Positions 1 through 64,000 of a stretch of DNA of 64,000 bases are shown piece by piece (position 1 is the first letter of the stretch; every line of letters begins with the position of its first letter). Location: assembly GCA_016868035.1 (NCBI GenBank), contig VGID01000001.1, positions 128,289-192,288 of the forward strand, written 5' to 3'. The DNA comes from Betaproteobacteria bacterium (GTDB taxonomy: Bacteria; Pseudomonadota; Gammaproteobacteria; Burkholderiales; SG8-41). The translations under genes and the position numbers were made by a program. Under the pieces are notes generated by a model. The model was not told the DNA's origin and did no database searches. It was given only the letters and a program-made list of their open reading frames with translations.

Positions 1-727
1 GCAGCCGGAACGCTTGCAGCAGCGTCTGCTGCACCCGCTGTTCCTGCGCTGCCGGCAGTCCGCACGGGCAGATGTAGCGCGTATCGTCGGAGAAATACTT
101 CGCCTCGTAGTCGTAGAACACGCGCGGCGTCTCGAGCCGGATCAGCGGCAGCGGCTCCCCGCCCAGGATGGCCCCGGTCAACTCGATGCCCTCGATGAAG
201 CGCTCCGCGATCACCGTCGCGTCGTATCGCCGCGCAAGCTCGTGCGCGGGGGCAAGCTCGTCGGCCGAGGTCACCTTGCTCATGCCGATGCTCGATCCCT
301 CGCACGCCGGTTTCACCATCAGCGGCAGGCCGACCCGTGACGCGACCCCGGCGTAATCGCCGCCCGCACCCAGCAGCTCGTAGGGCGGCGTCGGTATGCC
401 CGCCGCGTGCCACAGCAGCTTGGTGCGCCACTTGTCCATCGCGAGGGCGCTCGCCATCACGCCGCTCCCGGTATAGGGAATTCCCAGGTACTCGAGCGCG
501 CCCTGCACCGTGCCATCCTCTCCGAAACGCCCGTGCAACGCGATGAATACGCGGTCGAACTTCTGCGCGGCGAGCGCCTCGAGCCGCTGCTCGCGCGGAT
601 CGAACGCATGCGCGTCCACGCCCTTCTTCTTCAGGGCGGCGAGTACCATCGTGCCGCTCTTGAGGGAGATTTCCCTCTCGGCCGATTTGCCGCCCATCAA
701 AACTGCCACTTTCCCGAGCCGGTTCAC
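1..727 (-). CDS. ddl: D-alanine--D-alanine ligase, 5' part (runs off the window)
   Basis: ATP-grasp enzyme that joins two D-Ala for the peptidoglycan stem peptide in the cytoplasm. About 242 codons are present; the C-terminal part lies beyond base 1. Visible are the N-terminal [19 protein letters not shown], the [12 protein letters not shown] segment and the [14 protein letters not shown] region typical of Ddl. I chose the GTG at 725-727, preceded by GGAGAAGAG, because it adds the conserved VAVL strand that the ATG ten codons later would lose. It is the last dcw gene in the window, downstream of murB. Its 5' end is duplicated upstream (see repeat). Confidence 0.95.
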
Positions 728-878
728 TCACTCTTCTCCGTGCCAACGGCTCACTTGGGCGGCAACGTGCGCCTCCAGGGTCGCATCCCCGCAAACGGGG
801 CCCCTGCTCCGCCCTCCAGCGCCCCCGCCCATCAAAACTGCCACTTTCCCGAGCCGGTTCACTCACTCTTCTCCGTCC
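692..878. repeat. Direct duplication of the ddl start region, period 135 bp
   Basis: About 50 bp spanning the ddl ribosome-binding site, GTG start and first codons (about 692-741) recur almost unchanged at about 827-878. The spacer carries a GC-rich hairpin, TCGCATCCCC-N6-GGGGCCCCTGCTCC. The period is 45 codons, so the second copy is in the same reading frame as ddl. Confidence 0.9.
728..862 (-). CDS. Possible 44-codon leader ORF abutting ddl
   Basis: The upstream copy of the duplicated ddl start reads from a GTG (860-862) as [17 protein letters not shown] and on to WHGEE, then stops at a TGA that directly precedes the ddl GTG. It retains the same upstream GGAG-containing context as ddl only in part. 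Translation could deliver ribosomes to ddl by coupling; this is inference and no product function is claimed. It could equally be an untranslated by-product of the duplication. Confidence 0.3.
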   Translation of the reverse strand: MNRLGKVAVLMGGGAGGRSRGPVCGDATLEAHVAAQVSRWHGEE

Positions 879-882
879 CTGC

Positions 883-945
883 TGGTCACCATTCACCGTT
901 CACTGGTCACCATTCACCGTTCACTGCTCACCGATCACCGGTCAC
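883..945. repeat. Heptamer tandem tract between murB and ddl
   Basis: Degenerate 7-bp units of the type GGTCACC/ATTCACC/GTTCACT run for about 60 bp and end at the murB stop codon. The gap 728-941 contains only this tract and the ddl 5' duplication. Confidence 0.8.
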
Positions 946-1910
946 GTCTCTCCAACGATCCGCACTTCGCGCTCGAGCGCGATGCCGAACTTCTCCCGCA
1001 CCGCGTTCTCCGCAAGCTCGATCAGCGCCTCGATATCGGCGGCGCGCGCGCTGCCGAGGTTCACCACGAAGTTGGCGTGCTTCCCGGAAATCTGCGCGCC
1101 GCCGATGGTGCGGCCCTTCAGCCCGCATGCTTCGATCAGGCGCGCCGCGTAGTCGCGCTGGGGGTTGCGGAACACCGAGCCGGCATTCGGCTGGTTGAGC
1201 GGTTGCGTAGCAATGCGGCGCCGGAGCAGCTCCTTGATCTTGCGCCGCGACTCCTCGGCATCACCGGCACGCAGGCGGAAGTACGCGGCGACGAACCATT
1301 CTTCCGAGGGATGAATACCTTCCGCCTTCTTCCTTCCGCCTTCTTCCTTCAGCATGACGTGCCGGTAGGCGATCTCGTAGTCAGCGGGCGTGCGCGTGTG
1401 CAATGCCCCGCTGCGGTCCACGGTCTCGGCCCGCGCCACGATGTCCCACGCCTCGCCGCCGAAGCAGCCGGCATTCATCGCGAGCGCCCCGCCGACCGTG
1501 CCCGGGATGCCCGCCAGGAACTCCGCTCCGGCAAGGCCGTGCAACGCGGCAAACCGCGCCACTCTCGGGCTCGCCACGCCAGTCTCGGCGTAGATCTCGC
1601 CCTCGCTTGCGCCCGCGCCCGCGCCCCCGAGCCGCATCGCGCCGAGCGCGGGGTGCGTGAAAATCACCGTCCCTCGAAGGCCCCCGTCGCGCACCAGCAG
1701 GTTGCTGCCCAGGCCCACCATGTGCACGGGCTCGCCCGCCGGAACCCCGCGCAGGAACTCGCGCAGGTCCGCGAGGTCCGCGGGGGAATAGGCGCGCTCC
1801 GCGGTCCCGCCGGCACGCCAGCTGGTGTGCCGCGCCATCGGCTCATGGAGCCGCAATTCACCTCTCAGCGCGTCTCCGGGCTTTCGCGTCTGCTTAACCA
1901 TCGCTACCAT
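942..1910 (-). CDS. murB: UDP-N-acetylenolpyruvoylglucosamine reductase MurB
   Basis: FAD enzyme that reduces UDP-GlcNAc-enolpyruvate to UDP-MurNAc with NADPH, the second committed step of peptidoglycan precursor synthesis. The FAD-domain signatures GLGSNLLVRDGG, GIPGTVGGALAMNAGCFGG and the C-terminal NAGSVFRNP are visible. The ORF-track start (1988) lies in repeat sequence; I prefer ATG 1910 (or 1901) just before VKQTRKPGDAL, giving about 322 aa. A segment EEGGRKKAEGIHPSEE is coded by an in-frame repeat (about 1307-1352, units of CTTCCGCCTTCTTC) that I would not expect in the family. It lies between murC and ddl on the same strand. Confidence 0.94.
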   Translation of the reverse strand: MVAMVKQTRKPGDALRGELRLHEPMARHTSWRAGGTAERAYSPADLADLREFLRGVPAGEPVHMVGLGSNLLVRDGGLRGTVIFTHPALGAMRLGGAGAGASEGEIYAETGVASPRVARFAALHGLAGAEFLAGIPGTVGGALAMNAGCFGGEAWDIVARAETVDRSGALHTRTPADYEIAYRHVMLKEEGGRKKAEGIHPSEEWFVAAYFRLRAGDAEESRRKIKELLRRRIATQPLNQPNAGSVFRNPQRDYAARLIEACGLKGRTIGGAQISGKHANFVVNLGSARAADIEALIELAENAVREKFGIALEREVRIVGET

Positions 1911-1984
1911 CACCCGCAAGGGCGGAGGGATGAAGGCGGAGGGATGTCCTCTCCGCGCGTGGTCTCTGAGAAGCCGGCTCGCTC

Positions 1985-3436
1985 TCATCCCTCATTCCCC
2001 GCCTCTCGTCTCTCGTCTCTCGTCTCTCGCTCGGCTCCCTTCTTCCCCGCGAGCATGGGCGGCACGCCGCCAATCGTGCCCGCGCCCATCGTCAACACCA
2101 CGTCGCCATCGCGCGCGAGCTCGAGGATCGCGTCGCGAACTTCGCCGGCCGACTCCACGAACACCGGCTCCACCCGGCCCTGCACCCGCACCGCCCGGGC
2201 GAGCGCGCGCCCGTCCGCCGCGACGATCGGCCCCTCGCCCGCCGGATACACCTCCGTGAGCACCAGTGCGTCCGCGGTGGAGAGCACTTTCACGAAATCC
2301 TCGAAGCAGTCGCGCGTGCGCGTATAGCGGTGCGGCTGGAACGCCAGCAGCACCCTGCGGCCGGGGAAGGCGCCGCGCGCCGCGGCAAGCGTTGCCGCCA
2401 TTTCCGCGGGGTGGTGTCCGTAGTCGTCCACCAGCGTGAAGGTGCCGCCCGCGGGCAGCCGCACCTCGCCGTAGTGCTGGAAACGGCGGCCCACGCCCTT
2501 GAACTCCGCGAGCGCCTTGACGATCCGCTCGTCCGTCGCGCCGAGCTCGGCCGCCACCGCAATCGCCGCCAGCGCGTTCTGCACGTTGTGCGTGCCGGGC
2601 AGGTTCAGGGTGACCTCGAGATCGGCCCCGGGCGCCCTGCCGTTGGGCTTGCGCTCGACACGGAATTTCATCTGCGGCCCGTTCGCCCGGACGTCGAACG
2701 CTCGCACCTGCGCATCGGCCGAAAGCCCGTAGCCGGTGATCGGCTTGGTGAGGCTCGGCATGATCGCGCGCACGCTCGGGTCGTCCACGCACAGCACCGC
2801 CATGCCGTAGAAAGGCAGCCGCTGCACGAAGTCCACGAACGCCTGGCGCAGCCTGTCCAGCGAATGATCGTAGGTCTCCATGTGGTCGGCGTCGATGTTC
2901 GTCACTACCGCCAGCGTGGGCTGCAGGTACAGGAACGAGGCATCGGACTCGTCGGCCTCGACCACGATGAATTCGCCGGCACCGAGCTTCGCGTGCGAGC
3001 CCGCCGCCTCCAGCCTCCCCCCGATCACGAACGTCGGGTCCATGCCCGCTTCGGCGAGTACGCTCGCGATGAGGCTCGTCGTGGTGGTCTTGCCGTGCGT
3101 GCCCGCCACCGCGATGCCCTGCTTGAGCCGCATGAGCTCGGCGAGCATCAGCGCGCGCGGAACGACCGGTATCTTTCGCGCGCGCGCGGCGACGACCTCC
3201 GGGTTGTCCTCTTTCACAGCGCTCGATACGACGACCGCATCTGCGCCGGCAACGTGTCCGGCTGCGTGCCCCGTGTAGATCCGCGCGCCGCACGACTTCA
3301 GGCGCCCGGTGACGGGGCTCTCCGCGAGGTCCGATCCGCTCACGTGATAACCGAGGTTCACCAGCACCTCGGCGATTCCGCTCATTCCCGCGCCGCCTAT
3401 GCCCACGAAGTGCACGTGTTTGACCTTGTGCCTCAT
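1985..3436 (-). CDS. murC: UDP-N-acetylmuramate--L-alanine ligase MurC
   Basis: Cytoplasmic Mur ligase adding L-Ala to UDP-MurNAc with ATP. The start [20 protein letters not shown] gives the N-terminal nucleotide-fold motif, followed by the P-loop [11 protein letters not shown], the [11 protein letters not shown] segment and VDDYGHHP near the C-terminal domain. The ORF-track start 66 bp upstream is rejected; ATG 3434-3436 has a GGGG just upstream. The protein is 483 aa and ends with a tail [15 protein letters not shown] coded by the heptamer tract GAGAGAC (about 2001-2031), probably an acquired extension. The 5' end is duplicated twice in tandem upstream. Confidence 0.96.
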
Positions 3437-3591
3437 TACCCCTGGCCGCGACCCTTGCGCGCAGCGCAACCGGCGGCCGGCGCCACTCGCGGCCGCTCGC
3501 ATCCCCTCGCCACCGCGAGGGGCCCCTGCTCCCTGCTCGTGTACGCCCCGCCTATGCCCACGAAGTGCACGTGTTTGACCTTGTGCCTCAT
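3436..3591 (-). CDS. murC leader ORF, proximal copy (51 aa)
   Basis: It starts with [16 protein letters not shown], identical to MurC, then diverges after the repeat junction into an Arg/Ala/Gly-rich sequence ending RKGRGQG. Its TAA overlaps the murC ATG by one base (TAATG), a layout suited to translational coupling. It was created by the 155-bp duplication. Whether it is translated is unknown, and no function is claimed. Confidence 0.35.
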
Positions 3592-3746
3592 TACCCCTGG
3601 CCGCGACCCTTGCGCGCAGCGCAACCGGCGGCCGGCGCCACTCGCGGCCGCTCGCATCCCCTCGCCACCGCGAGGGGCCCCTGCTCCCTGCTCGTGTACG
3701 CCCCGCCTATGCCCACGAAGTGCACGTGTTTGACCTTGTGCCTCAT
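3591..3746 (-). CDS. murC leader ORF, distal copy (51 aa)
   Basis: Second duplicate of the murC start, identical in sequence to the proximal leader ORF and ending with the same TAATG overlap onto the next copy. Together they place three in-series start sites ahead of the MurC body. Confidence 0.35.
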
Positions 3747-3846
3747 TACCCCTGGCCGCGACCCTTGCGCGCAGCGCAACCGGCGGCCGGCGCCACTCGC
3801 GGCCGCTCGTCTCTCGTCTCTCGTTTCTCGCCTCTCGTTTTCATGC

Positions 3847-4923
3847 TCATGCTGCTTCCGCCAGCTCCATGCAGATCTGTGCCACCGTTTGCGTGGCGTC
3901 GGGTCGGCCCGCCTCGCGGGCGGCTCTCGCCATCGCCAGCAGCCGCTCGCGCGTGAGCCCGGCCAGCACCTCCGCGAGACGCTCCGGGGTCAGGTCGCGC
4001 TGCGGCAGCAACAGAGCCGCTCCGCGATCGGCGAGGTAACCTGCGTTTGTCGTCTGGTGATCGTCCACCGCGTGCGGGTACGGCACCAGCACCGAGGCCA
4101 CGCCCGCGGCGGCCAGCTCCGCGATGGTCGAAGCGCCGGCCCGGCAGATGATGCAGTCGGCCTCGGCATACCGGGCCGCCATGTCGTCGATGAATGCGAC
4201 GACTTCGGCGGCGACGCCGCTGCTGCGGTAGCCCTGCCGCACCGTCTCGTGATGCGCCGCGCCGGCCTGATGCAGGACGTGCGGGCGCTCGGGCTCCGGC
4301 ATCCGCGCGAGCGCCAGCGGCATCACGGTATTGAGCGCCCGTGCCCCCTGGCTGCCGCCGATCACGAGCAGCCTGAGCCGGCCGCTGCGTCCCCCTAGGC
4401 GTGCATCCGGAGGCGCGAGCCGAGCGATCTCCTCGCGCACCGGATTTCCGGTGACGATGACCGCGGTCGCCTTCCCGAACGCCCCCGGGAATGCGGCAAG
4501 CACGCGGTCGGCGAGCTTCGCGAGCACGCGGTTGGCGAGCCCCGCGACCGAGTTCTGCTCGTGGATCGCGAGCGGACGGTTGAGGAAGGAAGCCATCATT
4601 CCGCCGGGGAAGGACACGTAGCCGCCCATGCCCAGAACGACGTCCGGGCGGTGCGCGAATATCGCCTTCGCGCTTTGCCAGAAAGCGATCAGCAGCTCGA
4701 GCGGCAACAGCGCGTAGCGCAGCGGCCCGCGCCCGCGCACGCCGGATGCGCGAATCCACGCCATGTCGTAGCCCCGCGGCGCGACGACGCTGGCCTCCAT
4801 GCCCTTGCGGCTGCCGAGCCACACCACTCTCCAGCCCCGGGCGCGGAGATATTCCGCGACCGCCAGCGCGGGGAAGATATGGCCCCCGGTGCCCCCGGCC
4901 ATGATCATGATCGTCCGGCTCAT
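3847..4923 (-). CDS. murG: UDP-GlcNAc:undecaprenyl-PP-MurNAc-pentapeptide GlcNAc transferase MurG
   Basis: GT-B glycosyltransferase at the inner face of the membrane that converts lipid I to lipid II. It begins [20 protein letters not shown] (the GGTGGH loop binds the lipid diphosphate) and has [23 protein letters not shown] and the donor-binding [15 protein letters not shown]. It is 358 aa, normal for MurG. ATG 4921-4923 overlaps the ftsW stop by ATGA, a typical coupled junction. The 783-aa ORF in the track is this gene preceded by an out-of-frame shadow of ftsW. Confidence 0.97.
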
Positions 4924-6080
4924 ACGGTGAAGCCTCTCATCAGCTGCCGGTTTTCCCAGTCCACTCTCAGCAGCACGCCGATCGCGCAGCACGTTGCGAC
5001 GAGCGCGCTGCCCCCGAAGGAGAGCAGCGGCAGGGTGAGCCCCTTGGTGGGCAGCACCCCCATGTTGACGCCGATGTTGATGATTGCCTGCACGCCGATC
5101 CACAACCCGATACCCTGGGCGACCAGCGCGGGGTAATAGCGCTCGAGCGCGGCGGCGCGCCGCCCGATCGCGAACGCACGCATCACGACCCAGCAGAACG
5201 CGAGCACGATCGCCGCGACCCCGGCGAAACCGAGCTCCTCGGCAATCACGGCCAGCAGGAAGTCGGTGTGCGCCTCCGGCAGGTAGAACAGCTTCTCCAC
5301 GCTCGCGCCCAGACCGACGCCGAACCACTCCCCGCGCCCGAACGCGATCAGCGCATGGGAGAGCTGGTAGCCCTTGCCGTACGGATCGGCCCACGGATCC
5401 ATGAATCCGATCACGCGCTGCAGGCGATAGGGGGAAGCGAGGATCAGCCCGGCGAAGCCCGCGAGCATCAGCCCGAACAGCCCCGCGAACAGCTTCCAGT
5501 TCATGCCGCCCAGGAACAGGATGCCCATGGCGATCACGCTGATCACGACGAACGCGCCGAAATCCGGCTCGCGCAGCAGCAGCCAGCTCACGATCATCAT
5601 CACCACGAACAGCGGGAGGAAGCCCTTGCGCAGGCTGTCCATGTGCCCGGCCTTGCGCACCGTGTAGTCGGCGGCGTAGAGCACGACGAACAGCTTCATC
5701 AGCTCGGAGGGCTGCAGGTTCACGAAACGAAGCGAGATCCAGCGCTGGCTGCCGTTCACTTCGCGCCCGATGCCCGGAATGAGAACGAGGATCAGCAGCA
5801 CGATCCCGAGCATGAACAGAAACGGCGCGGCGCGCTGCCACAGGCGCAGCGGGATCTGGAAAGCGATCAGCGCGGCGATCACGGCGATCGCCAGGTAGAG
5901 CCCGTGGCGCGCGAGGTAGAACGCCGGCTGGTGGCCCGTGGAGCGGCTGCCCTCGGCGATCGCGATCGAGGCCGAATACACCATGACCAGGCCGAGCCCG
6001 AGCAGCAGCACGGTCGTCCACACCAGGCTCTGGTCGTAGTCGGCGATCGGCGCGCGCGCTTTGACGTCGGTGTAGAACAT
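4920..6080 (-). CDS. ftsW: Lipid II polymerase / cell division protein FtsW
   Basis: SEDS-family polytopic membrane glycosyltransferase that polymerises lipid II at the septum together with FtsI. Multiple hydrophobic helices are evident. [21 protein letters not shown] and the C-terminal [26 protein letters not shown] region match FtsW. I start at ATG 6078-6080 ([17 protein letters not shown]), two bases after the murD stop, giving 386 aa; the longer track start is out of keeping with the family. Confidence 0.96.
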
Positions 6081-6082
6081 GC

Positions 6083-7483
6083 TCAGCCTCGCCCCGTCCC
6101 GAGACGCCGCACCGCCGCGACGAAGGCCTTGCCGCGCTCGACGTAATTGCGGAACATGTCGTAGCTCGCGCACGCCGGGGAGAGCAGCACCGCGTCACCC
6201 GGCCGCGACGCGCGATACGCCGCTTCCACCGCCGCCCGCATGTCGCCGGCCCGCTCGAGCGGAATGCCCGTTCCGGCGAGCGCGCGCTCGATGCGCCCCG
6301 CGTCGCGCCCCATCAGCACCACCGCGCGCGCATGCTCGCTCGCGACGGGCGCGAGCGGCGCGAAATCCTGTCCCTTGCCGTCGCCCCCGGCGATCAGCAC
6401 CACCGGCCGGCCCATCCCCGAGAGCGCGGCCACCGTCGCGCCGACGTTGGTCCCCTTGGAGTCGTCGAAGAAGGCGACGCCGGCGATCTCCGCCACCTTT
6501 TGCATGCGGTGCGGCAGCCCCTCGAACGCGCGCAGCGCCTGCGCCGCCGCTCCATCGGGCGCGCCGGCTGCGTGCGCAAGGGCATGCGCGGCGAGCGCGT
6601 TCGCCGCGTTGTGCAGGCCCGCGGCGGGCAGCTCGTCCAGCTCCAACAGCCCATGCGTGCCGCGGGCGAGCATGCCCCCGTGGCGGCCGGGCACGATGCC
6701 CCACTCGTCCTCTCCCTGCGGCCGGTCGGTGCCGAAGGTGTATAGGGTGCGGCCGGCGCGGGCCATGTTCATGCTCCAGCGGTCTTCGCGATTCAACACC
6801 TGAATGCCGCTGTCCCCGAACACGCGCGCTTTCGCGGCCGCGTAGTCTGTCATGCTGCTGTACCGGTCGAGATGATCCTCGGTGAGATTGAGCATCGCCG
6901 CCGCCGCCGGCTCCAGGCTCGCGGTGCTCTCGAGCTGGAAGCTGGAGAGCTCCAGCACGAACACCTGCGGGACCGCGGCGCCGTCCTCGATCTGCGCGAG
7001 CGTGTCGAGCACCGGCACGCCGATGTTGCCCGCCACCACCGTGTCGTGGCCGGCGGCGCGAAGTATTGCGCCCGCCATGGCCGTCACCGTGCTCTTGCCG
7101 TTGGAGCCGGTGATCGCGAGCACCTTCGCGGTTCCGAGTTGCGGGTTCGAGGCCCCGAGTCGTTTGAGCCCATGGGCGAAGAGTTCGACGTCGCCTGCCA
7201 CCGGCACGCCGCGCTCGATCGCGCCGGCAACCGGCGCCTGGCGCCGGTCGATGCCGGGGCTGATCGCGATGAGCTCCGCGCCGGCCAGCGTGTCCTCGCC
7301 GAAGGCGCCGGCCGCGACACGCACCTGCGGCAGCTCGCGCGCGAGCGCGGCCGCGTGCGGCGGCTCCGCGCGGGTGTCGGCGACACGCACGTCCGCGCCG
7401 CGGCGCGTGAGCCAGCGCGTCATCGAAAGCCCCGTGTCCCCGAGTCCCAGCACGACTACCTTCCTGCCTTTCAGCGACTCCAT
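6083..7483 (-). CDS. murD: UDP-N-acetylmuramoyl-L-alanine--D-glutamate ligase MurD
   Basis: ATP-dependent Mur ligase adding D-Glu to UDP-MurNAc-L-Ala. The N-terminal [16 protein letters not shown], the P-loop [33 protein letters not shown] and [12 protein letters not shown] are all present. The protein is 466 aa, as expected. It is followed at two bases by ftsW. Upstream it is separated from mraY by about 130 bp of inverted heptamer repeats. Confidence 0.97.
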
Positions 7484-7492
7484 GTCTTTGAT

Positions 7493-7612
7493 ACAGGATT
7501 GAGGATTGCGGATTGAGGATTGAGCGTCCCCACCCCCGCCTCGAACTCAATCCTCAATCCGCAACCCTCATTCCTCAATCCTCGATCCTCGATCCTCGAT
7601 CCTGGGCTCTCA
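7493..7612. repeat. Inverted pair of heptamer tracts between mraY and murD
   Basis: GGATTGA-type heptamers (7493-7525) face CTCAATCC-type heptamers (7545-7605) across a short C-rich spacer. The two arms are complementary, so the transcript could form a long imperfect hairpin inside the dcw operon. Confidence 0.85.
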
Positions 7613-7614
7613 CG

Positions 7615-8700
7615 TCAGCGCAGCTTCAGCGTGGACAAGCCCACGAGCACCAGCATCATCGTGATGATCCAGAAGCGAACGACGACCTGATTTTCCTTCC
7701 AGCCTTTCAGCTCGTAGTGATGATGCAGCGGCGCCATTCGGAAGATGCGCTTTCCAGTGAGCCTGAACGAGATCACCTGCAGCATCACCGAGACCGTTTC
7801 GACGACGAACACGCCGCCCATGATGAAGAGCACGATTTCCTGGCGCACGATGACCGCGATCGTGCCGAGCGCCGCGCCGAGCGCGAGCGCACCGATATCG
7901 CCCATGAACACTTCCGCGGGATAGGCGTTGAACCAGAGAAATGCGAGCCCGGCGCCGGCGATCGCGCCGCAGAACACCGCGAGCTCCCCCGCGCCCGGGA
8001 TGTAGGGAAATCCGAGATAGCGCGCGAACACCACGTTGCCGGCTACGTAGGCGAAGATGCCGAGCGCGCTGCCGATCATCACGATGGGCATGATCGCGAG
8101 CCCGTCGAGCCCGTCGGTCAGGTTCACCGCGTTGCTGGTGCCGACGATGACGAAATAGGTCATGAGGATGAAACCGAAGGCGCCGAGCGGGTAGGCGACC
8201 TGCTTGAAGAACGGGACGATGAATTCCGTCTGCGCCGGCAGGTTCGTGTAGAAGGCGAGGTAGACGGCGGCGGCGATCCCCACCACCGACTGCCAGAAGA
8301 ACTTTGCCCTGGCGGAGAGGCCCTTCGCGTCGCCCACGATCACCTTGCGGTAGTCGTCCACCCAGCCGATGGCGCCGAAGGCGAGCATCACCCACAACAC
8401 GATCCAGACGATGCGGCTCTGGAGGTCCGCCCACAGCAGCACGCTGAGGGTGATCGAGACCAGGATCAGCGCGCCCCCCATGGTGGGCGTGCCCGCCTTG
8501 GCAAGGTGCGTCCGCGGGCCGTCGTCGCGCACCGACTGGCCGATCTTGTACGCGGCGAGCTTGCGGATCAGCGCGGGGCCGATGACGAAGGAGATCACGA
8601 GCGCGGTGAGGCATGCGAGCACCGCGCGCAGCGTGAGGTAACTGAACACGTTGAAGGCGCGGATGTCCTTCGCAAGCCATTGGGTGAGCTCTAGCAGCAT
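7615..8700 (-). CDS. mraY: Phospho-N-acetylmuramoyl-pentapeptide transferase MraY
   Basis: Polytopic membrane enzyme that transfers phospho-MurNAc-pentapeptide to undecaprenyl phosphate, making lipid I. Family motifs include [10 protein letters not shown], the VDDYRKV acidic motif, [13 protein letters not shown] and the C-terminal [15 protein letters not shown]. The length (361 aa) is standard. It lies between murF and murD in the conserved dcw order. Confidence 0.97.
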
Positions 8701-8720
8701 GTGCGCCCTCCGGTCGCAAG

Positions 8721-8761
8721 TTCCGGGTTCGGGGTTCCGGGTTCCGGGCTCCGGGTTCGGC
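8721..8761. repeat. GGTTCCG heptamer tract between murF and mraY
   Basis: About six imperfect copies of GGTTCCG (plus-strand sense) fill the 63-bp gap between the murF stop and the mraY start. Confidence 0.8.
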
Positions 8762-8763
8762 GG

Positions 8764-10194
8764 TCAGGCATGTCTGTCCCCCGTCTCGGTACCCGAATCC
8801 CGCGACTCGAAACTCTTCACGACCCGTTCCATCTGCATGAAGCGCGAGCCTTTCACCAGCACGGTGAGCCCGGGGGCGAGCGCGTTCTCCACTTCCGCGA
8901 GCAGGTCCTCGATACGCGTGAAGTGGCGCGCGCCGGCGCCGAACGCCCGCGCGGCGTTCGCGGAGAGTTCGCCGAACGTGTACAGCCGCTCGATGCCCGC
9001 GCGCCGTGCCACCTCGCCGGTCTCCGCGTGCATCGTCGCGGCTCCCGCGCCGAGCTCGCCCATGTCGCCCAGCACCAGCAGCTTCTTTCCGGGCGCCTCG
9101 GCGAGCACCTCGATCGCTGCCAGCACCGAGGCCGGGTTCGCGTTGTAGGTGTCGTCGATCAGCGTGGCGCCGTTCAACCCCGCCTTCTTCTGCAGCCGCC
9201 CCTTGATCCCCGGGAAGCGCGCAAGTCCGGCCGCAATGCTTGCCGCCGGCACCTCGAGTGCCACCGCGGCCGCGCTCGCCGCGAGCGCGTTTTGCACGTT
9301 GTGCACGCCGGGCGCCCGCAGCACCGCGGCTGCGTCACCGAGCGGGGTTTTCACCACGATCTCGCTTTCGAGAAAGCGCAGCCTGTATGCGGCGGTCACG
9401 GCGGCCCCGGGCGCGAGTCCGAATTCGATCCGGTTGCGGTCTGCGGCGAGCTCGCGCATGAGCGGGGCGTGGCGGTCGTCGGCATTGATCACCGCCGTGC
9501 CCTCGGGCTTCAGGCCCTCGAAGATCTCGCCCTTGGCCGCGGCGATGGCTTCCTCGGTACCGAAGAACTCGATGTGCGCGGGTCCCACGTTGGTGACAAG
9601 CGCCACATCGGGCGCGGCGAGCCGCGTGAGATAGCGGATTTCCCCGGCGTGGTTCATCCCCATCTCGACCACCGCGTAGCGGTGCGCGGCCCGCAACTCG
9701 AGCAGAGTGAGAGGCACCCCGATGTCGTTATTCAGATTGCCGCGCGTGGCCATGACGCGGGACTCAGGATCGGGGGCCGAGGATTGAGCGGAGACGGTTT
9801 CGCGCAGGATCGAAGCCAGCATTTCCTTTACGGTCGTCTTGCCATTGCTCCCGGTAAGGGCAACCAGCGGCAGTGAAAACTTCCGCCGCCAGTACGCGGC
9901 GAGCCTGCCGAGCGCGAGCCGCGTGTTCCCGACGACGAGCAGCGGGAGTCGGTCACTCAATCCCCGATCCTCGATCCGCGACCCTGCTTCCTGCACGAGC
10001 GCGCCCGCCGCCTGCGCGCGCGCCGCCTGCGCGAGGAAATCGTGGCCGTCGTAGCGCTCGCCCTTAAGCGCGACGAACAGCGCGCGCTGCGAAAGTGAGC
10101 GCGTATCGGTGCTCACGGCCTCGAAGGCGCGATCCTCGCCGCGCAACTCGCCCGCAATGGCGCGCGCAGCCTCGGACAGCCGCATCATCGTCAT
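8764..10194 (-). CDS. murF: UDP-MurNAc-tripeptide--D-Ala-D-Ala ligase MurF
   Basis: ATP-dependent ligase completing the UDP-MurNAc-pentapeptide. The sequence shows FVALKGERYDGHDF, the P-loop LTGSNGKTTVKEML, MATRGNLNNDIGVPLTLL, VEMGMNHAGEI and DDTYNANPAS. Two segments look like in-frame repeat inserts: AGSRIEDRGLSD (about 9952-9988) and SAQSSAPDPESR (about 9767-9790), both coded by GGATCGA/GGATTGA-like heptamers and lying just before and after the P-loop strand. It is 476 aa. Its start overlaps the murE stop by four bases. Confidence 0.96.
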   Translation of the reverse strand: MTMMRLSEAARAIAGELRGEDRAFEAVSTDTRSLSQRALFVALKGERYDGHDFLAQAARAQAAGALVQEAGSRIEDRGLSDRLPLLVVGNTRLALGRLAAYWRRKFSLPLVALTGSNGKTTVKEMLASILRETVSAQSSAPDPESRVMATRGNLNNDIGVPLTLLELRAAHRYAVVEMGMNHAGEIRYLTRLAAPDVALVTNVGPAHIEFFGTEEAIAAAKGEIFEGLKPEGTAVINADDRHAPLMRELAADRNRIEFGLAPGAAVTAAYRLRFLESEIVVKTPLGDAAAVLRAPGVHNVQNALAASAAAVALEVPAASIAAGLARFPGIKGRLQKKAGLNGATLIDDTYNANPASVLAAIEVLAEAPGKKLLVLGDMGELGAGAATMHAETGEVARRAGIERLYTFGELSANAARAFGAGARHFTRIEDLLAEVENALAPGLTVLVKGSRFMQMERVVKSFESRDSGTETGDRHA

Positions 10195-11759
10195 AGGGTC
10201 GCGAGCGCCTCCCTCGCTGCCGCGGCGTCGGAGAAAGGATGTCTCACGCCCGAAATCTCCTGGAAATCCTCGTGACCTTTTCCGGCGAGCAGCACGATGT
10301 CGCCGCGGCGCGCGTCGGCGAGCGCATGGCGGATCGCGCGGCGCCGGTCCGCGACGATCACGCGCTCGCCTTCGTGCGCGCGCATTCCGCCCACGATCTC
10401 CTCGATGATGCGCCGCGGGTCCTCGCTGCGCGGGTTGTCCGAAGTGACGATGACGCGGTCGGCCAGCCGGACGGCGATCCGTCCCATCAGCGGCCGCTTG
10501 CCGCGGTCGCGATCGCCGCCGCAGCCGAAAACACAGATCAGTTTCGAGTCTCGAGTCTCGAGTCTCGAGTTACGGTCCCGTTGCACCCTTGCGTCTGAAC
10601 CGGAACCCGGAGTCCGGAGCCCGGAACTTAGTAGTTCGCGTAACGTGAGCAGCGCTTGCTCGAGGGCGTCGGGCGTGTGCGCGTAGTCGACGACGACCAG
10701 CGGCTTCGCGCCCCCGCCGATCCGCTGCAGCCGGCCCGGTACCGCCTTCAGCCGCCCGAGCGCGGCGACCGCCTTGCGCAAGGGCACGCCGCTCGCGAGC
10801 AGCACCCCGAGCGTGCCGAGCAGGTTGGACGCGTTGTGGCGGCCAAGCACCGGGCTCGCCACCCGCGCGTTTCCCCACGGCGTGCGCACGTCGAAGCGCA
10901 CTCCGCGCGCGTCCGAGGCGAGATCGGCTCCCGCAAGCTGCGCCCCCGTGCGGCGGCCGAACCCGTATCCGATGACCTCCAGCCCGCGGCGCCGTATCCT
11001 CCGGGCGAGCTCGGCGCCGAAATCGTCGTCGAGATTGAGCACCGCTGCGCGCAGCGTCTCCCACGCGAACAGGCGCGCCTTCGCTTCCTTGTAACGGGCC
11101 ATGGTGCGGTGGTAATCGAGGTGGTCGCGCGAGAGATTCGTGAACAGCGCAACGTCGAACTCGACTCCCGCCACACGATGCTGGTCGAGACCGATGGAGG
11201 AGACCTCCATGCTCACCGCGGCCGCGCCGCGGCGGGCGAACTCCGCGAGCTGGGCCTGAAGCCACAGCGCGTCCGGGGTGGTGTTGGCGAGGGGTTTCAA
11301 CGGGGCGCGCATGCCGTAGCCGAGCGTGCCGACGACCGCGCATGCGCGGCCGGTGCGGCTGAGCGCCTGCGCGATCCACTGGCCGCACGTGGTCTTGCCG
11401 TCGGTTCCGGTCACCCCGACCATCCACATCCTGCGGCTCGGCCGGCCGTAGACGCGGGCCGCGATCTCCCCGGCGTACCGGCGCAGGTCCGCCACCCCGA
11501 GGTTGCGCACCCGCCACCGCGGGTCCCAGCGGAATCCGTCGCGCTCCCACAGCACGCAGTCCGCGCCCTTTTCGATCGCCTGGGCGATGTAGTCGCGCCC
11601 GTCGCGCAAGGCGCCCGGATAGGCGACGAAGGTGTCGCCCGGGCGCACTTCGCCGCTGTGCCCCGCGAGCCGCCGGATGCCCAGCGCCTCGATCGCTTTC
11701 CAGTCCGGCCGCCCTGCTCGCTTCGCTCTGCCTCTCAATCCTCGATCCTCGGTCCTCAA
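10191..11759 (-). CDS. murE: UDP-MurNAc-L-Ala-D-Glu--2,6-diaminopimelate ligase MurE
   Basis: Adds meso-DAP to the stem peptide. Visible are RPGDTFVAYPG, the P-loop VTGTDGKTTCGQW, SMEVSSIGLDQHRV, FTNLSRDHLDYH, VVDYAHTPDALEQ and the DAP-recognition SDNPRSEDP. An in-frame insert of about 30 residues (SSGLRTPGSG to LETRDSK; 10538-10636) coded by TCTCGAG and CCGGAGT-like heptamers splits the strand before ICVFGCGGDRDRGKRP. The only plausible start I see is a TTG at 11757-11759 lying inside another heptamer tract, so the N-terminus is uncertain. Confidence 0.94.
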   Translation of the reverse strand: MRTEDRGLRGRAKRAGRPDWKAIEALGIRRLAGHSGEVRPGDTFVAYPGALRDGRDYIAQAIEKGADCVLWERDGFRWDPRWRVRNLGVADLRRYAGEIAARVYGRPSRRMWMVGVTGTDGKTTCGQWIAQALSRTGRACAVVGTLGYGMRAPLKPLANTTPDALWLQAQLAEFARRGAAAVSMEVSSIGLDQHRVAGVEFDVALFTNLSRDHLDYHRTMARYKEAKARLFAWETLRAAVLNLDDDFGAELARRIRRRGLEVIGYGFGRRTGAQLAGADLASDARGVRFDVRTPWGNARVASPVLGRHNASNLLGTLGVLLASGVPLRKAVAALGRLKAVPGRLQRIGGGAKPLVVVDYAHTPDALEQALLTLRELLSSGLRTPGSGSDARVQRDRNSRLETRDSKLICVFGCGGDRDRGKRPLMGRIAVRLADRVIVTSDNPRSEDPRRIIEEIVGGMRAHEGERVIVADRRRAIRHALADARRGDIVLLAGKGHEDFQEISGVRHPFSDAAAAREALATL

Positions 11760-11785
11760 TCCTCAGCTCTCAGTCCTCATCGCGG
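11730..11785. repeat. GGATTGA heptamer tract spanning the murE start
   Basis: Units of TCAATCC/TCGATCC/TCAGTCC (plus sense) fill the ftsI-murE junction. Read on the coding strand, each GGATTGAGG-type unit offers both a GAGG and a TTG, including the TTG used here as the murE start. Confidence 0.8.
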
Positions 11786-11788
11786 CCG

Positions 11789-13522
11789 TCAGACCTCTTC
11801 CTTGACCTCGGGCGCATCCGGCGGCGGGAGCACCACGTTGTCCATCGGCGCGTCGTACGGCACCGCCATCAGCCTCAGCGCTCCCGCCATGACCTGCGCG
11901 AACACCGGCGCCGCCACCTTTCCGCCGTAGTACTGGCCTGCGGACGGCTCGTCGATCATCACGACCACGATCAGACGCGGGCTGGAAGCGGGAGCGAAGC
12001 CGACGAACGACGAGATGTGCTTGTTCGCGGAGTAGCTGCCGTTCTCGATCTTGCGCGCGGTCCCGGTCTTGCCGGCGACGCGGTAGCCGGTAATCTGCGC
12101 GCGCGCCGCGGTCCCCGCTGGCTGCACCGCCGCCTCCAGCATCGCGCGCACCGCGCGCGCGGTCGCGGACGAGATCACCTCGACCGTCTCTGCCGGCGCC
12201 TCGCGCCGCATGAGCGACACGGCCTTCAACTCCCCGTCAGTGGCGAAGATCTGGTAGGCGCGCGCGAGCTGAAGCAGCGACACCGAGATGCCGTGGCCAT
12301 AGGACATGGTCGCCTGCTCGATCGGGCGCCAGCTCGCGTGCGCGCGCAGCTTGCCGGAGCCCTCCCCCGGGAAGCCCGAGCGCGGCGGGGTGCCGAAGCC
12401 GACCCCGTGGAACAGGTTCCACAACGTCTCGGCTTTCAGCCCGAGCGCGATCTTCGCGGTACCGATGTTGGATGACTTCTGGATCACCTGGGAGACCGTC
12501 AGCGCGCCCAGGGGCTGCACGTCGTTGATCACGCGATCGCCGATGACCAGCGGGCCCGGCGCAGTCTGAATCACGCTCTCCGGGCGCAGCATGCCCGCAT
12601 CCAGCGCGGCCGCGGCGGTGAACGGCTTGAGCGTCGAGCCGGGCTCGAAGAGGTCGGTGATCGCGCGGTTGCGCGTGCGCTTCGCGTCGAGCTTGCCGCG
12701 GTTGTTCGGGTTGAACGCGGGTACGTTGGCCATCGCCAGCACTTCCCCGCTCGCGACGTCGAGCACGACGATGCCGCCCGCCGCCGCGCGATGTGCCGCC
12801 ACCGCGGCCTTGAGTTCGCGGTAGGCGAGATACTGGATCCGGGTGTCGATCGAGAGCTTCACGGTCTGCCCGTTCTGGGGCGCGCGCACGCTCTCGACGT
12901 CCTCGACAATCGAGCCGCGCCGGTCCTTGATCACGCGGCGGCTGCCAGGCCGGCCGGCGAGCAGCGGCTCGAACGCGAGCTCGAGCGCCTCCTGGCCCTT
13001 GCCGTCGATGTCGGTGAAGCCGATGAGATGCGCCATCACCTCTCCGGCCGGGTAGTAGCGCCGGTATTCGCGCTGCAGGAAGATGCCGGGGATGCCGAGC
13101 GCCACGACCCTGGCGGCCTCTTCGGGCGGCAGCTGGCGCTTGAGGTAAACGAACTCGCGCCGGTTGTCGTCGAGCCTCCTGTTGAGCTCGGCGGCATCCA
13201 TCTCCAGCAGCCGCGCGAGGCGCTCGAGCTGCTCCGCGCCGATTCTCACATCCGCGGGGCTGGCCGCCACCGACTCTACGGGCGTGGAGATCGCGAGCGC
13301 CTCGTTGTTGCGGTCCACGATCTTGCCGCGCGTGGCGGTGAGCTCGATCACGCGCGAATGGCGCGACTCGCCCTGCTGCCGCAGAAAATCGTTGTTCAGT
13401 CCCTGCAGGTAGAGCGCGCGTCCCGCCAGCCCGGCGAACCAGAGCAGCAGCAACGCCAGCACCAGACTCGAGCGCCACGTCGGGAGCCTCAGCGCGAGTT
13501 CGGGACGGGCCGCGGCGCTCAC
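11789..13522 (-). CDS. ftsI: Septal peptidoglycan transpeptidase FtsI (PBP3)
   Basis: Monofunctional class B penicillin-binding protein that crosslinks septal peptidoglycan with FtsW. One N-terminal transmembrane helix (WRSSLVLALLLLWFAGLAG) precedes the PBP dimer domain. The transpeptidase motifs are FEPGSTLKPF (SxxK), KSSNIG (SxN) and VAGKTGTARK (KTG). I start at GTG 13520-13522, which overlaps the ftsL stop by GTGA and gives 577 aa; the track start would add an out-of-family 47-residue leader. Confidence 0.97.
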   Translation of the reverse strand: MSAAARPELALRLPTWRSSLVLALLLLWFAGLAGRALYLQGLNNDFLRQQGESRHSRVIELTATRGKIVDRNNEALAISTPVESVAASPADVRIGAEQLERLARLLEMDAAELNRRLDDNRREFVYLKRQLPPEEAARVVALGIPGIFLQREYRRYYPAGEVMAHLIGFTDIDGKGQEALELAFEPLLAGRPGSRRVIKDRRGSIVEDVESVRAPQNGQTVKLSIDTRIQYLAYRELKAAVAAHRAAAGGIVVLDVASGEVLAMANVPAFNPNNRGKLDAKRTRNRAITDLFEPGSTLKPFTAAAALDAGMLRPESVIQTAPGPLVIGDRVINDVQPLGALTVSQVIQKSSNIGTAKIALGLKAETLWNLFHGVGFGTPPRSGFPGEGSGKLRAHASWRPIEQATMSYGHGISVSLLQLARAYQIFATDGELKAVSLMRREAPAETVEVISSATARAVRAMLEAAVQPAGTAARAQITGYRVAGKTGTARKIENGSYSANKHISSFVGFAPASSPRLIVVVMIDEPSAGQYYGGKVAAPVFAQVMAGALRLMAVPYDAPMDNVVLPPPDAPEVKEEV

Positions 13523-13800
13523 GGGTTCTCCTGCGCCGGCGCGGGCGGCACCACCTGGATGCGCCCGGGCGCCGGCACGCGCATGCCGAGCGCCCGCACC
13601 GCGATTTTCTCGACGCGTGCGTGCGTCGCCCACGTGCTCTGCTCGAGCTGCAGCTGTCCCCATTCCACCTCGAGCTTCTTGGCGAGCTCGCCTTCCCTCT
13701 GCAGCTCGACGTAGAGCTTGCGCGCCTGGTGCTGCGAGGTGACCAGCGCCAGCGCGCAGGCGATCAGCGCCACGAGCAGCAGCACGTTAAGCCTGAGCAC
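13519..13800 (-). CDS. ftsL: Cell division protein FtsL
   Basis: Small bitopic divisome protein of the FtsBLQ complex. It has a short N-terminus, a hydrophobic helix ([19 protein letters not shown]) and a periplasmic coiled-coil-prone stretch ([22 protein letters not shown]). It is 93 aa. Its start overlaps the rsmH 3' end by 14 bp and its stop overlaps the ftsI start, as expected in the dcw cluster. Confidence 0.93.
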
Positions 13801-14737
13801 GCGCGCCCTCCTGCGGGAGTTTTTCAGCCACTCGCATCACGGCGCTGCGCGCGCGGGGGTTGGCCGCGATTTCCGCTGCCTGCGGCCGGACCGCGCGGCC
13901 GACGAGCCGCAGCCGCGGCCCCTTGATCTCGCGTGCGCGCACCGGCAGCCGCGCCGGAAGCGCCTCGCCGCGCGCCTGCTCGCGCAGGAAGCGCTTGACG
14001 ATGCGGTCCTCGAGGGAATGGAAACTGATCACCACCAGGCGCCCTGCCGGCTCGAGGAGTTCCACGCACTGCGGCAGCGCTAGCGACAATTCCTCAAGCT
14101 CCTGATTAACGTGAATCCGTATAGCCTGAAACGTGCGCGTCGCCGGATCCTGCCGTGGCTCGCGCGCGGGAACGGCCGCTGCCACGAGTGCGGCAAGTTC
14201 TCGTGTGGTGTCAACAGGTCCCCGCGATCGAGCCGCAGCAATCGCTGCTGCAATCTGTTTAGCAAACCGTTCTTCGCCATAGTTCTTGATTACCTCCCGG
14301 ATTTCCGCCTCGGGCGCATGTGCGAGCCATTCTGCGGCGGTGCTGCCCTGGCTGCGGTCCATGCGCATGTCGAGCGGCGCGTCGGCGCGAAAGCTGAAGC
14401 CGCGGCCCGGCTCGTCGAACTGCGGCGACGACGCGCCGAGATCGAGCAGAATGCCGTGCGCGCGCATGGCGCCAGCGTGGGCCATGTGCTCCGTGAGCCG
14501 GCTGAACCGGCCGTGCCGGATGCTGAAACGCCCGTCAACGATCTCTCCTCCCGCGGCCACCGCCTGCGGATCGCGGTCGAGCGCGATGAGCCGCCCCGCC
14601 CTTCCCAGCCGCGCCAGAATTTGCCGGCTGTGACCGCCGCGCCCGAACGTGCAGTCGACGTAGAGGCCATCCTCCCGCACGTTCAAACTCTCTACTGCTC
14701 GCTCCAACAGGACCGCGGTATGTGAGCCCACGCTCAC
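13787..14737 (-). CDS. rsmH: 16S rRNA (cytosine1402-N4)-methyltransferase RsmH (MraW)
   Basis: SAM-dependent enzyme that methylates C1402 of 16S rRNA. The motifs [35 protein letters not shown] and [15 protein letters not shown] are present. I start at GTG 14735-14737, overlapping the mraZ stop by GTGA (a second GTG lies two codons on), giving 316 aa. RsmI, which modifies the ribose of the same nucleotide, is also in this window. Confidence 0.96.
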
Positions 14738-15180
14738 AAGGAGAAGCCCTCCAGCTCGGGCGGCAATCCGCCCGTGCCGAAACCGTCGGCCTTGTCCATG
14801 AGCTCCTGCCATTGATCCTTGTTCCAGAGCTCGAATTTGCTGCCCTGTCCGACCAGCACCACGTTCTTGTCGAGTTGTGCGAATTCGCGCAGCGCGGGCG
14901 GCACCAGGATGCGCGCGGCCGCGTCCATCTGTACGTCCTCCGCATAGCCGACGAGCCGGCGCTGCAATTCACGGATTTGCGCGTTGAAGCTGGACAGCGC
15001 CATCAGCTTCTGCTCGATGGGCTCCCAGTCGGGAAGCGGATAGATCAGGAGACAGCGGTCGGAATCGGCGGTGACGACGAGCCGGCCACCGCAGCGCTCG
15101 AGCACGGCGTCGCGGTACCGTGCCGGTACCGCCAGCCTGCCTTTGCTGTCGAGATTGAGCTGCGCAACGCCGCGGAACAC
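14734..15180 (-). CDS. mraZ: Transcriptional regulator MraZ
   Basis: Double SpoVT/AbrB-like DNA-binding protein that represses the dcw promoter by binding TGGGN direct repeats. It begins [24 protein letters not shown] and has the second half-repeat [19 protein letters not shown] chose GTG 15178-15180, preceded by AAGGGGGA, giving 148 aa; the longer track start reads upstream control DNA. Its own operator lies about 60 bp upstream. Confidence 0.95.
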
Positions 15181-15237
15181 GAGTCCCCCTTCCACTCCCG
15201 GGCACCGGCGTCCTCCCCTTGCGGAGTCGACACCTTC

Positions 15238-15262
15238 TCCCACTTTTCTCCACTTCTTCCCA
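15238..15262 (-). promoter_or_regulatory. MraZ operator, three repeats
   Basis: The minus strand reads TGGGA-AGAAG-TGGAG-AAAAG-TGGGA, that is three TGGNN half-sites with 5-nt spacers. This is the arrangement described for MraZ boxes. It overlaps the -10 and start region, consistent with autorepression. Confidence 0.8.
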
Positions 15263-15290
15263 CTATATTAAAACGCGGTGGGGCGGTCAA
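15262..15290 (-). promoter_or_regulatory. sigma70 promoter of the dcw operon (PmraZ)
   Basis: On the minus strand, TTGACC (15285-15290) is separated by 17 bp from TATAGT (15262-15267). The predicted transcription start is near 15255, giving a leader of about 75 nt before mraZ. Confidence 0.75.
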
Positions 15291-15295
15291 GGGAG

Positions 15296-15445
15296 TGAGC
15301 GGCGTTTTCTGGTTTTAGGACAAAGACTTATGTGGCAAAATTCACGCGCACTTTTAGATTTGATTGCGGAAAAAATTAAGGCTTTAAAACAGCGTGATAA
15401 AAGCTAAATCGAAAGTAACACTTTAACTTTATGCGGCTCGGGTAC
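15296..15445. other. AT-rich island between mraZ promoter and rnpB
   Basis: This stretch is visibly AT-rich (about 35-40% G+C by eye) in a genome near two-thirds G+C. On the plus strand a 25-codon frame (ATG 15330) reads MWQNSRALLDLIAEKIKALK and stops at TAA 15405-15407. The same frame continues past the stop as protein-like sequence (LTLCGSGTPVLANFEGV) to about 15510. It looks like a decayed remnant of foreign DNA; I do not recognise it. Confidence 0.45.
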
Positions 15446-15514
15446 GCCGGTATTGGCGAATTTCGAAGGTGTTGCGGCTTGGCAACAACCCGGGTATGAC
15501 CGCGCGGAAGAAGG

Positions 15515-15859
15515 AAGGAAAGCTGGCCGATAAGCCGGGTTCTGTGCGGGCCTCGCGGCCCTGGCAGCCATTCCTCTAGGCCCCGGATTGCTCCGGGGCT
15601 CGAGCCACCTACCCGCAAGCTCGGCGGGTCGCGTCGTCGCTTGCCTATTTGGTGTTGCTCCGGGTGGAGGTTGCCTCGTTTCACCCTCGCCACGGTCGCC
15701 CGCAACGAGACTCGTCTCTGTGGCCCTGTTCCTCGCCTCACGGCGGGCGGTGATTAGCCGCCACCCTACCCTGTGGAGCCCGGACTTTCCTCTCCGTGCG
15801 GCACGAGCCATCGTAAAGGCTCGCTTCTGTACGCACGCAGCGGCTGCCTGGCCAGCTTC
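15515..15859 (-). ncRNA. rnpB: RNase P RNA (class A)
   Basis: Catalytic RNA of RNase P, which trims tRNA 5' ends. On the minus strand the 5' end GAAGCTGGCCAGGCAGCCGC, the conserved GAGGAAAGTCCGGGCTCC, the ACTCCACCCGGAGCAA-like core (here CCTCCACCCGGAGCAA), the CAAATAGG stretch and the 3' ACAGAACCCGGCTTATCGGC are all present in order. The length of about 345 nt fits the bacterial A type. Its 3' boundary is set by pairing with the 5' end and may be off by a few bases. Confidence 0.95.
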
Positions 15860-15868
15860 CCAACACAC

Positions 15869-15874
15869 ATTGTA
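15869..15874 (-). promoter_or_regulatory. -10 element of rnpB
   Basis: TACAAT on the minus strand ends ten bases before the mature RNase P RNA 5' end, a fitting position for a start at about 15862. No clear -35 was seen. Confidence 0.5.
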
Positions 15875-15953
15875 CTACCTCCGCCCGGCGCGGAACGAAC
15901 AGCGCATGGGGCTCATCATGGTGGTGGAGCCGATGCGCCGCGTCCTGGAAATC

Positions 15954-16535
15954 TCAGTCCGCGCCCTGCGCCGGCAGCGCACGCACCGCGGCGAGCACGC
16001 GCAGCAGATTGTGGTCGGACACCCCGAGTTCGGCGAGATGGTCGAGCGTGCGGGTCAGGTATTCGATATTGGACCCGCGCGTGCCGCAGCAGGTAGCCAC
16101 CGTGCTCGCGGTCTGCTCGGTGGACAGCTTTCCCGCATAGCCCGGGTGCCGCCGGTCGGCGATGAAGGTCAACGCCCTGACTTCCTTGTCCGGAAGCCGC
16201 GCGCGCATCATCCGCGGTTGATACACGCGGCGCGACATCTCGCGCGCCCACAGTCCCTCGAGCGCCGTCTCCACGTCGGCCACGGCAACCCGGAACGCAA
16301 TCCCGTGGCAGGCGCCGCCCCGGTCGAGCCCCAGTACCAGCCCGGGGCGATCCGCGGTGCCCCGCCAGCGGTTCGAATAGATGCACAGCGCGCGATGGTA
16401 GCCATAGACGAGCGCCGGCGCCCAGTTCACGTAGGGAAAACCCGGATCCCACATCAGCGACCCGTATCCGAAGATCCACAGGTCTCCCGGCGGGAGCCCG
16501 AGTTCCGTGGGGTGGGTCGTACGGGGGGAGATCAT
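15954..16535 (-). CDS. chaC: Glutathione-specific gamma-glutamylcyclotransferase, ChaC family
   Basis: ChaC-like proteins split glutathione into 5-oxoproline and Cys-Gly. The diagnostic WIFGYGSLMWDPGF substrate loop is at residues 20-33, followed by AFRV and the central LWAREM region. The protein is 193 aa, close to E. coli ChaC. It lies between rnpB and pyrC on the minus strand with 46 bp to pyrC, so it may be cotranscribed with pyrC and rsmI. Confidence 0.88.
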   Translation of the reverse strand: MISPRTTHPTELGLPPGDLWIFGYGSLMWDPGFPYVNWAPALVYGYHRALCIYSNRWRGTADRPGLVLGLDRGGACHGIAFRVAVADVETALEGLWAREMSRRVYQPRMMRARLPDKEVRALTFIADRRHPGYAGKLSTEQTASTVATCCGTRGSNIEYLTRTLDHLAELGVSDHNLLRVLAAVRALPAQGAD

Positions 16536-16581
16536 GGCGGCAGCCTGCGTGAGCCCTTTAACGCCCGGCCGCCGCCCGGGA

Positions 16582-17613
16582 TTACGCGAGCCTCCACGCC
16601 ACGCGCGCTCCGGCGCGAAACGGCACCAGCTTGTCGTGCCCGAACACGATCTCCGCGGGCACTGGCCACGGTTCGTCTTCCAGCGTGATCGTGTCCGCGT
16701 TCACCGGCAGCCCGTAGAACTGTGCGCCATTGCGGCTCGCGAAGTTCTCGAGCTTCTCGAGGCTGCTCTCGGCGCCGAACGCCTCGGCGTAGAGCTCGAT
16801 GCCGGCGTGCGCGGTGTAGATCCCCGCGCAGCCGCACTCCGTCTCCTTCGTGTGGCGCGCGTGCGGCGCGCTGTCGGTGCCGAGGAAAAACTTGGGGCTG
16901 CCGCCGGTCGCCGCGCGGACCAGCGCCTGGCGGTGCTCCTCGCGCTTGAGCACCGGAAGGCAATAATGGTGCGGCCGGATGCCGCCTTCGAACAGCGCGT
17001 TGCGGCTGAGCAGCAGGTGATGCGCGGTGATGGTCGCCGCCACGCGCGGGGGCGCGGCCATCACGAATTCGGCCGCCTCGCGGGTCGTGATGTGCTCCAT
17101 CACCACGCGCAAGCCCGTGAAGCGCTCGATCAGCGGCGCGAGCGCACGCTCGATGAACACCCTCTCCCGGTCGAACACGTCCACCGCCGGGTCGGTGACC
17201 TCCCCGTGCACCAGCAGCGGCATGCCGGACTTTTCCATCGCCTCGAACACCCGGTAGCACTTCTTGAGGTCGGTCACCCCGGCGTCGGAGTGCGTAGTCG
17301 CCCCCGCGGGGTAGTACTTGACCGCATGCACCATGCCGCTCTCGCGCGCCGTGCCGATCTCCTCGGGACGCGTGTTGTCGGTGAGATACAGCGTCATCAG
17401 GGGCTCGAACCGCGCGCCGGCCGGCAGCGCGGCAAGGATGCGTCCGCGATATTCGAGCGCGAGTTTCGTCGTGGTCACCGGCGGCTTCAGGTTGGGCATC
17501 ACGATCGCGCGCGCGAATCGCCTCGCGGTGTCCGGGAGCACGGCGCGCATGTGCTCGCCGTCCCGCAGGTGCAGGTGCCAGTCGTCGGGCCGCGTGATGG
17601 TGATGCGGTTCAT
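16582..17613 (-). CDS. pyrC: Dihydroorotase PyrC
   Basis: Zinc amidohydrolase that interconverts carbamoyl-aspartate and dihydroorotate in pyrimidine synthesis. The class II E. coli-type pattern is clear: [10 protein letters not shown] (metal His pair), [17 protein letters not shown] (carboxylated Lys), LVHGEV and EHITTREA (metal His) and [14 protein letters not shown] (catalytic Asp). It is 343 aa. Upstream, inverted heptamer tracts (GCGGTAA and TTACCGC units) occupy the 70-bp gap to rsmI. Confidence 0.96.
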
Positions 17614-17683
17614 GTTCGGGTCAGCGGCGAGCAGTAAGCGGTGAGCGGGCAGCGCGATTCAAGCGTCAGCTGGCGTGCGTATT

Positions 17684-18583
17684 CTACCGCTTACCGCTTA
17701 CCGCTCCCCGCTTACGCTTGAGCTCGAGCGCAAGCGGGTAGAGCTCGTTCTTGCGGCCGCTTCCGAGCTTTACCGCGACCTCCACCGCCTGCTTGAGCGG
17801 CAGCTCCGCCAGCAGAACCTCCAGCGTGCGGCGCGCGCGCGCGGCACCGGTCGGCGCAGGCGCCGCCGCGCCTTCCACGACCAGCACGAACTCGCCGCGC
17901 CTGCGGTCCGCGTGCCCGGCGAGCCACGCCCCGGCCTGCGCTAACGGGCCGCGGTGCACGGTCTCGTAGAGCTTGGTGAGCTCGCGCGCGATCACGAGCT
18001 CGCGCTCCCCGCCCAGCGCCTCGCACATCGCCTCCACGCACTCCGCGATGCGGTGCGGCGCCTCGTAGAACACGAGGACGTAGGGCAGAGCGGCAATCCG
18101 CTGGAGCTCGCGGCGCCGCTCCCCGGCATGCGCCGGCAGGAATCCGTAGAAGAGAAAACGCGTCCCGGGAAAACCGGCGGCCGAGAGCGCCGCAATCGCG
18201 GCGTTTGCCCCGGGAACCGGTGCCACCGCGTGCCCGGCGGCCTGGACCGCCGCGACGAGCACGGCGCCCGGGTCCGAGATCGCCGGGGTGCCCGCATCAC
18301 ACGTGAGCGCCAGGGACTTGCCGGCATCGAGCAGCGCCAGCACCTGCTTCACCGCGCGCTTCTCGTTGTGTTCGTGCACCGGGATCAGGCGCGCAGCGAT
18401 GCCGTAATGGTCGAGCAGCCGCCGCGTGACCCGCGTGTCTTCCGCCGCGACCGCGTCCACCGCCTTCAACACGTCGAGCGCCCGCAGGCTGATGTCGCGC
18501 AGGTTTCCAATCGGCGTGGCCACTACATATAATGTCGCTCTTCGTTCCTTCTCGGCTCCTCGATGCGCTGCGGCGTGCTCCAT
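17684..18583 (-). CDS. rsmI: 16S rRNA (cytidine1402-2'-O)-methyltransferase RsmI
   Basis: SAM-dependent tetrapyrrole-methylase-fold enzyme that methylates the C1402 ribose of 16S rRNA. LYVVATPIGNLRDISLRALDVL, AAEDTRVTRRLL, TCDAGTPAISDPG and LFYGFLP are typical. The ATG start at 18583 lies within the first codons of divergent lpoA, so the two genes overlap head to head by about 20 bp; a shorter start nearer to LYVV cannot be excluded. The C-terminus is repeat-coded (TTACCGC heptamers). The rsmI/lpoA arrangement is the conserved yraL-yraM pair. Confidence 0.93.
   Translation of the reverse strand: MEHAAAHRGAEKERRATLYVVATPIGNLRDISLRALDVLKAVDAVAAEDTRVTRRLLDHYGIAARLIPVHEHNEKRAVKQVLALLDAGKSLALTCDAGTPAISDPGAVLVAAVQAAGHAVAPVPGANAAIAALSAAGFPGTRFLFYGFLPAHAGERRRELQRIAALPYVLVFYEAPHRIAECVEAMCEALGGERELVIARELTKLYETVHRGPLAQAGAWLAGHADRRRGEFVLVVEGAAAPAPTGAARARRTLEVLLAELPLKQAVEVAVKLGSGRKNELYPLALELKRKRGAVSGKR
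18504..18533 (+). promoter_or_regulatory. Promoter of lpoA-yraN
   Basis: TTTCCA (18504-18509) and a perfect TATAAT (18528-18533) are 18 bp apart, about 30 bp upstream of the lpoA ATG and inside the rsmI 5' coding region. Confidence 0.6.
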
Positions 18584-19767
18584 CGCTGGCTCGGTCTGCT
18601 CCTGACTGCGGCGATACTATACGGGGGCGTACCCGCGTTGGCCAGCGAGGGGGTCGTCACTTCGCCGGCACCGCCGCCGCGCCCGATCGGGGCTCCGCTG
18701 CCGCTCGCGCCCGGAGCGCCCGGCCCGCTGGTGTTGCCGGCGCCGCCGAGCGCGCCGGCCGCCGCGGCGCAACCCGCGGCGCCTTCGGACGACGCGAGAA
18801 TCTCGCACGTTGCGTTGCTGCTGCCGCTCAAGTCCACCGCCTTCGGCCAGCACGCCGAGGCGGTGAGAAACGGCTTTCTCGCCGCGGCCAAGGTGCAGGG
18901 ACGCGTAGCATTGCCCCTGCGCATCTACGAAACGGGCGACGACGTGCAGCAGGTCGTCGCCGGCTACCGCCAGGCGCTTGCCGCGGGCGCGACCGTGGTG
19001 GTGGGACCGCTCACGCGCAGCGGCGTCACCGCGATCGTCGAGGCCGAGCCCGTGCCGGTCCCGACGCTCGCGCTGAACGTGCCCGAGGGCCGCGCGACCG
19101 CGCCACGCAATTTCTACATGCTGAGCCTGCAGGCGGAGGCCGAGGCGCGCCAGGTCGCGCAACTCGCACACCAGGAAGGCGGCCGCAGCGTGCTCACGGT
19201 GAGCGGCGACACCCCCCTCATGCGGCGCATCCACCAGGCTTTCGTCGAGGAGTTCACGCGACTCGGCGGCAAGCTCGCAGCTGAAATTCCGTTCGCCAGC
19301 GACCCTGCGGGGCTCAACCGAATCAAGCAGGTCGCCGGTCTCGGCACCGCGGACATGGCGTTCCTCGCGCTCGACTTCCAGCGCGCGCGGCTTGCCCGTC
19401 CCTACCTCGAACCGCTCGCAATTTTCGCGACCTCGCAGGTGCACCCGGGCAACGTCGGGCCGCTCGCGGCGTTCGACCTCGCGCGCGTGCGCTTCCTCGA
19501 CATGCCGTGGCTGCTGCAGCCCGACCACACTGCCGTGATGGTCTACCCGCGCCAGGACTACCGCGACGTGGTGGAGCTCGACCGTTTCTACGCGCTGGGC
19601 ATCGATGCCTTCCGCGTCGCCAACGAGCTGCTCGCCGGCAGGCTCGAGATCATCCTTGACGGAGTGACCGGGCGGTTGACGCTGGGTCCCGACCAGAGCT
19701 TCGCGCGCATGCTCACCGCCGCGCAGTTCCGGGAAGGCAAGCTCGCGGTAACCGGCGAGCCTCGCCG

Positions 19768-19771
<4 letters not shown>
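18563..19771 (+). CDS. lpoA: LppC/LpoA-family penicillin-binding protein activator
   Basis: Periplasmic-binding-protein fold relative of LpoA, the factor that activates PBP1A from the outer membrane. A signal peptide (LGLLLTAAILYGGVPALA) is followed by a Pro/Ala-rich linker (residues 30-75) and an LppC domain (HVALLLPLKSTAFGQHAEAVRNGF; VVVGPLTRSGVTAI; DAFRVANELL). It lacks the N-terminal TPR half of E. coli LpoA. No lipobox cysteine is visible after the signal sequence, so membrane anchoring is doubtful. Its place upstream of yraN-diaA-dolP supports the call. It ends in a GTGA overlap with yraN. Confidence 0.88.
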
Positions 19772-20746
<975 letters not shown>

Positions 20747-21316
20747 ATGCGTAACGTGCTTGGACTGTCCCTGCTGCTTGTTCTTCCCCTGCTCAACGGC
20801 TGCGCCGAAGTCATCCTCGGCGGCGCCGCGGTCACCGGCGGCGTGCTGGCCACGGACCGCCGCACCATCGGTACCGTCACCGAAGACCAGGGCATCGAGC
20901 TTCGAACCTCGAGCCGCGTCAGCGAGCGGTTCAAGGACGGCGTGAATCTCAGCGTCACGAGCTACAACCGCATGGTGCTGCTCACCGGGGAAGTGCCCGA
21001 CGCCGCCACCAGGGCGGACATCGAGCGACTTGCGCGCAGCGTGGAGAACGTGCGCGGGATCTACAACGAGCTCGCCGTGGCCGGGGTGAGCTCGTTCGGC
21101 GCGCGCGCGAACGATTCCCTCATCACCTCCAAGGTAAAAGCGCGCTTCGTGGATGCCCAGAAGTTCAACGCATTGCACGTGAAGGTGGTGACGGAGCGCA
21201 ACGTCGTCTACCTCCTGGGGCTGGTGAACCGGAAGGAAGCCGACGACGCGACCGAGATCGCGCGCACCACCAGCGGCGTGCAGAAGGTGGTGCGGGTGTT
21301 TGAATACCTGGATTGA
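20747..21316 (+). CDS. dolP: BON-domain outer-membrane lipoprotein DolP (YraP)
   Basis: Dual-BON lipoprotein that supports outer-membrane integrity and septal cell-wall splitting. The N-terminal LLLVLPLLNGCAEVILGG has a lipobox (LNGC). Two BON units follow (about residues 55-110 and 120-185: SYNRMVLLTGEVPDAATRADIER and TERNVVYLLGLVNRKEADDATEIA). It starts immediately after the diaA stop (TGAATG). It is 189 aa, matching E. coli DolP. Confidence 0.93.
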   Translation: MRNVLGLSLLLVLPLLNGCAEVILGGAAVTGGVLATDRRTIGTVTEDQGIELRTSSRVSERFKDGVNLSVTSYNRMVLLTGEVPDAATRADIERLARSVENVRGIYNELAVAGVSSFGARANDSLITSKVKARFVDAQKFNALHVKVVTERNVVYLLGLVNRKEADDATEIARTTSGVQKVVRVFEYLD

Positions 21317-21385
21317 TGCGTGAGTGGTGAGCGGTGAGTCGTGGCTGCCGCTACCGCTTACTGCTTGCCGCTTACCGCTTACCCG

Positions 21386-21814
21386 TCATCTCACGTAGCA
21401 CTTCAGCCCGCGCATCAGCAACCCCAGGCCGGGCAGCCGCTCGTAGAGCTCCTCGGCCGCATCCCAGTAGTCGCGGTGCACGCTCACCCTGCCGCCGTCG
21501 TCGAACCGGAGCAGTGTCGCACCGTGTATGCGCTGCGTCGTGGACGGCGCCCAGAAGCGCATGCGGAAGTCGAAATCCCACAGCAGCACCACCGCGGCGT
21601 CGCCCGCGATGCGCTCTGTCACGCGGAATCGCGGCTCGCTGAGGTGGCGGTACATGCGGCGGAAGACCTCCTGCACCGCCGCCAGCCCGCGCACGTCGTT
21701 GAACGGGTCCTTGAAGGAGCAGTCGGCGGCGTAATAGCGCCCCATCTCGGCGATCGAATCCGGCCCCAGCCGCTCGTAGTATTCGACCAGTGCATCGAGT
21801 CGCGACTTGTCCAT
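21386..21814 (-). CDS. Nuclear transport factor 2 / SnoaL-like protein
   Basis: Small cone-fold protein; members act as isomerases, hydrolases or ligand carriers, and the substrate is unknown here. The start MDKSRLDALVEYYERLGPDSI is preceded by a strong AAGGAGG, which fixes ATG 21812-21814 and 142 aa. Sequence such as YYAADCSFKDPFNDVRGLAAV and HRDYWDAAEELYERLP fits the NTF2-like/DUF fold. The C-terminal codons run into TTACCGC-type repeats. Confidence 0.75.
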   Translation of the reverse strand: MDKSRLDALVEYYERLGPDSIAEMGRYYAADCSFKDPFNDVRGLAAVQEVFRRMYRHLSEPRFRVTERIAGDAAVVLLWDFDFRMRFWAPSTTQRIHGATLLRFDDGGRVSVHRDYWDAAEELYERLPGLGLLMRGLKCYVR

Positions 21815-21914
21815 AGCCACCTCCTTGCGCATCCGCCCGCGCGCAATACCGTAGCACGTCAGGTGCCGGTATGAAAAAACCCGAAAAACCCAGGAACCGC
21901 CGATGAACGCCGAC

Positions 21915-22062
21915 AAAACCGGTAATGGGTAATGGGTAATGGGTGACGTGGACAGGAGTAACCGGTTCTCGCCCATTACTCATATTACCGGTCACCCGTC
22001 AGTCGTCACTCGTCAGTCGTCACCCGTCAGTCGTCACCCGTTACTCGCTCCAAATTGTGCCC
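21915..22062. repeat. Inverted heptamer tracts upstream of the hldE-type gene
   Basis: GGTAATG units (about 21919-21946) face complementary CATTACT/CCGGTCACC units (about 21972-21996), followed by CAGTCGTCA/CCGTCAGT units to about 22050. No gene is seen between 21815 and 22109. Confidence 0.8.
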
Positions 22063-22109
22063 CCGTCGCGGCGCGGTTACACTTCGGTGAGCCGCGCCCG
22101 GGTCCGCAC

Positions 22110-22598
22110 ATGCACACTCCACCGCCCTTCGAACGCAAGATTTGCCCGCCACCGGATTTGCCGAGCCGGCTCGCACGCGTCGCGCGCCCGCTCGTGTTTA
22201 CCAACGGCGTGTTCGACCTTCTGCATCGCGGGCATGTCACCTACCTCGCGCAGGCGCGCGCGCTCGGGGCAAGCCTGCTCGTCGCCGTCAATTCCGACGC
22301 CTCCGCGCGCAGACTCGGCAAGGGCGCGGAGCGGCCCTTGAACGCTCTCGAGGACCGCCTCGCGGTGCTCGCAGCGCTCGAGGCCGTCACGCTCGTCACC
22401 TGGTTCGAGGAGGAGACGCCGCTTGCGCTGATCCTGGCGGTCAAGCCGGACGTGCTCGCGAAGGGCGGAGACTGGAAGCAGGAGGCCATCGTCGGCGCCA
22501 AAGAGGTCGCGGGCTGGGGCGGCGCGGTGCACTCGATACCGTTCGTGCATCAACGCAGCACGACTGTGCTGATCAACCGCATTCGCGGCAAGAGCTAA
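22110..22598 (+). CDS. rfaE2: D-glycero-beta-D-manno-heptose 1-phosphate adenylyltransferase (RfaE2)
   Basis: Nucleotidyltransferase making ADP-heptose for the LPS inner core, here a separate protein rather than the C-domain of HldE. The cytidylyltransferase-like motif [20 protein letters not shown] (HxGH) and [15 protein letters not shown] are present, as is the C-terminal [13 protein letters not shown] (ISTTxxIxRI-like). ATG 22110 gives 162 aa. It lies near a SIS protein and the SPOR-coaX-birA group, a common betaproteobacterial setting. Confidence 0.94.
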
Positions 22599-22998
22599 TC
22601 TTAACCTCTCACCGCCGAGGACGCAGAGGACGCGGAGGAACGCCAAGGAAAAAGAAGAATAATCGAACCGCCGGAGGGGGAAAAAGGTGTCAGGAACCTT
22701 TGAGGTTGCTGATCGAACCCCAGGCATTTTTTCAGCACCGTGCGGACCAAAAGGTTCCTGACACCTTTTCCCGCGCCGGCAGCTCAGCTTTCAGATCTTG
22801 CCTGCGTTCATCCGCGTTGATCTGCGGCTCCATTCTTGTTTTTCTTGGCGGCCTGGCGGTTCCGAGAAGCCGTGAGTCGTGATTCGTGAATCGTGATTCG
22901 ACTCGTATTCGAGTTGGAATCTCTCGGCGGTCTCTGCGGTTCGATTATTGTTCTTGTTTTTCCTTTGTGTCCTTTGCGTTCTTTGTGTTTTAAGAATT
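22599..22998. other. 400-bp non-coding gap with several repeat types
   Basis: I see no gene here. The left part has CGCCGAGGACGCAGAGGACGC units, the centre an inverted repeat (listed separately), and the right part has GTGATTCGTGAATC heptamers and CTTTGTGTCCTTTGCGTTCTTTGTG units. It separates convergent rfaE2 and the SPOR gene. Confidence 0.7.
22681..22769. repeat. REP-like inverted repeat element (about 89 bp)
   Basis: Two 20-bp arms, AAAAGGTGTCAGGAACCTTT (22682-22701) and its complement at 22749-22769, bracket a 47-bp centre. The size and shape suggest a non-autonomous palindromic element of the kind mobilised by REP-associated (Y1-type) transposases; no transposase gene is in the window. 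It may also act as a bidirectional terminator. Confidence 0.65.
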
Positions 22999-23691
22999 TC
23001 AGCCTTTTGCCGCGGTCGCGGCCAGCGGGCACGTGGCGGCCTTGAGGTCGCTGCCCGGAAACTCCTTCTGCGCCTCGGCAAGCCGGGCAACCGTCGCCTC
23101 GTTCGGCTCGCGCACGTAGAACGCGACCTGCTTGAGGAAGTTCTCGCGCCGCTCGGCGACCGCCGTGCGCACGCCGCGCTCGCGCAGCTTGGCCAGAAAC
23201 GCGTTCGCCGCCTCCTCGGTGCGGAAGATGCCGAGCGAAATCGCGTAGCGCCACTGCGTCGCGTCCTGTATGACGAAGAATTCCGTGACGCCGAGCGCCT
23301 TCAGCTCTCCCACCTTGCGATCTGCGTCCGCCTTGGTCTTGAGCGGCGGCATGTGGACCCAGTAGCCGCTGGCATCGGTGACTACGCGCTCGAACTGCGC
23401 CGGCGGCAGCTCGAGCCGCGCGATCGCGTTTTCCGCGCGCGCGACGTCGGGACCGGCGAAGACGCCCCACTCGAGGCACACCGTGGGCGCGGCGGTGGCG
23501 ACCTTGGCCGGCGGTTTGGCCGGCGGCTTCTCCGGGGCGACCCCGCCGGCCGCGCCGAGCAGCTTGATCTTGTCCGGGCTGATCTGCAGCAGCGGGATCT
23601 GGCTTTCCACCGCGCCGCGGTCGGGCGCGACGTTCACGTAGGCGAAGAACAGCAGGTTTGCCAGCACCAGCAGCAGGAAAAAAGCTCTCAT
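22999..23691 (-). CDS. SPOR-domain cell-envelope protein
   Basis: Predicted peptidoglycan-binding protein; SPOR domains bind glycan strands lacking stem peptides at the septum. An N-terminal hydrophobic segment (RAFFLLLVLANLLFFAYVNV) anchors it, followed by a Pro/Lys linker and a SPOR domain (about residues 75-190, ASGYWVHMPPLKTKADADRKV and YAISLGIFRTEEAANAFL). It is 230 aa. It is downstream of coaX on the same strand, separated by repeat DNA. Confidence 0.85.
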   Translation of the reverse strand: MRAFFLLLVLANLLFFAYVNVAPDRGAVESQIPLLQISPDKIKLLGAAGGVAPEKPPAKPPAKVATAAPTVCLEWGVFAGPDVARAENAIARLELPPAQFERVVTDASGYWVHMPPLKTKADADRKVGELKALGVTEFFVIQDATQWRYAISLGIFRTEEAANAFLAKLRERGVRTAVAERRENFLKQVAFYVREPNEATVARLAEAQKEFPGSDLKAATCPLAATAAKG

Positions 23692-23694
23692 CGC

Positions 23695-23887
23695 GGTGAC
23701 AGGATGCGGCGTGACATGAAAATTCGTGACAAGGTGCTGCGTGACGGGGTGGCGCCAGAACGATAACCCATAGCGACCCAGGGCCGCGCCGCGCGCCGAA
23801 ATTCCCGCGCTGTCGGTTCACGCCTCATCACGTCACGCATCACCACGTCACGCATCATCACGTCACGCATCACCACGTGACGCCTCA
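23695..23887. repeat. Tandem tract between coaX and the SPOR gene
   Basis: Units of ATCACGTCACGC (23820-23885) and looser CGTGACA units (23695-23745) fill the gap. Both keep the period-7 pattern (TCACGTC/ACGCATC) seen elsewhere in the window. Confidence 0.75.
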
Positions 23888-24628
23888 TCACGGCACGCTG
23901 GCCCGGTCGAGGGCGATGTGCACCAGCCCCTCGAGCACCAGATTATCCACGACCTCGGCGCGCGCGTTAAGCTGCGGGGCGAGTCGCGCCGCGCCCCCGC
24001 CGGAGAGCACCGTGAGCGGCGCCACCTGCCCCGCCTCGCGCAGGTAGCGGTGCATCCGCTCGACGGCGCCGGCGAGCGCATTCAACGCTCCGCTTGCGAT
24101 CGCGTCCGCGGTGCACGCCGGGAAGAACGCGAAGCGGCCGGCCCGCGGCTTGAGCGCAGCGGTGTTGCGCGCGAGCGCTTCCCGCATGAGATCCGTCCCG
24201 GGGACGATCATCCCCCCGAGAAACACCCCGTCCCCCGTCAGCGCATCCACGGTCATGGTGGTGCCGGCGCTCACCACCACGCACGGGCCGCGGTAGAGCC
24301 GCCACGCGCCGATCAGCGCGGCCCAGCGGTCCGCGCCGAGCTGCGCGGGGTCGTCATACGAGCTCGACACGCCGCACTGCCGCGCCAGACTGCGGATGAA
24401 GCGCGCGCGCCGGCCATGACGCCGGGCCGCCGCGCCGATCTCCCGCACCACCCGCGGGCCGGCGACGTTTGCCGCGATCACGACGTCGGCGCGCGTGATC
24501 GGCCCCCACTCGCGCACAAGACGGCGCGCCTCGGCCGTGGGCACCTGGCCGCGTACGGCCCAGGCCTCCCCGTCGTGCAGGCCCCACTTGATGCGGCTGT
24601 TGCCCGCATCAATCGCTAGAATTCTCAC
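23888..24628 (-). CDS. coaX: Type III pantothenate kinase CoaX
   Basis: ASKHA-fold enzyme phosphorylating pantothenate, the first step of CoA synthesis. The motifs LAIDAGNSRIKWGL, QLGADRWAALIGAWRL, VVVSAGTTMTVDAL and the C-terminal LSGGGAARLAP are clear. It is 246 aa. The birA-coaX neighbourhood is conserved in betaproteobacteria. Confidence 0.96.
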   Translation of the reverse strand: MRILAIDAGNSRIKWGLHDGEAWAVRGQVPTAEARRLVREWGPITRADVVIAANVAGPRVVREIGAAARRHGRRARFIRSLARQCGVSSSYDDPAQLGADRWAALIGAWRLYRGPCVVVSAGTTMTVDALTGDGVFLGGMIVPGTDLMREALARNTAALKPRAGRFAFFPACTADAIASGALNALAGAVERMHRYLREAGQVAPLTVLSGGGAARLAPQLNARAEVVDNLVLEGLVHIALDRASVP

Positions 24629-24657
24629 CCGCTCCCCTGTTCTGTGAAACCCACATT

Positions 24658-24838
24658 AACCGCAGATAAACGCAGATACACACAGATGAAAACCAGAGTT
24701 TCTGCCCAAGGAACACAGACTTCGCGGAAAAAAATGCAAAGCGAATGTTTTCCGCGCCTCGGCTATCTGTGATCTCTGTGGCTAAAGCTTTGGTCCTATG
24801 ATTTTATCCGCGTTTATCTGCGTTTATCTGCGGTTTCA
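24658..24838. repeat. Inverted CGCAGATAAA-type repeats at the birA 3' end
   Basis: The left arm (24658-24693, ACCGCAGATAAACGCAGATA) is complementary to the right arm (24804-24838, TATCTGCGTTTATCTGCGGT). The right arm encodes the last residues and the stop of birA. The centre has GGAACACAGACTTCGCGG-like sequence. Confidence 0.8.
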
Positions 24839-25833
24839 ATTGTTTTTGACTTCCTTGCAGACGCGGGTCGCAGGCTCATCTCTCCGCTGTGGTAGCGCTT
24901 CGGCCCCGTGCGTGTGTCCAGCACGAACGCACCGTCTTCGGCCACCCCTCTCGCAATCCCGCTCTCGCGCGCGCCGTCGGGCAGCTCGATCGCCACGCGG
25001 CGCCCCTGGTGCGCGTGCCGGCGCTGCCACTCCGAGCGCAGCGGCCCGAATCCTTCGCGCTCGAACGCGGTGAGCACCCGGTCAAGCTCGATCAACACCT
25101 GCGCGAGTAGCTGGTTGCGCTCAAGCCGGCGCCCGGATGCCGTCTCGAGATCGGTCGCGGCGCGGTCGATGCGCGCGCGCGTTCCGCGCGACAGGCGCAC
25201 GTTGAGCCCGATGCCGATCACCGCCGCGCTCGGCCCGAGCGCATCGCCCTGCAGTTCGGTCAGGATGCCGGCGAGCTTGCGGTTGCGCCACAGGACGTCG
25301 TTCGGCCATTTGAGCTTGACGCCGCGCGCTCCTGCCTGCTCGAGGGTCCGCGCGAGCGCAACGCCAACCGCAAGGCTCAGGCCGGAGAGCGCGCCGGCGC
25401 CCCGGGTAAAGCGCCACAGCAGCGAAAAGGTGAGCCCGCCGCCAAGCCCGGCGTGCCACGGGCGCCCGAGGCGCCCCCGGCCCGCCGCCTGCCATTCGGC
25501 GGCGACCACCGTGCCGCTCACCGCGCCGGCGGCCGCGCGCTCGAGCAACGCCGTGCTGGTCGAGTCTACGGCTGTCCGTATCTCGAGCGTGTAGCGCGCG
25601 GCGTGCGCACCCAGATGCTGCTCGATGCGCTCGCGCTCGAGCGGCGACACCGGCCGCGGCAGGCGATAGCCGCGGCCATGCACCTTGTAGACATCGAGCT
25701 GCATCGCCTCGAGATCGCGGATCGCGTTCCACACGCTCGCCCGCGATACCTCGAGCGCCTGCGCGAGCGCCTCCCCCGAATGGAAGTCCCCGTCGGAGAG
25801 CAGCCGCATCACATCCATCGTCAACCGCTTCAT
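24814..25833 (-). CDS. birA: Biotin--[acetyl-CoA-carboxylase] ligase / biotin repressor BirA
   Basis: Attaches biotin to BCCP and, with its N-terminal winged helix (SGEALAQALEVSRASVWNAIRDLE), can repress biotin genes. The catalytic part has STSTALLERA, VVAAEWQAAGRGRLGRPWHA and VKLKWPNDVLW. I start at ATG 25831-25833 (MKRLTMDVMRLL), giving 339 aa; the longer track start is upstream of a plausible family start. The C-terminal KTIETADKRR and the TAA come from a CGCAGATAAA repeat, so the original C-terminus has been replaced or extended. Confidence 0.95.
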   Translation of the reverse strand: MKRLTMDVMRLLSDGDFHSGEALAQALEVSRASVWNAIRDLEAMQLDVYKVHGRGYRLPRPVSPLERERIEQHLGAHAARYTLEIRTAVDSTSTALLERAAAGAVSGTVVAAEWQAAGRGRLGRPWHAGLGGGLTFSLLWRFTRGAGALSGLSLAVGVALARTLEQAGARGVKLKWPNDVLWRNRKLAGILTELQGDALGPSAAVIGIGLNVRLSRGTRARIDRAATDLETASGRRLERNQLLAQVLIELDRVLTAFEREGFGPLRSEWQRRHAHQGRRVAIELPDGARESGIARGVAEDGAFVLDTRTGPKRYHSGEMSLRPASARKSKTIETADKRR

Positions 25834-25952
25834 GGGCGGCGTACAGCATAGCCGATTACGCCGCGGCGGCGCTCCCGCTCCGGCTTGACCCGCGCTGGCG
25901 GCTGCGCGCATGCTGCCGCCGGCCCCACCCCAATCTCGCGTGCGGAGGACCT

Positions 25953-26489
25953 ATGGCCACAGTACTGGATTCCCTCGGGCACCGGCTCGCCAGATTCCTC
26001 ACCGGCCCGGCGCGCATGGCGCCGACCCTGGCGACCTACGATCCGCGCCTTCTGGCGGGCGTGATCCGGCCCGGCGACGTGCTGCTCATCGAAGGCAACA
26101 GCAAGGTGAGCGTCGCGATCAAATACCTCACTCAGTCCACGTGGTCGCACGCCGCGCTCTACGTCGGCGACGCGCTCGGGCCGCCGCACGCCGGCGAGGA
26201 GCCGCGGGTGCTCATCGAGGCCGATCTCAACGCGGGCGTGCGGGCCGTTCCGCTCTCGGAATACGCCGAGCGCCACACGCGGATCTGCCGCCCGGTGGGG
26301 CTCAGCCCGGAGGATCTGCAGCGCGTGATCGACTACGCCGTGGGGCGCATCGGCCACCAGTACGACCTGCGCAACCTGATCGACATCTCGCCCTACTTCC
26401 GCGTCGTCAAGCCCACCATCGAGAGCGGGTTCGACTACCGCGCGCTGGTGTGGAAGGAAGACGGCGGGCGCGAGCCGCTCGCCGCGTAG
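25953..26489 (+). CDS. YiiX-like permuted NlpC/P60 papain-fold protein
   Basis: The N-terminal part, RPGDVLLIEGNSKVSVAIKYLTQSTWSHAALYVGD, matches the YiiX/C92-like permuted papain family, with the likely catalytic His in WSHAALYVGD. HQYDLRNLIDI near residue 145 also fits. The usual C-terminal catalytic Cys segment is not seen: the only Cys is in RICRPVG and the ORF ends with EDGGREPLAA. It may be a truncated or non-catalytic member. It is 178 aa, divergent from birA. Confidence 0.7.
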   Translation: MATVLDSLGHRLARFLTGPARMAPTLATYDPRLLAGVIRPGDVLLIEGNSKVSVAIKYLTQSTWSHAALYVGDALGPPHAGEEPRVLIEADLNAGVRAVPLSEYAERHTRICRPVGLSPEDLQRVIDYAVGRIGHQYDLRNLIDISPYFRVVKPTIESGFDYRALVWKEDGGREPLAA

Positions 26490-26545
26490 CCGGCGCCACG
26501 CTGCCAGCGCACGCTCGGCTAGAATAGCGTTTTCAGGTGAGCTTC

Positions 26546-28330
26546 ATGTCCGACCGCGCAGCCGCCAGATCGAAGCAGCCCGCGCCGCACGCGTCCTCGA
26601 GCTCCAATTTCATTCGCGCCATCGTCGAGCAGGATGTCGCGAGCGGGAAGTACGCCGAGCGCGCCTGGGGCGGGAAGCCCGGGCCGGCCCGCGCGCACGA
26701 GGGCTCCGCGCCGGACCCGGCCCGGATCCGCACGCGCTTCCCGCCCGAGCCGAACGGCTATCTGCATATCGGGCACGCGAAATCGATTTCCCTCAATTTC
26801 GGCCTCGCGCGCGAGTACGGCGGCGCCTGCCACCTGCGCTTCGACGACACCAACCCCGAGAAGGAGGAACAGGAGTACGTCGACGCCATCATCGACGCCG
26901 TCCGGTGGCTAGGCTTCGACTGGGGGGAACACCTCTATTTCGCGAGCGACTACTTCGACTTCATGTACGAGGCGGCGGAGAATCTGGTGCGAGCGGGCCA
27001 TGCGTACGTGGACGAGCAGAGCGCGGAGGAAATGCGCGCCAGCCGCGGCACGCTGACCGAGCCCGGCAGGAACAGCCCGTGGCGCGATCGCCCGGCGGAG
27101 GAGTCGCTGCGCCGGCTGCGCGAGATGCGCGACGGCAGGCACCCCGACGGCGCGATGGTCCTGCGCGCAAGGATCGACATGGCCTCTCCCAACATCAACA
27201 TGCGCGACCCCGCGATCTACCGCATCCGCAGGGCGGCGCATCACCGCACGGGCGAGAAGTGGTGCATCTACCCCATGTACACCTACGCGCACCCGATCGA
27301 GGACGCGCTCGAGCGAATTACCCACTCGCTGTGCACGCTCGAATTCGAGGACCAGCGCCCATTCTACGACTGGCTGCTCGAGCGGCTCGCGCAGGGCGGG
27401 CTGCTCGCGCAGCCGCTTCCGCAGCAGATCGAGTTCGCGCGGCTCAACCTTACCTACGTCGTGCTCTCCAAGCGCAAGCTCATCCAGCTCGTGGAGGAGA
27501 AGCACGTGGAGGGCTGGGACGATCCGCGCATGCCCACGCTCGCCGGCGCGCGGCGCCGCGGCTACACCGCGGAAGGCTTCCGCCTGTTCGCCGAGCGTAT
27601 CGGAGTGGCGAAAGCGGACTCGTGGATCGACTACGGGGTGCTCGAGGACTGCATGCGCGAAGATCTGAACGAGCGCGCGCCGCGCCGCATCGCCGTGCTC
27701 GACCCGGTGAGGCTCGTCATCGACAATTACCCGGACGGCGCCCAGGAGGAATGCCACGCCCCCAACCACCCGCAGAAGCCGGAGCTCGGGAGCCGCGCCG
27801 TGCCGTTCTCGAAAGAGCTCTGGATCGAGCGCGAGGACGTGATGGAAGCGCCTCCCAAGGGCTACCACCGCCTCTTCCCCGGAAACGAAGTGCGACTGCG
27901 CTACGCGTACCTGGTGAAGTGCGTTCGCGTGGAAAAGGACGCGAAAGGCAGCATCGCGGCGGTGCACTGCACCTACGACCCGGCCACGAAGAGCGGCACG
28001 ACCGGCGCGGGCGAGCGCAAGGTGAAAGGCAACATCCACTGGGTCTCGGCGCGCCACGCGTTTTCCGCGGACGTGCGGCTCTACGACCGGCTTTTCAAGC
28101 ATCCCCAGCCCGGGACCGGGAGGGACTTTCTCGAGGACCTTCACTCGGGATCGAAGAGCATCGTCGCCGCGCAGCTCGAGCCCGCGCTGGCGGGCGCGCA
28201 GCCCGAAGAGCGTTTCCAGTTCGAGCGCCACGGCTATTTTGTGTGCGACCTGCGCGATTCGCGGCCGGGCAAGCCCGCATTCAACCGCGCCGTGACACTG
28301 CGCGATTCGTGGGCGAAAGAGGCCCGCTAG
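26546..28330 (+). CDS. glnS: Glutaminyl-tRNA synthetase
   Basis: Class I synthetase charging tRNA-Gln. RFPPEPNGYLHIGHAKSI (HIGH), DDTNPEKEEQEYVDAI, the LEFEDQRPFYDWL region and the VLSKRKL form of KMSKS are present, with the C-terminal anticodon-binding beta-barrels (VEKDAKGSIAAVHCTYDP). I prefer ATG 26546 over the track GTG 26537, because AGGTGA sits five bases upstream of it. It is 594 aa. A possible -10 (TAGAAT, 26520-26525) lies just ahead. Confidence 0.96.
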   Translation: MSDRAAARSKQPAPHASSSSNFIRAIVEQDVASGKYAERAWGGKPGPARAHEGSAPDPARIRTRFPPEPNGYLHIGHAKSISLNFGLAREYGGACHLRFDDTNPEKEEQEYVDAIIDAVRWLGFDWGEHLYFASDYFDFMYEAAENLVRAGHAYVDEQSAEEMRASRGTLTEPGRNSPWRDRPAEESLRRLREMRDGRHPDGAMVLRARIDMASPNINMRDPAIYRIRRAAHHRTGEKWCIYPMYTYAHPIEDALERITHSLCTLEFEDQRPFYDWLLERLAQGGLLAQPLPQQIEFARLNLTYVVLSKRKLIQLVEEKHVEGWDDPRMPTLAGARRRGYTAEGFRLFAERIGVAKADSWIDYGVLEDCMREDLNERAPRRIAVLDPVRLVIDNYPDGAQEECHAPNHPQKPELGSRAVPFSKELWIEREDVMEAPPKGYHRLFPGNEVRLRYAYLVKCVRVEKDAKGSIAAVHCTYDPATKSGTTGAGERKVKGNIHWVSARHAFSADVRLYDRLFKHPQPGTGRDFLEDLHSGSKSIVAAQLEPALAGAQPEERFQFERHGYFVCDLRDSRPGKPAFNRAVTLRDSWAKEAR

Positions 28331-28377
28331 CGCCGGCGCTCGCGCCCTGCTGGCACTCATCGGGATCCGGAGCGGCG

Positions 28378-28779
28378 ATGGAACAAACCAACGACCCGGC
28401 GCAGCTCGTCGCCGCCGCGCGCGGCGCGCTCGAACACGCATACGCTCCCTACAGCAAGCGCGCGATCGGGGCGGCCGTGCTCGGCGCCGACGGAGTGATC
28501 TACACCGGCGGCAACATCGAGAACGCGCTGCGGGGCCTTGCGCTGTGCGCCGAGCAGGTCGCGCTCGCGCACGCGGTTGCGCGCGGCAACCGCACCCTGC
28601 GCGCGATCGCCATCGTGAACCGCAACGGCAGCCCGTGCTACCCGTGCGGGGTTTGCCGCCAGATGCTCGCGGAATTCAGCGCCGCCGGGCGCGGCATGGA
28701 AGTGATCGTGGAGGACGCGGGGCGCCCGCTTGCCACGACGCTCTCCGCTCTGCTCCCGGATCCCTACCGCCCGGGTTGA
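28378..28779 (+). CDS. cdd: Cytidine deaminase
   Basis: Zinc enzyme deaminating (deoxy)cytidine in pyrimidine salvage. It is of the short homotetrameric type (133 aa): YAPYSKRAIGAAVL, GGNIENALRGLALCAEQVA (zinc Cys plus catalytic Glu) and YPCGVCRQMLAEF (two zinc Cys). It starts 47 bp after glnS. A Cdd is common in salvage clusters; the pairing with glnS is probably only positional. Confidence 0.94.
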   Translation: MEQTNDPAQLVAAARGALEHAYAPYSKRAIGAAVLGADGVIYTGGNIENALRGLALCAEQVALAHAVARGNRTLRAIAIVNRNGSPCYPCGVCRQMLAEFSAAGRGMEVIVEDAGRPLATTLSALLPDPYRPG

Positions 28780-28831
28780 GCCACGATTCACGACTCACGA
28801 TTCACAAGTCACGAGTCACCAAGAGTAGGCA

Positions 28832-29449
28832 ATGCCGAACATCACCATGCTCGATATCGAGACGCTGAGGCAGACCAAGCTCGGCCCGTACATCGACAAA
28901 TGCCTGCAGCACCGCGCGCCGGACCCGGGTTTCCACGCGATGATGGGACACAACGTGGACCTGTGCGAGGCGATGTTCGTCGCGTGGGACACGATCTTCA
29001 ACACCGGCCGCATCCGGCACACGCTTAAGGAGGTCATCCGGGTGCAGCTCTCCCGCATGGCCTCCTGCGTCTACTGAGGGAACGTCCGGTCCGCTTCGGC
29101 GAAGCGGCAGGGCCTTCAGGAAAGCGACATCGACGAGGGTATCGCCGACTACCAAGCGAGCGGCCGCTTCACGGAGGCCGAAAAGCTCGCGCTGCGCTAC
29201 AGCGAGTGGATGGCCCTCAATCCCGGGAGAATCGGGCCCGAATTCTACGACGAGCTGCGCCGCCACTACACGGAGGCGGAAATCGTGGAGCTCGGGGCGT
29301 TCATCGGATTCAACATCGGCTACCACACCTTCTTCGGGACGCTCAAGTTCTACCCGATGTTCTCCCCGGACGGCCGGCTGGTGAGCCAGGAGGAATCGGC
29401 GCGCATCTACGGTGCGGCGCCCGCTTCGCTCTCCGGGGAAACGAAGTGA
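28832..29449 (+). CDS. Putative selenoprotein: AhpD-like/carboxymuconolactone decarboxylase family, CxxU
   Basis: AhpD-like proteins reduce peroxides or act as decarboxylase-fold enzymes using a CxxC pair. The frame opens at ATG 28832 (MPNITMLDIETLRQTKLG), reads IRVQLSRMASCVY, meets TGA (29075-29077), and continues in the same frame with GNVRSASAKRQGLQESDID to ESARIYGAAPASLSGETK. The TGA takes the place of the second Cys of CxxC. Both halves are family-like and end-to-end collinear with the neighbouring paralogue (LKEVIRVQL..., LALRY..., HYTEA.I.ELGAFI). A hairpin suited to SECIS follows. Read-through gives 205 aa with residue 82 as Sec. The alternative is a recent nonsense mutation or sequencing error. 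The track shows it as two ORFs. Confidence 0.75.
29075..29107 (+). promoter_or_regulatory. Candidate bacterial SECIS element in the AhpD-like gene
   Basis: After TGA (29075-29077) come 13 nt, then CCGCTTC-GGC-GAAGCGG: a perfect 7-bp stem with a 3-nt loop beginning with GG. The loop starts 21 nt after the TGA, within the 16-37 nt window and G-in-loop rule of bacterial SECIS models. Confidence 0.7.
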
Positions 29450-29529
29450 CGACTGACGGCTGACGACTGACGACAGGAGTGTTCCCCCTCAATCCTCAAT
29501 CCTCATTCCTCATCCCTCATCCACGCTCC

Positions 29530-30090
29530 ATGCCGCACATCGAACCGCTGGCGCCTGAAAACATTCGCGATCCGGAGCTGCGCGCGCTCATCGAGCGCAG
29601 CGAGGCGCTCGGAGTGCCGGACCCGCTCTTTCCCCGCATCCTGGCGCACGTGCCGGCGCACGCGAAGGTCCTGCTGCGCGCCTTGCTCGCCTCGCACGCG
29701 GAGGGCAGCGTGGACCACAAGCTGAAGGAAGTGATCCGCGTGCAGCTCGCCCGCACCGCCGGAGACCCCTACTTCTCCGGCCTGCGCTCGGTGCGCGCAA
29801 GGCGGGAGGGGCTCGACGAGGAGGCGATCGACGCAGGATCGGGGAAGTTCGAAAACGATCCACGCTTCACCGCCGCCGAGAAGTGGGCGCTGCGCTACGC
29901 CCGCGCGATGTACCTCAGCCCGGAGAACGTGGACGCAGCGTTCTACGAGGAAGGAAAGCGGCACTACACCGAGGCCCAGATCATGGAGCTCGGCGCCTTC
30001 ATCGCGTTCCACTACGGCATGCAGGCGTTCATGCGCACCCTGCGCGCCGTACCGCTTCGCGACGACGCGGCGAAGAGCAAAGCCTCCTGA
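29530..30090 (+). CDS. Carboxymuconolactone decarboxylase-like protein, Cys-less paralogue
   Basis: Paralogue of the preceding gene, sharing HKLKEVIRVQLARTAG, RFTAAEKWALRYAR and HYTEAQIMELGAFIAFHYG. Where the preceding protein has SCVY-U-GNVRS, this one has GDPYFSGLRS, so it lacks both redox residues and is unlikely to be a peroxidase. I start at ATG 29530 (MPHIEPLAPENI), giving 186 aa. Upstream, TCAATCC/TCATCCC heptamers fill the gap; the two genes are probably a tandem duplication that diverged in chemistry. Confidence 0.8.
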   Translation: MPHIEPLAPENIRDPELRALIERSEALGVPDPLFPRILAHVPAHAKVLLRALLASHAEGSVDHKLKEVIRVQLARTAGDPYFSGLRSVRARREGLDEEAIDAGSGKFENDPRFTAAEKWALRYARAMYLSPENVDAAFYEEGKRHYTEAQIMELGAFIAFHYGMQAFMRTLRAVPLRDDAAKSKAS

Positions 30091-30170
30091 TTCGTAACTC
30101 GTAAAATCGCCAGAGCGTCGACGATCCGCTGTTTACGTTCCACGATTCACCATTCACGAGTCACGGATTT

Positions 30171-30809
30171 ATGAAAGCGCTCGTCACCGGCTTCGATCCC
30201 TTCGGCGGCGAGGAAGTAAACGCATCGCTCGAGGCGGTGCGGCGGCTGCCGGCGCGCATCGGCGCGCTCGAAGTGTCCACCGCTGAGCTGCCGACGTCGT
30301 ACGCGCGCGCGCCGGCGGAACTGGAAGCGGCGATCGAGCGCGCGCGGCCCGACATCGTGCTCTGCGTCGGCCAGGCGAGTGAGCGCAGCGAGCCGTGCGT
30401 CGAGCGCATCGCGGTCAACATGCAGGATGCGCTGGTCGCCGACAACGACGGCGCGCGCCCGATGGAACTGCCGGTCGTGCCGGGTGGTCCGGCAGCCTAC
30501 TTCGCAACGCTGCCGGTGCGGGAGGCGGTGGCGGCACTACGGGCGGCGGGGCTTCCCGCGGCGATGTCGATGAGCGCGGGCACGTTCGTGTGCAACCACG
30601 TTTTCTACGGCCTCATGCACCGCGCCGCGACGCGCGGCCACTCGTACCGCGGGGGCTTCCTGCACGTGCCGCACCTGTCGCGGCACCCGCAGACGGAGGG
30701 CAAGGCGCCTCCACTTGCGCCGGAGGATATCGCGCGCGCCATCGCGATCGTGCTCGAAGTGGCCGCCTCACGCGTAGAATCAGCGCGGAGAGTTTCCTCG
30801 ACAGCGTGA
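30171..30809 (+). CDS. pcp: Pyrrolidone-carboxylate peptidase (pyroglutamyl peptidase I)
   Basis: C15 cysteine peptidase removing N-terminal pyroglutamate. VTGFDPFGGEEVNAS at the N-terminus, the Glu-containing CVERIAVNMQD, the nucleophile segment SAGTFVCNHVFYG and GGFLHVPHLSRHPQ (catalytic His) are present. It is 212 aa. The last residues (SRVESARRVSSTA) run into the hydrolase remnant that follows, suggesting that the original C-terminus was altered at a deletion junction. ChaC, which makes 5-oxoproline, is also encoded in this window. Confidence 0.93.
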   Translation: MKALVTGFDPFGGEEVNASLEAVRRLPARIGALEVSTAELPTSYARAPAELEAAIERARPDIVLCVGQASERSEPCVERIAVNMQDALVADNDGARPMELPVVPGGPAAYFATLPVREAVAALRAAGLPAAMSMSAGTFVCNHVFYGLMHRAATRGHSYRGGFLHVPHLSRHPQTEGKAPPLAPEDIARAIAIVLEVAASRVESARRVSSTA

Positions 30810-31081
30810 GCACGGTTCCGGACACGATCGCGCTCGCGCCGACGATCACGTGCCCCGTTCTGTGCATCCGCGGCGACCAGGAGGATCCGCAGCGCTATCC
30901 CGCCGAGGAATTCCAGCGCCACGCCGGCGGGCACTGCACCGTGGAAGTCGTGCCGGATTGCGATCACTTCTACAACGGACGCGAGCAGACGATCCAGCGG
31001 CTCGTGTGCTCGTGGCTCGCGCGCACGATCCCGTCGCGCAGCCGGCCGCAGCCGGCCACGCCCGCGACCGCCAACCGGTAA
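30779..31081 (+). pseudogene. C-terminal fragment of an alpha/beta hydrolase
   Basis: In a frame different from pcp, SAESFLDSVSTVPDTIA leads into LAPTITCPVLCIRGDQEDPQ, then VVPDCDHFYNGREQTIQ. This is the usual alpha/beta-hydrolase C-terminal half with its late His (CDHFYNGRE). The N-terminal half with the nucleophile elbow is absent; its place is taken by the pcp 3' end. It overlaps pcp by about 30 bp, so it looks like a deletion fusion rather than a working gene. Confidence 0.7.
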
Positions 31082-31105
31082 GGTTCTCCGGCCCCCGGCG
31101 GTCTT

Positions 31106-31144
31106 GGCACGCGGCGGCCGGCAAAAGCCGCGTGTGCCTTTTTT
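31106..31144 (+). terminator. Intrinsic terminator after pcp/hydrolase remnant
   Basis: GGCACGCGGC and GCCGCGTGTGCC pair with a two-base bulge around a GGCCGGCAAAA loop, followed by TTTTTT. Confidence 0.7.
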
Positions 31145-31227
31145 CACAGTTGACGAAAACGCCGTTCCCCCTGGTACGGCGCTCGCCGGTCTATGGCAGC
31201 GCAGCATCGGTGCGCGCGTGCCGGATT

Positions 31228-31241
31228 TTGATCCACGTCAA
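31228..31241 (+). promoter_or_regulatory. FNR/ANR-type box upstream of glgA
   Basis: TTGATCCACGTCAA is a near-perfect TTGAT-N4-ATCAA palindrome, about 200 bp upstream of the glgA start. The 31082-31444 gap otherwise holds only the terminator and no gene that I can support. Confidence 0.5.
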
Positions 31242-31444
31242 CATGTTGCGCTCGCGGCGCGCGCATGCTGTGATTTTTGAGGCGAGCGCGCATTCCGCCG
31301 GACGGGATACGGATTCGGGAGCCGGGAACGAAATAGCGAATCCCGGCGCCCGCTTCCCGTCGAGAGCGCTGGATGGCGTTCTACAATCCGATTGCACGCG
31401 GGGTGCCCCCGCACGCTGGCGCGAGCAACCGAAAGGAGGATTGT

Positions 31445-32992
31445 ATGCGCAGGAGTGCGACACGGGTATTGTTCGTGACTCCCGAGCTCGCGCCGTGGGC
31501 CCGGGTCGGCGGCCTCGGCGAAGTGTCGAACGACCTTCCGCGCGCGCTCGCCGCCGCGGGCGTGGACGTGCGCATCCTGGTGCCCGCGTACCCGGCGCTC
31601 ATCGAAGCCCATCCCGACGCAACGTGCGTGGCGGAGGTTCCCGCGCTTGGCGCCCTCGCCCCGGCGCGCCTGCTTGAGGCGCGCGGCGCGGTACCGATCT
31701 ACCTCCTCGATTGCGCGGCCTGCTACGCGCGCGCCGGCGTCTACCAGTCACCCGATGGCGCGGACTGGCCGGACAACCACCTGCGCTACGGACTGCTCTC
31801 GCGCGTCGCCGCGCTGCTCGGCAGCACCGAAACGCCGCTCGCCTGGCATCCCCAAATCGTCCATTGCCACGACTGGCAGACGGGGCTGACTCCCGCGTAT
31901 CTGGCGCACACGATGAATGCCAGCGCAGCGACCGTGATGACGCTGCACAACCTCGCCTACCAGGGAAACTTTCCGCAACACGTGCTCGACGAGCTCGGGC
32001 TCCCGCAAGCGGCGTTCTCCATCGAGGGGCTCGAGTATTACGGCACCGTGTCGTTTCTCAAGGCCGGGATCAGCTACGCGACCCTGCTCACCACCGTGAG
32101 CAGGGGCTACGCGCGGGAGATCCAGGGGCCGGAGCTTGGTTTCGGCATGGACGAGCTGATCCGCCAGCGAGCCTCCGACCTCACGGGGATCTCGAACGGC
32201 ATCGATCCCGAAACATGGGATCCCGCGCGCGACCCGCACCTCGCGCAGAACTATGGCAGCCGTGTCGAGGGCAAGCTCGAGAACAAGCTCGCGCTGCAGC
32301 GCGAGCTCGGGCTGGCGCAGGACGCGGAAGCGCCGCTGTTCGGCATGGTGGCCCGCCTCGCCTGGCACAAGGGCATAGACGTGATGATCGAGGCCGCGCC
32401 CGCGATCGTGGCGATGGGCGCGCAGATCGCCGTTCTCGGCGAGGGCAGCCGCGAAATCGGCGAAGCACTGTGCGCGCTGGCGCAGCGGCATCCCGCAGCG
32501 GTCGCGGTCCGCGTGGGCTACGAAGAAAGGCTCGGCCACCTCGTGACCGCCGGCGCGGACGCCTTCCTGCTGCCCTCGCGCTACGAGCCCTGCGGGCTCA
32601 CCCAGCTCCACTGCATGCGCTACGGCACCCTGCCGGTCGCGCACCGCACCGGCGGGCTCGGCGACTCGATCGTGGACGCTACGGAAGACAATGTGCGCGC
32701 CCGCCGTGCAACCGGCTTCACCTTCGCGCCGCTCACGCCGGAAACCCTGATCGCGGCGGCCGAACGCGCGGTGAACACCTATCGCGCGCGCGAGATGTGG
32801 CGCGTGCTGCAGGCAGCGGCCATGCTGCGCGATTCGAGCTGGAGGCTGGCTGTTCCCGCCTATCTCGCCGTCTATCGCGAGGCGATTGTGCGCAAGTACC
32901 CGCGCCGCGCCGAAAGAGCCGCCCACGTCCATTTGCCAGCGGCCGCGCGGGCGGCGAAGCCCGCGGAGAAGAGGCGGCGGATCCGGACGTAG
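31445..32992 (+). CDS. glgA: Glycogen synthase GlgA (ADP-glucose type)
   Basis: GT5 enzyme extending alpha-1,4-glucan from ADP-glucose. VLFVTPELAPWARVGGLGEVSNDLPRAL carries the KxGGL-like ADP-binding loop, here RVGGL rather than KVGGL, with WHPQIVHCHDWQTGL in the N-domain and RLAWHKGIDVMIEAAP and SRYEPCGLTQLHCMRYG (acceptor/donor E-x7-E region) in the C-domain. A strong AAAGGAGG fixes ATG 31445 (515 aa); the track start 24 codons upstream is rejected. No other glg genes are in the window. Confidence 0.94.
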   Translation: MRRSATRVLFVTPELAPWARVGGLGEVSNDLPRALAAAGVDVRILVPAYPALIEAHPDATCVAEVPALGALAPARLLEARGAVPIYLLDCAACYARAGVYQSPDGADWPDNHLRYGLLSRVAALLGSTETPLAWHPQIVHCHDWQTGLTPAYLAHTMNASAATVMTLHNLAYQGNFPQHVLDELGLPQAAFSIEGLEYYGTVSFLKAGISYATLLTTVSRGYAREIQGPELGFGMDELIRQRASDLTGISNGIDPETWDPARDPHLAQNYGSRVEGKLENKLALQRELGLAQDAEAPLFGMVARLAWHKGIDVMIEAAPAIVAMGAQIAVLGEGSREIGEALCALAQRHPAAVAVRVGYEERLGHLVTAGADAFLLPSRYEPCGLTQLHCMRYGTLPVAHRTGGLGDSIVDATEDNVRARRATGFTFAPLTPETLIAAAERAVNTYRAREMWRVLQAAAMLRDSSWRLAVPAYLAVYREAIVRKYPRRAERAAHVHLPAAARAAKPAEKRRRIRT

Positions 32993-33024
32993 GGCACGCG
33001 CCTCGCGCGCAGCGCGGTGTGCCC
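32992..33024. terminator. Possible bidirectional hairpin between glgA and the Bug gene
   Basis: GGGCACGCG and CGGTGTGCCC can pair across the glgA stop region. There is no U-run on either side, so it is only a candidate. Confidence 0.3.
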
Positions 33025-33053
33025 GCGCCCGCCCGGTTTCGCGCCGCAGGCGC

Positions 33054-34037
33054 CTACTCGGGCCGGATGCCGGCCGCTTTCACGACTTTCGCCCATTTCG
33101 CCATCTCGCGCTGGATGAGCTGGGCGAAGTCCTGCGGCGAGCCGGGCGCCGGATTCATGCCGATCTTCGCGAAGCGCGCGCGGGTCTCCGGCTCGCCCAG
33201 CACACGCATGAGCTCCGCGTTCAGGCGGGTCACGATCGCGCGCGGCGTCTTGCCCGGAGCGAGCAGCCCGTACCAGCCGTTCACCTCGTAGTCGGGATAC
33301 CCCGATTCCTTGAACGTCGGCACATCCGGCATGGCGGGCGAGCGATTCACGGTGGTCACGGCGACGGCGCGCAGCTTGCCGCTCTGCACGTGCGGCCCGA
33401 GCGTCGAGATCGAGCCGAAGAACATCGATACCCTGCCGGCGAGCAGGTCGGGCAACACGGCGGCTCCGCCCTTGTACGGGACCTGCTGCATGTCGATCCC
33501 GGCCGCGACCTTGAGCAGTTCGGCGGCAAGGTGCGGCGGGCTGCCCACGCCCACCGAGGCGTAGTTGACCTGCCCCGGCCGTCCCTTCACCCATGCCACA
33601 AACTCGCCGACCGTCTTTGACGGGACGGACGGATGGGTCACCATCAAGTAGGGCCCGCCGACGACGAACCCCACCGGCGCGAAGTCGCGAACGCTGTCGT
33701 AGGGGAGCGTCTTTCTCAGGCTCGGGTTGACCGCAAAACCCGCGGCCACGATCAGCAATGTGTGTCCATCGGGGCCCGACTGCGCCACGATCTCGGAGCC
33801 CACCACCATGTTCGCGCCGGGACGGTTGTCCACCACGAAGGTCTGGCCGAGCCGCTCGGCGAGACGCTCCGAGACGATGCGGCCGACGACGTCGTTGGTG
33901 CCCCCCGGAGCGAACGGGACCACCAGCCGTATCGGCCGGCTGGGAAACTCCGCCGCCGACGCCGCGCCCGGGAAAAGGTGCGCGCCCGCGGCGGCGAGAC
34001 CAGCGGCAAACGTCAGGATCCGTATGGCGGTGCCCAT
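33054..34037 (-). CDS. Bug/TctC-family periplasmic solute-binding protein
   Basis: Extracytoplasmic binding protein of the tripartite tricarboxylate transporter type; ligands are usually carboxylates or aromatic acids. A signal peptide (ILTFAAGLAAAGAHLFPGAASA) precedes PSRPIRLVVPFAPGGTNDVVGR and VVDNRPGANMVVGSEIVA, the family hallmarks. It is 327 aa. It lies 3' of an HpcH-type aldolase and a dehydrogenase on the same strand, so it may collect that pathway's substrate. No TctA/TctB membrane partners are present. Confidence 0.92.
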   Translation of the reverse strand: MGTAIRILTFAAGLAAAGAHLFPGAASAAEFPSRPIRLVVPFAPGGTNDVVGRIVSERLAERLGQTFVVDNRPGANMVVGSEIVAQSGPDGHTLLIVAAGFAVNPSLRKTLPYDSVRDFAPVGFVVGGPYLMVTHPSVPSKTVGEFVAWVKGRPGQVNYASVGVGSPPHLAAELLKVAAGIDMQQVPYKGGAAVLPDLLAGRVSMFFGSISTLGPHVQSGKLRAVAVTTVNRSPAMPDVPTFKESGYPDYEVNGWYGLLAPGKTPRAIVTRLNAELMRVLGEPETRARFAKIGMNPAPGSPQDFAQLIQREMAKWAKVVKAAGIRPE

Positions 34038-34161
34038 GGGTTCCTCCTCGGCAGGAATACTCTGGCCGGTGCGGGCGGGCGGGTGCCCGGCGTCGACCCC
34101 TTGGCCGTCAACGATACGGGAAATCGCCGGCGGCTGTCACGCCCGCACGCCACCCGGCGTT

Positions 34162-34923
34162 TCAGCCGCGCGCCTTGGCGAAATACGCCTTCGCGGCGCC
34201 AGCGATCAGGCGCGGCACGTGCGTATAGATGTAGCGCACGCCCTTGCCCAGCACGTCGGTGACGTTGTCCGCCGTCGCCGGCGTTCCGGGTATCCGGCGC
34301 GCGCCCACGATGCGCTCGAAGCTGCGGTTGATCGCCTCCGCGACGGGGGCGGCCTTCGGGTTGCCGGGATGGCCGAGCGACTGCGAGAGATCCGAGGGGC
34401 CGATGAAGTAGACGTCGATGCCCTCGACCTTGAGCAGATCGTCGAGGTTCTCGATCGCCTCGCGCTCCTCGAGCTGGATGGCGATCAGGGTCTGTTCGTT
34501 CGCCGCCCGCACGTAGTCGGCCATGGTCCCGTGGGCGTCGTACGCCGCGGAGCGCGTGCCGGCGGCAAGTCCGCGCCGCCCCATCGGGTGGTACTTCACG
34601 GCCGCGACCACCTCTCGCGCGTCGGCCGCCGTGTTCACGTGCGGCACCTGCACGCCCATCACGCCGCGATCGAGCACCTGCAGGATGTGGTCCGGGCTCT
34701 TCGTCACCGGGCGCGCGATCGCGGTCATGCCGCACGCTTCGGCGGCCATCGCCATCAGCTCCACGCTCTCCAGCGTGAGCGTGCCGTGCTCGCAGTCGAG
34801 CAGCACCCAATCGAACCCGAACGCCCCGAGCATTTCCACGAGCTGCGGCGAGGGAATCATCACGGAGACGCCGAACGCGGGCTCTCCCGCGAGCAGCTTC
34901 GCCTTCATGCGGTTGGTTTTCAT
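34162..34923 (-). CDS. HpcH/HpaI-type class II aldolase
   Basis: Metal-dependent pyruvate aldolase of the 2-keto-3-deoxy-glucarate / 4-hydroxy-2-oxoheptanedioate group. FGVSVMIPSPQLVEMLGAFGFDWVLLDCEHG contains the DxEHG active site, and GVQVPHVNTAADAREVV, LIAIQLEEREAIEN and YFIGPSDLSQSLG follow. It is 253 aa. Its ATG overlaps the upstream dehydrogenase stop (ATGA), indicating an operon. The true substrate cannot be told from sequence. Confidence 0.9.
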   Translation of the reverse strand: MKTNRMKAKLLAGEPAFGVSVMIPSPQLVEMLGAFGFDWVLLDCEHGTLTLESVELMAMAAEACGMTAIARPVTKSPDHILQVLDRGVMGVQVPHVNTAADAREVVAAVKYHPMGRRGLAAGTRSAAYDAHGTMADYVRAANEQTLIAIQLEEREAIENLDDLLKVEGIDVYFIGPSDLSQSLGHPGNPKAAPVAEAINRSFERIVGARRIPGTPATADNVTDVLGKGVRYIYTHVPRLIAGAAKAYFAKARG

Positions 34924-35846
34924 CGTGCTTTCACCTTTCTGTTTTTAGTGCCGCGCACCGCTTTTCCTCCCGCGCGCAGCCTCTCCTCGAAAGCCTTGAC
35001 TACCTTGTCCATCGAATCGGGCTTCGCTGCGAATGCCTCCTTTAGCCTGAGATCGACCGAGCGCCGGAACAGCGCCTCCGTCGCCCCCGTCATCACCGGC
35101 TCGACGCCGAGCGCCCGCAGCACCCCGCTCACCTGCTCCATCTCGTGGTAGCGTCGCTCGTGGGCGGTCGCGTGGCTCACCACCCAGTTCGCCGCGACCT
35201 TCTCGAAGGAGTTCGCCGAGAAGAGCTCGGTCGCCTCGCGCCAGAGGTCCTCGCGGATCCCGGCGCGCTCCCCCGCCGCGAGAAACTCGAGCAGCAGCGC
35301 CTCCATCCCCTTCGAGAACACGCTGCGCAGCATCTTGAACGTGGAGGCCTTGCCGATCTCCTTGCTGTAGAACCGCACGTTCAGCCCGAACTCTCCGGAA
35401 AGCTCGCGCGCGGCGCGCTCGCCTTCGGCACCGCCGAACAGGATTTCCGTCCTCGCGCCCGTGACTCCCACCGCGCCGAGCACCGCGCCTTCCACGAATG
35501 CGGCGCCCGTGGGACTCACGATGCGCCCGATCTCGATCTTGACCGAAGGCTCGGTTGCGTTGAGGTCCACGTAGGTCTGCCCGGGCGCGAGGTAAGCCGC
35601 GCACTCGCGCGCCGCATCCTTCGCCACCGTCGTGGTCACGGTCGAGAACACGTAGCTCGACCCGGCGATCGCTTCGCGCAGGCCGGAAAACGCGACTGCC
35701 GCCCCGGCTGCGCGCGCGCGCAGCGATTCCGCGCCGCCATTGCGCTCGAGCAGCACGTCGTACGCCGCAACCTGCGCCCCGCGCGCGGCGAGCGCCGCGG
35801 CGAACGACGCGGCCACTTCGCCGAAACCGATGAAAGCGAAACGCAT
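34920..35846 (-). CDS. NAD(P)-dependent dehydrogenase, 3-hydroxyisobutyrate dehydrogenase-like (DUF1932 type)
   Basis: Rossmann enzyme starting MRFAFIGFGEVAASFAAALAARGAQVAAYD. The pattern FIGFGEVA rather than GxGxMG, and the later GKASTFKMLRSVFSKGMEALLLEFLAAGERAG, point to the phosphogluconate-dehydrogenase-like DUF1932 branch. I start at ATG 35844-35846 (308 aa); the 482-aa ORF of the track reads upstream non-coding DNA. First gene of a putative dehydrogenase-aldolase-Bug operon. Confidence 0.85.
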   Translation of the reverse strand: MRFAFIGFGEVAASFAAALAARGAQVAAYDVLLERNGGAESLRARAAGAAVAFSGLREAIAGSSYVFSTVTTTVAKDAARECAAYLAPGQTYVDLNATEPSVKIEIGRIVSPTGAAFVEGAVLGAVGVTGARTEILFGGAEGERAARELSGEFGLNVRFYSKEIGKASTFKMLRSVFSKGMEALLLEFLAAGERAGIREDLWREATELFSANSFEKVAANWVVSHATAHERRYHEMEQVSGVLRALGVEPVMTGATEALFRRSVDLRLKEAFAAKPDSMDKVVKAFEERLRAGGKAVRGTKNRKVKAR

Positions 35847-36140
35847 GGTTGTGATCCCGGGCCCGCCCTCCGTTGCTGTTCGCCACCCGGAACATGCACG
35901 GAAGCGGTATGTCCCCGCATCGGCCCGGTCCGGCGGCGAAGCCTGCGAGGCGCCCGCTATGTTCCAAAAAAAGCCGGTGAATGTTACCACTGCCGCTCGG
36001 AAGCGGGCAACGAACACCGTCGTTTTGCGGCGGCAGCATCGGGGCGCGGCTCGCGCTGAGGTCGCGCTGCCACCACGGCAGCGATTACAATTGCAAACGA
36101 TGCTTGCCGCGCGTCTCCATGCGCGCGCGAGGCCCGACGC
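35847..36140. other. Divergent intergenic region
   Basis: No gene is seen. A TACAAT (36086-36091, plus) is a candidate -10 for the efflux operon; a run of seven A residues near 35966 and the surrounding sequence may hold the opposite promoter. Confidence 0.4.
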
Positions 36141-37376
36141 ATGCCGACCCCGACGAGTGAAATGCAGCCAGACCGACCTGCCGACGCCCTGGCGCGATGG
36201 CGCCGGCGCCTGCTGGTGCTCGTCATCCTCGCCGCCGGCGCCGGCGGATTCGTCGCGCTGCAGGTGCTCAAGCCGCGCCCCGCGGTCAGCCCGCCGGCGA
36301 AGCAGTCCCCGCTGGTGCGCGTGGCAGAAATCGAGGTTCGCGAGGGCGCGCTCACGGTCACCGGACACGGGCTCGTCAAGCCGCGTGCCGAGGTCGCGCT
36401 TGCCGCGGAAGTGTCCGGCCGCGTGACCTTCGTCAGCCGCGAGCTCGTCACCGGCGGGCGCTTTGCGCGCGGCGACGTTCTGGTTCGGCTCGATCCCGAG
36501 CCGTTTCGCGCGGCGCTGGCGCAGGCGCTCGCCGAGCGGCAGTCAGCTCAGGCGAGCCTTGAGCTCGCCGAGCAGCTGCTCAAACGCACCGAGCAGCTGA
36601 TCGCGCAGAACTTCCTCTCGCGCCAGACGCTCGATGAGCGCGTCGCCAGCCGCGACCAGGCGCGTGCGCAGCTCGCCCGCGCCGAGGCGGTGGAGAAGAG
36701 CCGCCGCATCGATCTCGACCGCACCGAGATCCGCGCGCCGTTCAAGGGCCGCGTGTTCTCGGAGAAAGTCGCCCGCGGCGACACCGTGCAGCCCGGCAAG
36801 GAGCTCGCGCGCATTTTCGCCGACGACGCGGTCGAGATTGCCGTGTCGCTCACCGACCGCGAGGTCGCTTTGATCGCCGATCCGTGGCGCGCGCCAAGCG
36901 GCGGAAAACAGCCGGGCGCGGGCGCCACCGTTACTGTCGAGCACGGCGGCGCCCGCTACCGCTGGCCCGCCCGCGTGGATCGCGTCGAAGCGGCCGTGGA
37001 CAGCGCCACCCGCACCTTCAACGTGGTGGTGCGCGTGGACAACCCGGGCGCTCGCGGTGAGCCTCGCGTTTCCAGTGAGGGCGCCGCTGCGCCGCCGCTT
37101 CTGGTGGGCATGTACGCGACCGTCGAGATCACCGGGCGCGATGCCGGCCGTTACGCGCTGGTGCCGCGCCGCGCGCTGCGCGACGGGGGCCGCGTGTGGC
37201 TGCTGGCGGACGGCAACATCGTGGCAATCCGCCCGGTAACGGTGCTCTACGACGCCGGGGATCACGCCGCCGTCACCGGACTCGACGCCGGCTCGCGCGT
37301 CATCGTGAGCGATCTCAAGGTCGTGACCGAGGGCATGCCGGTGCGGGTGCTCGCGGACACCGGCCGCGCGCCGTGA
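36141..37376 (+). CDS. RND efflux periplasmic adaptor (membrane fusion protein)
   Basis: HlyD/AcrA-type adaptor linking an RND pump to the outer membrane. One N-terminal membrane anchor (RRLLVLVILAAGAGGFVALQVL), a lipoyl/barrel-sandwich part (VALAAEVSGRVTFVSRELVTGGRF; IRAPFKGRVFSEKVARGD) and between them a coiled-coil hairpin (residues about 125-190). It is 411 aa. It ends in a GTGA overlap with the pump gene. Substrate unknown. Confidence 0.9.
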   Translation: MPTPTSEMQPDRPADALARWRRRLLVLVILAAGAGGFVALQVLKPRPAVSPPAKQSPLVRVAEIEVREGALTVTGHGLVKPRAEVALAAEVSGRVTFVSRELVTGGRFARGDVLVRLDPEPFRAALAQALAERQSAQASLELAEQLLKRTEQLIAQNFLSRQTLDERVASRDQARAQLARAEAVEKSRRIDLDRTEIRAPFKGRVFSEKVARGDTVQPGKELARIFADDAVEIAVSLTDREVALIADPWRAPSGGKQPGAGATVTVEHGGARYRWPARVDRVEAAVDSATRTFNVVVRVDNPGARGEPRVSSEGAAAPPLLVGMYATVEITGRDAGRYALVPRRALRDGGRVWLLADGNIVAIRPVTVLYDAGDHAAVTGLDAGSRVIVSDLKVVTEGMPVRVLADTGRAP

Positions 37377-40300
37377 GCGGACTCATCGCCTGGATGGCGC
37401 GCCACCCGGTGGCGGCCAATCTGCTGATGCTGTTCATCATCGTCTCGGGGATCACGAGCGCGCTCACGATCCGGCAGGAAGTGTTCCCGGAGATCGAGCT
37501 CCAGGTGATCGAGGCGCGGGTCGCCTATCGCGGCGCGGCCCCCGATGAGATCGAGGAAGCGATCGTCCAGCGCATCGAGGAGCAGATCCAGGGCATCGAT
37601 GGGATCGATCGCATGACCTCGTACGCGGTCGAGGGCGTGGGCGTGGTGCGGGCGGAGCTCGCGCGCAGCGCCTCCGTCTCACGCAAGCTCGACGAGATCA
37701 AGTCCGCTGTCGACCGCATCACCACTTTCCCCGAGCAGGCGGAACGGCCGGAAGTGAGGGAGATCACCAACCGCCAGCGCGTGATCGAGCTGGTCGTCTA
37801 TGGTGACGTCGGCGAGGCGGTGTTGCGCGAGTTCGCTTACCGCATCAAGGACGAGCTCGCGGCGACCCCGGGCATCTCGCTCGTGCAGGTGGCGCGCGTG
37901 CGCGATTACGAAGTGTCGATCGAGGTGCCGAACGACGTGCTGCGCGCCTACGGGCTCACGCTGCAGGACCTGGGCGCGACCGTCGCCCGCTCGAGCCTCG
38001 ATCTGCCGGGCGGCGACATCAAGGCCGCGGGCGAGTCGATCCTGCTGCGCGCCAAGGGGCGCAATTACACCCGCCAGGACTTCGAGAACATCATCGTGGT
38101 CTCGGCCCGCACCGGCGCGCGGGTGCGCCTCGCCGACATCGCGCGCATCGACGACGGCTTCCGCGACCAGGACCTGATCGTGCGCTACAACGGCAAGCCC
38201 GCCGCCATCGTGCAGGTGTTCCGCGTGGGCGAGGAGAAGGTGCTCGACGTGGTGCGCAAGGTGGAGCGCTACATCGAAACGACGCTCACGCCGGGGATGC
38301 CGCCGGGCATTTCCGCCACCATCTGGCGCAACGACGCGACCGAGTTCAAGAGCCGCATGCAGCTCCTCATCAAGAACGGGCTCGTCGGGCTGGTACTCGT
38401 GCTCGCTGCGCTCACGCTGTTTCTCGACCTGCGGCTCGCGTTCTGGGTGTCGGCGGGGATCTTCATCGCCTTCATCGGCACCTTCGGCGTGATGCACGTG
38501 CTCGGCCTGTCGATCAACATGATGTCGCTGTTCGGGTTCATCCTCGCGATCGGGATCGTGGTCGACGACGCAATCGTGACCGGCGAGAATATCTACGCAG
38601 CCGACGAGCGCGGCGTCCCGCCTCTGGAAGCGTCCGTCGGCGGCGCCCAGCGCGTTGCGCTGCCGGTCGCGCTCGCGGTCTCCACCACGGTCGTGGCGTT
38701 CGTTCCGCTCTTGCTGGTGCCCGGCGTCATCGGCAAGTTCCTGTTCCAGATCCCGGCGGTGGTGATCATCGTGCTGGCGATCTCGGTACTGGAGGCGATG
38801 CTCATCCTGCCGCGCCATCTCTCGACGCTGCAGGTGGTCGGGCACCGGCCGCGCACCGCGATCGGCGCGGCACTCGCGCGACTGCGGCTGCGCATCGACG
38901 GAGCCCTCGAGCGCTTCGTCGAGGGCCCGCTCGATCGGGCCCTGCGCTTCGCCACGTTGCGCTACGGCGTCGTCATCGCTGCCGGGGTCACGGCCCTGCT
39001 GCTCACGCTCGGGGTGATCACCGGCGGCTACGTCAAGTTCATCTTCTTCCCGCAGGTGGAAGGCCGCTACGTCACCGCCACGCTCGAGCTCGCACAGGGC
39101 GCCACCGCCGATGCAACGCTCGCCGCGGCGCTCCAGGTCGAGCGCGCGGGGTACGCCGCCGCCGCCAAGCTCAAGGACCCGAGCGGCCGCGATCTGGTGA
39201 GCGCCGTCTACACCGCGGTGGGCGTGCAGGACCGGACCGGACCGGGCGCGATCGGCCTGCTCGATGTTCTCCAGGGCAACAGGGCCTCGATCGTGTTCGA
39301 GCTGCTCGACCCGGAGATCCGCACCATAACGTCGCACGAGTTCGAGCAGCGCTGGCGGGAGGAGACCGGCACGGCGCCGCAGATCGAGAAGCTGACGTTC
39401 GCTTCGAACGTCATCAACCTGGGCTCGGCGGTGCAGGTGGAACTCACCGCGCGCACGCCCGAGGGCCTGGCGCAGGCGGTGCAGGCGGTGAAGGACGACC
39501 TCGCGAGGATCGACGGCGTGTACGACGTGCGCGACGACCGCGATCCGGGCAAGCGCGAAGTGCAGTTCCGGCTGAAGCCGTACGCGCGCAGCCTCGGCGT
39601 GACGCTCGAGAGCCTGTCGCAGCAGGTGCGCGCGGCGTTCTTCGGCGCGGAGGCGGTGCGCGTGCAGCGCGGGCGCGACGAGGTGCGGGTCTACGTGCGC
39701 CTGCCGCGCGCCGAGCGCGATGCGCTTGCCGACCTCGGCCGTTACCGCATCCGCACCCCGGCCGGCGATTTCGTGCCGCTGCACGAGCTCGCGGAGCTCT
39801 CGTTCGGGTACGGTCCGGCAGCAATCGTGCGCCAGGGCGGGCGCCGCGTCACGACCGTGCTGGCCGAAGTGAATTCGGCCGTCACCACCGGACAGCTCGT
39901 CAACGCGCGGCTCGTCTCCGAGGTGTTGCCGCGGCTGCAGGAGGAAGTCCCGGGGCTGCTCTACACCATGGCGGGCGAGCAGCGCGAGCAGGGCCAGGCG
40001 TTGCCGGCGCTCGCGCGCAACTTCGTGCTCGCGATGTTCTGCATGTACGCGTTGCTCGCACTGGCGTTCCGGTCCTACGTCCAGCCCGTCATCGTGCTCG
40101 CCGCGATCCCGTTCGGGCTGGTCGGCGCGACGGTAGGCCACCTGCTGATGGGGCTCAATTTTGGGCTGACCAGCCTGTTCGGCGTGGTCGGCCTCGCCGG
40201 GATCATCGTCAACGGCTCGCTCGTGCTGATCGACTTCATGAATGAGGAGCGCGCGCGCGGCAAGCCGCCGCGCGAGGCCATGGTCGACGCCGCCAAAGGC

Positions 40301-40540
40301 CGGTTTCGCCCCATTCTGCTCACCGCGATCACGACGTTCCTCGGAATCTCGCCGCTGATCGTCGAGCGCAGCATCCAGGCGCAGTTCCTGATTCCGCTTG
40401 CGGTGTCGATCGGCGTCGGCGTTCTGCTCGGCACCGTGCTCCTCATGCTGCTCACGCCGGCGCTCGCCATGTGGGTGGAGGACGTGCAGCTGCGGTGGCG
40501 GCCTCTCCTCGGCAGTGACGGCCCCCCCGGGGTGCGGTAA
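37373..40540 (+). CDS. RND-family efflux permease
   Basis: Proton-driven inner-membrane pump of the AcrB/MMPL superfamily. I start at GTG 37373 overlapping the adaptor stop (SGLIAWMARHPVAANLLMLF), giving 1055 aa; the track start is a read-through of the adaptor. Twelve TM segments in the 1+5 / 1+5 pattern are evident. FGFILAIGIVVDDAIVTGENIY has the paired Asp residues of TM4, and FGVVGLAGIIVNGSLVLIDFM and ITTFLGISPLIVERSIQAQFLIPLA lie in the second half. No outer-membrane channel gene is adjacent. Confidence 0.92.
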   Translation: MSGLIAWMARHPVAANLLMLFIIVSGITSALTIRQEVFPEIELQVIEARVAYRGAAPDEIEEAIVQRIEEQIQGIDGIDRMTSYAVEGVGVVRAELARSASVSRKLDEIKSAVDRITTFPEQAERPEVREITNRQRVIELVVYGDVGEAVLREFAYRIKDELAATPGISLVQVARVRDYEVSIEVPNDVLRAYGLTLQDLGATVARSSLDLPGGDIKAAGESILLRAKGRNYTRQDFENIIVVSARTGARVRLADIARIDDGFRDQDLIVRYNGKPAAIVQVFRVGEEKVLDVVRKVERYIETTLTPGMPPGISATIWRNDATEFKSRMQLLIKNGLVGLVLVLAALTLFLDLRLAFWVSAGIFIAFIGTFGVMHVLGLSINMMSLFGFILAIGIVVDDAIVTGENIYAADERGVPPLEASVGGAQRVALPVALAVSTTVVAFVPLLLVPGVIGKFLFQIPAVVIIVLAISVLEAMLILPRHLSTLQVVGHRPRTAIGAALARLRLRIDGALERFVEGPLDRALRFATLRYGVVIAAGVTALLLTLGVITGGYVKFIFFPQVEGRYVTATLELAQGATADATLAAALQVERAGYAAAAKLKDPSGRDLVSAVYTAVGVQDRTGPGAIGLLDVLQGNRASIVFELLDPEIRTITSHEFEQRWREETGTAPQIEKLTFASNVINLGSAVQVELTARTPEGLAQAVQAVKDDLARIDGVYDVRDDRDPGKREVQFRLKPYARSLGVTLESLSQQVRAAFFGAEAVRVQRGRDEVRVYVRLPRAERDALADLGRYRIRTPAGDFVPLHELAELSFGYGPAAIVRQGGRRVTTVLAEVNSAVTTGQLVNARLVSEVLPRLQEEVPGLLYTMAGEQREQGQALPALARNFVLAMFCMYALLALAFRSYVQPVIVLAAIPFGLVGATVGHLLMGLNFGLTSLFGVVGLAGIIVNGSLVLIDFMNEERARGKPPREAMVDAAKGRFRPILLTAITTFLGISPLIVERSIQAQFLIPLAVSIGVGVLLGTVLLMLLTPALAMWVEDVQLRWRPLLGSDGPPGVR

Positions 40541-40871
40541 GCGCAGGACCGGCGCGTATTGCAGCCCGCGGTGGCGGTTCGCGCCCTGCTGCCCGATTCC
40601 CCGCGCGATCCGCGCTCCGGCTGAGCCAGGCATGCGGCGCCCGCGAATACTTCGGTGCGATAACATACGCTTGTGATGCGCCGGCACAAGCATCCCAGTA
40701 TGCAACGATGGTGCGCGCCACTGCGCGCCGCCCCGGGTGAGCGGTGATGGGCCGCCCGGGGGAAAAGCGCCGCGATCGACTCTCTCGTACACCGGGACCC
40801 GCTTTCCCCGCGGCGGCGTTGTCGCGGCGCGGGAATTGCGGGGCGAGGCGCACTGTTCCGGGAACGACGGC
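40541..40871. other. 330-bp gap before the kinase gene
   Basis: No convincing gene. A 7-bp perfect inverted repeat GCTTGTG-N9-CACAAGC (40669-40691) lies in the middle and could be a regulator site or a weak hairpin. Confidence 0.4.
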
Positions 40872-42197
40872 ATGACGGCCGGAAACCCCTCCTCGCGCAA
40901 CCCTGCGCAGTCTGCCTCCGGCGCGGACAGCCCGCCGCAGCGCATCGGCAAGTACGAGGTGGCGGGGGAGCTGGGGCGCGGAACTGCGGCTGTCGTCTAC
41001 CGCGCACGGGACCCCTTCGCCCGGCGCGACGTCGCGATCAAGGTGTTCCCGCACAAGGAATCCGAAGGCCTTCAGGGACGCTACCGCTCGCTGTTCCTCA
41101 CCGAAGCGGCCCTGGTAGGCAAGTTGAGCCACCCGCACATCGTGCACATCCTCGATGCCGCGGTCGAGGAAACGTTCAGCTACGTCGTGATGGATTACGT
41201 GCGCGGCCACGCGCTGGTCGACCACGCCGCCGCCAGCAACCTCCTGCCGCCCGAGAAAGTCGTCGAAGTCATCTTCAAGGTGAGCCGCGCGCTCGAATAC
41301 ATGCACCGCCATGGCGTCATACACCGCGACATCAAGCCGGCGAACATCCTGATCGCGGAGCCGTTCGACGTGAAGGTCACGGATTTCGGGATCGCAATGC
41401 TCGCCGACGTGACCCGCACCAATCTGATGAACGTGGGCTCCCCGGCGTACATGTCTCCGGAGCAGCTGCTGGAGGAACCGCTCACCCACCAGACCGACAT
41501 CTACTCGCTCGGAGTGGTGATGTTCCAGCTGCTCACGGGCCGCCTGCCTTTCACCGCGTCATCGTACCCCGCGCTGATCTACCAGATCCTGCACCACGAG
41601 CCGCCCCCGGCCCGGACGTTCCGGCCGGACCTTCCGGACGGGTTCGACGAAATCATGGAGCGCGCGATGCAGAAGGACCTGCGCGTGCGCTACCAGAGCT
41701 GGATGGAGTTTGGCGCCGACCTCGCCGTGCTCGCGCGCCACCATGACGCTCCACGGGAGGATTTTTCCGACACGCGGAAGTTCCACACCCTGAAGGGCCT
41801 CTCGTTCTTCCGCGACTTCCGGGAAGTCGAGATCTGGGAAGCCATGCGCATTGCGTCATGGTACCGCATGCGGGAGAGCACCGTGATCATCAGGGAGGGC
41901 GACACGGGCGACGCCATCTTCTTCCTGGTGGAGGGCGAGGTCGAGGTCTCGCGCGCCGGCAAGCCGCTCGCCGCGCTCAAGCCGGGTGACTGTTTCGGAG
42001 AGATGCTCTATTTCACCGACGACATCGCCTCGCGCACCACGACCATCACCGCGAAGCGTCCGGTGCAGGTGGTCGAGATCAAGGCGGCGGCGCTCTCTGA
42101 CGCGAGCGACGCGTGCCAGGTGCAGTTCAACAAGGCCTTCATGCGCGTGATGATCGACCGCCTGACCGCGGCCAACCGCAAGCTCTCGGAGCGCTAG
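40872..42197 (+). CDS. Ser/Thr protein kinase with C-terminal cyclic-nucleotide-binding domain
   Basis: Hanks-type kinase (residues about 25-290): GELGRGTAAVVYRA loop, VAIKVF lysine, HRDIKPANILI catalytic loop, DFG in VTDFGIAMLAD and GSPAYMSPEQL. A CAP/PKG-type cNMP domain follows (about 335-430; IIREGDTGDAIFFLVEGEVEVSR, LKPGDCFGEMLYF). The phosphate-cassette Arg expected after GEM/GE appears to be shifted (GEMLYFTDDIASRTTTI), so cyclic nucleotide may or may not bind. No membrane segment. ATG 40872 gives 441 aa. Confidence 0.88.
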   Translation: MTAGNPSSRNPAQSASGADSPPQRIGKYEVAGELGRGTAAVVYRARDPFARRDVAIKVFPHKESEGLQGRYRSLFLTEAALVGKLSHPHIVHILDAAVEETFSYVVMDYVRGHALVDHAAASNLLPPEKVVEVIFKVSRALEYMHRHGVIHRDIKPANILIAEPFDVKVTDFGIAMLADVTRTNLMNVGSPAYMSPEQLLEEPLTHQTDIYSLGVVMFQLLTGRLPFTASSYPALIYQILHHEPPPARTFRPDLPDGFDEIMERAMQKDLRVRYQSWMEFGADLAVLARHHDAPREDFSDTRKFHTLKGLSFFRDFREVEIWEAMRIASWYRMRESTVIIREGDTGDAIFFLVEGEVEVSRAGKPLAALKPGDCFGEMLYFTDDIASRTTTITAKRPVQVVEIKAAALSDASDACQVQFNKAFMRVMIDRLTAANRKLSER

Positions 42198-42335
42198 CGC
42201 GCAGCTCCGCAAAAGTACGTCACGGTTCGGCACGAAGTGGCGGGCGACGGCATGAACGATGCAGGGCGTGTGGCCGGTCCCGTTCCGCCGCGATCCGCGC
42301 TCATCGGAAATTTTTTCCAGAAAGGAGCCTGAAAC

Positions 42336-43094
42336 ATGACTACACACGGGAAGGTCGCCGTCGTCACCGGTGCGGGCAGCGGCATCGGGAAAGCATCCGC
42401 GCTCGCACTGCTCCGCGATGGCTGGTGCGTCGCGCTCGCCGGGCGCCGCGGGGAGGCGCTCGAGCAGACCGCGAAGGAGGCGGGCAACGCGCGAGAGCGT
42501 GCGCTCGCGGTTCCCACCGACGTCACGAAGCCCGACGCAGTGAAGGCGCTGTTCGCGAGGACCGTGGAGAAATTCGGGCGCGTGGACGTGCTGTTCAACA
42601 ACGCGGGCGCCAACGCGCCGGGCATCCTGTTCGAGGACCTCACGTTCGAGAAGTGGAAGGAAGTAGTGGACGTGAACCTGAACGGCATGTTTTTGTGCGC
42701 GCAGGCGGCCTACCGCGTCATGAAGGACCAGGACCCGCGCGGGGGGCGCATCATCAACAACGGCTCCATCTCCGCCCTTGCGCCGCGGCCCGATTCCGCC
42801 CCCTACACCGCGACCAAGCACGGGGTCACCGGGCTCACCCGTACGATCGCGCTCGACGGCAGGAAATACGACATCGCCTGCTGCCAGGTGGACGTTGGCA
42901 ACGCCATGACCACGCTCGCGGCGCGCATGTCGAAGGGCGTCAAGCAGGCGAACGGCACGACGGCGGTCGAGCCGATGATCGACGTCGAGGACGTCGCGCG
43001 CGCGGTGCTCTACATGGCGAACCAGCCGCCCGGCGTGAACGCCTACCACGTGATGATCATGGCGACCAACATGCCCTACGCCGGGCGCGGTTGA
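42336..43094 (+). CDS. Short-chain dehydrogenase/reductase
   Basis: Classical SDR with [16 protein letters not shown] (cofactor TGxxxGxG), NNAGANAPG, an N-S-Y-K catalytic set ([21 protein letters not shown]) and the unusual C-terminal [13 protein letters not shown]. It is 252 aa. It precedes an FAD monooxygenase on the same strand, and a Bug protein is convergent. Substrate unknown. Confidence 0.9.
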
Positions 43095-43170
43095 TGCCGG
43101 GCGCCGGCTCCGCGCTCACGCGGGCGTTTCGCGATTCACAGGCTGCGATCCGCGTTTCACGGTCTCCGGG

Positions 43171-44421
43171 ATGGCCAGGCGCCCCCACGCGCTGGTGATC
43201 GGCGGTTCGCTCGGCGGCCTGCTCGCGGCCGGCATGCTGCGCGCGGCGGGCTGCGAGGCCACCGTGTTCGAGCGTGCCGCGGACGATCTCGCGAGCCGGG
43301 GCGCCGGCCTGGGCACCCGCGACGAGCTGTTCCTGGTGATGGAGCGCATCGGGATCGCGGTGGACGCATCCATAGGCGTTGCGGTGCCGGAGCGCATTTG
43401 CCTCGACCCGAGCGGGCGCGTCACCCACCGCATGCGCCTGCCGCAGACGATGAGCGCGTGGGCGCGCATCTACCGCTTGCTCAAGGACGTGCTTCCCCGG
43501 GAGCGCTACCGCCCCGGCATGGCGCTCGAGCGCGTGGAGCAGGATGCCCGCGGCGTCACCGCGGTCTTTAGCGGCGGCGCGCGCGTAACGGGTGACCTGC
43601 TCGTCGGCGCCGACGGCATCCGCTCCACCGTGCGCGCGCAGCTATTGCCCCAGGTCCAACCGCGCTACGCGGGCTACGTCGCGTGGCGCGGCATGCTCGA
43701 GGAGCGCGAGATCCCGCGCGATATACACGCGCAGATCTTCGAGCGCTACACGTTCTGCCTGCCGGAAGGCGAAATGATGCTCTCGTATCCCGTGCCAGGG
43801 CGCGACGACGACACGCGCCCGGGCCGGCGCGGCTACAACTTCGTGTGGTACCGCCCGACCGAGGAGCGCGAGGCGCTCGCGCGCCTGTGCACCGATGCAA
43901 GCGGGCGCTGCCACGGCGTTGCAATCGCCCCGCCGCTGATCCGGCCGGAGCTCATCGCGCAGGTGCGCTCGGAGGCGCGCGCACTGCTCGCGCCGCAGGT
44001 CGCGGAGGTCGTGGCGCGCACCGCGCAGCCCTTCTTCCAGGCGATTTTCGACCTCGAGTCGCCGCAAGTCGCGTGCGGGCGCGTCGCGCTGCTCGGGGAC
44101 GCCGCTTTCGTCGCGCGGCCCCACGTCGGCATGGGCGTGACGAAGGCGGCGCTCGATGCTCAGTGTCTGGGCGATTCCATCATCGCGGCCGGCGGCGACC
44201 TCGATGCCGCGCTTGCACGCTACGACCGCGAGCGCCGGCATTTCGGCGCGCGCATCGTCGCGCACGCCCGGCGCCTCGGCGCGTACCTCGAGGCCCAGCT
44301 CAAGCGGCGCGGGCAGCGCGAGGTTTCCGAGCTCGAACAGCGCCCCGAGCGCGTGATGCGCGAAATCGGCTCCTCGGCGGTGGACCTGCGCGAGTTCGCG
44401 TCTCCGCGCGGCGCGAGCTAG
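43171..44421 (+). CDS. FAD-dependent monooxygenase (aromatic hydroxylase type)
   Basis: Group A flavoprotein hydroxylase. HALVIGGSLGGLLAAGMLRAAG is the FAD-binding GxGxxG variant, DLLVGADGIRSTVRAQLLP the DG motif and VALLGDAAFVARPHVGMGVTKAALDA the GD motif. The GGSLGG form resembles 2,6-dihydroxypyridine 3-monooxygenase and related enzymes, but no substrate is claimed. It is 416 aa. Its stop overlaps the convergent Bug gene by four bases. Confidence 0.88.
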   Translation: MARRPHALVIGGSLGGLLAAGMLRAAGCEATVFERAADDLASRGAGLGTRDELFLVMERIGIAVDASIGVAVPERICLDPSGRVTHRMRLPQTMSAWARIYRLLKDVLPRERYRPGMALERVEQDARGVTAVFSGGARVTGDLLVGADGIRSTVRAQLLPQVQPRYAGYVAWRGMLEEREIPRDIHAQIFERYTFCLPEGEMMLSYPVPGRDDDTRPGRRGYNFVWYRPTEEREALARLCTDASGRCHGVAIAPPLIRPELIAQVRSEARALLAPQVAEVVARTAQPFFQAIFDLESPQVACGRVALLGDAAFVARPHVGMGVTKAALDAQCLGDSIIAAGGDLDAALARYDRERRHFGARIVAHARRLGAYLEAQLKRRGQREVSELEQRPERVMREIGSSAVDLREFASPRGAS

Positions 44422-45401
44422 TCGAGACGCATTTCCCGGATCACCGGAGTGAACTGCCGCATCTGCCGCAGCACCATGTCCCACTGCTCCTGCGGCGAGG
44501 AGCCGACCGGCTCGGCGGCGAGGTCGGCGAACCGCTTCTGCAGGTCGGGATGGCGCACGGCGGCCGCAGTCTCGCGCTGGATCCGCTCGATCACCGCGCG
44601 CGGCGTCTTCGCCGGCGCCAGCAACCCGTTCCAGCCCTCGAATTCGAGGGAACCAAAGCCCAGTTCGCGCACGGTGGGCACGTCGGGCAGCGCCGGGATG
44701 CGCTTCGAGCCGTTGGTCGCGAGCGCCTTCAGCTGCCCCAGGCGGATCTCCGCGAGCGAGCTGGAGAGCTGGTCGCCGCCGATCTGGATGCGCCCGCTCA
44801 GGAGCTCGAGCTTGAGCGGCGCCGCACCTTTGAAAGCGATATGCTCCATGTCCACTTTCGCGTCGCGCTTGAAGGTCTCGCCGATGACGTGCATGACCGA
44901 GCCGGGCCCGGTCGAGCCGTAGTTGTACTTGAGGCCCTTGCCGCCGCGCAGCAACGTCCCCAGGTCGCGCAGGTCCTTCGACGGCACGCTCGGATGCGCG
45001 GTGATCACGAACGGCACGTAGACGGCGATCGAGACGCCCGCGAAATCGGTCTCCGCGTTGAACGGCGAGCGCTTGGCGAGCGTCTGCGCGACGGACGAAA
45101 GCGGGAAGGTGATGTTGCCCATCAGCAACGTATAGCCGTCGGGCGCAGCCTTGGCCACGATGTCGGCGCCGAGCGCGCCGCCCGCGCCGCCGCGGTTGTC
45201 CACCACCACCGGCTGCCCCATCGACTCGCTCATGCGGCTCGCTACCATGCGCGCGACAATGTCGGTGGTCCCGCCGGGCGGGAACGATACGACGATGCGG
45301 ATCGGCTTGACGGGGAACTTCTCCGCGGCCGGCGCGAGATTCGGCGCGAGGGCGGCGATAACCAGAACGACGGAGCCCAGCAACTTCGTGCTCGTGAGCA
45401 T
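44418..45401 (-). CDS. Bug/TctC-family periplasmic solute-binding protein
   Basis: Second Bug protein of the window. Signal peptide (KLLGSVVLVIAALAPNLAPAAE), then PVKPIRIVVSFPPGGTTDIVAR and VVVDNRGGAGGALGADIVAKAAPDGYTLLMG. It is 327 aa and only moderately similar to the copy at 33,054. Tail-to-tail with the FAD monooxygenase and followed by a zinc alcohol dehydrogenase. Confidence 0.92.
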   Translation of the reverse strand: MLTSTKLLGSVVLVIAALAPNLAPAAEKFPVKPIRIVVSFPPGGTTDIVARMVASRMSESMGQPVVVDNRGGAGGALGADIVAKAAPDGYTLLMGNITFPLSSVAQTLAKRSPFNAETDFAGVSIAVYVPFVITAHPSVPSKDLRDLGTLLRGGKGLKYNYGSTGPGSVMHVIGETFKRDAKVDMEHIAFKGAAPLKLELLSGRIQIGGDQLSSSLAEIRLGQLKALATNGSKRIPALPDVPTVRELGFGSLEFEGWNGLLAPAKTPRAVIERIQRETAAAVRHPDLQKRFADLAAEPVGSSPQEQWDMVLRQMRQFTPVIREMRLD

Positions 45402-45535
45402 GGCGCCTCTCCTTGGGTGGACGGCCTCCCGGCCATAAACACCCGCCCAGCGGGAGCGGCGGGAGGCGCTACAAATCTACCCCGCCGCGGGACCGGATGC
45501 AAATACGCGTCCGCGGCCCGTCGGGCCGGGCGTTC

Positions 45536-46570
45536 TCAGCCCATTACCAGCGCGGCGCGCGCGGTCACGAGGCCCTTGTCGAGGCGCTGGTGGATGGCCT
45601 CCGCCTGCTCGAGCGGCACCTTCTCCGTTACCAGCGGAAAAAGCTCGCCGCGCGCGACAAGATCGAGCGAATCGAGCACCTCCTGGCGCGTCGCGTAGCG
45701 GCTGCCGAGGATCTCGATCTCCTTGCGCAGCGCCTGGGCGGGCTCGACCCGGAACGGCTGGCTGTTGCCGCCGAGGCTCACGAGCCGGCCGCCCTTGCCC
45801 AGAGCCGCCAGCCCGGCCTCGAGCGTGGACGTGCTGGAGACGAAGTCGATCGCGACGTCCACGCCCTTGCCGCCCGTCAGCTCGAGCAACTGCTCGGCGA
45901 CCTTGCCCTCGGAGGCGTCCACGGCCGCATCCGCTCCCGCCTTGAGGCACGCCTCGAATTTGGAGGCCATCACGTCCACCGCGATCACCTTCCGCGCGCA
46001 CGCCCAGCGCGCGACCATCGTCATGTGCACCCCGAGCCCGCCGCCCGCGCCGAATACCGCGACCGTGTCGTAGGGAGTGACGCGCGCCCTGCGGATCACT
46101 TTCACCGGGGTTGCGATCGCGTCGGTGATGACCGCGACCTCGGCAGGATGCTTGCGCCAGTCCAGTCCCGGCGGGAGCTTCAGAAAGTTCCTGGCCGGCA
46201 GCTTGATGTACTCGGCGTAGCCGCCGTCCACCTCGCGCCCCACGTAGCCGCCAAAGTGGTCGCACAGGGTCTCGCGGTTCACCCGGCACCAGTAGCAGTG
46301 CCCGCAAGTGAGGTAGAAATAGGCCGTGACGGAGTCTCCGATCTTGAGCCCGCTCACGCCCTGCCCCAGCGCAACGATCTCGCCGGTGATCTCGTGGCCG
46401 AGGATACGCGGGTACTCGACCGGCACCCGGCCCGTCCGCGTGTGATGGATGGTGAGGCCGGCTCCGCACGCGAGCACCTTCGCCACGGCCTCGCCTGGCC
46501 CGGGCACCGGATCCGGCACGGTCTCCAGCGCGAGCGGCGTGTTCTTGCCCTTGAGCACCATCGCTTTCAT
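45536..46570 (-). CDS. Zinc-dependent alcohol dehydrogenase (MDR family)
   Basis: Medium-chain dehydrogenase with catalytic-zinc ligands in LACGAGLTIHHT and LGHEITGEIVALG, a structural-zinc lobe TCGHCYWCRVNRETLCDHFGG, and the NAD-binding AVFGAGGGLGVHMTMVARW. I start at ATG 46568-46570 (344 aa); the 597-aa ORF of the track reads antisense to the next gene. Its second cofactor-binding Asp (VIAVDVMASKF) suggests NAD over NADP. Confidence 0.9.
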   Translation of the reverse strand: MKAMVLKGKNTPLALETVPDPVPGPGEAVAKVLACGAGLTIHHTRTGRVPVEYPRILGHEITGEIVALGQGVSGLKIGDSVTAYFYLTCGHCYWCRVNRETLCDHFGGYVGREVDGGYAEYIKLPARNFLKLPPGLDWRKHPAEVAVITDAIATPVKVIRRARVTPYDTVAVFGAGGGLGVHMTMVARWACARKVIAVDVMASKFEACLKAGADAAVDASEGKVAEQLLELTGGKGVDVAIDFVSSTSTLEAGLAALGKGGRLVSLGGNSQPFRVEPAQALRKEIEILGSRYATRQEVLDSLDLVARGELFPLVTEKVPLEQAEAIHQRLDKGLVTARAALVMG

Positions 46571-46657
46571 TCCGAACTCCCTCGTTGTTCGAACCGCGCA
46601 CATTCTACGCTTGCCGCGCGCGGCGCTAGAATGGGCACCATGGGGAGCCACGCTCAC

Positions 46658-47389
46658 ATGGCCACCGCCCATTTCCGCTTTCACGGCGAGCTCTCCGGGT
46701 TTCTTGCGCGCGAGCGCCGCGGCATGGGATTCGACCATGCCTGCGCGCGCGCCGCCAGCGTGAAGAACGCCATCGAATCGCTGGGCGTGCCGCACACCGA
46801 GGCCGGCCGGCTGCTGGTGAACGGCAAGCCGGCGACGCTCGCGCGCGCCGTGCGCGAGGGCGACGTGATCGAGGTCTACCCGCACGCGGCGCCGGAGGGC
46901 TGCGATGCGGGCGAGGCGCCGGCGTTCGTCGCCGATGCGCACCTGGGCGGGCTTGCGCGCCTGCTGCGCATGCTGGGCTTCGACACCGCCTACGACAACA
47001 CCCTGGCCGACCGGGACATCATTGATCTCGCGGGCCGCGAGGGCCGCATCGTGCTCACCCGCGACCGCGAGCTGCTCAAGTGCCGCGATGTGCTTCGAGG
47101 CGGTTTCGTGCACGCGCGCAAGCCCGAGGTGCAATTGAAGGAGGTCGCGACCCGCTACGGGCTCGAACGCGTGATGCGGCCCTTCACGCTGTGCCTGCAC
47201 TGCAACCTTCGGCTGGAAGCGATCGCCCGCGCCGCCGCCGTGGAGCGCGTGCCCGGGCGCATCGCCGAGCGTTACACCGAGTTCGTGCGCTGCCCCGGGT
47301 GCGAGCGGATCTTCTGGCAGGGCTCGCACTGGGAGCGCATGCGCGCGATGCTGGGTGCTTCGCTGGCAGCCAAGATACCGGACGGGTGA
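46658..47389 (+). CDS. Mut7-C RNase-domain protein with N-terminal ubiquitin/MoaD-like domain
   Basis: The N-terminal half (about 1-80: FRFHGELSGFLARERRG; RLLVNGKPATLARAVREGDVIEVYP) is a beta-grasp fold domain. The C-terminal half is Mut7-C (FVADAHLGGLARLLRMLGFDTAYDN; IVLTRDRELLKC, PIN-like acidic residues) with a zinc-ribbon-like CLHCNLRL plus CPGCERIFWQGSHWERM. ATG 46658 has a GGGGAG upstream; 46631 and 46640 are alternatives. It is 243-252 aa. Such fusions are widespread but their targets are unknown. Confidence 0.85.
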   Translation: MATAHFRFHGELSGFLARERRGMGFDHACARAASVKNAIESLGVPHTEAGRLLVNGKPATLARAVREGDVIEVYPHAAPEGCDAGEAPAFVADAHLGGLARLLRMLGFDTAYDNTLADRDIIDLAGREGRIVLTRDRELLKCRDVLRGGFVHARKPEVQLKEVATRYGLERVMRPFTLCLHCNLRLEAIARAAAVERVPGRIAERYTEFVRCPGCERIFWQGSHWERMRAMLGASLAAKIPDG

Positions 47390-47410
47390 TTCCTCGCGCG
47401 GCTACCCGGA

Positions 47411-47448
47411 GCGCCGCCCCGGAATTTTCTCCAGGCCGGGCGGCGTGC
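47411..47448. terminator. Bidirectional hairpin between convergent genes
   Basis: GCGCCGCCCCGG and CCGGGCGGCGTGC form a strong stem around GAATTTTCTCCAGG; an outer GGACGGG/CCCGTCC pair extends it. No U-run. Confidence 0.5.
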
Positions 47449-47456
47449 GCCCGTCC

Positions 47457-47915
47457 CTACCGTCCGCTGCGCAGCCGTTCGAGCTCGCGCCGGGACTCCG
47501 ACACCGCCTGCTCGAGCGACTTCTGGCGCTCCCAGTAGGCTTCCGTGAGGCGGCTCGCGCCCCCGGCGGTGCCGATGCGCTCGCCGGACAGCGGCTCCTT
47601 GCCGGCAGCGAGCGCGGCTTCCGCCTCGCGCAACGCCTTCTCGGCCGCTCTCACGGCGTCGTGTTGCTGCTCCCTCTTCAGGCGCTCGGCCTCCATCTGC
47701 TTCACGAAGCCGGCCTCACGCGCGGGCGAGACTTGAACGCCGGTCGGGGCCGTATCGGTTTTCACCGGCTCGACTTTCACAGCCCCCGGCGCGGGCTTGT
47801 CGCCGTAGACGATCCGCCCGTCGGGCATCGTGGACTTGTAGAGCGTCTGCGCAGCGGCGCTCGCCAGCGCCCACAGCGCGACGACACAGCAGACGAATTG
47901 CGAGACGCGATTCAT
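47457..47915 (-). CDS. DUF4124-domain secreted protein
   Basis: A signal peptide (VSQFVCCVVALWALASAAAQ) is followed by the DUF4124 core LYKSTMPDGRIVYGDKP and a charged coiled-coil-prone C-terminal part (residues 75-150, AERLKREQQHDAVRAAEKALREAE). It is 152 aa, probably periplasmic, of unknown function. A TATAAT on its strand at 47923-47928 lies only about 8 bp from the ATG, implying a very short leader if used. Confidence 0.82.
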   Translation of the reverse strand: MNRVSQFVCCVVALWALASAAAQTLYKSTMPDGRIVYGDKPAPGAVKVEPVKTDTAPTGVQVSPAREAGFVKQMEAERLKREQQHDAVRAAEKALREAEAALAAGKEPLSGERIGTAGGASRLTEAYWERQKSLEQAVSESRRELERLRSGR

Positions 47916-48034
47916 GTTGCCGATTATATAGGCGCCGGCACGTCGGTGCCTTGCGGTTAGAATAACACCTGTGGCAACGAGGTCGCCGCGGCGCCCCTCC
48001 GCAACTTTCCTGTCCTGAACGGTTTCGCCTCCCG

Positions 48035-54040
<6,006 letters not shown>

Positions 54041-54246
54041 CGCGCGGTTCCCCAAAAAAGAAATCGGACGCGCGCGCCAAACTCGTGTATAGTGCGCGCC
54101 AGGGTTTCTGTTTCGCGTCATCCGGTTAGCGTTTCAGTCGTTTCACGGTCCATTCCGGACCGTCGAATCACCCAGCCTGGCATCGCATCTGCCTGAACCG
54201 GTTTGGAAGGCTCGTCCTTCCCGGGCCGACCATTCAGGAGAAATTT
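54041..54246 (+). promoter_or_regulatory. rhlE promoter and long leader
   Basis: TATAGT (54088-54093) is a likely -10 without a clear -35. The predicted leader of about 150 nt has short inverted repeats (ACGGTCCATTCCGGACCGT is near-palindromic) and ends with AGGAG at 54236-54240. Confidence 0.45.
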
Positions 54247-55713
54247 ATTAGCACGTCATTTGCAAGCCTCGGCCTGTCGGCCGGGCTCACCCGCGCCGTC
54301 GCCGAGCAGGGATACACCGAACCCACCCCCATCCAGGCGCAGGCCATTCCGGTCGTGCTCGCCGGGCGCGATCTGCTCGGCGCCGCCCAGACCGGCACCG
54401 GCAAGACCGCCGGATTCACATTGCCGCTGCTGCAGCGGCTTGCGGCGCAAGCAAGCGCGAGCTATTCGCCCGCGCGCCATCCGGTCCGGGCGCTGATCCT
54501 CGTGCCGACCCGCGAGCTCGCGGCGCAGGTGCAGGAGAGCGTCCGCGCCTACGGCAGGCATATAAAGCTGCGCTCGACCGTGATCTTCGGCGGCGTCGGC
54601 TTCAACACCCAGGCCGACGAGCTGCGCCGCGGCGTGGACATCGTCGTCGCGACTCCCGGACGCCTGCTGGATCACGTGCAGCAGCGCACCATAGACCTGC
54701 GCCAGGTAGAGATCCTCGTGCTGGACGAGGCCGACCGTATGCTCGACATGGGCTTCATCCCTGCCATTCGCCGCATCCTCGCCTTGCTCCCGGCGAAGCG
54801 CCAGAACCTGCTGTTCTCGGCGACCTTCCCCGAGGAGATTCGCAAGCTCTCCGGCTCGTTCATGCGCGACCCGGCGACCGTCGAGGTCGCGCGGCGCAAC
54901 ATGCCGGTCGAGCTTATTGCACAGGTCGCGCACCCCGTGGACCAGGGGCGCAAGCGCGAGCTGCTCGCGCACCTCGTCAAGACCCGCGACTGGCGCCAGG
55001 TGCTTGTGTTCACCCGCACCAAGCATGGCGCAAACCGGCTCGCCCAGCAGCTCGAGCGCGACGGCATCGAGGCCGACGCGATCCACGGCAACAAGAGCCA
55101 GCCCGCGCGCACGCGCGCGCTGAAACGCTTCAAGGACAACGAGCTGCAGGTGCTGGTCGCCACCGATATCGCTTCGCGGGGGCTGGATATCGAGGAGCTT
55201 CCGCACGTGGTCAACTACGACCTGCCGCACGTACCGGAAGATTACGTGCATCGCATCGGCCGCACCGGCCGCGCGGGGGCATCGGGCGAGGCGGTGTCGC
55301 TGGTGTCCGGCGAGGACCGCCCGCTGCTCTCCGCGATCGAGCGCCTGATCAACCGGCGCATCGAGCAGCGCATCGTGGCCGGCTTCGAGCCCGGACTATC
55401 TTCCTACGCGCCGGCGTCCCGGCCGGACCAGCACCGCCATCCGCACCATGGGCGCCGGCAGCCATCCGCCCCGCGGCCGGCTCGCGGCAGCGACGGGGGC
55501 CGCAAGCCGGGCAACGGACAGGAGCCACGGCACGAGCCACACACCCCCACGCAAGGCCGGTGGTCCGGACAGCAGCAACCGCATTCGCAGGGCCGGCAAC
55601 CCGCGCCATCGCGGCAGCATCCCCAGCACGAAGACGGACAGCCCTCACCGCAGCGCGCCCGGACGCAGCAGTTTCCGGCGCTCTTCGGCACCCACGACCG
55701 CAAGGTTCGGTAA
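54247..55713 (+). CDS. rhlE: DEAD-box RNA helicase, RhlE group (apparent ATT start)
   Basis: ATP-dependent RNA helicase for ribosome assembly and RNA decay. The Q motif [27 protein letters not shown], motif [26 protein letters not shown] and [10 protein letters not shown] are present, and a His/Gln/Arg-rich tail runs from about residue 400. The Q motif begins upstream of the track start (GTG 54355). Between the in-frame stop at 54127 and 54355 I find no in-frame ATG, GTG or TTG. AGGAGA followed after five bases by ATT (54247) fits a non-standard AUU start, giving 488 aa. A base-call error ATG to ATT is the alternative. Confidence 0.9.
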
Positions 55714-55820
55714 GGGCGGCAGCCGGCGGCGCCTCTCTTGCGCCGCCCCTGCCCCGGTCGCTCTCGCGCCCGCACCGCCGCCGCGGCCGCCGCGCGCCCG
55801 GCGTTCGTTGAACCTGTTCC

Positions 55821-55834
55821 TTGATTTTGGTCAA
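55821..55834 (+). promoter_or_regulatory. FNR/ANR-type box upstream of nrdJ
   Basis: TTGATTTTGGTCAA matches TTGAT-N4-ATCAA at 9 of 10 positions, about 100 bp before the nrdJ ATG. Downstream, ACTCCC-N8-GGGAGT (about 55859-55878) is a small hairpin followed by ATCATTTTT, possibly the rhlE terminator. Confidence 0.4.
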
Positions 55835-55933
55835 ATCATTACGGGGAAAACCTGAGAAACTCCCTGCAAGAAGGGAGTGTTATCATTTTTCCGGACGGAA
55901 CCCGGCCGTCCACAAGAAAACCCGCGGGAGAAC

Positions 55934-58900
55934 ATGAAGCTCAACGACACCCGGCTCGCATTGCCGCCGCAGCAGGTCACGCTCGACGTGCTGCTGGAGA
56001 AGTACGCGAAGAACGGCGAAAAGACCGCTGAAGATCTGCGCCGGCGCGTCGCACGCGCGCTCGCCGCGGTAGAGAAGGACCCCGCGCGCTGGGAGCCGGT
56101 GTTCTTCGAAGCGCTCGAAGGCGGCTTCATTCCCGGCGGACGCGTCAACTCCGCCGCCGGAACGAACTTGCAGGCGACGCTCATCAACTGTTTCGTGCAG
56201 CCGGTGGGCGACTCGGTGTCCGAGACCGTGGACGGCAAGCCCGGCATCTATGTCGCGCTGCAGGAAGCGGCGGAAACCATGCGGCGCGGCGGCGGCGTGG
56301 GCTACGACTTCTCGGCGATCCGCCCGCGCGGGGCACGGGTGCGCGGTACCGAAAGCACCGCGAGCGGGCCCGTGTCCTACATGCGCGTCTTCGACAAGAG
56401 CTGCGAGACGGTGGAGTCCGCCGGCTCGCGCCGCGGCGCGCAGATGGGGATCCTTCGCTGCACGCACCCCGACATCGAGGACTTCATCCACGCGAAAGAT
56501 CACGGCGAGCTCAAGAACTTCAACGTGAGCGTGGCGGTGACCGACGCCTTCATGCGCGCGGTCGAGGCCGACGGCGACTGGGAGCTCGTGCACAAGCAGC
56601 CGCCCGCACCCGATTTCGAGGGCGCGCCGGGCCAGCGCCCCGATGGCCTGTGGGTCTACCGCAGGGTCAAGGCGCGCGAGCTCTGGCAGCAGATCATGGA
56701 ATCCACCTACGATCACGCCGAGCCGGGCGTATTCTTCATCGACCGCGCGAACGTGGACAACAATCTCTCCTACGTCGAGCGGATCGAATCGACCAACCCG
56801 TGCGTCACTGGCGATGCCTGGATGATGACCGGCGACGGTCCGCGCCGAGTCCATGAACTCATTGGCCAGGCCTTCGTGGCAATACACAGGGGAAGGGGTT
56901 ACCGCACGACCTCGCAGGGATTCTTTTCAACAGGCCGCAAGCCGGTAGTTCGCTTGACCACACGTGAAGGTCCCAGCCTACGACTAACCAAGGACCATCT
57001 GGTTACGCGCGTAACGAGCAGCAGCCGTTATTTCATGGAAGCGGAATGGGCGGCAGCTTCCGATCTCAAAGCCGGCGACAGGATTCTGCTACACGATCAT
57101 CGCGCTCTCGCCGGCTGGCCTGGCGCGCATACGGAAGCCGAGGGGTACCTTCTCGGGATGCTGATCGGTGATGGTTCGCTCAAGGAAGACAAGGCGGTAC
57201 TTGCCGTGTGGGACGCGCAAGCGCGCCAGCAAGCGAACGGTGAATGGGTTTTCTCGCCGGGAGTCGCGAGCATGATGCAATCGGCCGAGCGCGCGGCCCG
57301 CACATTGCACCACCAAAGGGATTTCCGCGGCTGGCAAGGCGTTGTTGCTGGAGGCAGGACGACCGAACTGCGGCTATCACTTGCCGCGTTGCGGGACCTC
57401 GCGCTTTCGCTTGGAATGCGGCCCGGTGCAAAGCGGATCACGGACCAAATGGAACGCTGTTCGTCCGACTTCTACCGTGGCTTGTTGCGTGGCCTGTTCG
57501 ATACTGACGGATCTGTCCAGGGCACGCAGGCGAAAGGGGTCAGCGTGAGATTGACCCAAGTGGATCACGAGAATCTCGTGCGCGCCCAGCGACTCCTGTT
57601 GCGCCTCGGTATTTTCTCGACCATCTACAGGAACAGAAAGCCGGCTGGCGAGAACCTGCTTCCGGATGGCAGGGGAGGCCTTGCACTATATCCAATCCAG
57701 GCAACCCACGAACTTGTCATATCCGGCGAGAACTTGCTGCATTTCGAGCAAGCAGTCGGGTTTGACAACGCTGACAAAGCGGGACGGTTGAGTTACCTAC
57801 TGTCTTCCTATCGGCGAAAGCTCAATCACGAGAACTTTGTCGCAACCGTCGATACGGTATTGCAGGACGGTGAGGACGAGGTCTTTGACGTTTCCGTAGC
57901 CGAGGTGAACGCATTTGATGCCAATGGATTCTGTGTTCACAACTGCGGAGAGCAGGCGCTGCCTCCTTACGGCTGCTGCTGCCTCGGCTCGATCAATCTC
58001 ACGCTGTTCGTGCGCGAGCCGTTCGGCGCGAAGGCGCGCTTCGACTTCGAGGCTTTCGGGCGCGTAGTGCGGCCGGCGGTGCGCATGCTCGACAACGTGC
58101 TCGACGCGACGGTGTGGCCGCTGGAGCAGCAGCGGGCGGAGGCGCGCGCGAAGCGCCGGGTGGGGCTCGGCTTCACCGGCCTGGGCGACGCGCTGATCAT
58201 GCTCGGGCTGCGCTACGACACGGAGGATGCGCGCCGCTGCGCGGCGCGCATTATGGAAGCGATGCGCGATGAGTCATACGCTGCGTCGATTGAACTCGCG
58301 AAGGAGAAAGGAGCTTTCCCGCTCTTTGATGCGGAGCGGTATCTTGCCGCTCCGCATTTTGCCTCGCGCCTCCCGGAGAAGCTGAAGGGCGAGATCCGCA
58401 GGCACGGCATCCGCAACAGCCATCTCCTGTCGATCGCGCCCACCGGAACGATCTCGCTCGCCTTCGCCGACAACGCCTCGAACGGCATCGAGCCGCCCTA
58501 CTCGTGGACCTACCAGCGCAAGAAGCGCATGTCCGACGGTTCGATGAAGATCTACGATGTCGAGGACCACGCGTGGCGGCTCTACCGGCACCGCGGCGGC
58601 GACATGGGCCGGCTCCCGCCGCCGTTCGTCACCGCGATGGACATCTCCGCGCTCGACCACATGCGCATGGTGGCGGCGGTCTCGCCTTTTGTGGATTCCG
58701 CCATCAGCAAAACCGTCAACGTGCCCGAGAACTACCCGTATACCCACTTCAAGGACCTCTACCTCGAAGCGTGGAAAGCGGGCCTGAAGGGCATCACCAC
58801 CTACCGCCCGAACAAGGTACTGGGCGCGGTGCTTTCCGTGACGCCGGAGTCCGAGCAACCGAACGACCTCGACACCACCGCGGACCGGCGGATCCGGCTC

Positions 58901-59908
58901 GAAGCGACCCCGCAGCCGGCGCTCTCGAGCCTGCGCTGGCCGGGACGGCCGAACCTCGCGACCGGCAACCCGTCGTGGACCTACATGGTGGAATCGCCCT
59001 TGGGGAAGTTCGCAATCTTCGTCGGCCATGTCGAAAACGCCGATCCCCATCCGTTCGAGGTGTGGGTGAACGGCGCGGAGCAACCTCGCGGCCTCGGGGC
59101 GGTGGCGAAGACGCTCTCGATGGACATGCGCGCGCAGGACAAGGCATGGCTGCGGATGAAGCTCGAGATCCTCGCGCGCACCACCGGCGACGACGCATTC
59201 GACTGCCCGCTGCCGCCGAATGGCGAGGCGCGGCGCGTGCCGAGCATGGTGGCGGCGTTCGCCCGCATCGTGCGCTACCGCGTGGACCAGCTGGGGGCGC
59301 TCGCGAAGCAGGACGGGAAATCCCCGGTGCTCGACGCCCTGTTCGCGAAGAAGGAGCCCAAGACCGGCACCGACGGCACCATGTCGTGGACGGTGGACGT
59401 GCACAACCCGCGTACGGGCGACGACTTCGTTCTGATGCTGAAGGAGCTGGTGCTGCCTGGCGGACAGCGCCGTCCGTATTCGGTGTGGATGGCGGGCGCT
59501 TACCCGCGCGCGCTCGACGGTTTGTGCAAGCTGCTCTCGCTCGACATGCGCGTGATCGACCCGGCCTGGATCGGGATGAAGTTGAGGAAGCTTCTCAACT
59601 ATGCGGAGCCGCTGGGCGACTTCATGGCGCGGGTCCCGGGAGCGGAGCGCCAGCAGAACTTCCCGAGCACGATCGCCTATTGCGCGCGCCTCATCATCCA
59701 CCGCTACGCGATGCTCGGCGTGCTGGACGAGCGCGGCTATCCGCTCTCCGAGATGGGCGTGCTCGAGATTCCCGAGGACGACCGCGACCGCTCCGCCCAC
59801 CCGCTGCTCTACGGGAAGCGGTGCGCGGAGTGCGGCAGCCGGGCGGTCATCCACAAGGACGGATGCGAGTTCTGCACCGCGTGCGGCTGGATCGGCGCGT
59901 GCGGGTGA
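55934..59908 (+). CDS. nrdJ: Class II (B12-dependent) ribonucleoside-diphosphate reductase NrdJ, intein-containing
   Basis: Oxygen-independent-use reductase making dNTP precursors with adenosylcobalamin. ATG 55934 follows GGGAG. Extein landmarks are [14 protein letters not shown] (active-site Cys), [32 protein letters not shown] (split by the intein), [22 protein letters not shown] and a C-terminal TSCPD-type part, ending in a zinc ribbon [22 protein letters not shown]. The precursor is 1324 aa and the spliced protein about 943 aa. An FNR-like box upstream suggests low-oxygen control. Confidence 0.95.
56801..57943 (+). mobile_element. Intein with LAGLIDADG homing endonuclease in NrdJ
   Basis: The 381-aa insert starts at Cys ([17 protein letters not shown]) and ends VHN before Cys+1. 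Block B is LTKDHLVTR (TxxH), block G is FCVHN/C. The two DOD endonuclease motifs, [15 protein letters not shown] and [14 protein letters not shown], are intact, so the element may still be mobile. Its base composition is visibly less G+C-rich than the exteins. It sits inside the catalytic NPCGE motif. Confidence 0.95.
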
Positions 59909-59971
59909 CCAGAACATGACCGCTGACGAAGCGCCGCCGTGACGAAGTGGCGAGATTACGGAAGCCGGCCT

Positions 59972-60139
59972 ATGAGCAAGCGCGTGGTCAAGAAACCTCC
60001 CCGGTCGTTGCGTCCCGGCGCGGCGCAGTCGAAGAAACCGTCCGCGCTCAATCCCCGCCTCTCGGCGCAGACGCGCAAGATCCTGCTCAAGCACTACCGC
60101 ACCAAGTACGCCGTGCGCCACCGCGGCGGCGGACGCTGA
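59972..60139 (+). CDS. Small basic hypothetical protein
   Basis: A 55-aa strongly basic ORF (MSKRVVKKPPRSLRPGAAQ to KYAVRHRGGGR) follows nrdJ at 63 bp. Another in-frame start (GTG 59939) would give 66 aa. Its base composition is like its neighbours. I do not recognise it; it could be a nucleic-acid-binding peptide or a chance ORF. Confidence 0.4.
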   Translation: MSKRVVKKPPRSLRPGAAQSKKPSALNPRLSAQTRKILLKHYRTKYAVRHRGGGR

Positions 60140-60162
60140 CGCAGGAGCGCTGGAACGCTGCT

Positions 60163-61026
60163 TCAGTAGCTCCCGCCGCGGATGAACCGTGCCATGCCGG
60201 CCGCGACCTCGGCCTCCTGTCCGATGAAGCCATGCGGCGAGCGCCCCAGGCAGGCCTCGACGCTCGGGGCACCGGCGGGGCCGCCGGGACCGCCGGTGAC
60301 GGTGACGGCCTGCTCGCGCGTGCCGCTGGTCCGGGCGGTGATCTTACCGATGAAACCGGGAGGCGAGCGGACGCAGGTGTCGGCGGCATGGCCGATGACG
60401 AGCACCGGCATCCGGATCGCTTCGAGCTGCAGATCGAAGACCGTCTGCGCCACCCACTGCTTCCGGCCGGGGGCGCCCGACGTGACCGGGGATGTGAGCA
60501 CGAGCCCGTCGGGCGCAGACGGGCCCACGAGCCGGGACGCTGCATTCGCAGCCGAGATCGCGCCCCGACTTGTGCCGACGAGCCACACCGGCGCTTTGGT
60601 GCGCGCGCGCACGTCGGCGATGACGCGCCCAAGATCGTCCGCATGCCGCGGCATGATCCGCAATCCCGCCAGCCCGTCCTCGCCGGGATGGTCGGAGCGC
60701 GCATCCACCAGGGCAGTCACGAAACCGGCGCCGTGGAAATGCGGCAGGGAGCGCACGAGGGAATTTCCGGTGAGCGCGCGCGAACAGCCCTTGTCGTCGA
60801 GATCGAGGTATCCTCCGCCTCCCACCAACAGCACGAGCGCGATGCCCTCGCCTTGCGCTTGCGCGCCCTGCGGCCGCGCGAGCGCGTAGCGCGTCGTCGT
60901 GCGGTCATGCGTCTCGATCGTCACGATCTCGCCGCAGCCTTCTACCGGTGAGCCGGCGTTCGACTGCGCAAGCGACGCACCCGCCACCGAAACCAGCAGG
61001 ACGCCGGCCAACACCGCGGATCGCAT
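60163..61026 (-). CDS. Secreted alpha/beta hydrolase
   Basis: A signal peptide (SAVLAGVLLVSVAGASLAQS) and an alpha/beta-hydrolase body: LVLLVGGGGYLDLDD (oxyanion-hole strand), VWLVGTSRGAISAAN (nucleophile elbow GTSRG), MPVLVIGHAADTC (acid) and a late His (GRSPHGFIG). GGAGGAGGA just before ATG 61024-61026 sets the start (287 aa); the track start is rejected. A repeated phrase PPGFIGKITA / PHGFIGQEAE flanks the C-terminal part. Confidence 0.82.
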   Translation of the reverse strand: MRSAVLAGVLLVSVAGASLAQSNAGSPVEGCGEIVTIETHDRTTTRYALARPQGAQAQGEGIALVLLVGGGGYLDLDDKGCSRALTGNSLVRSLPHFHGAGFVTALVDARSDHPGEDGLAGLRIMPRHADDLGRVIADVRARTKAPVWLVGTSRGAISAANAASRLVGPSAPDGLVLTSPVTSGAPGRKQWVAQTVFDLQLEAIRMPVLVIGHAADTCVRSPPGFIGKITARTSGTREQAVTVTGGPGGPAGAPSVEACLGRSPHGFIGQEAEVAAGMARFIRGGSY

Positions 61027-61082
61027 CCTCCTCCTCCCGGGGAGCGGGATTCCCTCTCTCAATGCGCCAAGATCGCAGCGCA

Positions 61083-61514
61083 TCAACCGATGCGGGAAGA
61101 ACGCACAAACCGGCTGAATACCCAGAATACCGCCCGAAGGCCCCCCCAGCCAACGAGAAACGCAAGCAGGCTCAGCACCACCCAGAACACGCGGCCGCTG
61201 AGCAGGTAGCCGATCAGAAAGGGGGCGCCCAGGGCCAGTGCGCCGGAGCGTGCAACGATCGCGGCCTGCCGTGGCGTCAGAGGTCCCGGCGCGTTCAGCC
61301 GCGCCAATCCGAATACCAGCAGTGCGCTCGCGATGGACACATCGAGGAGCGCGGCGCTCAACAGGAGCGAAACTCCCCCGAAAACGCCGCCTTCGCCCAC
61401 GAAACCGGCGCCCTCTCGCGCTCCCGCCATGAACCCGCTCACGGCCAGCGGAAGTGTCCAAGCATTCACGACCACGATGGCCGTGATCGCGATCATGACC
61501 AACGCTTTCTTCAT
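61083..61514 (-). CDS. Four-helix inner-membrane protein of unknown function
   Basis: A 143-aa protein with about four hydrophobic helices (KKALVMIAITAIVVVNAWTL; LLLSAALLDVSIASALLVFGL; SGALALGAPFLIGYLLSG; FWVVLSLLAFLVGWGG). No family is recognised. It lies between the hydrolase and the AhpD-like gene on the same strand, 14 bp after the latter. Confidence 0.65.
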   Translation of the reverse strand: MKKALVMIAITAIVVVNAWTLPLAVSGFMAGAREGAGFVGEGGVFGGVSLLLSAALLDVSIASALLVFGLARLNAPGPLTPRQAAIVARSGALALGAPFLIGYLLSGRVFWVVLSLLAFLVGWGGLRAVFWVFSRFVRSSRIG

Positions 61515-61528
61515 ACCGAGTCGGGCTC

Positions 61529-62116
61529 TCAGCGCTTGTGCTTCCCCGCGCTCCAGCCGCTCTTCGCGAGGTGCTTCTCGCCCACCTCGACCGGCTCCTC
61601 CTCGAGCGGCGTCGCCATGGTGTCGTTCCAGCGGTTCATGAAGCCGAAATAGGCGACCACCCCGGCGATCTCGACGATCTGGCTCTCGCTCCAGTGCTGC
61701 TTCATCCTTGCGAACAACTCATCGGTGACGTCGTTGGGCTGGGAAGCGGCTGCTATGGCGAACTCGAGCGCCACGCGCTCGGCTTCGGTATAGAGCGGGC
61801 TCGTGCGGAATTCCCAGACGGCCTCGAGCTTCTTCTCGTCCACGCCGAGCCGGAGCGACGCTCCGGCGGTGTGCGCCATTCAGTAGTGGCAGCCGTGGGC
61901 GCGGCTCGCGACGTGCGCGACGAGCCGCCGAAAGCCGAGCGGGACCTCGCCTTCCGGGTCCCAGACCGCCGCGGCGAGCTGCTGCAGCGCGCGCACGAGC
62001 TTCGGCTTGCGCTGCATGATGAGCCCGCTGTTCGGCACGAAGCCGAGCGTTTTCTTGTAACCCGCTTCGAGGTCCTTCAGCTCCGGAGCGAGCGGCAGGG
62101 GCGCGAGACGCGGCAT
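61529..62116 (-). CDS. Putative selenoprotein: AhpD-like peroxidase, CxxUxxxH
   Basis: The frame starts at ATG 62114-62116 (GGAGG upstream), reads LGFVPNSGLIMQRKPKLVRAL and LVAHVASRAHGCHY, then TGA (61882-61880), then MAHTAGASLRLGVDEKKLEAVWEF to the normal end. With the TGA as Sec the motif is CHY-U-MAHT, the CxxCxxxH site of AhpD with Sec at the position that in mycobacterial AhpD (Cys133) is peroxidatic. The general base His (MAHT) and the upstream acidic/basic surroundings are kept. A perfect 8-bp SECIS-like hairpin follows. Full length is 195 aa with Sec at 79. The track splits it into two ORFs. It could instead be a nonsense mutant. Confidence 0.8.
61849..61882 (-). promoter_or_regulatory. 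Candidate bacterial SECIS element in the second AhpD-like gene
   Basis: After TGA come 12 nt, then GCCGGAGC-GTC-GCTCCGGC: an 8-bp perfect stem with a 3-nt loop starting with G. The loop begins 21 nt after the TGA, the same spacing as in the other AhpD-like gene. Confidence 0.75.
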
Positions 62117-62184
62117 GTATCCTCCATGATGTCGTTGACGAAGCCGTTGGCGCGCGCGATCCCGCCCGGGCCACACCCCGCTGT

Positions 62185-63021
62185 CTAGCGCGGGCGGTCG
62201 CCCTTGAGAGTGATCCGGTGCATGACGCGCCGGAAGCCGTGGTAGTCGTTCACGGGGTTGTGCTGGGCGCAGCGGTTGTCCCAGAACGCGATCGAGCCCG
62301 GCCGCCAGCCGAAGCGGCAGGTGAGTTCGGCGCGGACCTGGTGGCGGAAGAGGAACCCGAGCAGCGGCGCGCTCTCCTCCTCGCTCATGTCCTTGAAGCG
62401 CACCGTGTGGCCGACGTTGACGTAGAGCGCCTTGCGCCCGGTCTCGGGATGGGTGCGCACCACCGGGTGCTCCGCGACGTATTCGCGGCGCGATTGCCCG
62501 GTCGGATTCTCCTTGATGCGGTCCTCGCGCGAGCGCGTGACGTCCGCCTTCGCCGAGCTGTTGACCGCGACGAGCGGCTCGAGCAACCGCTGCATGCGCT
62601 CCGAGAGCGACTCGTACGCCGCATACATGCTCGCGAACTCGGTGTCCCCGCCATACGGCGGCACCTCGCGCGCGAGCAGCACGGTGCCCATCGGCGGTTC
62701 TTCCAGGTAGGTCGTGTCCGAATGCCACACGCCGCCGAAATTCACCCGCTCGTGCTCCAGCTTGACGACCGGCGTGATCGTGGGAAAGCCGTCGAGCCCC
62801 TTCACGAACGGGTACTCGACCGGCTCGCCGAAGCGCTCGGCGAACCCGAGAAACTGCGCCGGAGTGAGATCCTGGTCGCGGAAGAAGATGACGAGGTTCT
62901 CGAGCCAGGCGCGGCGGATCTCGCCGATCGTGCGCTCGGGCAGCTCGCGCCGGAGATCCACGCCGTGGATTTCGGCCCCGAGGGCTCCCGCAATCTTGCG
63001 CACTTCGATGGTTTCGTACAT
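62185..63021 (-). CDS. TauD/TfdA-family Fe(II)/2-oxoglutarate dioxygenase
   Basis: Oxygenase of the taurine/2,4-D type. IAGALGAEIHGVDLRREL at the N-terminus, the HxD in GGVWHSDTTYLEEPPMGTVL, and the distal His plus Arg in DYHGFRRVMHRITLKGD are all present. I start at ATG 63019-63021 (278 aa). About 70 bp upstream of the AhpD-like gene and 45 bp after the oxidoreductase, so possibly cotranscribed with both. Substrate unknown. Confidence 0.9.
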   Translation of the reverse strand: MYETIEVRKIAGALGAEIHGVDLRRELPERTIGEIRRAWLENLVIFFRDQDLTPAQFLGFAERFGEPVEYPFVKGLDGFPTITPVVKLEHERVNFGGVWHSDTTYLEEPPMGTVLLAREVPPYGGDTEFASMYAAYESLSERMQRLLEPLVAVNSSAKADVTRSREDRIKENPTGQSRREYVAEHPVVRTHPETGRKALYVNVGHTVRFKDMSEEESAPLLGFLFRHQVRAELTCRFGWRPGSIAFWDNRCAQHNPVNDYHGFRRVMHRITLKGDRPR

Positions 63022-63066
63022 GGAATCGGTCCGCGCAGGCACCTTGCGAAGTATACCCAACCCCGA

Positions 63067-64000
63067 TCAGCGCGCTGGCGCCTTCCCGCATACCGGATCG
63101 AAACCGGCGAGCTCGACGCGCCGGCTCGTATCGTGGGAGCGGTACACGGCTTCCTGCACCTTGAGATTCACGAGGTAGTCGCGCGCGCGGTTCTCCAGGG
63201 AGCCGCCCTCGCGCAAGTGGCGCACCACGTGGCGCTGCAGCGCCTCGCACGCACCGCCGCCGAAGCCCGTTTCCGGGCCGCGCTCATAGGGGTGCTCCGC
63301 CTCCGGCCCGCGGTGCGGCTTCCAGTACAGGCGCGCGTCGCCGTCGAGCCTTAGCACGCCGTTCGAGCCTTCGAGCCACATTTCGCCGAGCGTGCGGCGC
63401 GGGTTCGCCGCCACATGATCGTTCAGTCGGTTGCCGTCGAAGAGGCCGGTTGCGCCGCCCTCGAACTCGAAGACGATGTACCCGGCATCCTCGCCCGCGA
63501 TTGCCGGGTTCATCCGCCGCAGCCGCGCGCTGACCGCAGAGACCTCGCCCATGAGGTAACGGAAGGTGTCGATGTAGTGGATCGCGGTCTCGTAGACGAG
63601 CAGCCGCGGCATGCCCTGGAAATACGGCTGCCGGTCGAGATAGGCGACCGGCCCCTGGCCGTCGCCCGGGCGCAGGCGGAACGCCACGGCGTGCAGCGCG
63701 CCAAGCGTGCCGTTCCCGATCAGGCTCTTCGCCTCGCGAAACCACGGCATGAAGCGGAAGTTCTCGTGCACGACGAGCTCCGTCCCCGCGCGCTCGGCGG
63801 TTTCGACGACGGCGAGAGCTTGCGCGTAATCGGGGGCGAGCGGCTTCTGGCAGACGGCGAAGATTCCGCGCTCGGCCGCTGCTGCGACCAGCGCGTGGTG
63901 CGTCGGGGGCGGCGTAACGATGTCGAAGATGTCCGGCCGCACCGCGTCGAGCATCTGCGCGGCGTCGGTGTGCGCCTCCGGGATGCCGAAGCGCTGCGCC
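63067..64000 (-). CDS. Gfo/Idh/MocA-family oxidoreductase, 3' part (runs off the window)
   Basis: About 310 C-terminal residues of an NAD(P)-dependent sugar-type dehydrogenase; the N-terminal GxGxxG lies beyond 64,000. Visible are PDIFDIVTPPPTHHALVAAA, VCQKPLAPDYAQALAVV (EKP-like, here QKP), VHENFRFMPWFREAKSLI and ETAIHYIDTFRYLMG (catalytic His). The frame is open to the window end; the ATG at 63954 is internal. Substrate unknown. Confidence 0.88.
   Translation of the reverse strand, partial: AQRFGIPEAHTDAAQMLDAVRPDIFDIVTPPPTHHALVAAAAERGIFAVCQKPLAPDYAQALAVVETAERAGTELVVHENFRFMPWFREAKSLIGNGTLGALHAVAFRLRPGDGQGPVAYLDRQPYFQGMPRLLVYETAIHYIDTFRYLMGEVSAVSARLRRMNPAIAGEDAGYIVFEFEGGATGLFDGNRLNDHVAANPRRTLGEMWLEGSNGVLRLDGDARLYWKPHRGPEAEHPYERGPETGFGGGACEALQRHVVRHLREGGSLENRARDYLVNLKVQEAVYRSHDTSRRVELAGFDPVCGKAPAR

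Follow-up and report, generated by a model that had tools for sequence, protein, structure and literature searches.

Heptamers are over-represented among the tandem repeats of bacteria, and surveys cited by PMC4692102 have asked why. In Xanthomonas (GGGAATC) and Nostoc (GGGGA(C/T)T) they are intergenic, occur in about four copies and as convergent pairs near genes, and are rare between divergent genes; they accompany the same genes in related species, yet differ there in length and sequence, and both function and origin are left open, with the idea of polymerase-footprint slippage being cited (PMC4692102). The TAACTGA heptamers of Beggiatoaceae, Cyanobacteria and Bacteroidetes are also intergenic, tandem and patchily distributed, with indels between Cyanothece strains falling mostly in 7-nt increments, and comprise a single unit, mostly in direct repeats just before start codons, whose one-base variants are rarely repeated (PMC4679880). 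Geobacter metallireducens carries tandem heptanucleotides (GGGACCG; MTYCTGA) at many intergenic and intragenic sites, which are read as elements of gene regulation or as sites bound by regulators and which, unlike the repeats described below, have a fixed unit and copy number (PMC2700814).

Here we describe heptamer arrays in a betaproteobacterial genome of 3.9 Mb and 127 contigs, centred on a 64-kb stretch analysed in full (hereafter the window), whose MraY is closest to that of the metagenome-assembled genome (MAG) Betaproteobacteria SG8_41 (87%). Like the Xanthomonas and Nostoc repeats, these arrays are tandem, strongly intergenic, paired with the G-rich arm first (in 48 of 48 inverted pairs of this genome) and depleted between divergent genes, where 6 of 47 gaps hold a tract compared with 108 of 267 others (p = 2e-4). 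Unlike that type, in which each genome has one unit family capable of forming G-quadruplexes (G4), they comprise 57 different units once rotations and complements are merged (‘necklaces’), few of them G4-capable, and they include in-frame arrays in UvrA loops and units replaced in register across species. With the TAACTGA type they share intergenic tandem heptamers and a patchy occurrence across lineages; TAACTGA is absent from the units listed in this genome, and placement before start codons does not apply because many of the tracts sit in convergent gaps, where start codons are lacking. Repetitive extragenic palindromes (REP) and their composites (BIME) are intergenic hairpins present in many copies per genome, REP being a palindrome of 20-40 bp with a GTAG/CGTC tag and a RAYT transposase. 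The arrays resemble them as intergenic hairpins of many copies, but differ in that Y1/RAYT genes do not track the trait, and no fixed palindrome or tag emerged from comparing loci and hairpin arms. This genome thus extends the known heptamer repeats in its unit diversity, its general polarity and its direct evidence of concerted evolution.

The seven-base period and its units

Exact runs of at least 11 at a lag of 7 occur 13 times in the window, against 0-2 times at lags divisible by neither 7 nor 15; the corresponding counts are 13 at lag 14 and three each at lags 21, 28 and 15. Across 377 kb sampled from this genome their density is 202 per Mb, compared with 0-16 at non-multiples of 7. Intergenic gaps of at least 40 nt, 314 in number and 60 kb in sum (with approximate limits, because genes were called with our own codon model and verified with Pfam at some loci), contain 134 lag-7 tracts where dinucleotide shuffles contain 0.1. 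Lags 5, 6 and 8 yield 1, 0 and 4 tracts in the same gaps, and lags 9 and 10, with 8 and 11, are minor but real classes. Tracts cover 9.3% of intergenic bases and 0.2% of coding bases. The original prediction of a shared 7-bp period is therefore borne out, the autocorrelation signal standing far above background in both the 377-kb sample and the gaps; its claim that repeats fill most intergenic gaps was overstated, since 114 of the 314, about a third, hold a lag-7 tract.

Most of the places named in that prediction do contain such tracts. Around 883 lies an intergenic TCACCGT/TCACCAT tract (886-945), at 8721 a GTTCCGG tract in the murF-mraY gap (8720-8758), at 11730 a tract of CTCAATC type in the ftsI-murE gap (11734-11779) and at 28782-28819 one of CACGATT/CACGAGT, none of them assigned a strand. 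The others are G-rich and C-rich tracts on opposite strands. At 7493, in the mraY-murD gap, a G-rich arm of AGGATTG (7495-7524, + strand) faces a C-rich inverted partner of CTCAATC (7546-7603, - strand). The convergent gap at 21319-21385 has a G-rich GTGAGTG/GTGAGCG arm (21320-21338, +) and its C-rich partner TACCGCT (21352-21383, -), and 21915-22047 contains a G-rich GGTAATG tract (21921-21944, +) and a C-rich GTCA(CC/GT)C tract with a 14-bp alternation (21987-22047, -). The stop codon that ends gene 29210-29449 is also the start of a G-rich TGACGAC tract (29447-29474, +), which is followed by C-rich CCTCATT/CCTCAAT (29487-29522, -). The C-rich arm TACCGCT at 17685-17712 (-) extends into gene 17684-18523 at its 3' end; the arm pairs with 17613-17650 (+), which proved to be a degraded G-rich arm of AGCGGTA/AGCAGTA, and the repeat at 23695 is a hairpin with a period of 15 bp, not 7. 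Further tracts, likewise without assigned strand, are CTCGTCT in the murG-murC gap, on its murG side (3806-3837), CGTGATT/CGTGAAT (22868-22900) and CACGATT (30135-30165).

Repeats of other kinds also occur in the window. The 15-bp-period inverted pair extends over 23691-23898 (TCACGCATCATCACG), likewise with its G-rich arm first, and hairpins or arrays with periods of 9 and 10 bp lie at 24657-24687 and 24803-24832, 22613-22639 and 22961-22988, with a 10-bp unit AACGCAGATA and 9-bp units CGCAGAGGA and ACACAAAGG. In the murG-murC gap, positions 3389-3809 hold 2.7 copies of a 155-bp unit, each carrying a duplicate of the murC start and a conserved core, GAGCAGGGAGCAGGG..GGGATGCGA.CGGCCGCGA, that recurs in the same gap of several relatives; the repeat has the look of a small element, structured or mobile, accompanied by duplication of a gene start. 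The gap near 15515-15859 is long because it is occupied by RNase P RNA, encoded on the - strand.

Unit counts come from a 441-kb sample, made up of the window and 20 further stretches, on which the genome-wide figures are based. The 57 necklaces were found in 165 tracts; as 11 of the 20 stretches were chosen around CAATCCT matches, the count was repeated on the subset without them, where 89 tracts contain 44 distinct units. The expectation that each locus has its own unit holds to that extent, and fails in that families such as AATCCTC recur at many loci. Units aligned by rotation share a weak consensus on the G-rich strand, ARGRKTG (expectation-maximisation (EM) score 2.91, against 1.89 +/- 0.06 for shuffled units), so that a period shared without shared sequence describes the tracts only in part: they have the period in common to a far greater degree than the sequence, but the consensus exists and units recur genome-wide. 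Locus-specific units and one degenerate family, posed as alternatives, are thus each partly true. A single base separates the commonest unit, GAGGATT, from GGGGATT of Nostoc, and the unit GGGATTC of the relative G004 fits the Xanthomonas consensus GGGANTN (PMC4692102); a likeness to cyanobacterial repeats in form but not in sequence was correctly foreseen as to form, the Nostoc layout being the same, but not as to sequence. TGA is enriched in the units (95 against 38). A role as a stop codon was rejected: TAG is absent from the units and arrays also occur in frame within genes, so TGA seems to belong to the consensus. An outgrowth of arrays from the stop codon upstream was likewise rejected, TGA being oriented 58 times along and 53 times against the gene in co-directional gaps.

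Pairing, polarity and inheritance in place

Of 74 pairs of neighbouring tracts within 100 bp of each other, 48 are inverted and 4 direct, where random pairing would give 14% and 13%. This confirms the inverted pairs that had been predicted; the mraY-murD gap folds as single-stranded DNA at -34.6 kcal/mol (z -7.3 against shuffles). Elsewhere the ratio of inverted to direct is 17:0 in relatives of the family, 4:2 in the group f24 and 15:0 in other groups, and the G-rich arm comes first in 17 of 17 pairs in the relatives and in 83 of 84 over all groups pooled. The same polarity governs the position of tracts within gaps: left-half tracts have G-rich sequence on the + strand (74:12) and right-half tracts are C-rich there (77:10), such that the G-rich strand is directed inwards on either side of the gap, next to genes of either direction, in 151 of 173 cases (p = 7e-25). 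Single arms obey it more laxly (44 of 56), and gaps free of tracts lack the pattern. Being identical on both strands, it cannot come from strand bias. Tracts occupy 89 of 228 co-directional, 19 of 39 convergent and 6 of 47 divergent gaps.

Comparison of orthologous gaps revealed, as predicted, that units change between species while position and period persist. In the mraY-murD gap the unit is GAGGATT, GAGGATC, TAGGGAC, TGAGGAG, GTGAACA or others depending on the species, both arms having changed; some species have no array, and G008 and G003 have arrays or hairpins of 10-bp period instead. Units of different species differ by 1.94 mismatches within the same gap and 2.73 between gaps (permutation p = 5e-4, murG-murC gap excluded), which indicates that arrays are inherited and then drift. 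Several relatives (L184, L179 and L032; MraY residues 332-361 in the matches) carry a second copy of the terminal ~75 nt of mraY downstream of that gene, adjoining hairpin sequence, perhaps as a gene-end-duplicating element or scar.

Coding tracts had gone unremarked in the original prediction, although 11 tracts of the window lie within called coding sequences, seven of them in one gene. This DNA-repair gene (48035-54040) encodes a fused double UvrA of 2001 residues, recognised by its Pfam UvrA domains and with relatives in 17 of 17 genomes searched. On the + strand, in-frame arrays occupy a loop near residue 232 (GTCAGTC, 48744-48771), the loop at 844-879 (AGGTTCG, 50583-50655), where most relatives have a shorter loop and no array, and a loop at ~1880 (TCACGGA, 53679-53720); the loop at 1660-1697 holds an in-frame hairpin with a G-rich arm at 53040-53068 (+) and its C-rich partner at 53093-53125 (-). 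In the loops other than that at residue 232, the units of arrays or hairpins again vary between species, and the loops of more distant relatives are short and array-free. Such arrays lengthen conserved proteins and can mislead the annotation of genes and repeats. Further along the window, the ribonucleotide reductase large-chain gene (55934-59905) contains a LAGLIDADG intein.

At residue 232, four-copy arrays stand in the same place in ten species, our own and nine sampled relatives, one of which belongs to another family (G104), and the aligned segment measures 39 residues in six of the ten. The unit is GTCAGTC here and CTCATCC, CTCAGCA, CTCATCA, CTCACCC or others in relatives, around a constant TC(A) core. 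With the 28-nt arrays aligned in register by hand, copies agree at 6.37 of 7 positions within a species and the same copy at 4.38 of 7 between species; judged by these alignments, the loop is a case of concerted evolution in place. Since steps of 7 nt would break the reading frame, homogenisation must here leave the length unchanged, a point in favour of conversion rather than simple slippage. As a clean in-register record of block replacement, the loop makes the rate, step size and direction of rewriting measurable.

Possible origins of the arrays

Arrays that are fixed in place, and whose sequence is replaced as a block between species, point to a local copying process on DNA. The reading we favour, with a probability of roughly 0.55, is that the tracts are old heptamer arrays rewritten in place by local slippage and hairpin-templated copying, giving concerted evolution. 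The fixed period, polarity, pairing, in-place inheritance and within-array homogenisation are established from the sequence; the events behind them we infer. One unit variant would spread within an arm by slippage steps of 7 nt, a pattern that is observed, and template switching across the hairpin would hand it to the partner arm, as the sharing of units between paired arms suggests, so that place and period would be kept while the whole block of sequence drifts. Arrays may survive where harm is small, behind stop codons, in operon gaps and in flexible protein loops, and their scarcity between divergent genes may reflect where promoters lie. The step of 7 and the inward G-rich polarity could arise if polymerase stalls and slips at the base of the hairpin, with the C-rich template copied on either strand. 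Concerted evolution of this kind needs no new enzyme. Against the slippage model, plain slippage does not predict a preference of more than 30-fold for 7 over 6 or 8, and the ARGRKTG consensus could be a binding site under selection instead.

Selection on a degenerate unit as a DNA site, whether for a protein or for a structure such as a G-quadruplex, cruciform or nucleoid-protein complex, would suit that weak consensus and the strict polarity, and the Xanthomonas and Nostoc units do form G4 in vitro (PMC4692102). It is nevertheless rather improbable, as units differ widely between loci and species. GGG is found in 26 of 165 units and four GGG runs in 5 of 165 tracts, so G4 cannot be the common cause, and dozens of units with one period and one polarity in a single genome weaken the case for G4 or any single binding motif as a general cause. 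We also consider it rather unlikely that the tracts are selected RNA hairpins or 3'-end signals (terminators, mRNA stabilisers or translation uncouplers) whose arms are periodic by chance. Enrichment in co-directional and convergent gaps, depletion in divergent ones and a mraY-murD hairpin far above shuffles all accord with that explanation, but in transcript sense the hairpins of co-directional gaps have 69 G.U pairs and 76 A.C mismatches; the arms thus do not look selected as RNA, which argues for formation at the level of DNA. T-run terminators in positions 1-20000 of the window number 3 against 9.4 in shuffles, with none at a tract, the only Rfam match is the RNase P RNA, again not at a tract, and hairpins also occur within coding loops and the dcw operon.

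A mobile element dispersed through the genome, be it of REP/RAYT type or some other small transposon, and landing behind genes, would account for one unit family at many loci, the hairpin shape and the preference for gene ends. It is very unlikely given that arrays are inherited at the same site across species, that loops are not conserved between loci and that no plasmid or phage match was found, although the low-complexity filter of BLAST may hide some. Y1 transposase genes are missing from strong positives (G001, G004 and G012) and found in negatives. The initial preference for a generating mechanism over a mobile sequence is upheld in part on these grounds; units are not arbitrary at each locus. 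The observed polarity is also what two fused G-rich 3' ends would leave if both ends of a double-strand break gained telomere-like G-rich heptamers and were then joined head-to-head. Such scars are highly improbable here: Ku is absent from this genome and from all sampled positives of the family, which also counts against Ku-dependent end joining as the writer, reverse transcriptase is absent from G001, G003, G004 and G012, unique-sequence loops separate the arms, and arrays persist and drift in place instead of arising anew.

Beside the favoured rewriting by slippage and hairpin-templated copying, we regard as quite unlikely a dedicated or repurposed activity that would copy DNA seven nucleotides at a time at the base of hairpins, writing and rewriting arrays across several bacterial lineages; were it to exist, the strand polarity and ARGRKTG bias would be its fingerprint. 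Gene-presence tests, which are able to exclude a gene that is required but not to reveal one not yet known, rejected as writer both the Y1/RAYT transposase (G249 being a further positive without the gene, and many negatives having it) and the reverse transcriptase, missing from the strong positives G001, G003, G004 and G012.

Distribution among genomes

A census of the motif GTRANNG in three copies found 372 sites in this genome and tens to hundreds in scattered lineages, but zero in 239 of 300 genomes of the order, and more than zero in only 29 of 299 genomes of the phylum. Within the genus g30, G249 has 95 sites and six congeners 0 or 1. Sampling for lag 7 irrespective of unit (up to 40 kb per genome) gave high densities in the genus of the window and in a number of its sister genera, and most others showed no tracts. 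Both the census and this sampling overlook some arrays, as in G028, where the UvrA array is present despite a near-zero score; the patchiness is thus one of abundance rather than of strict presence.
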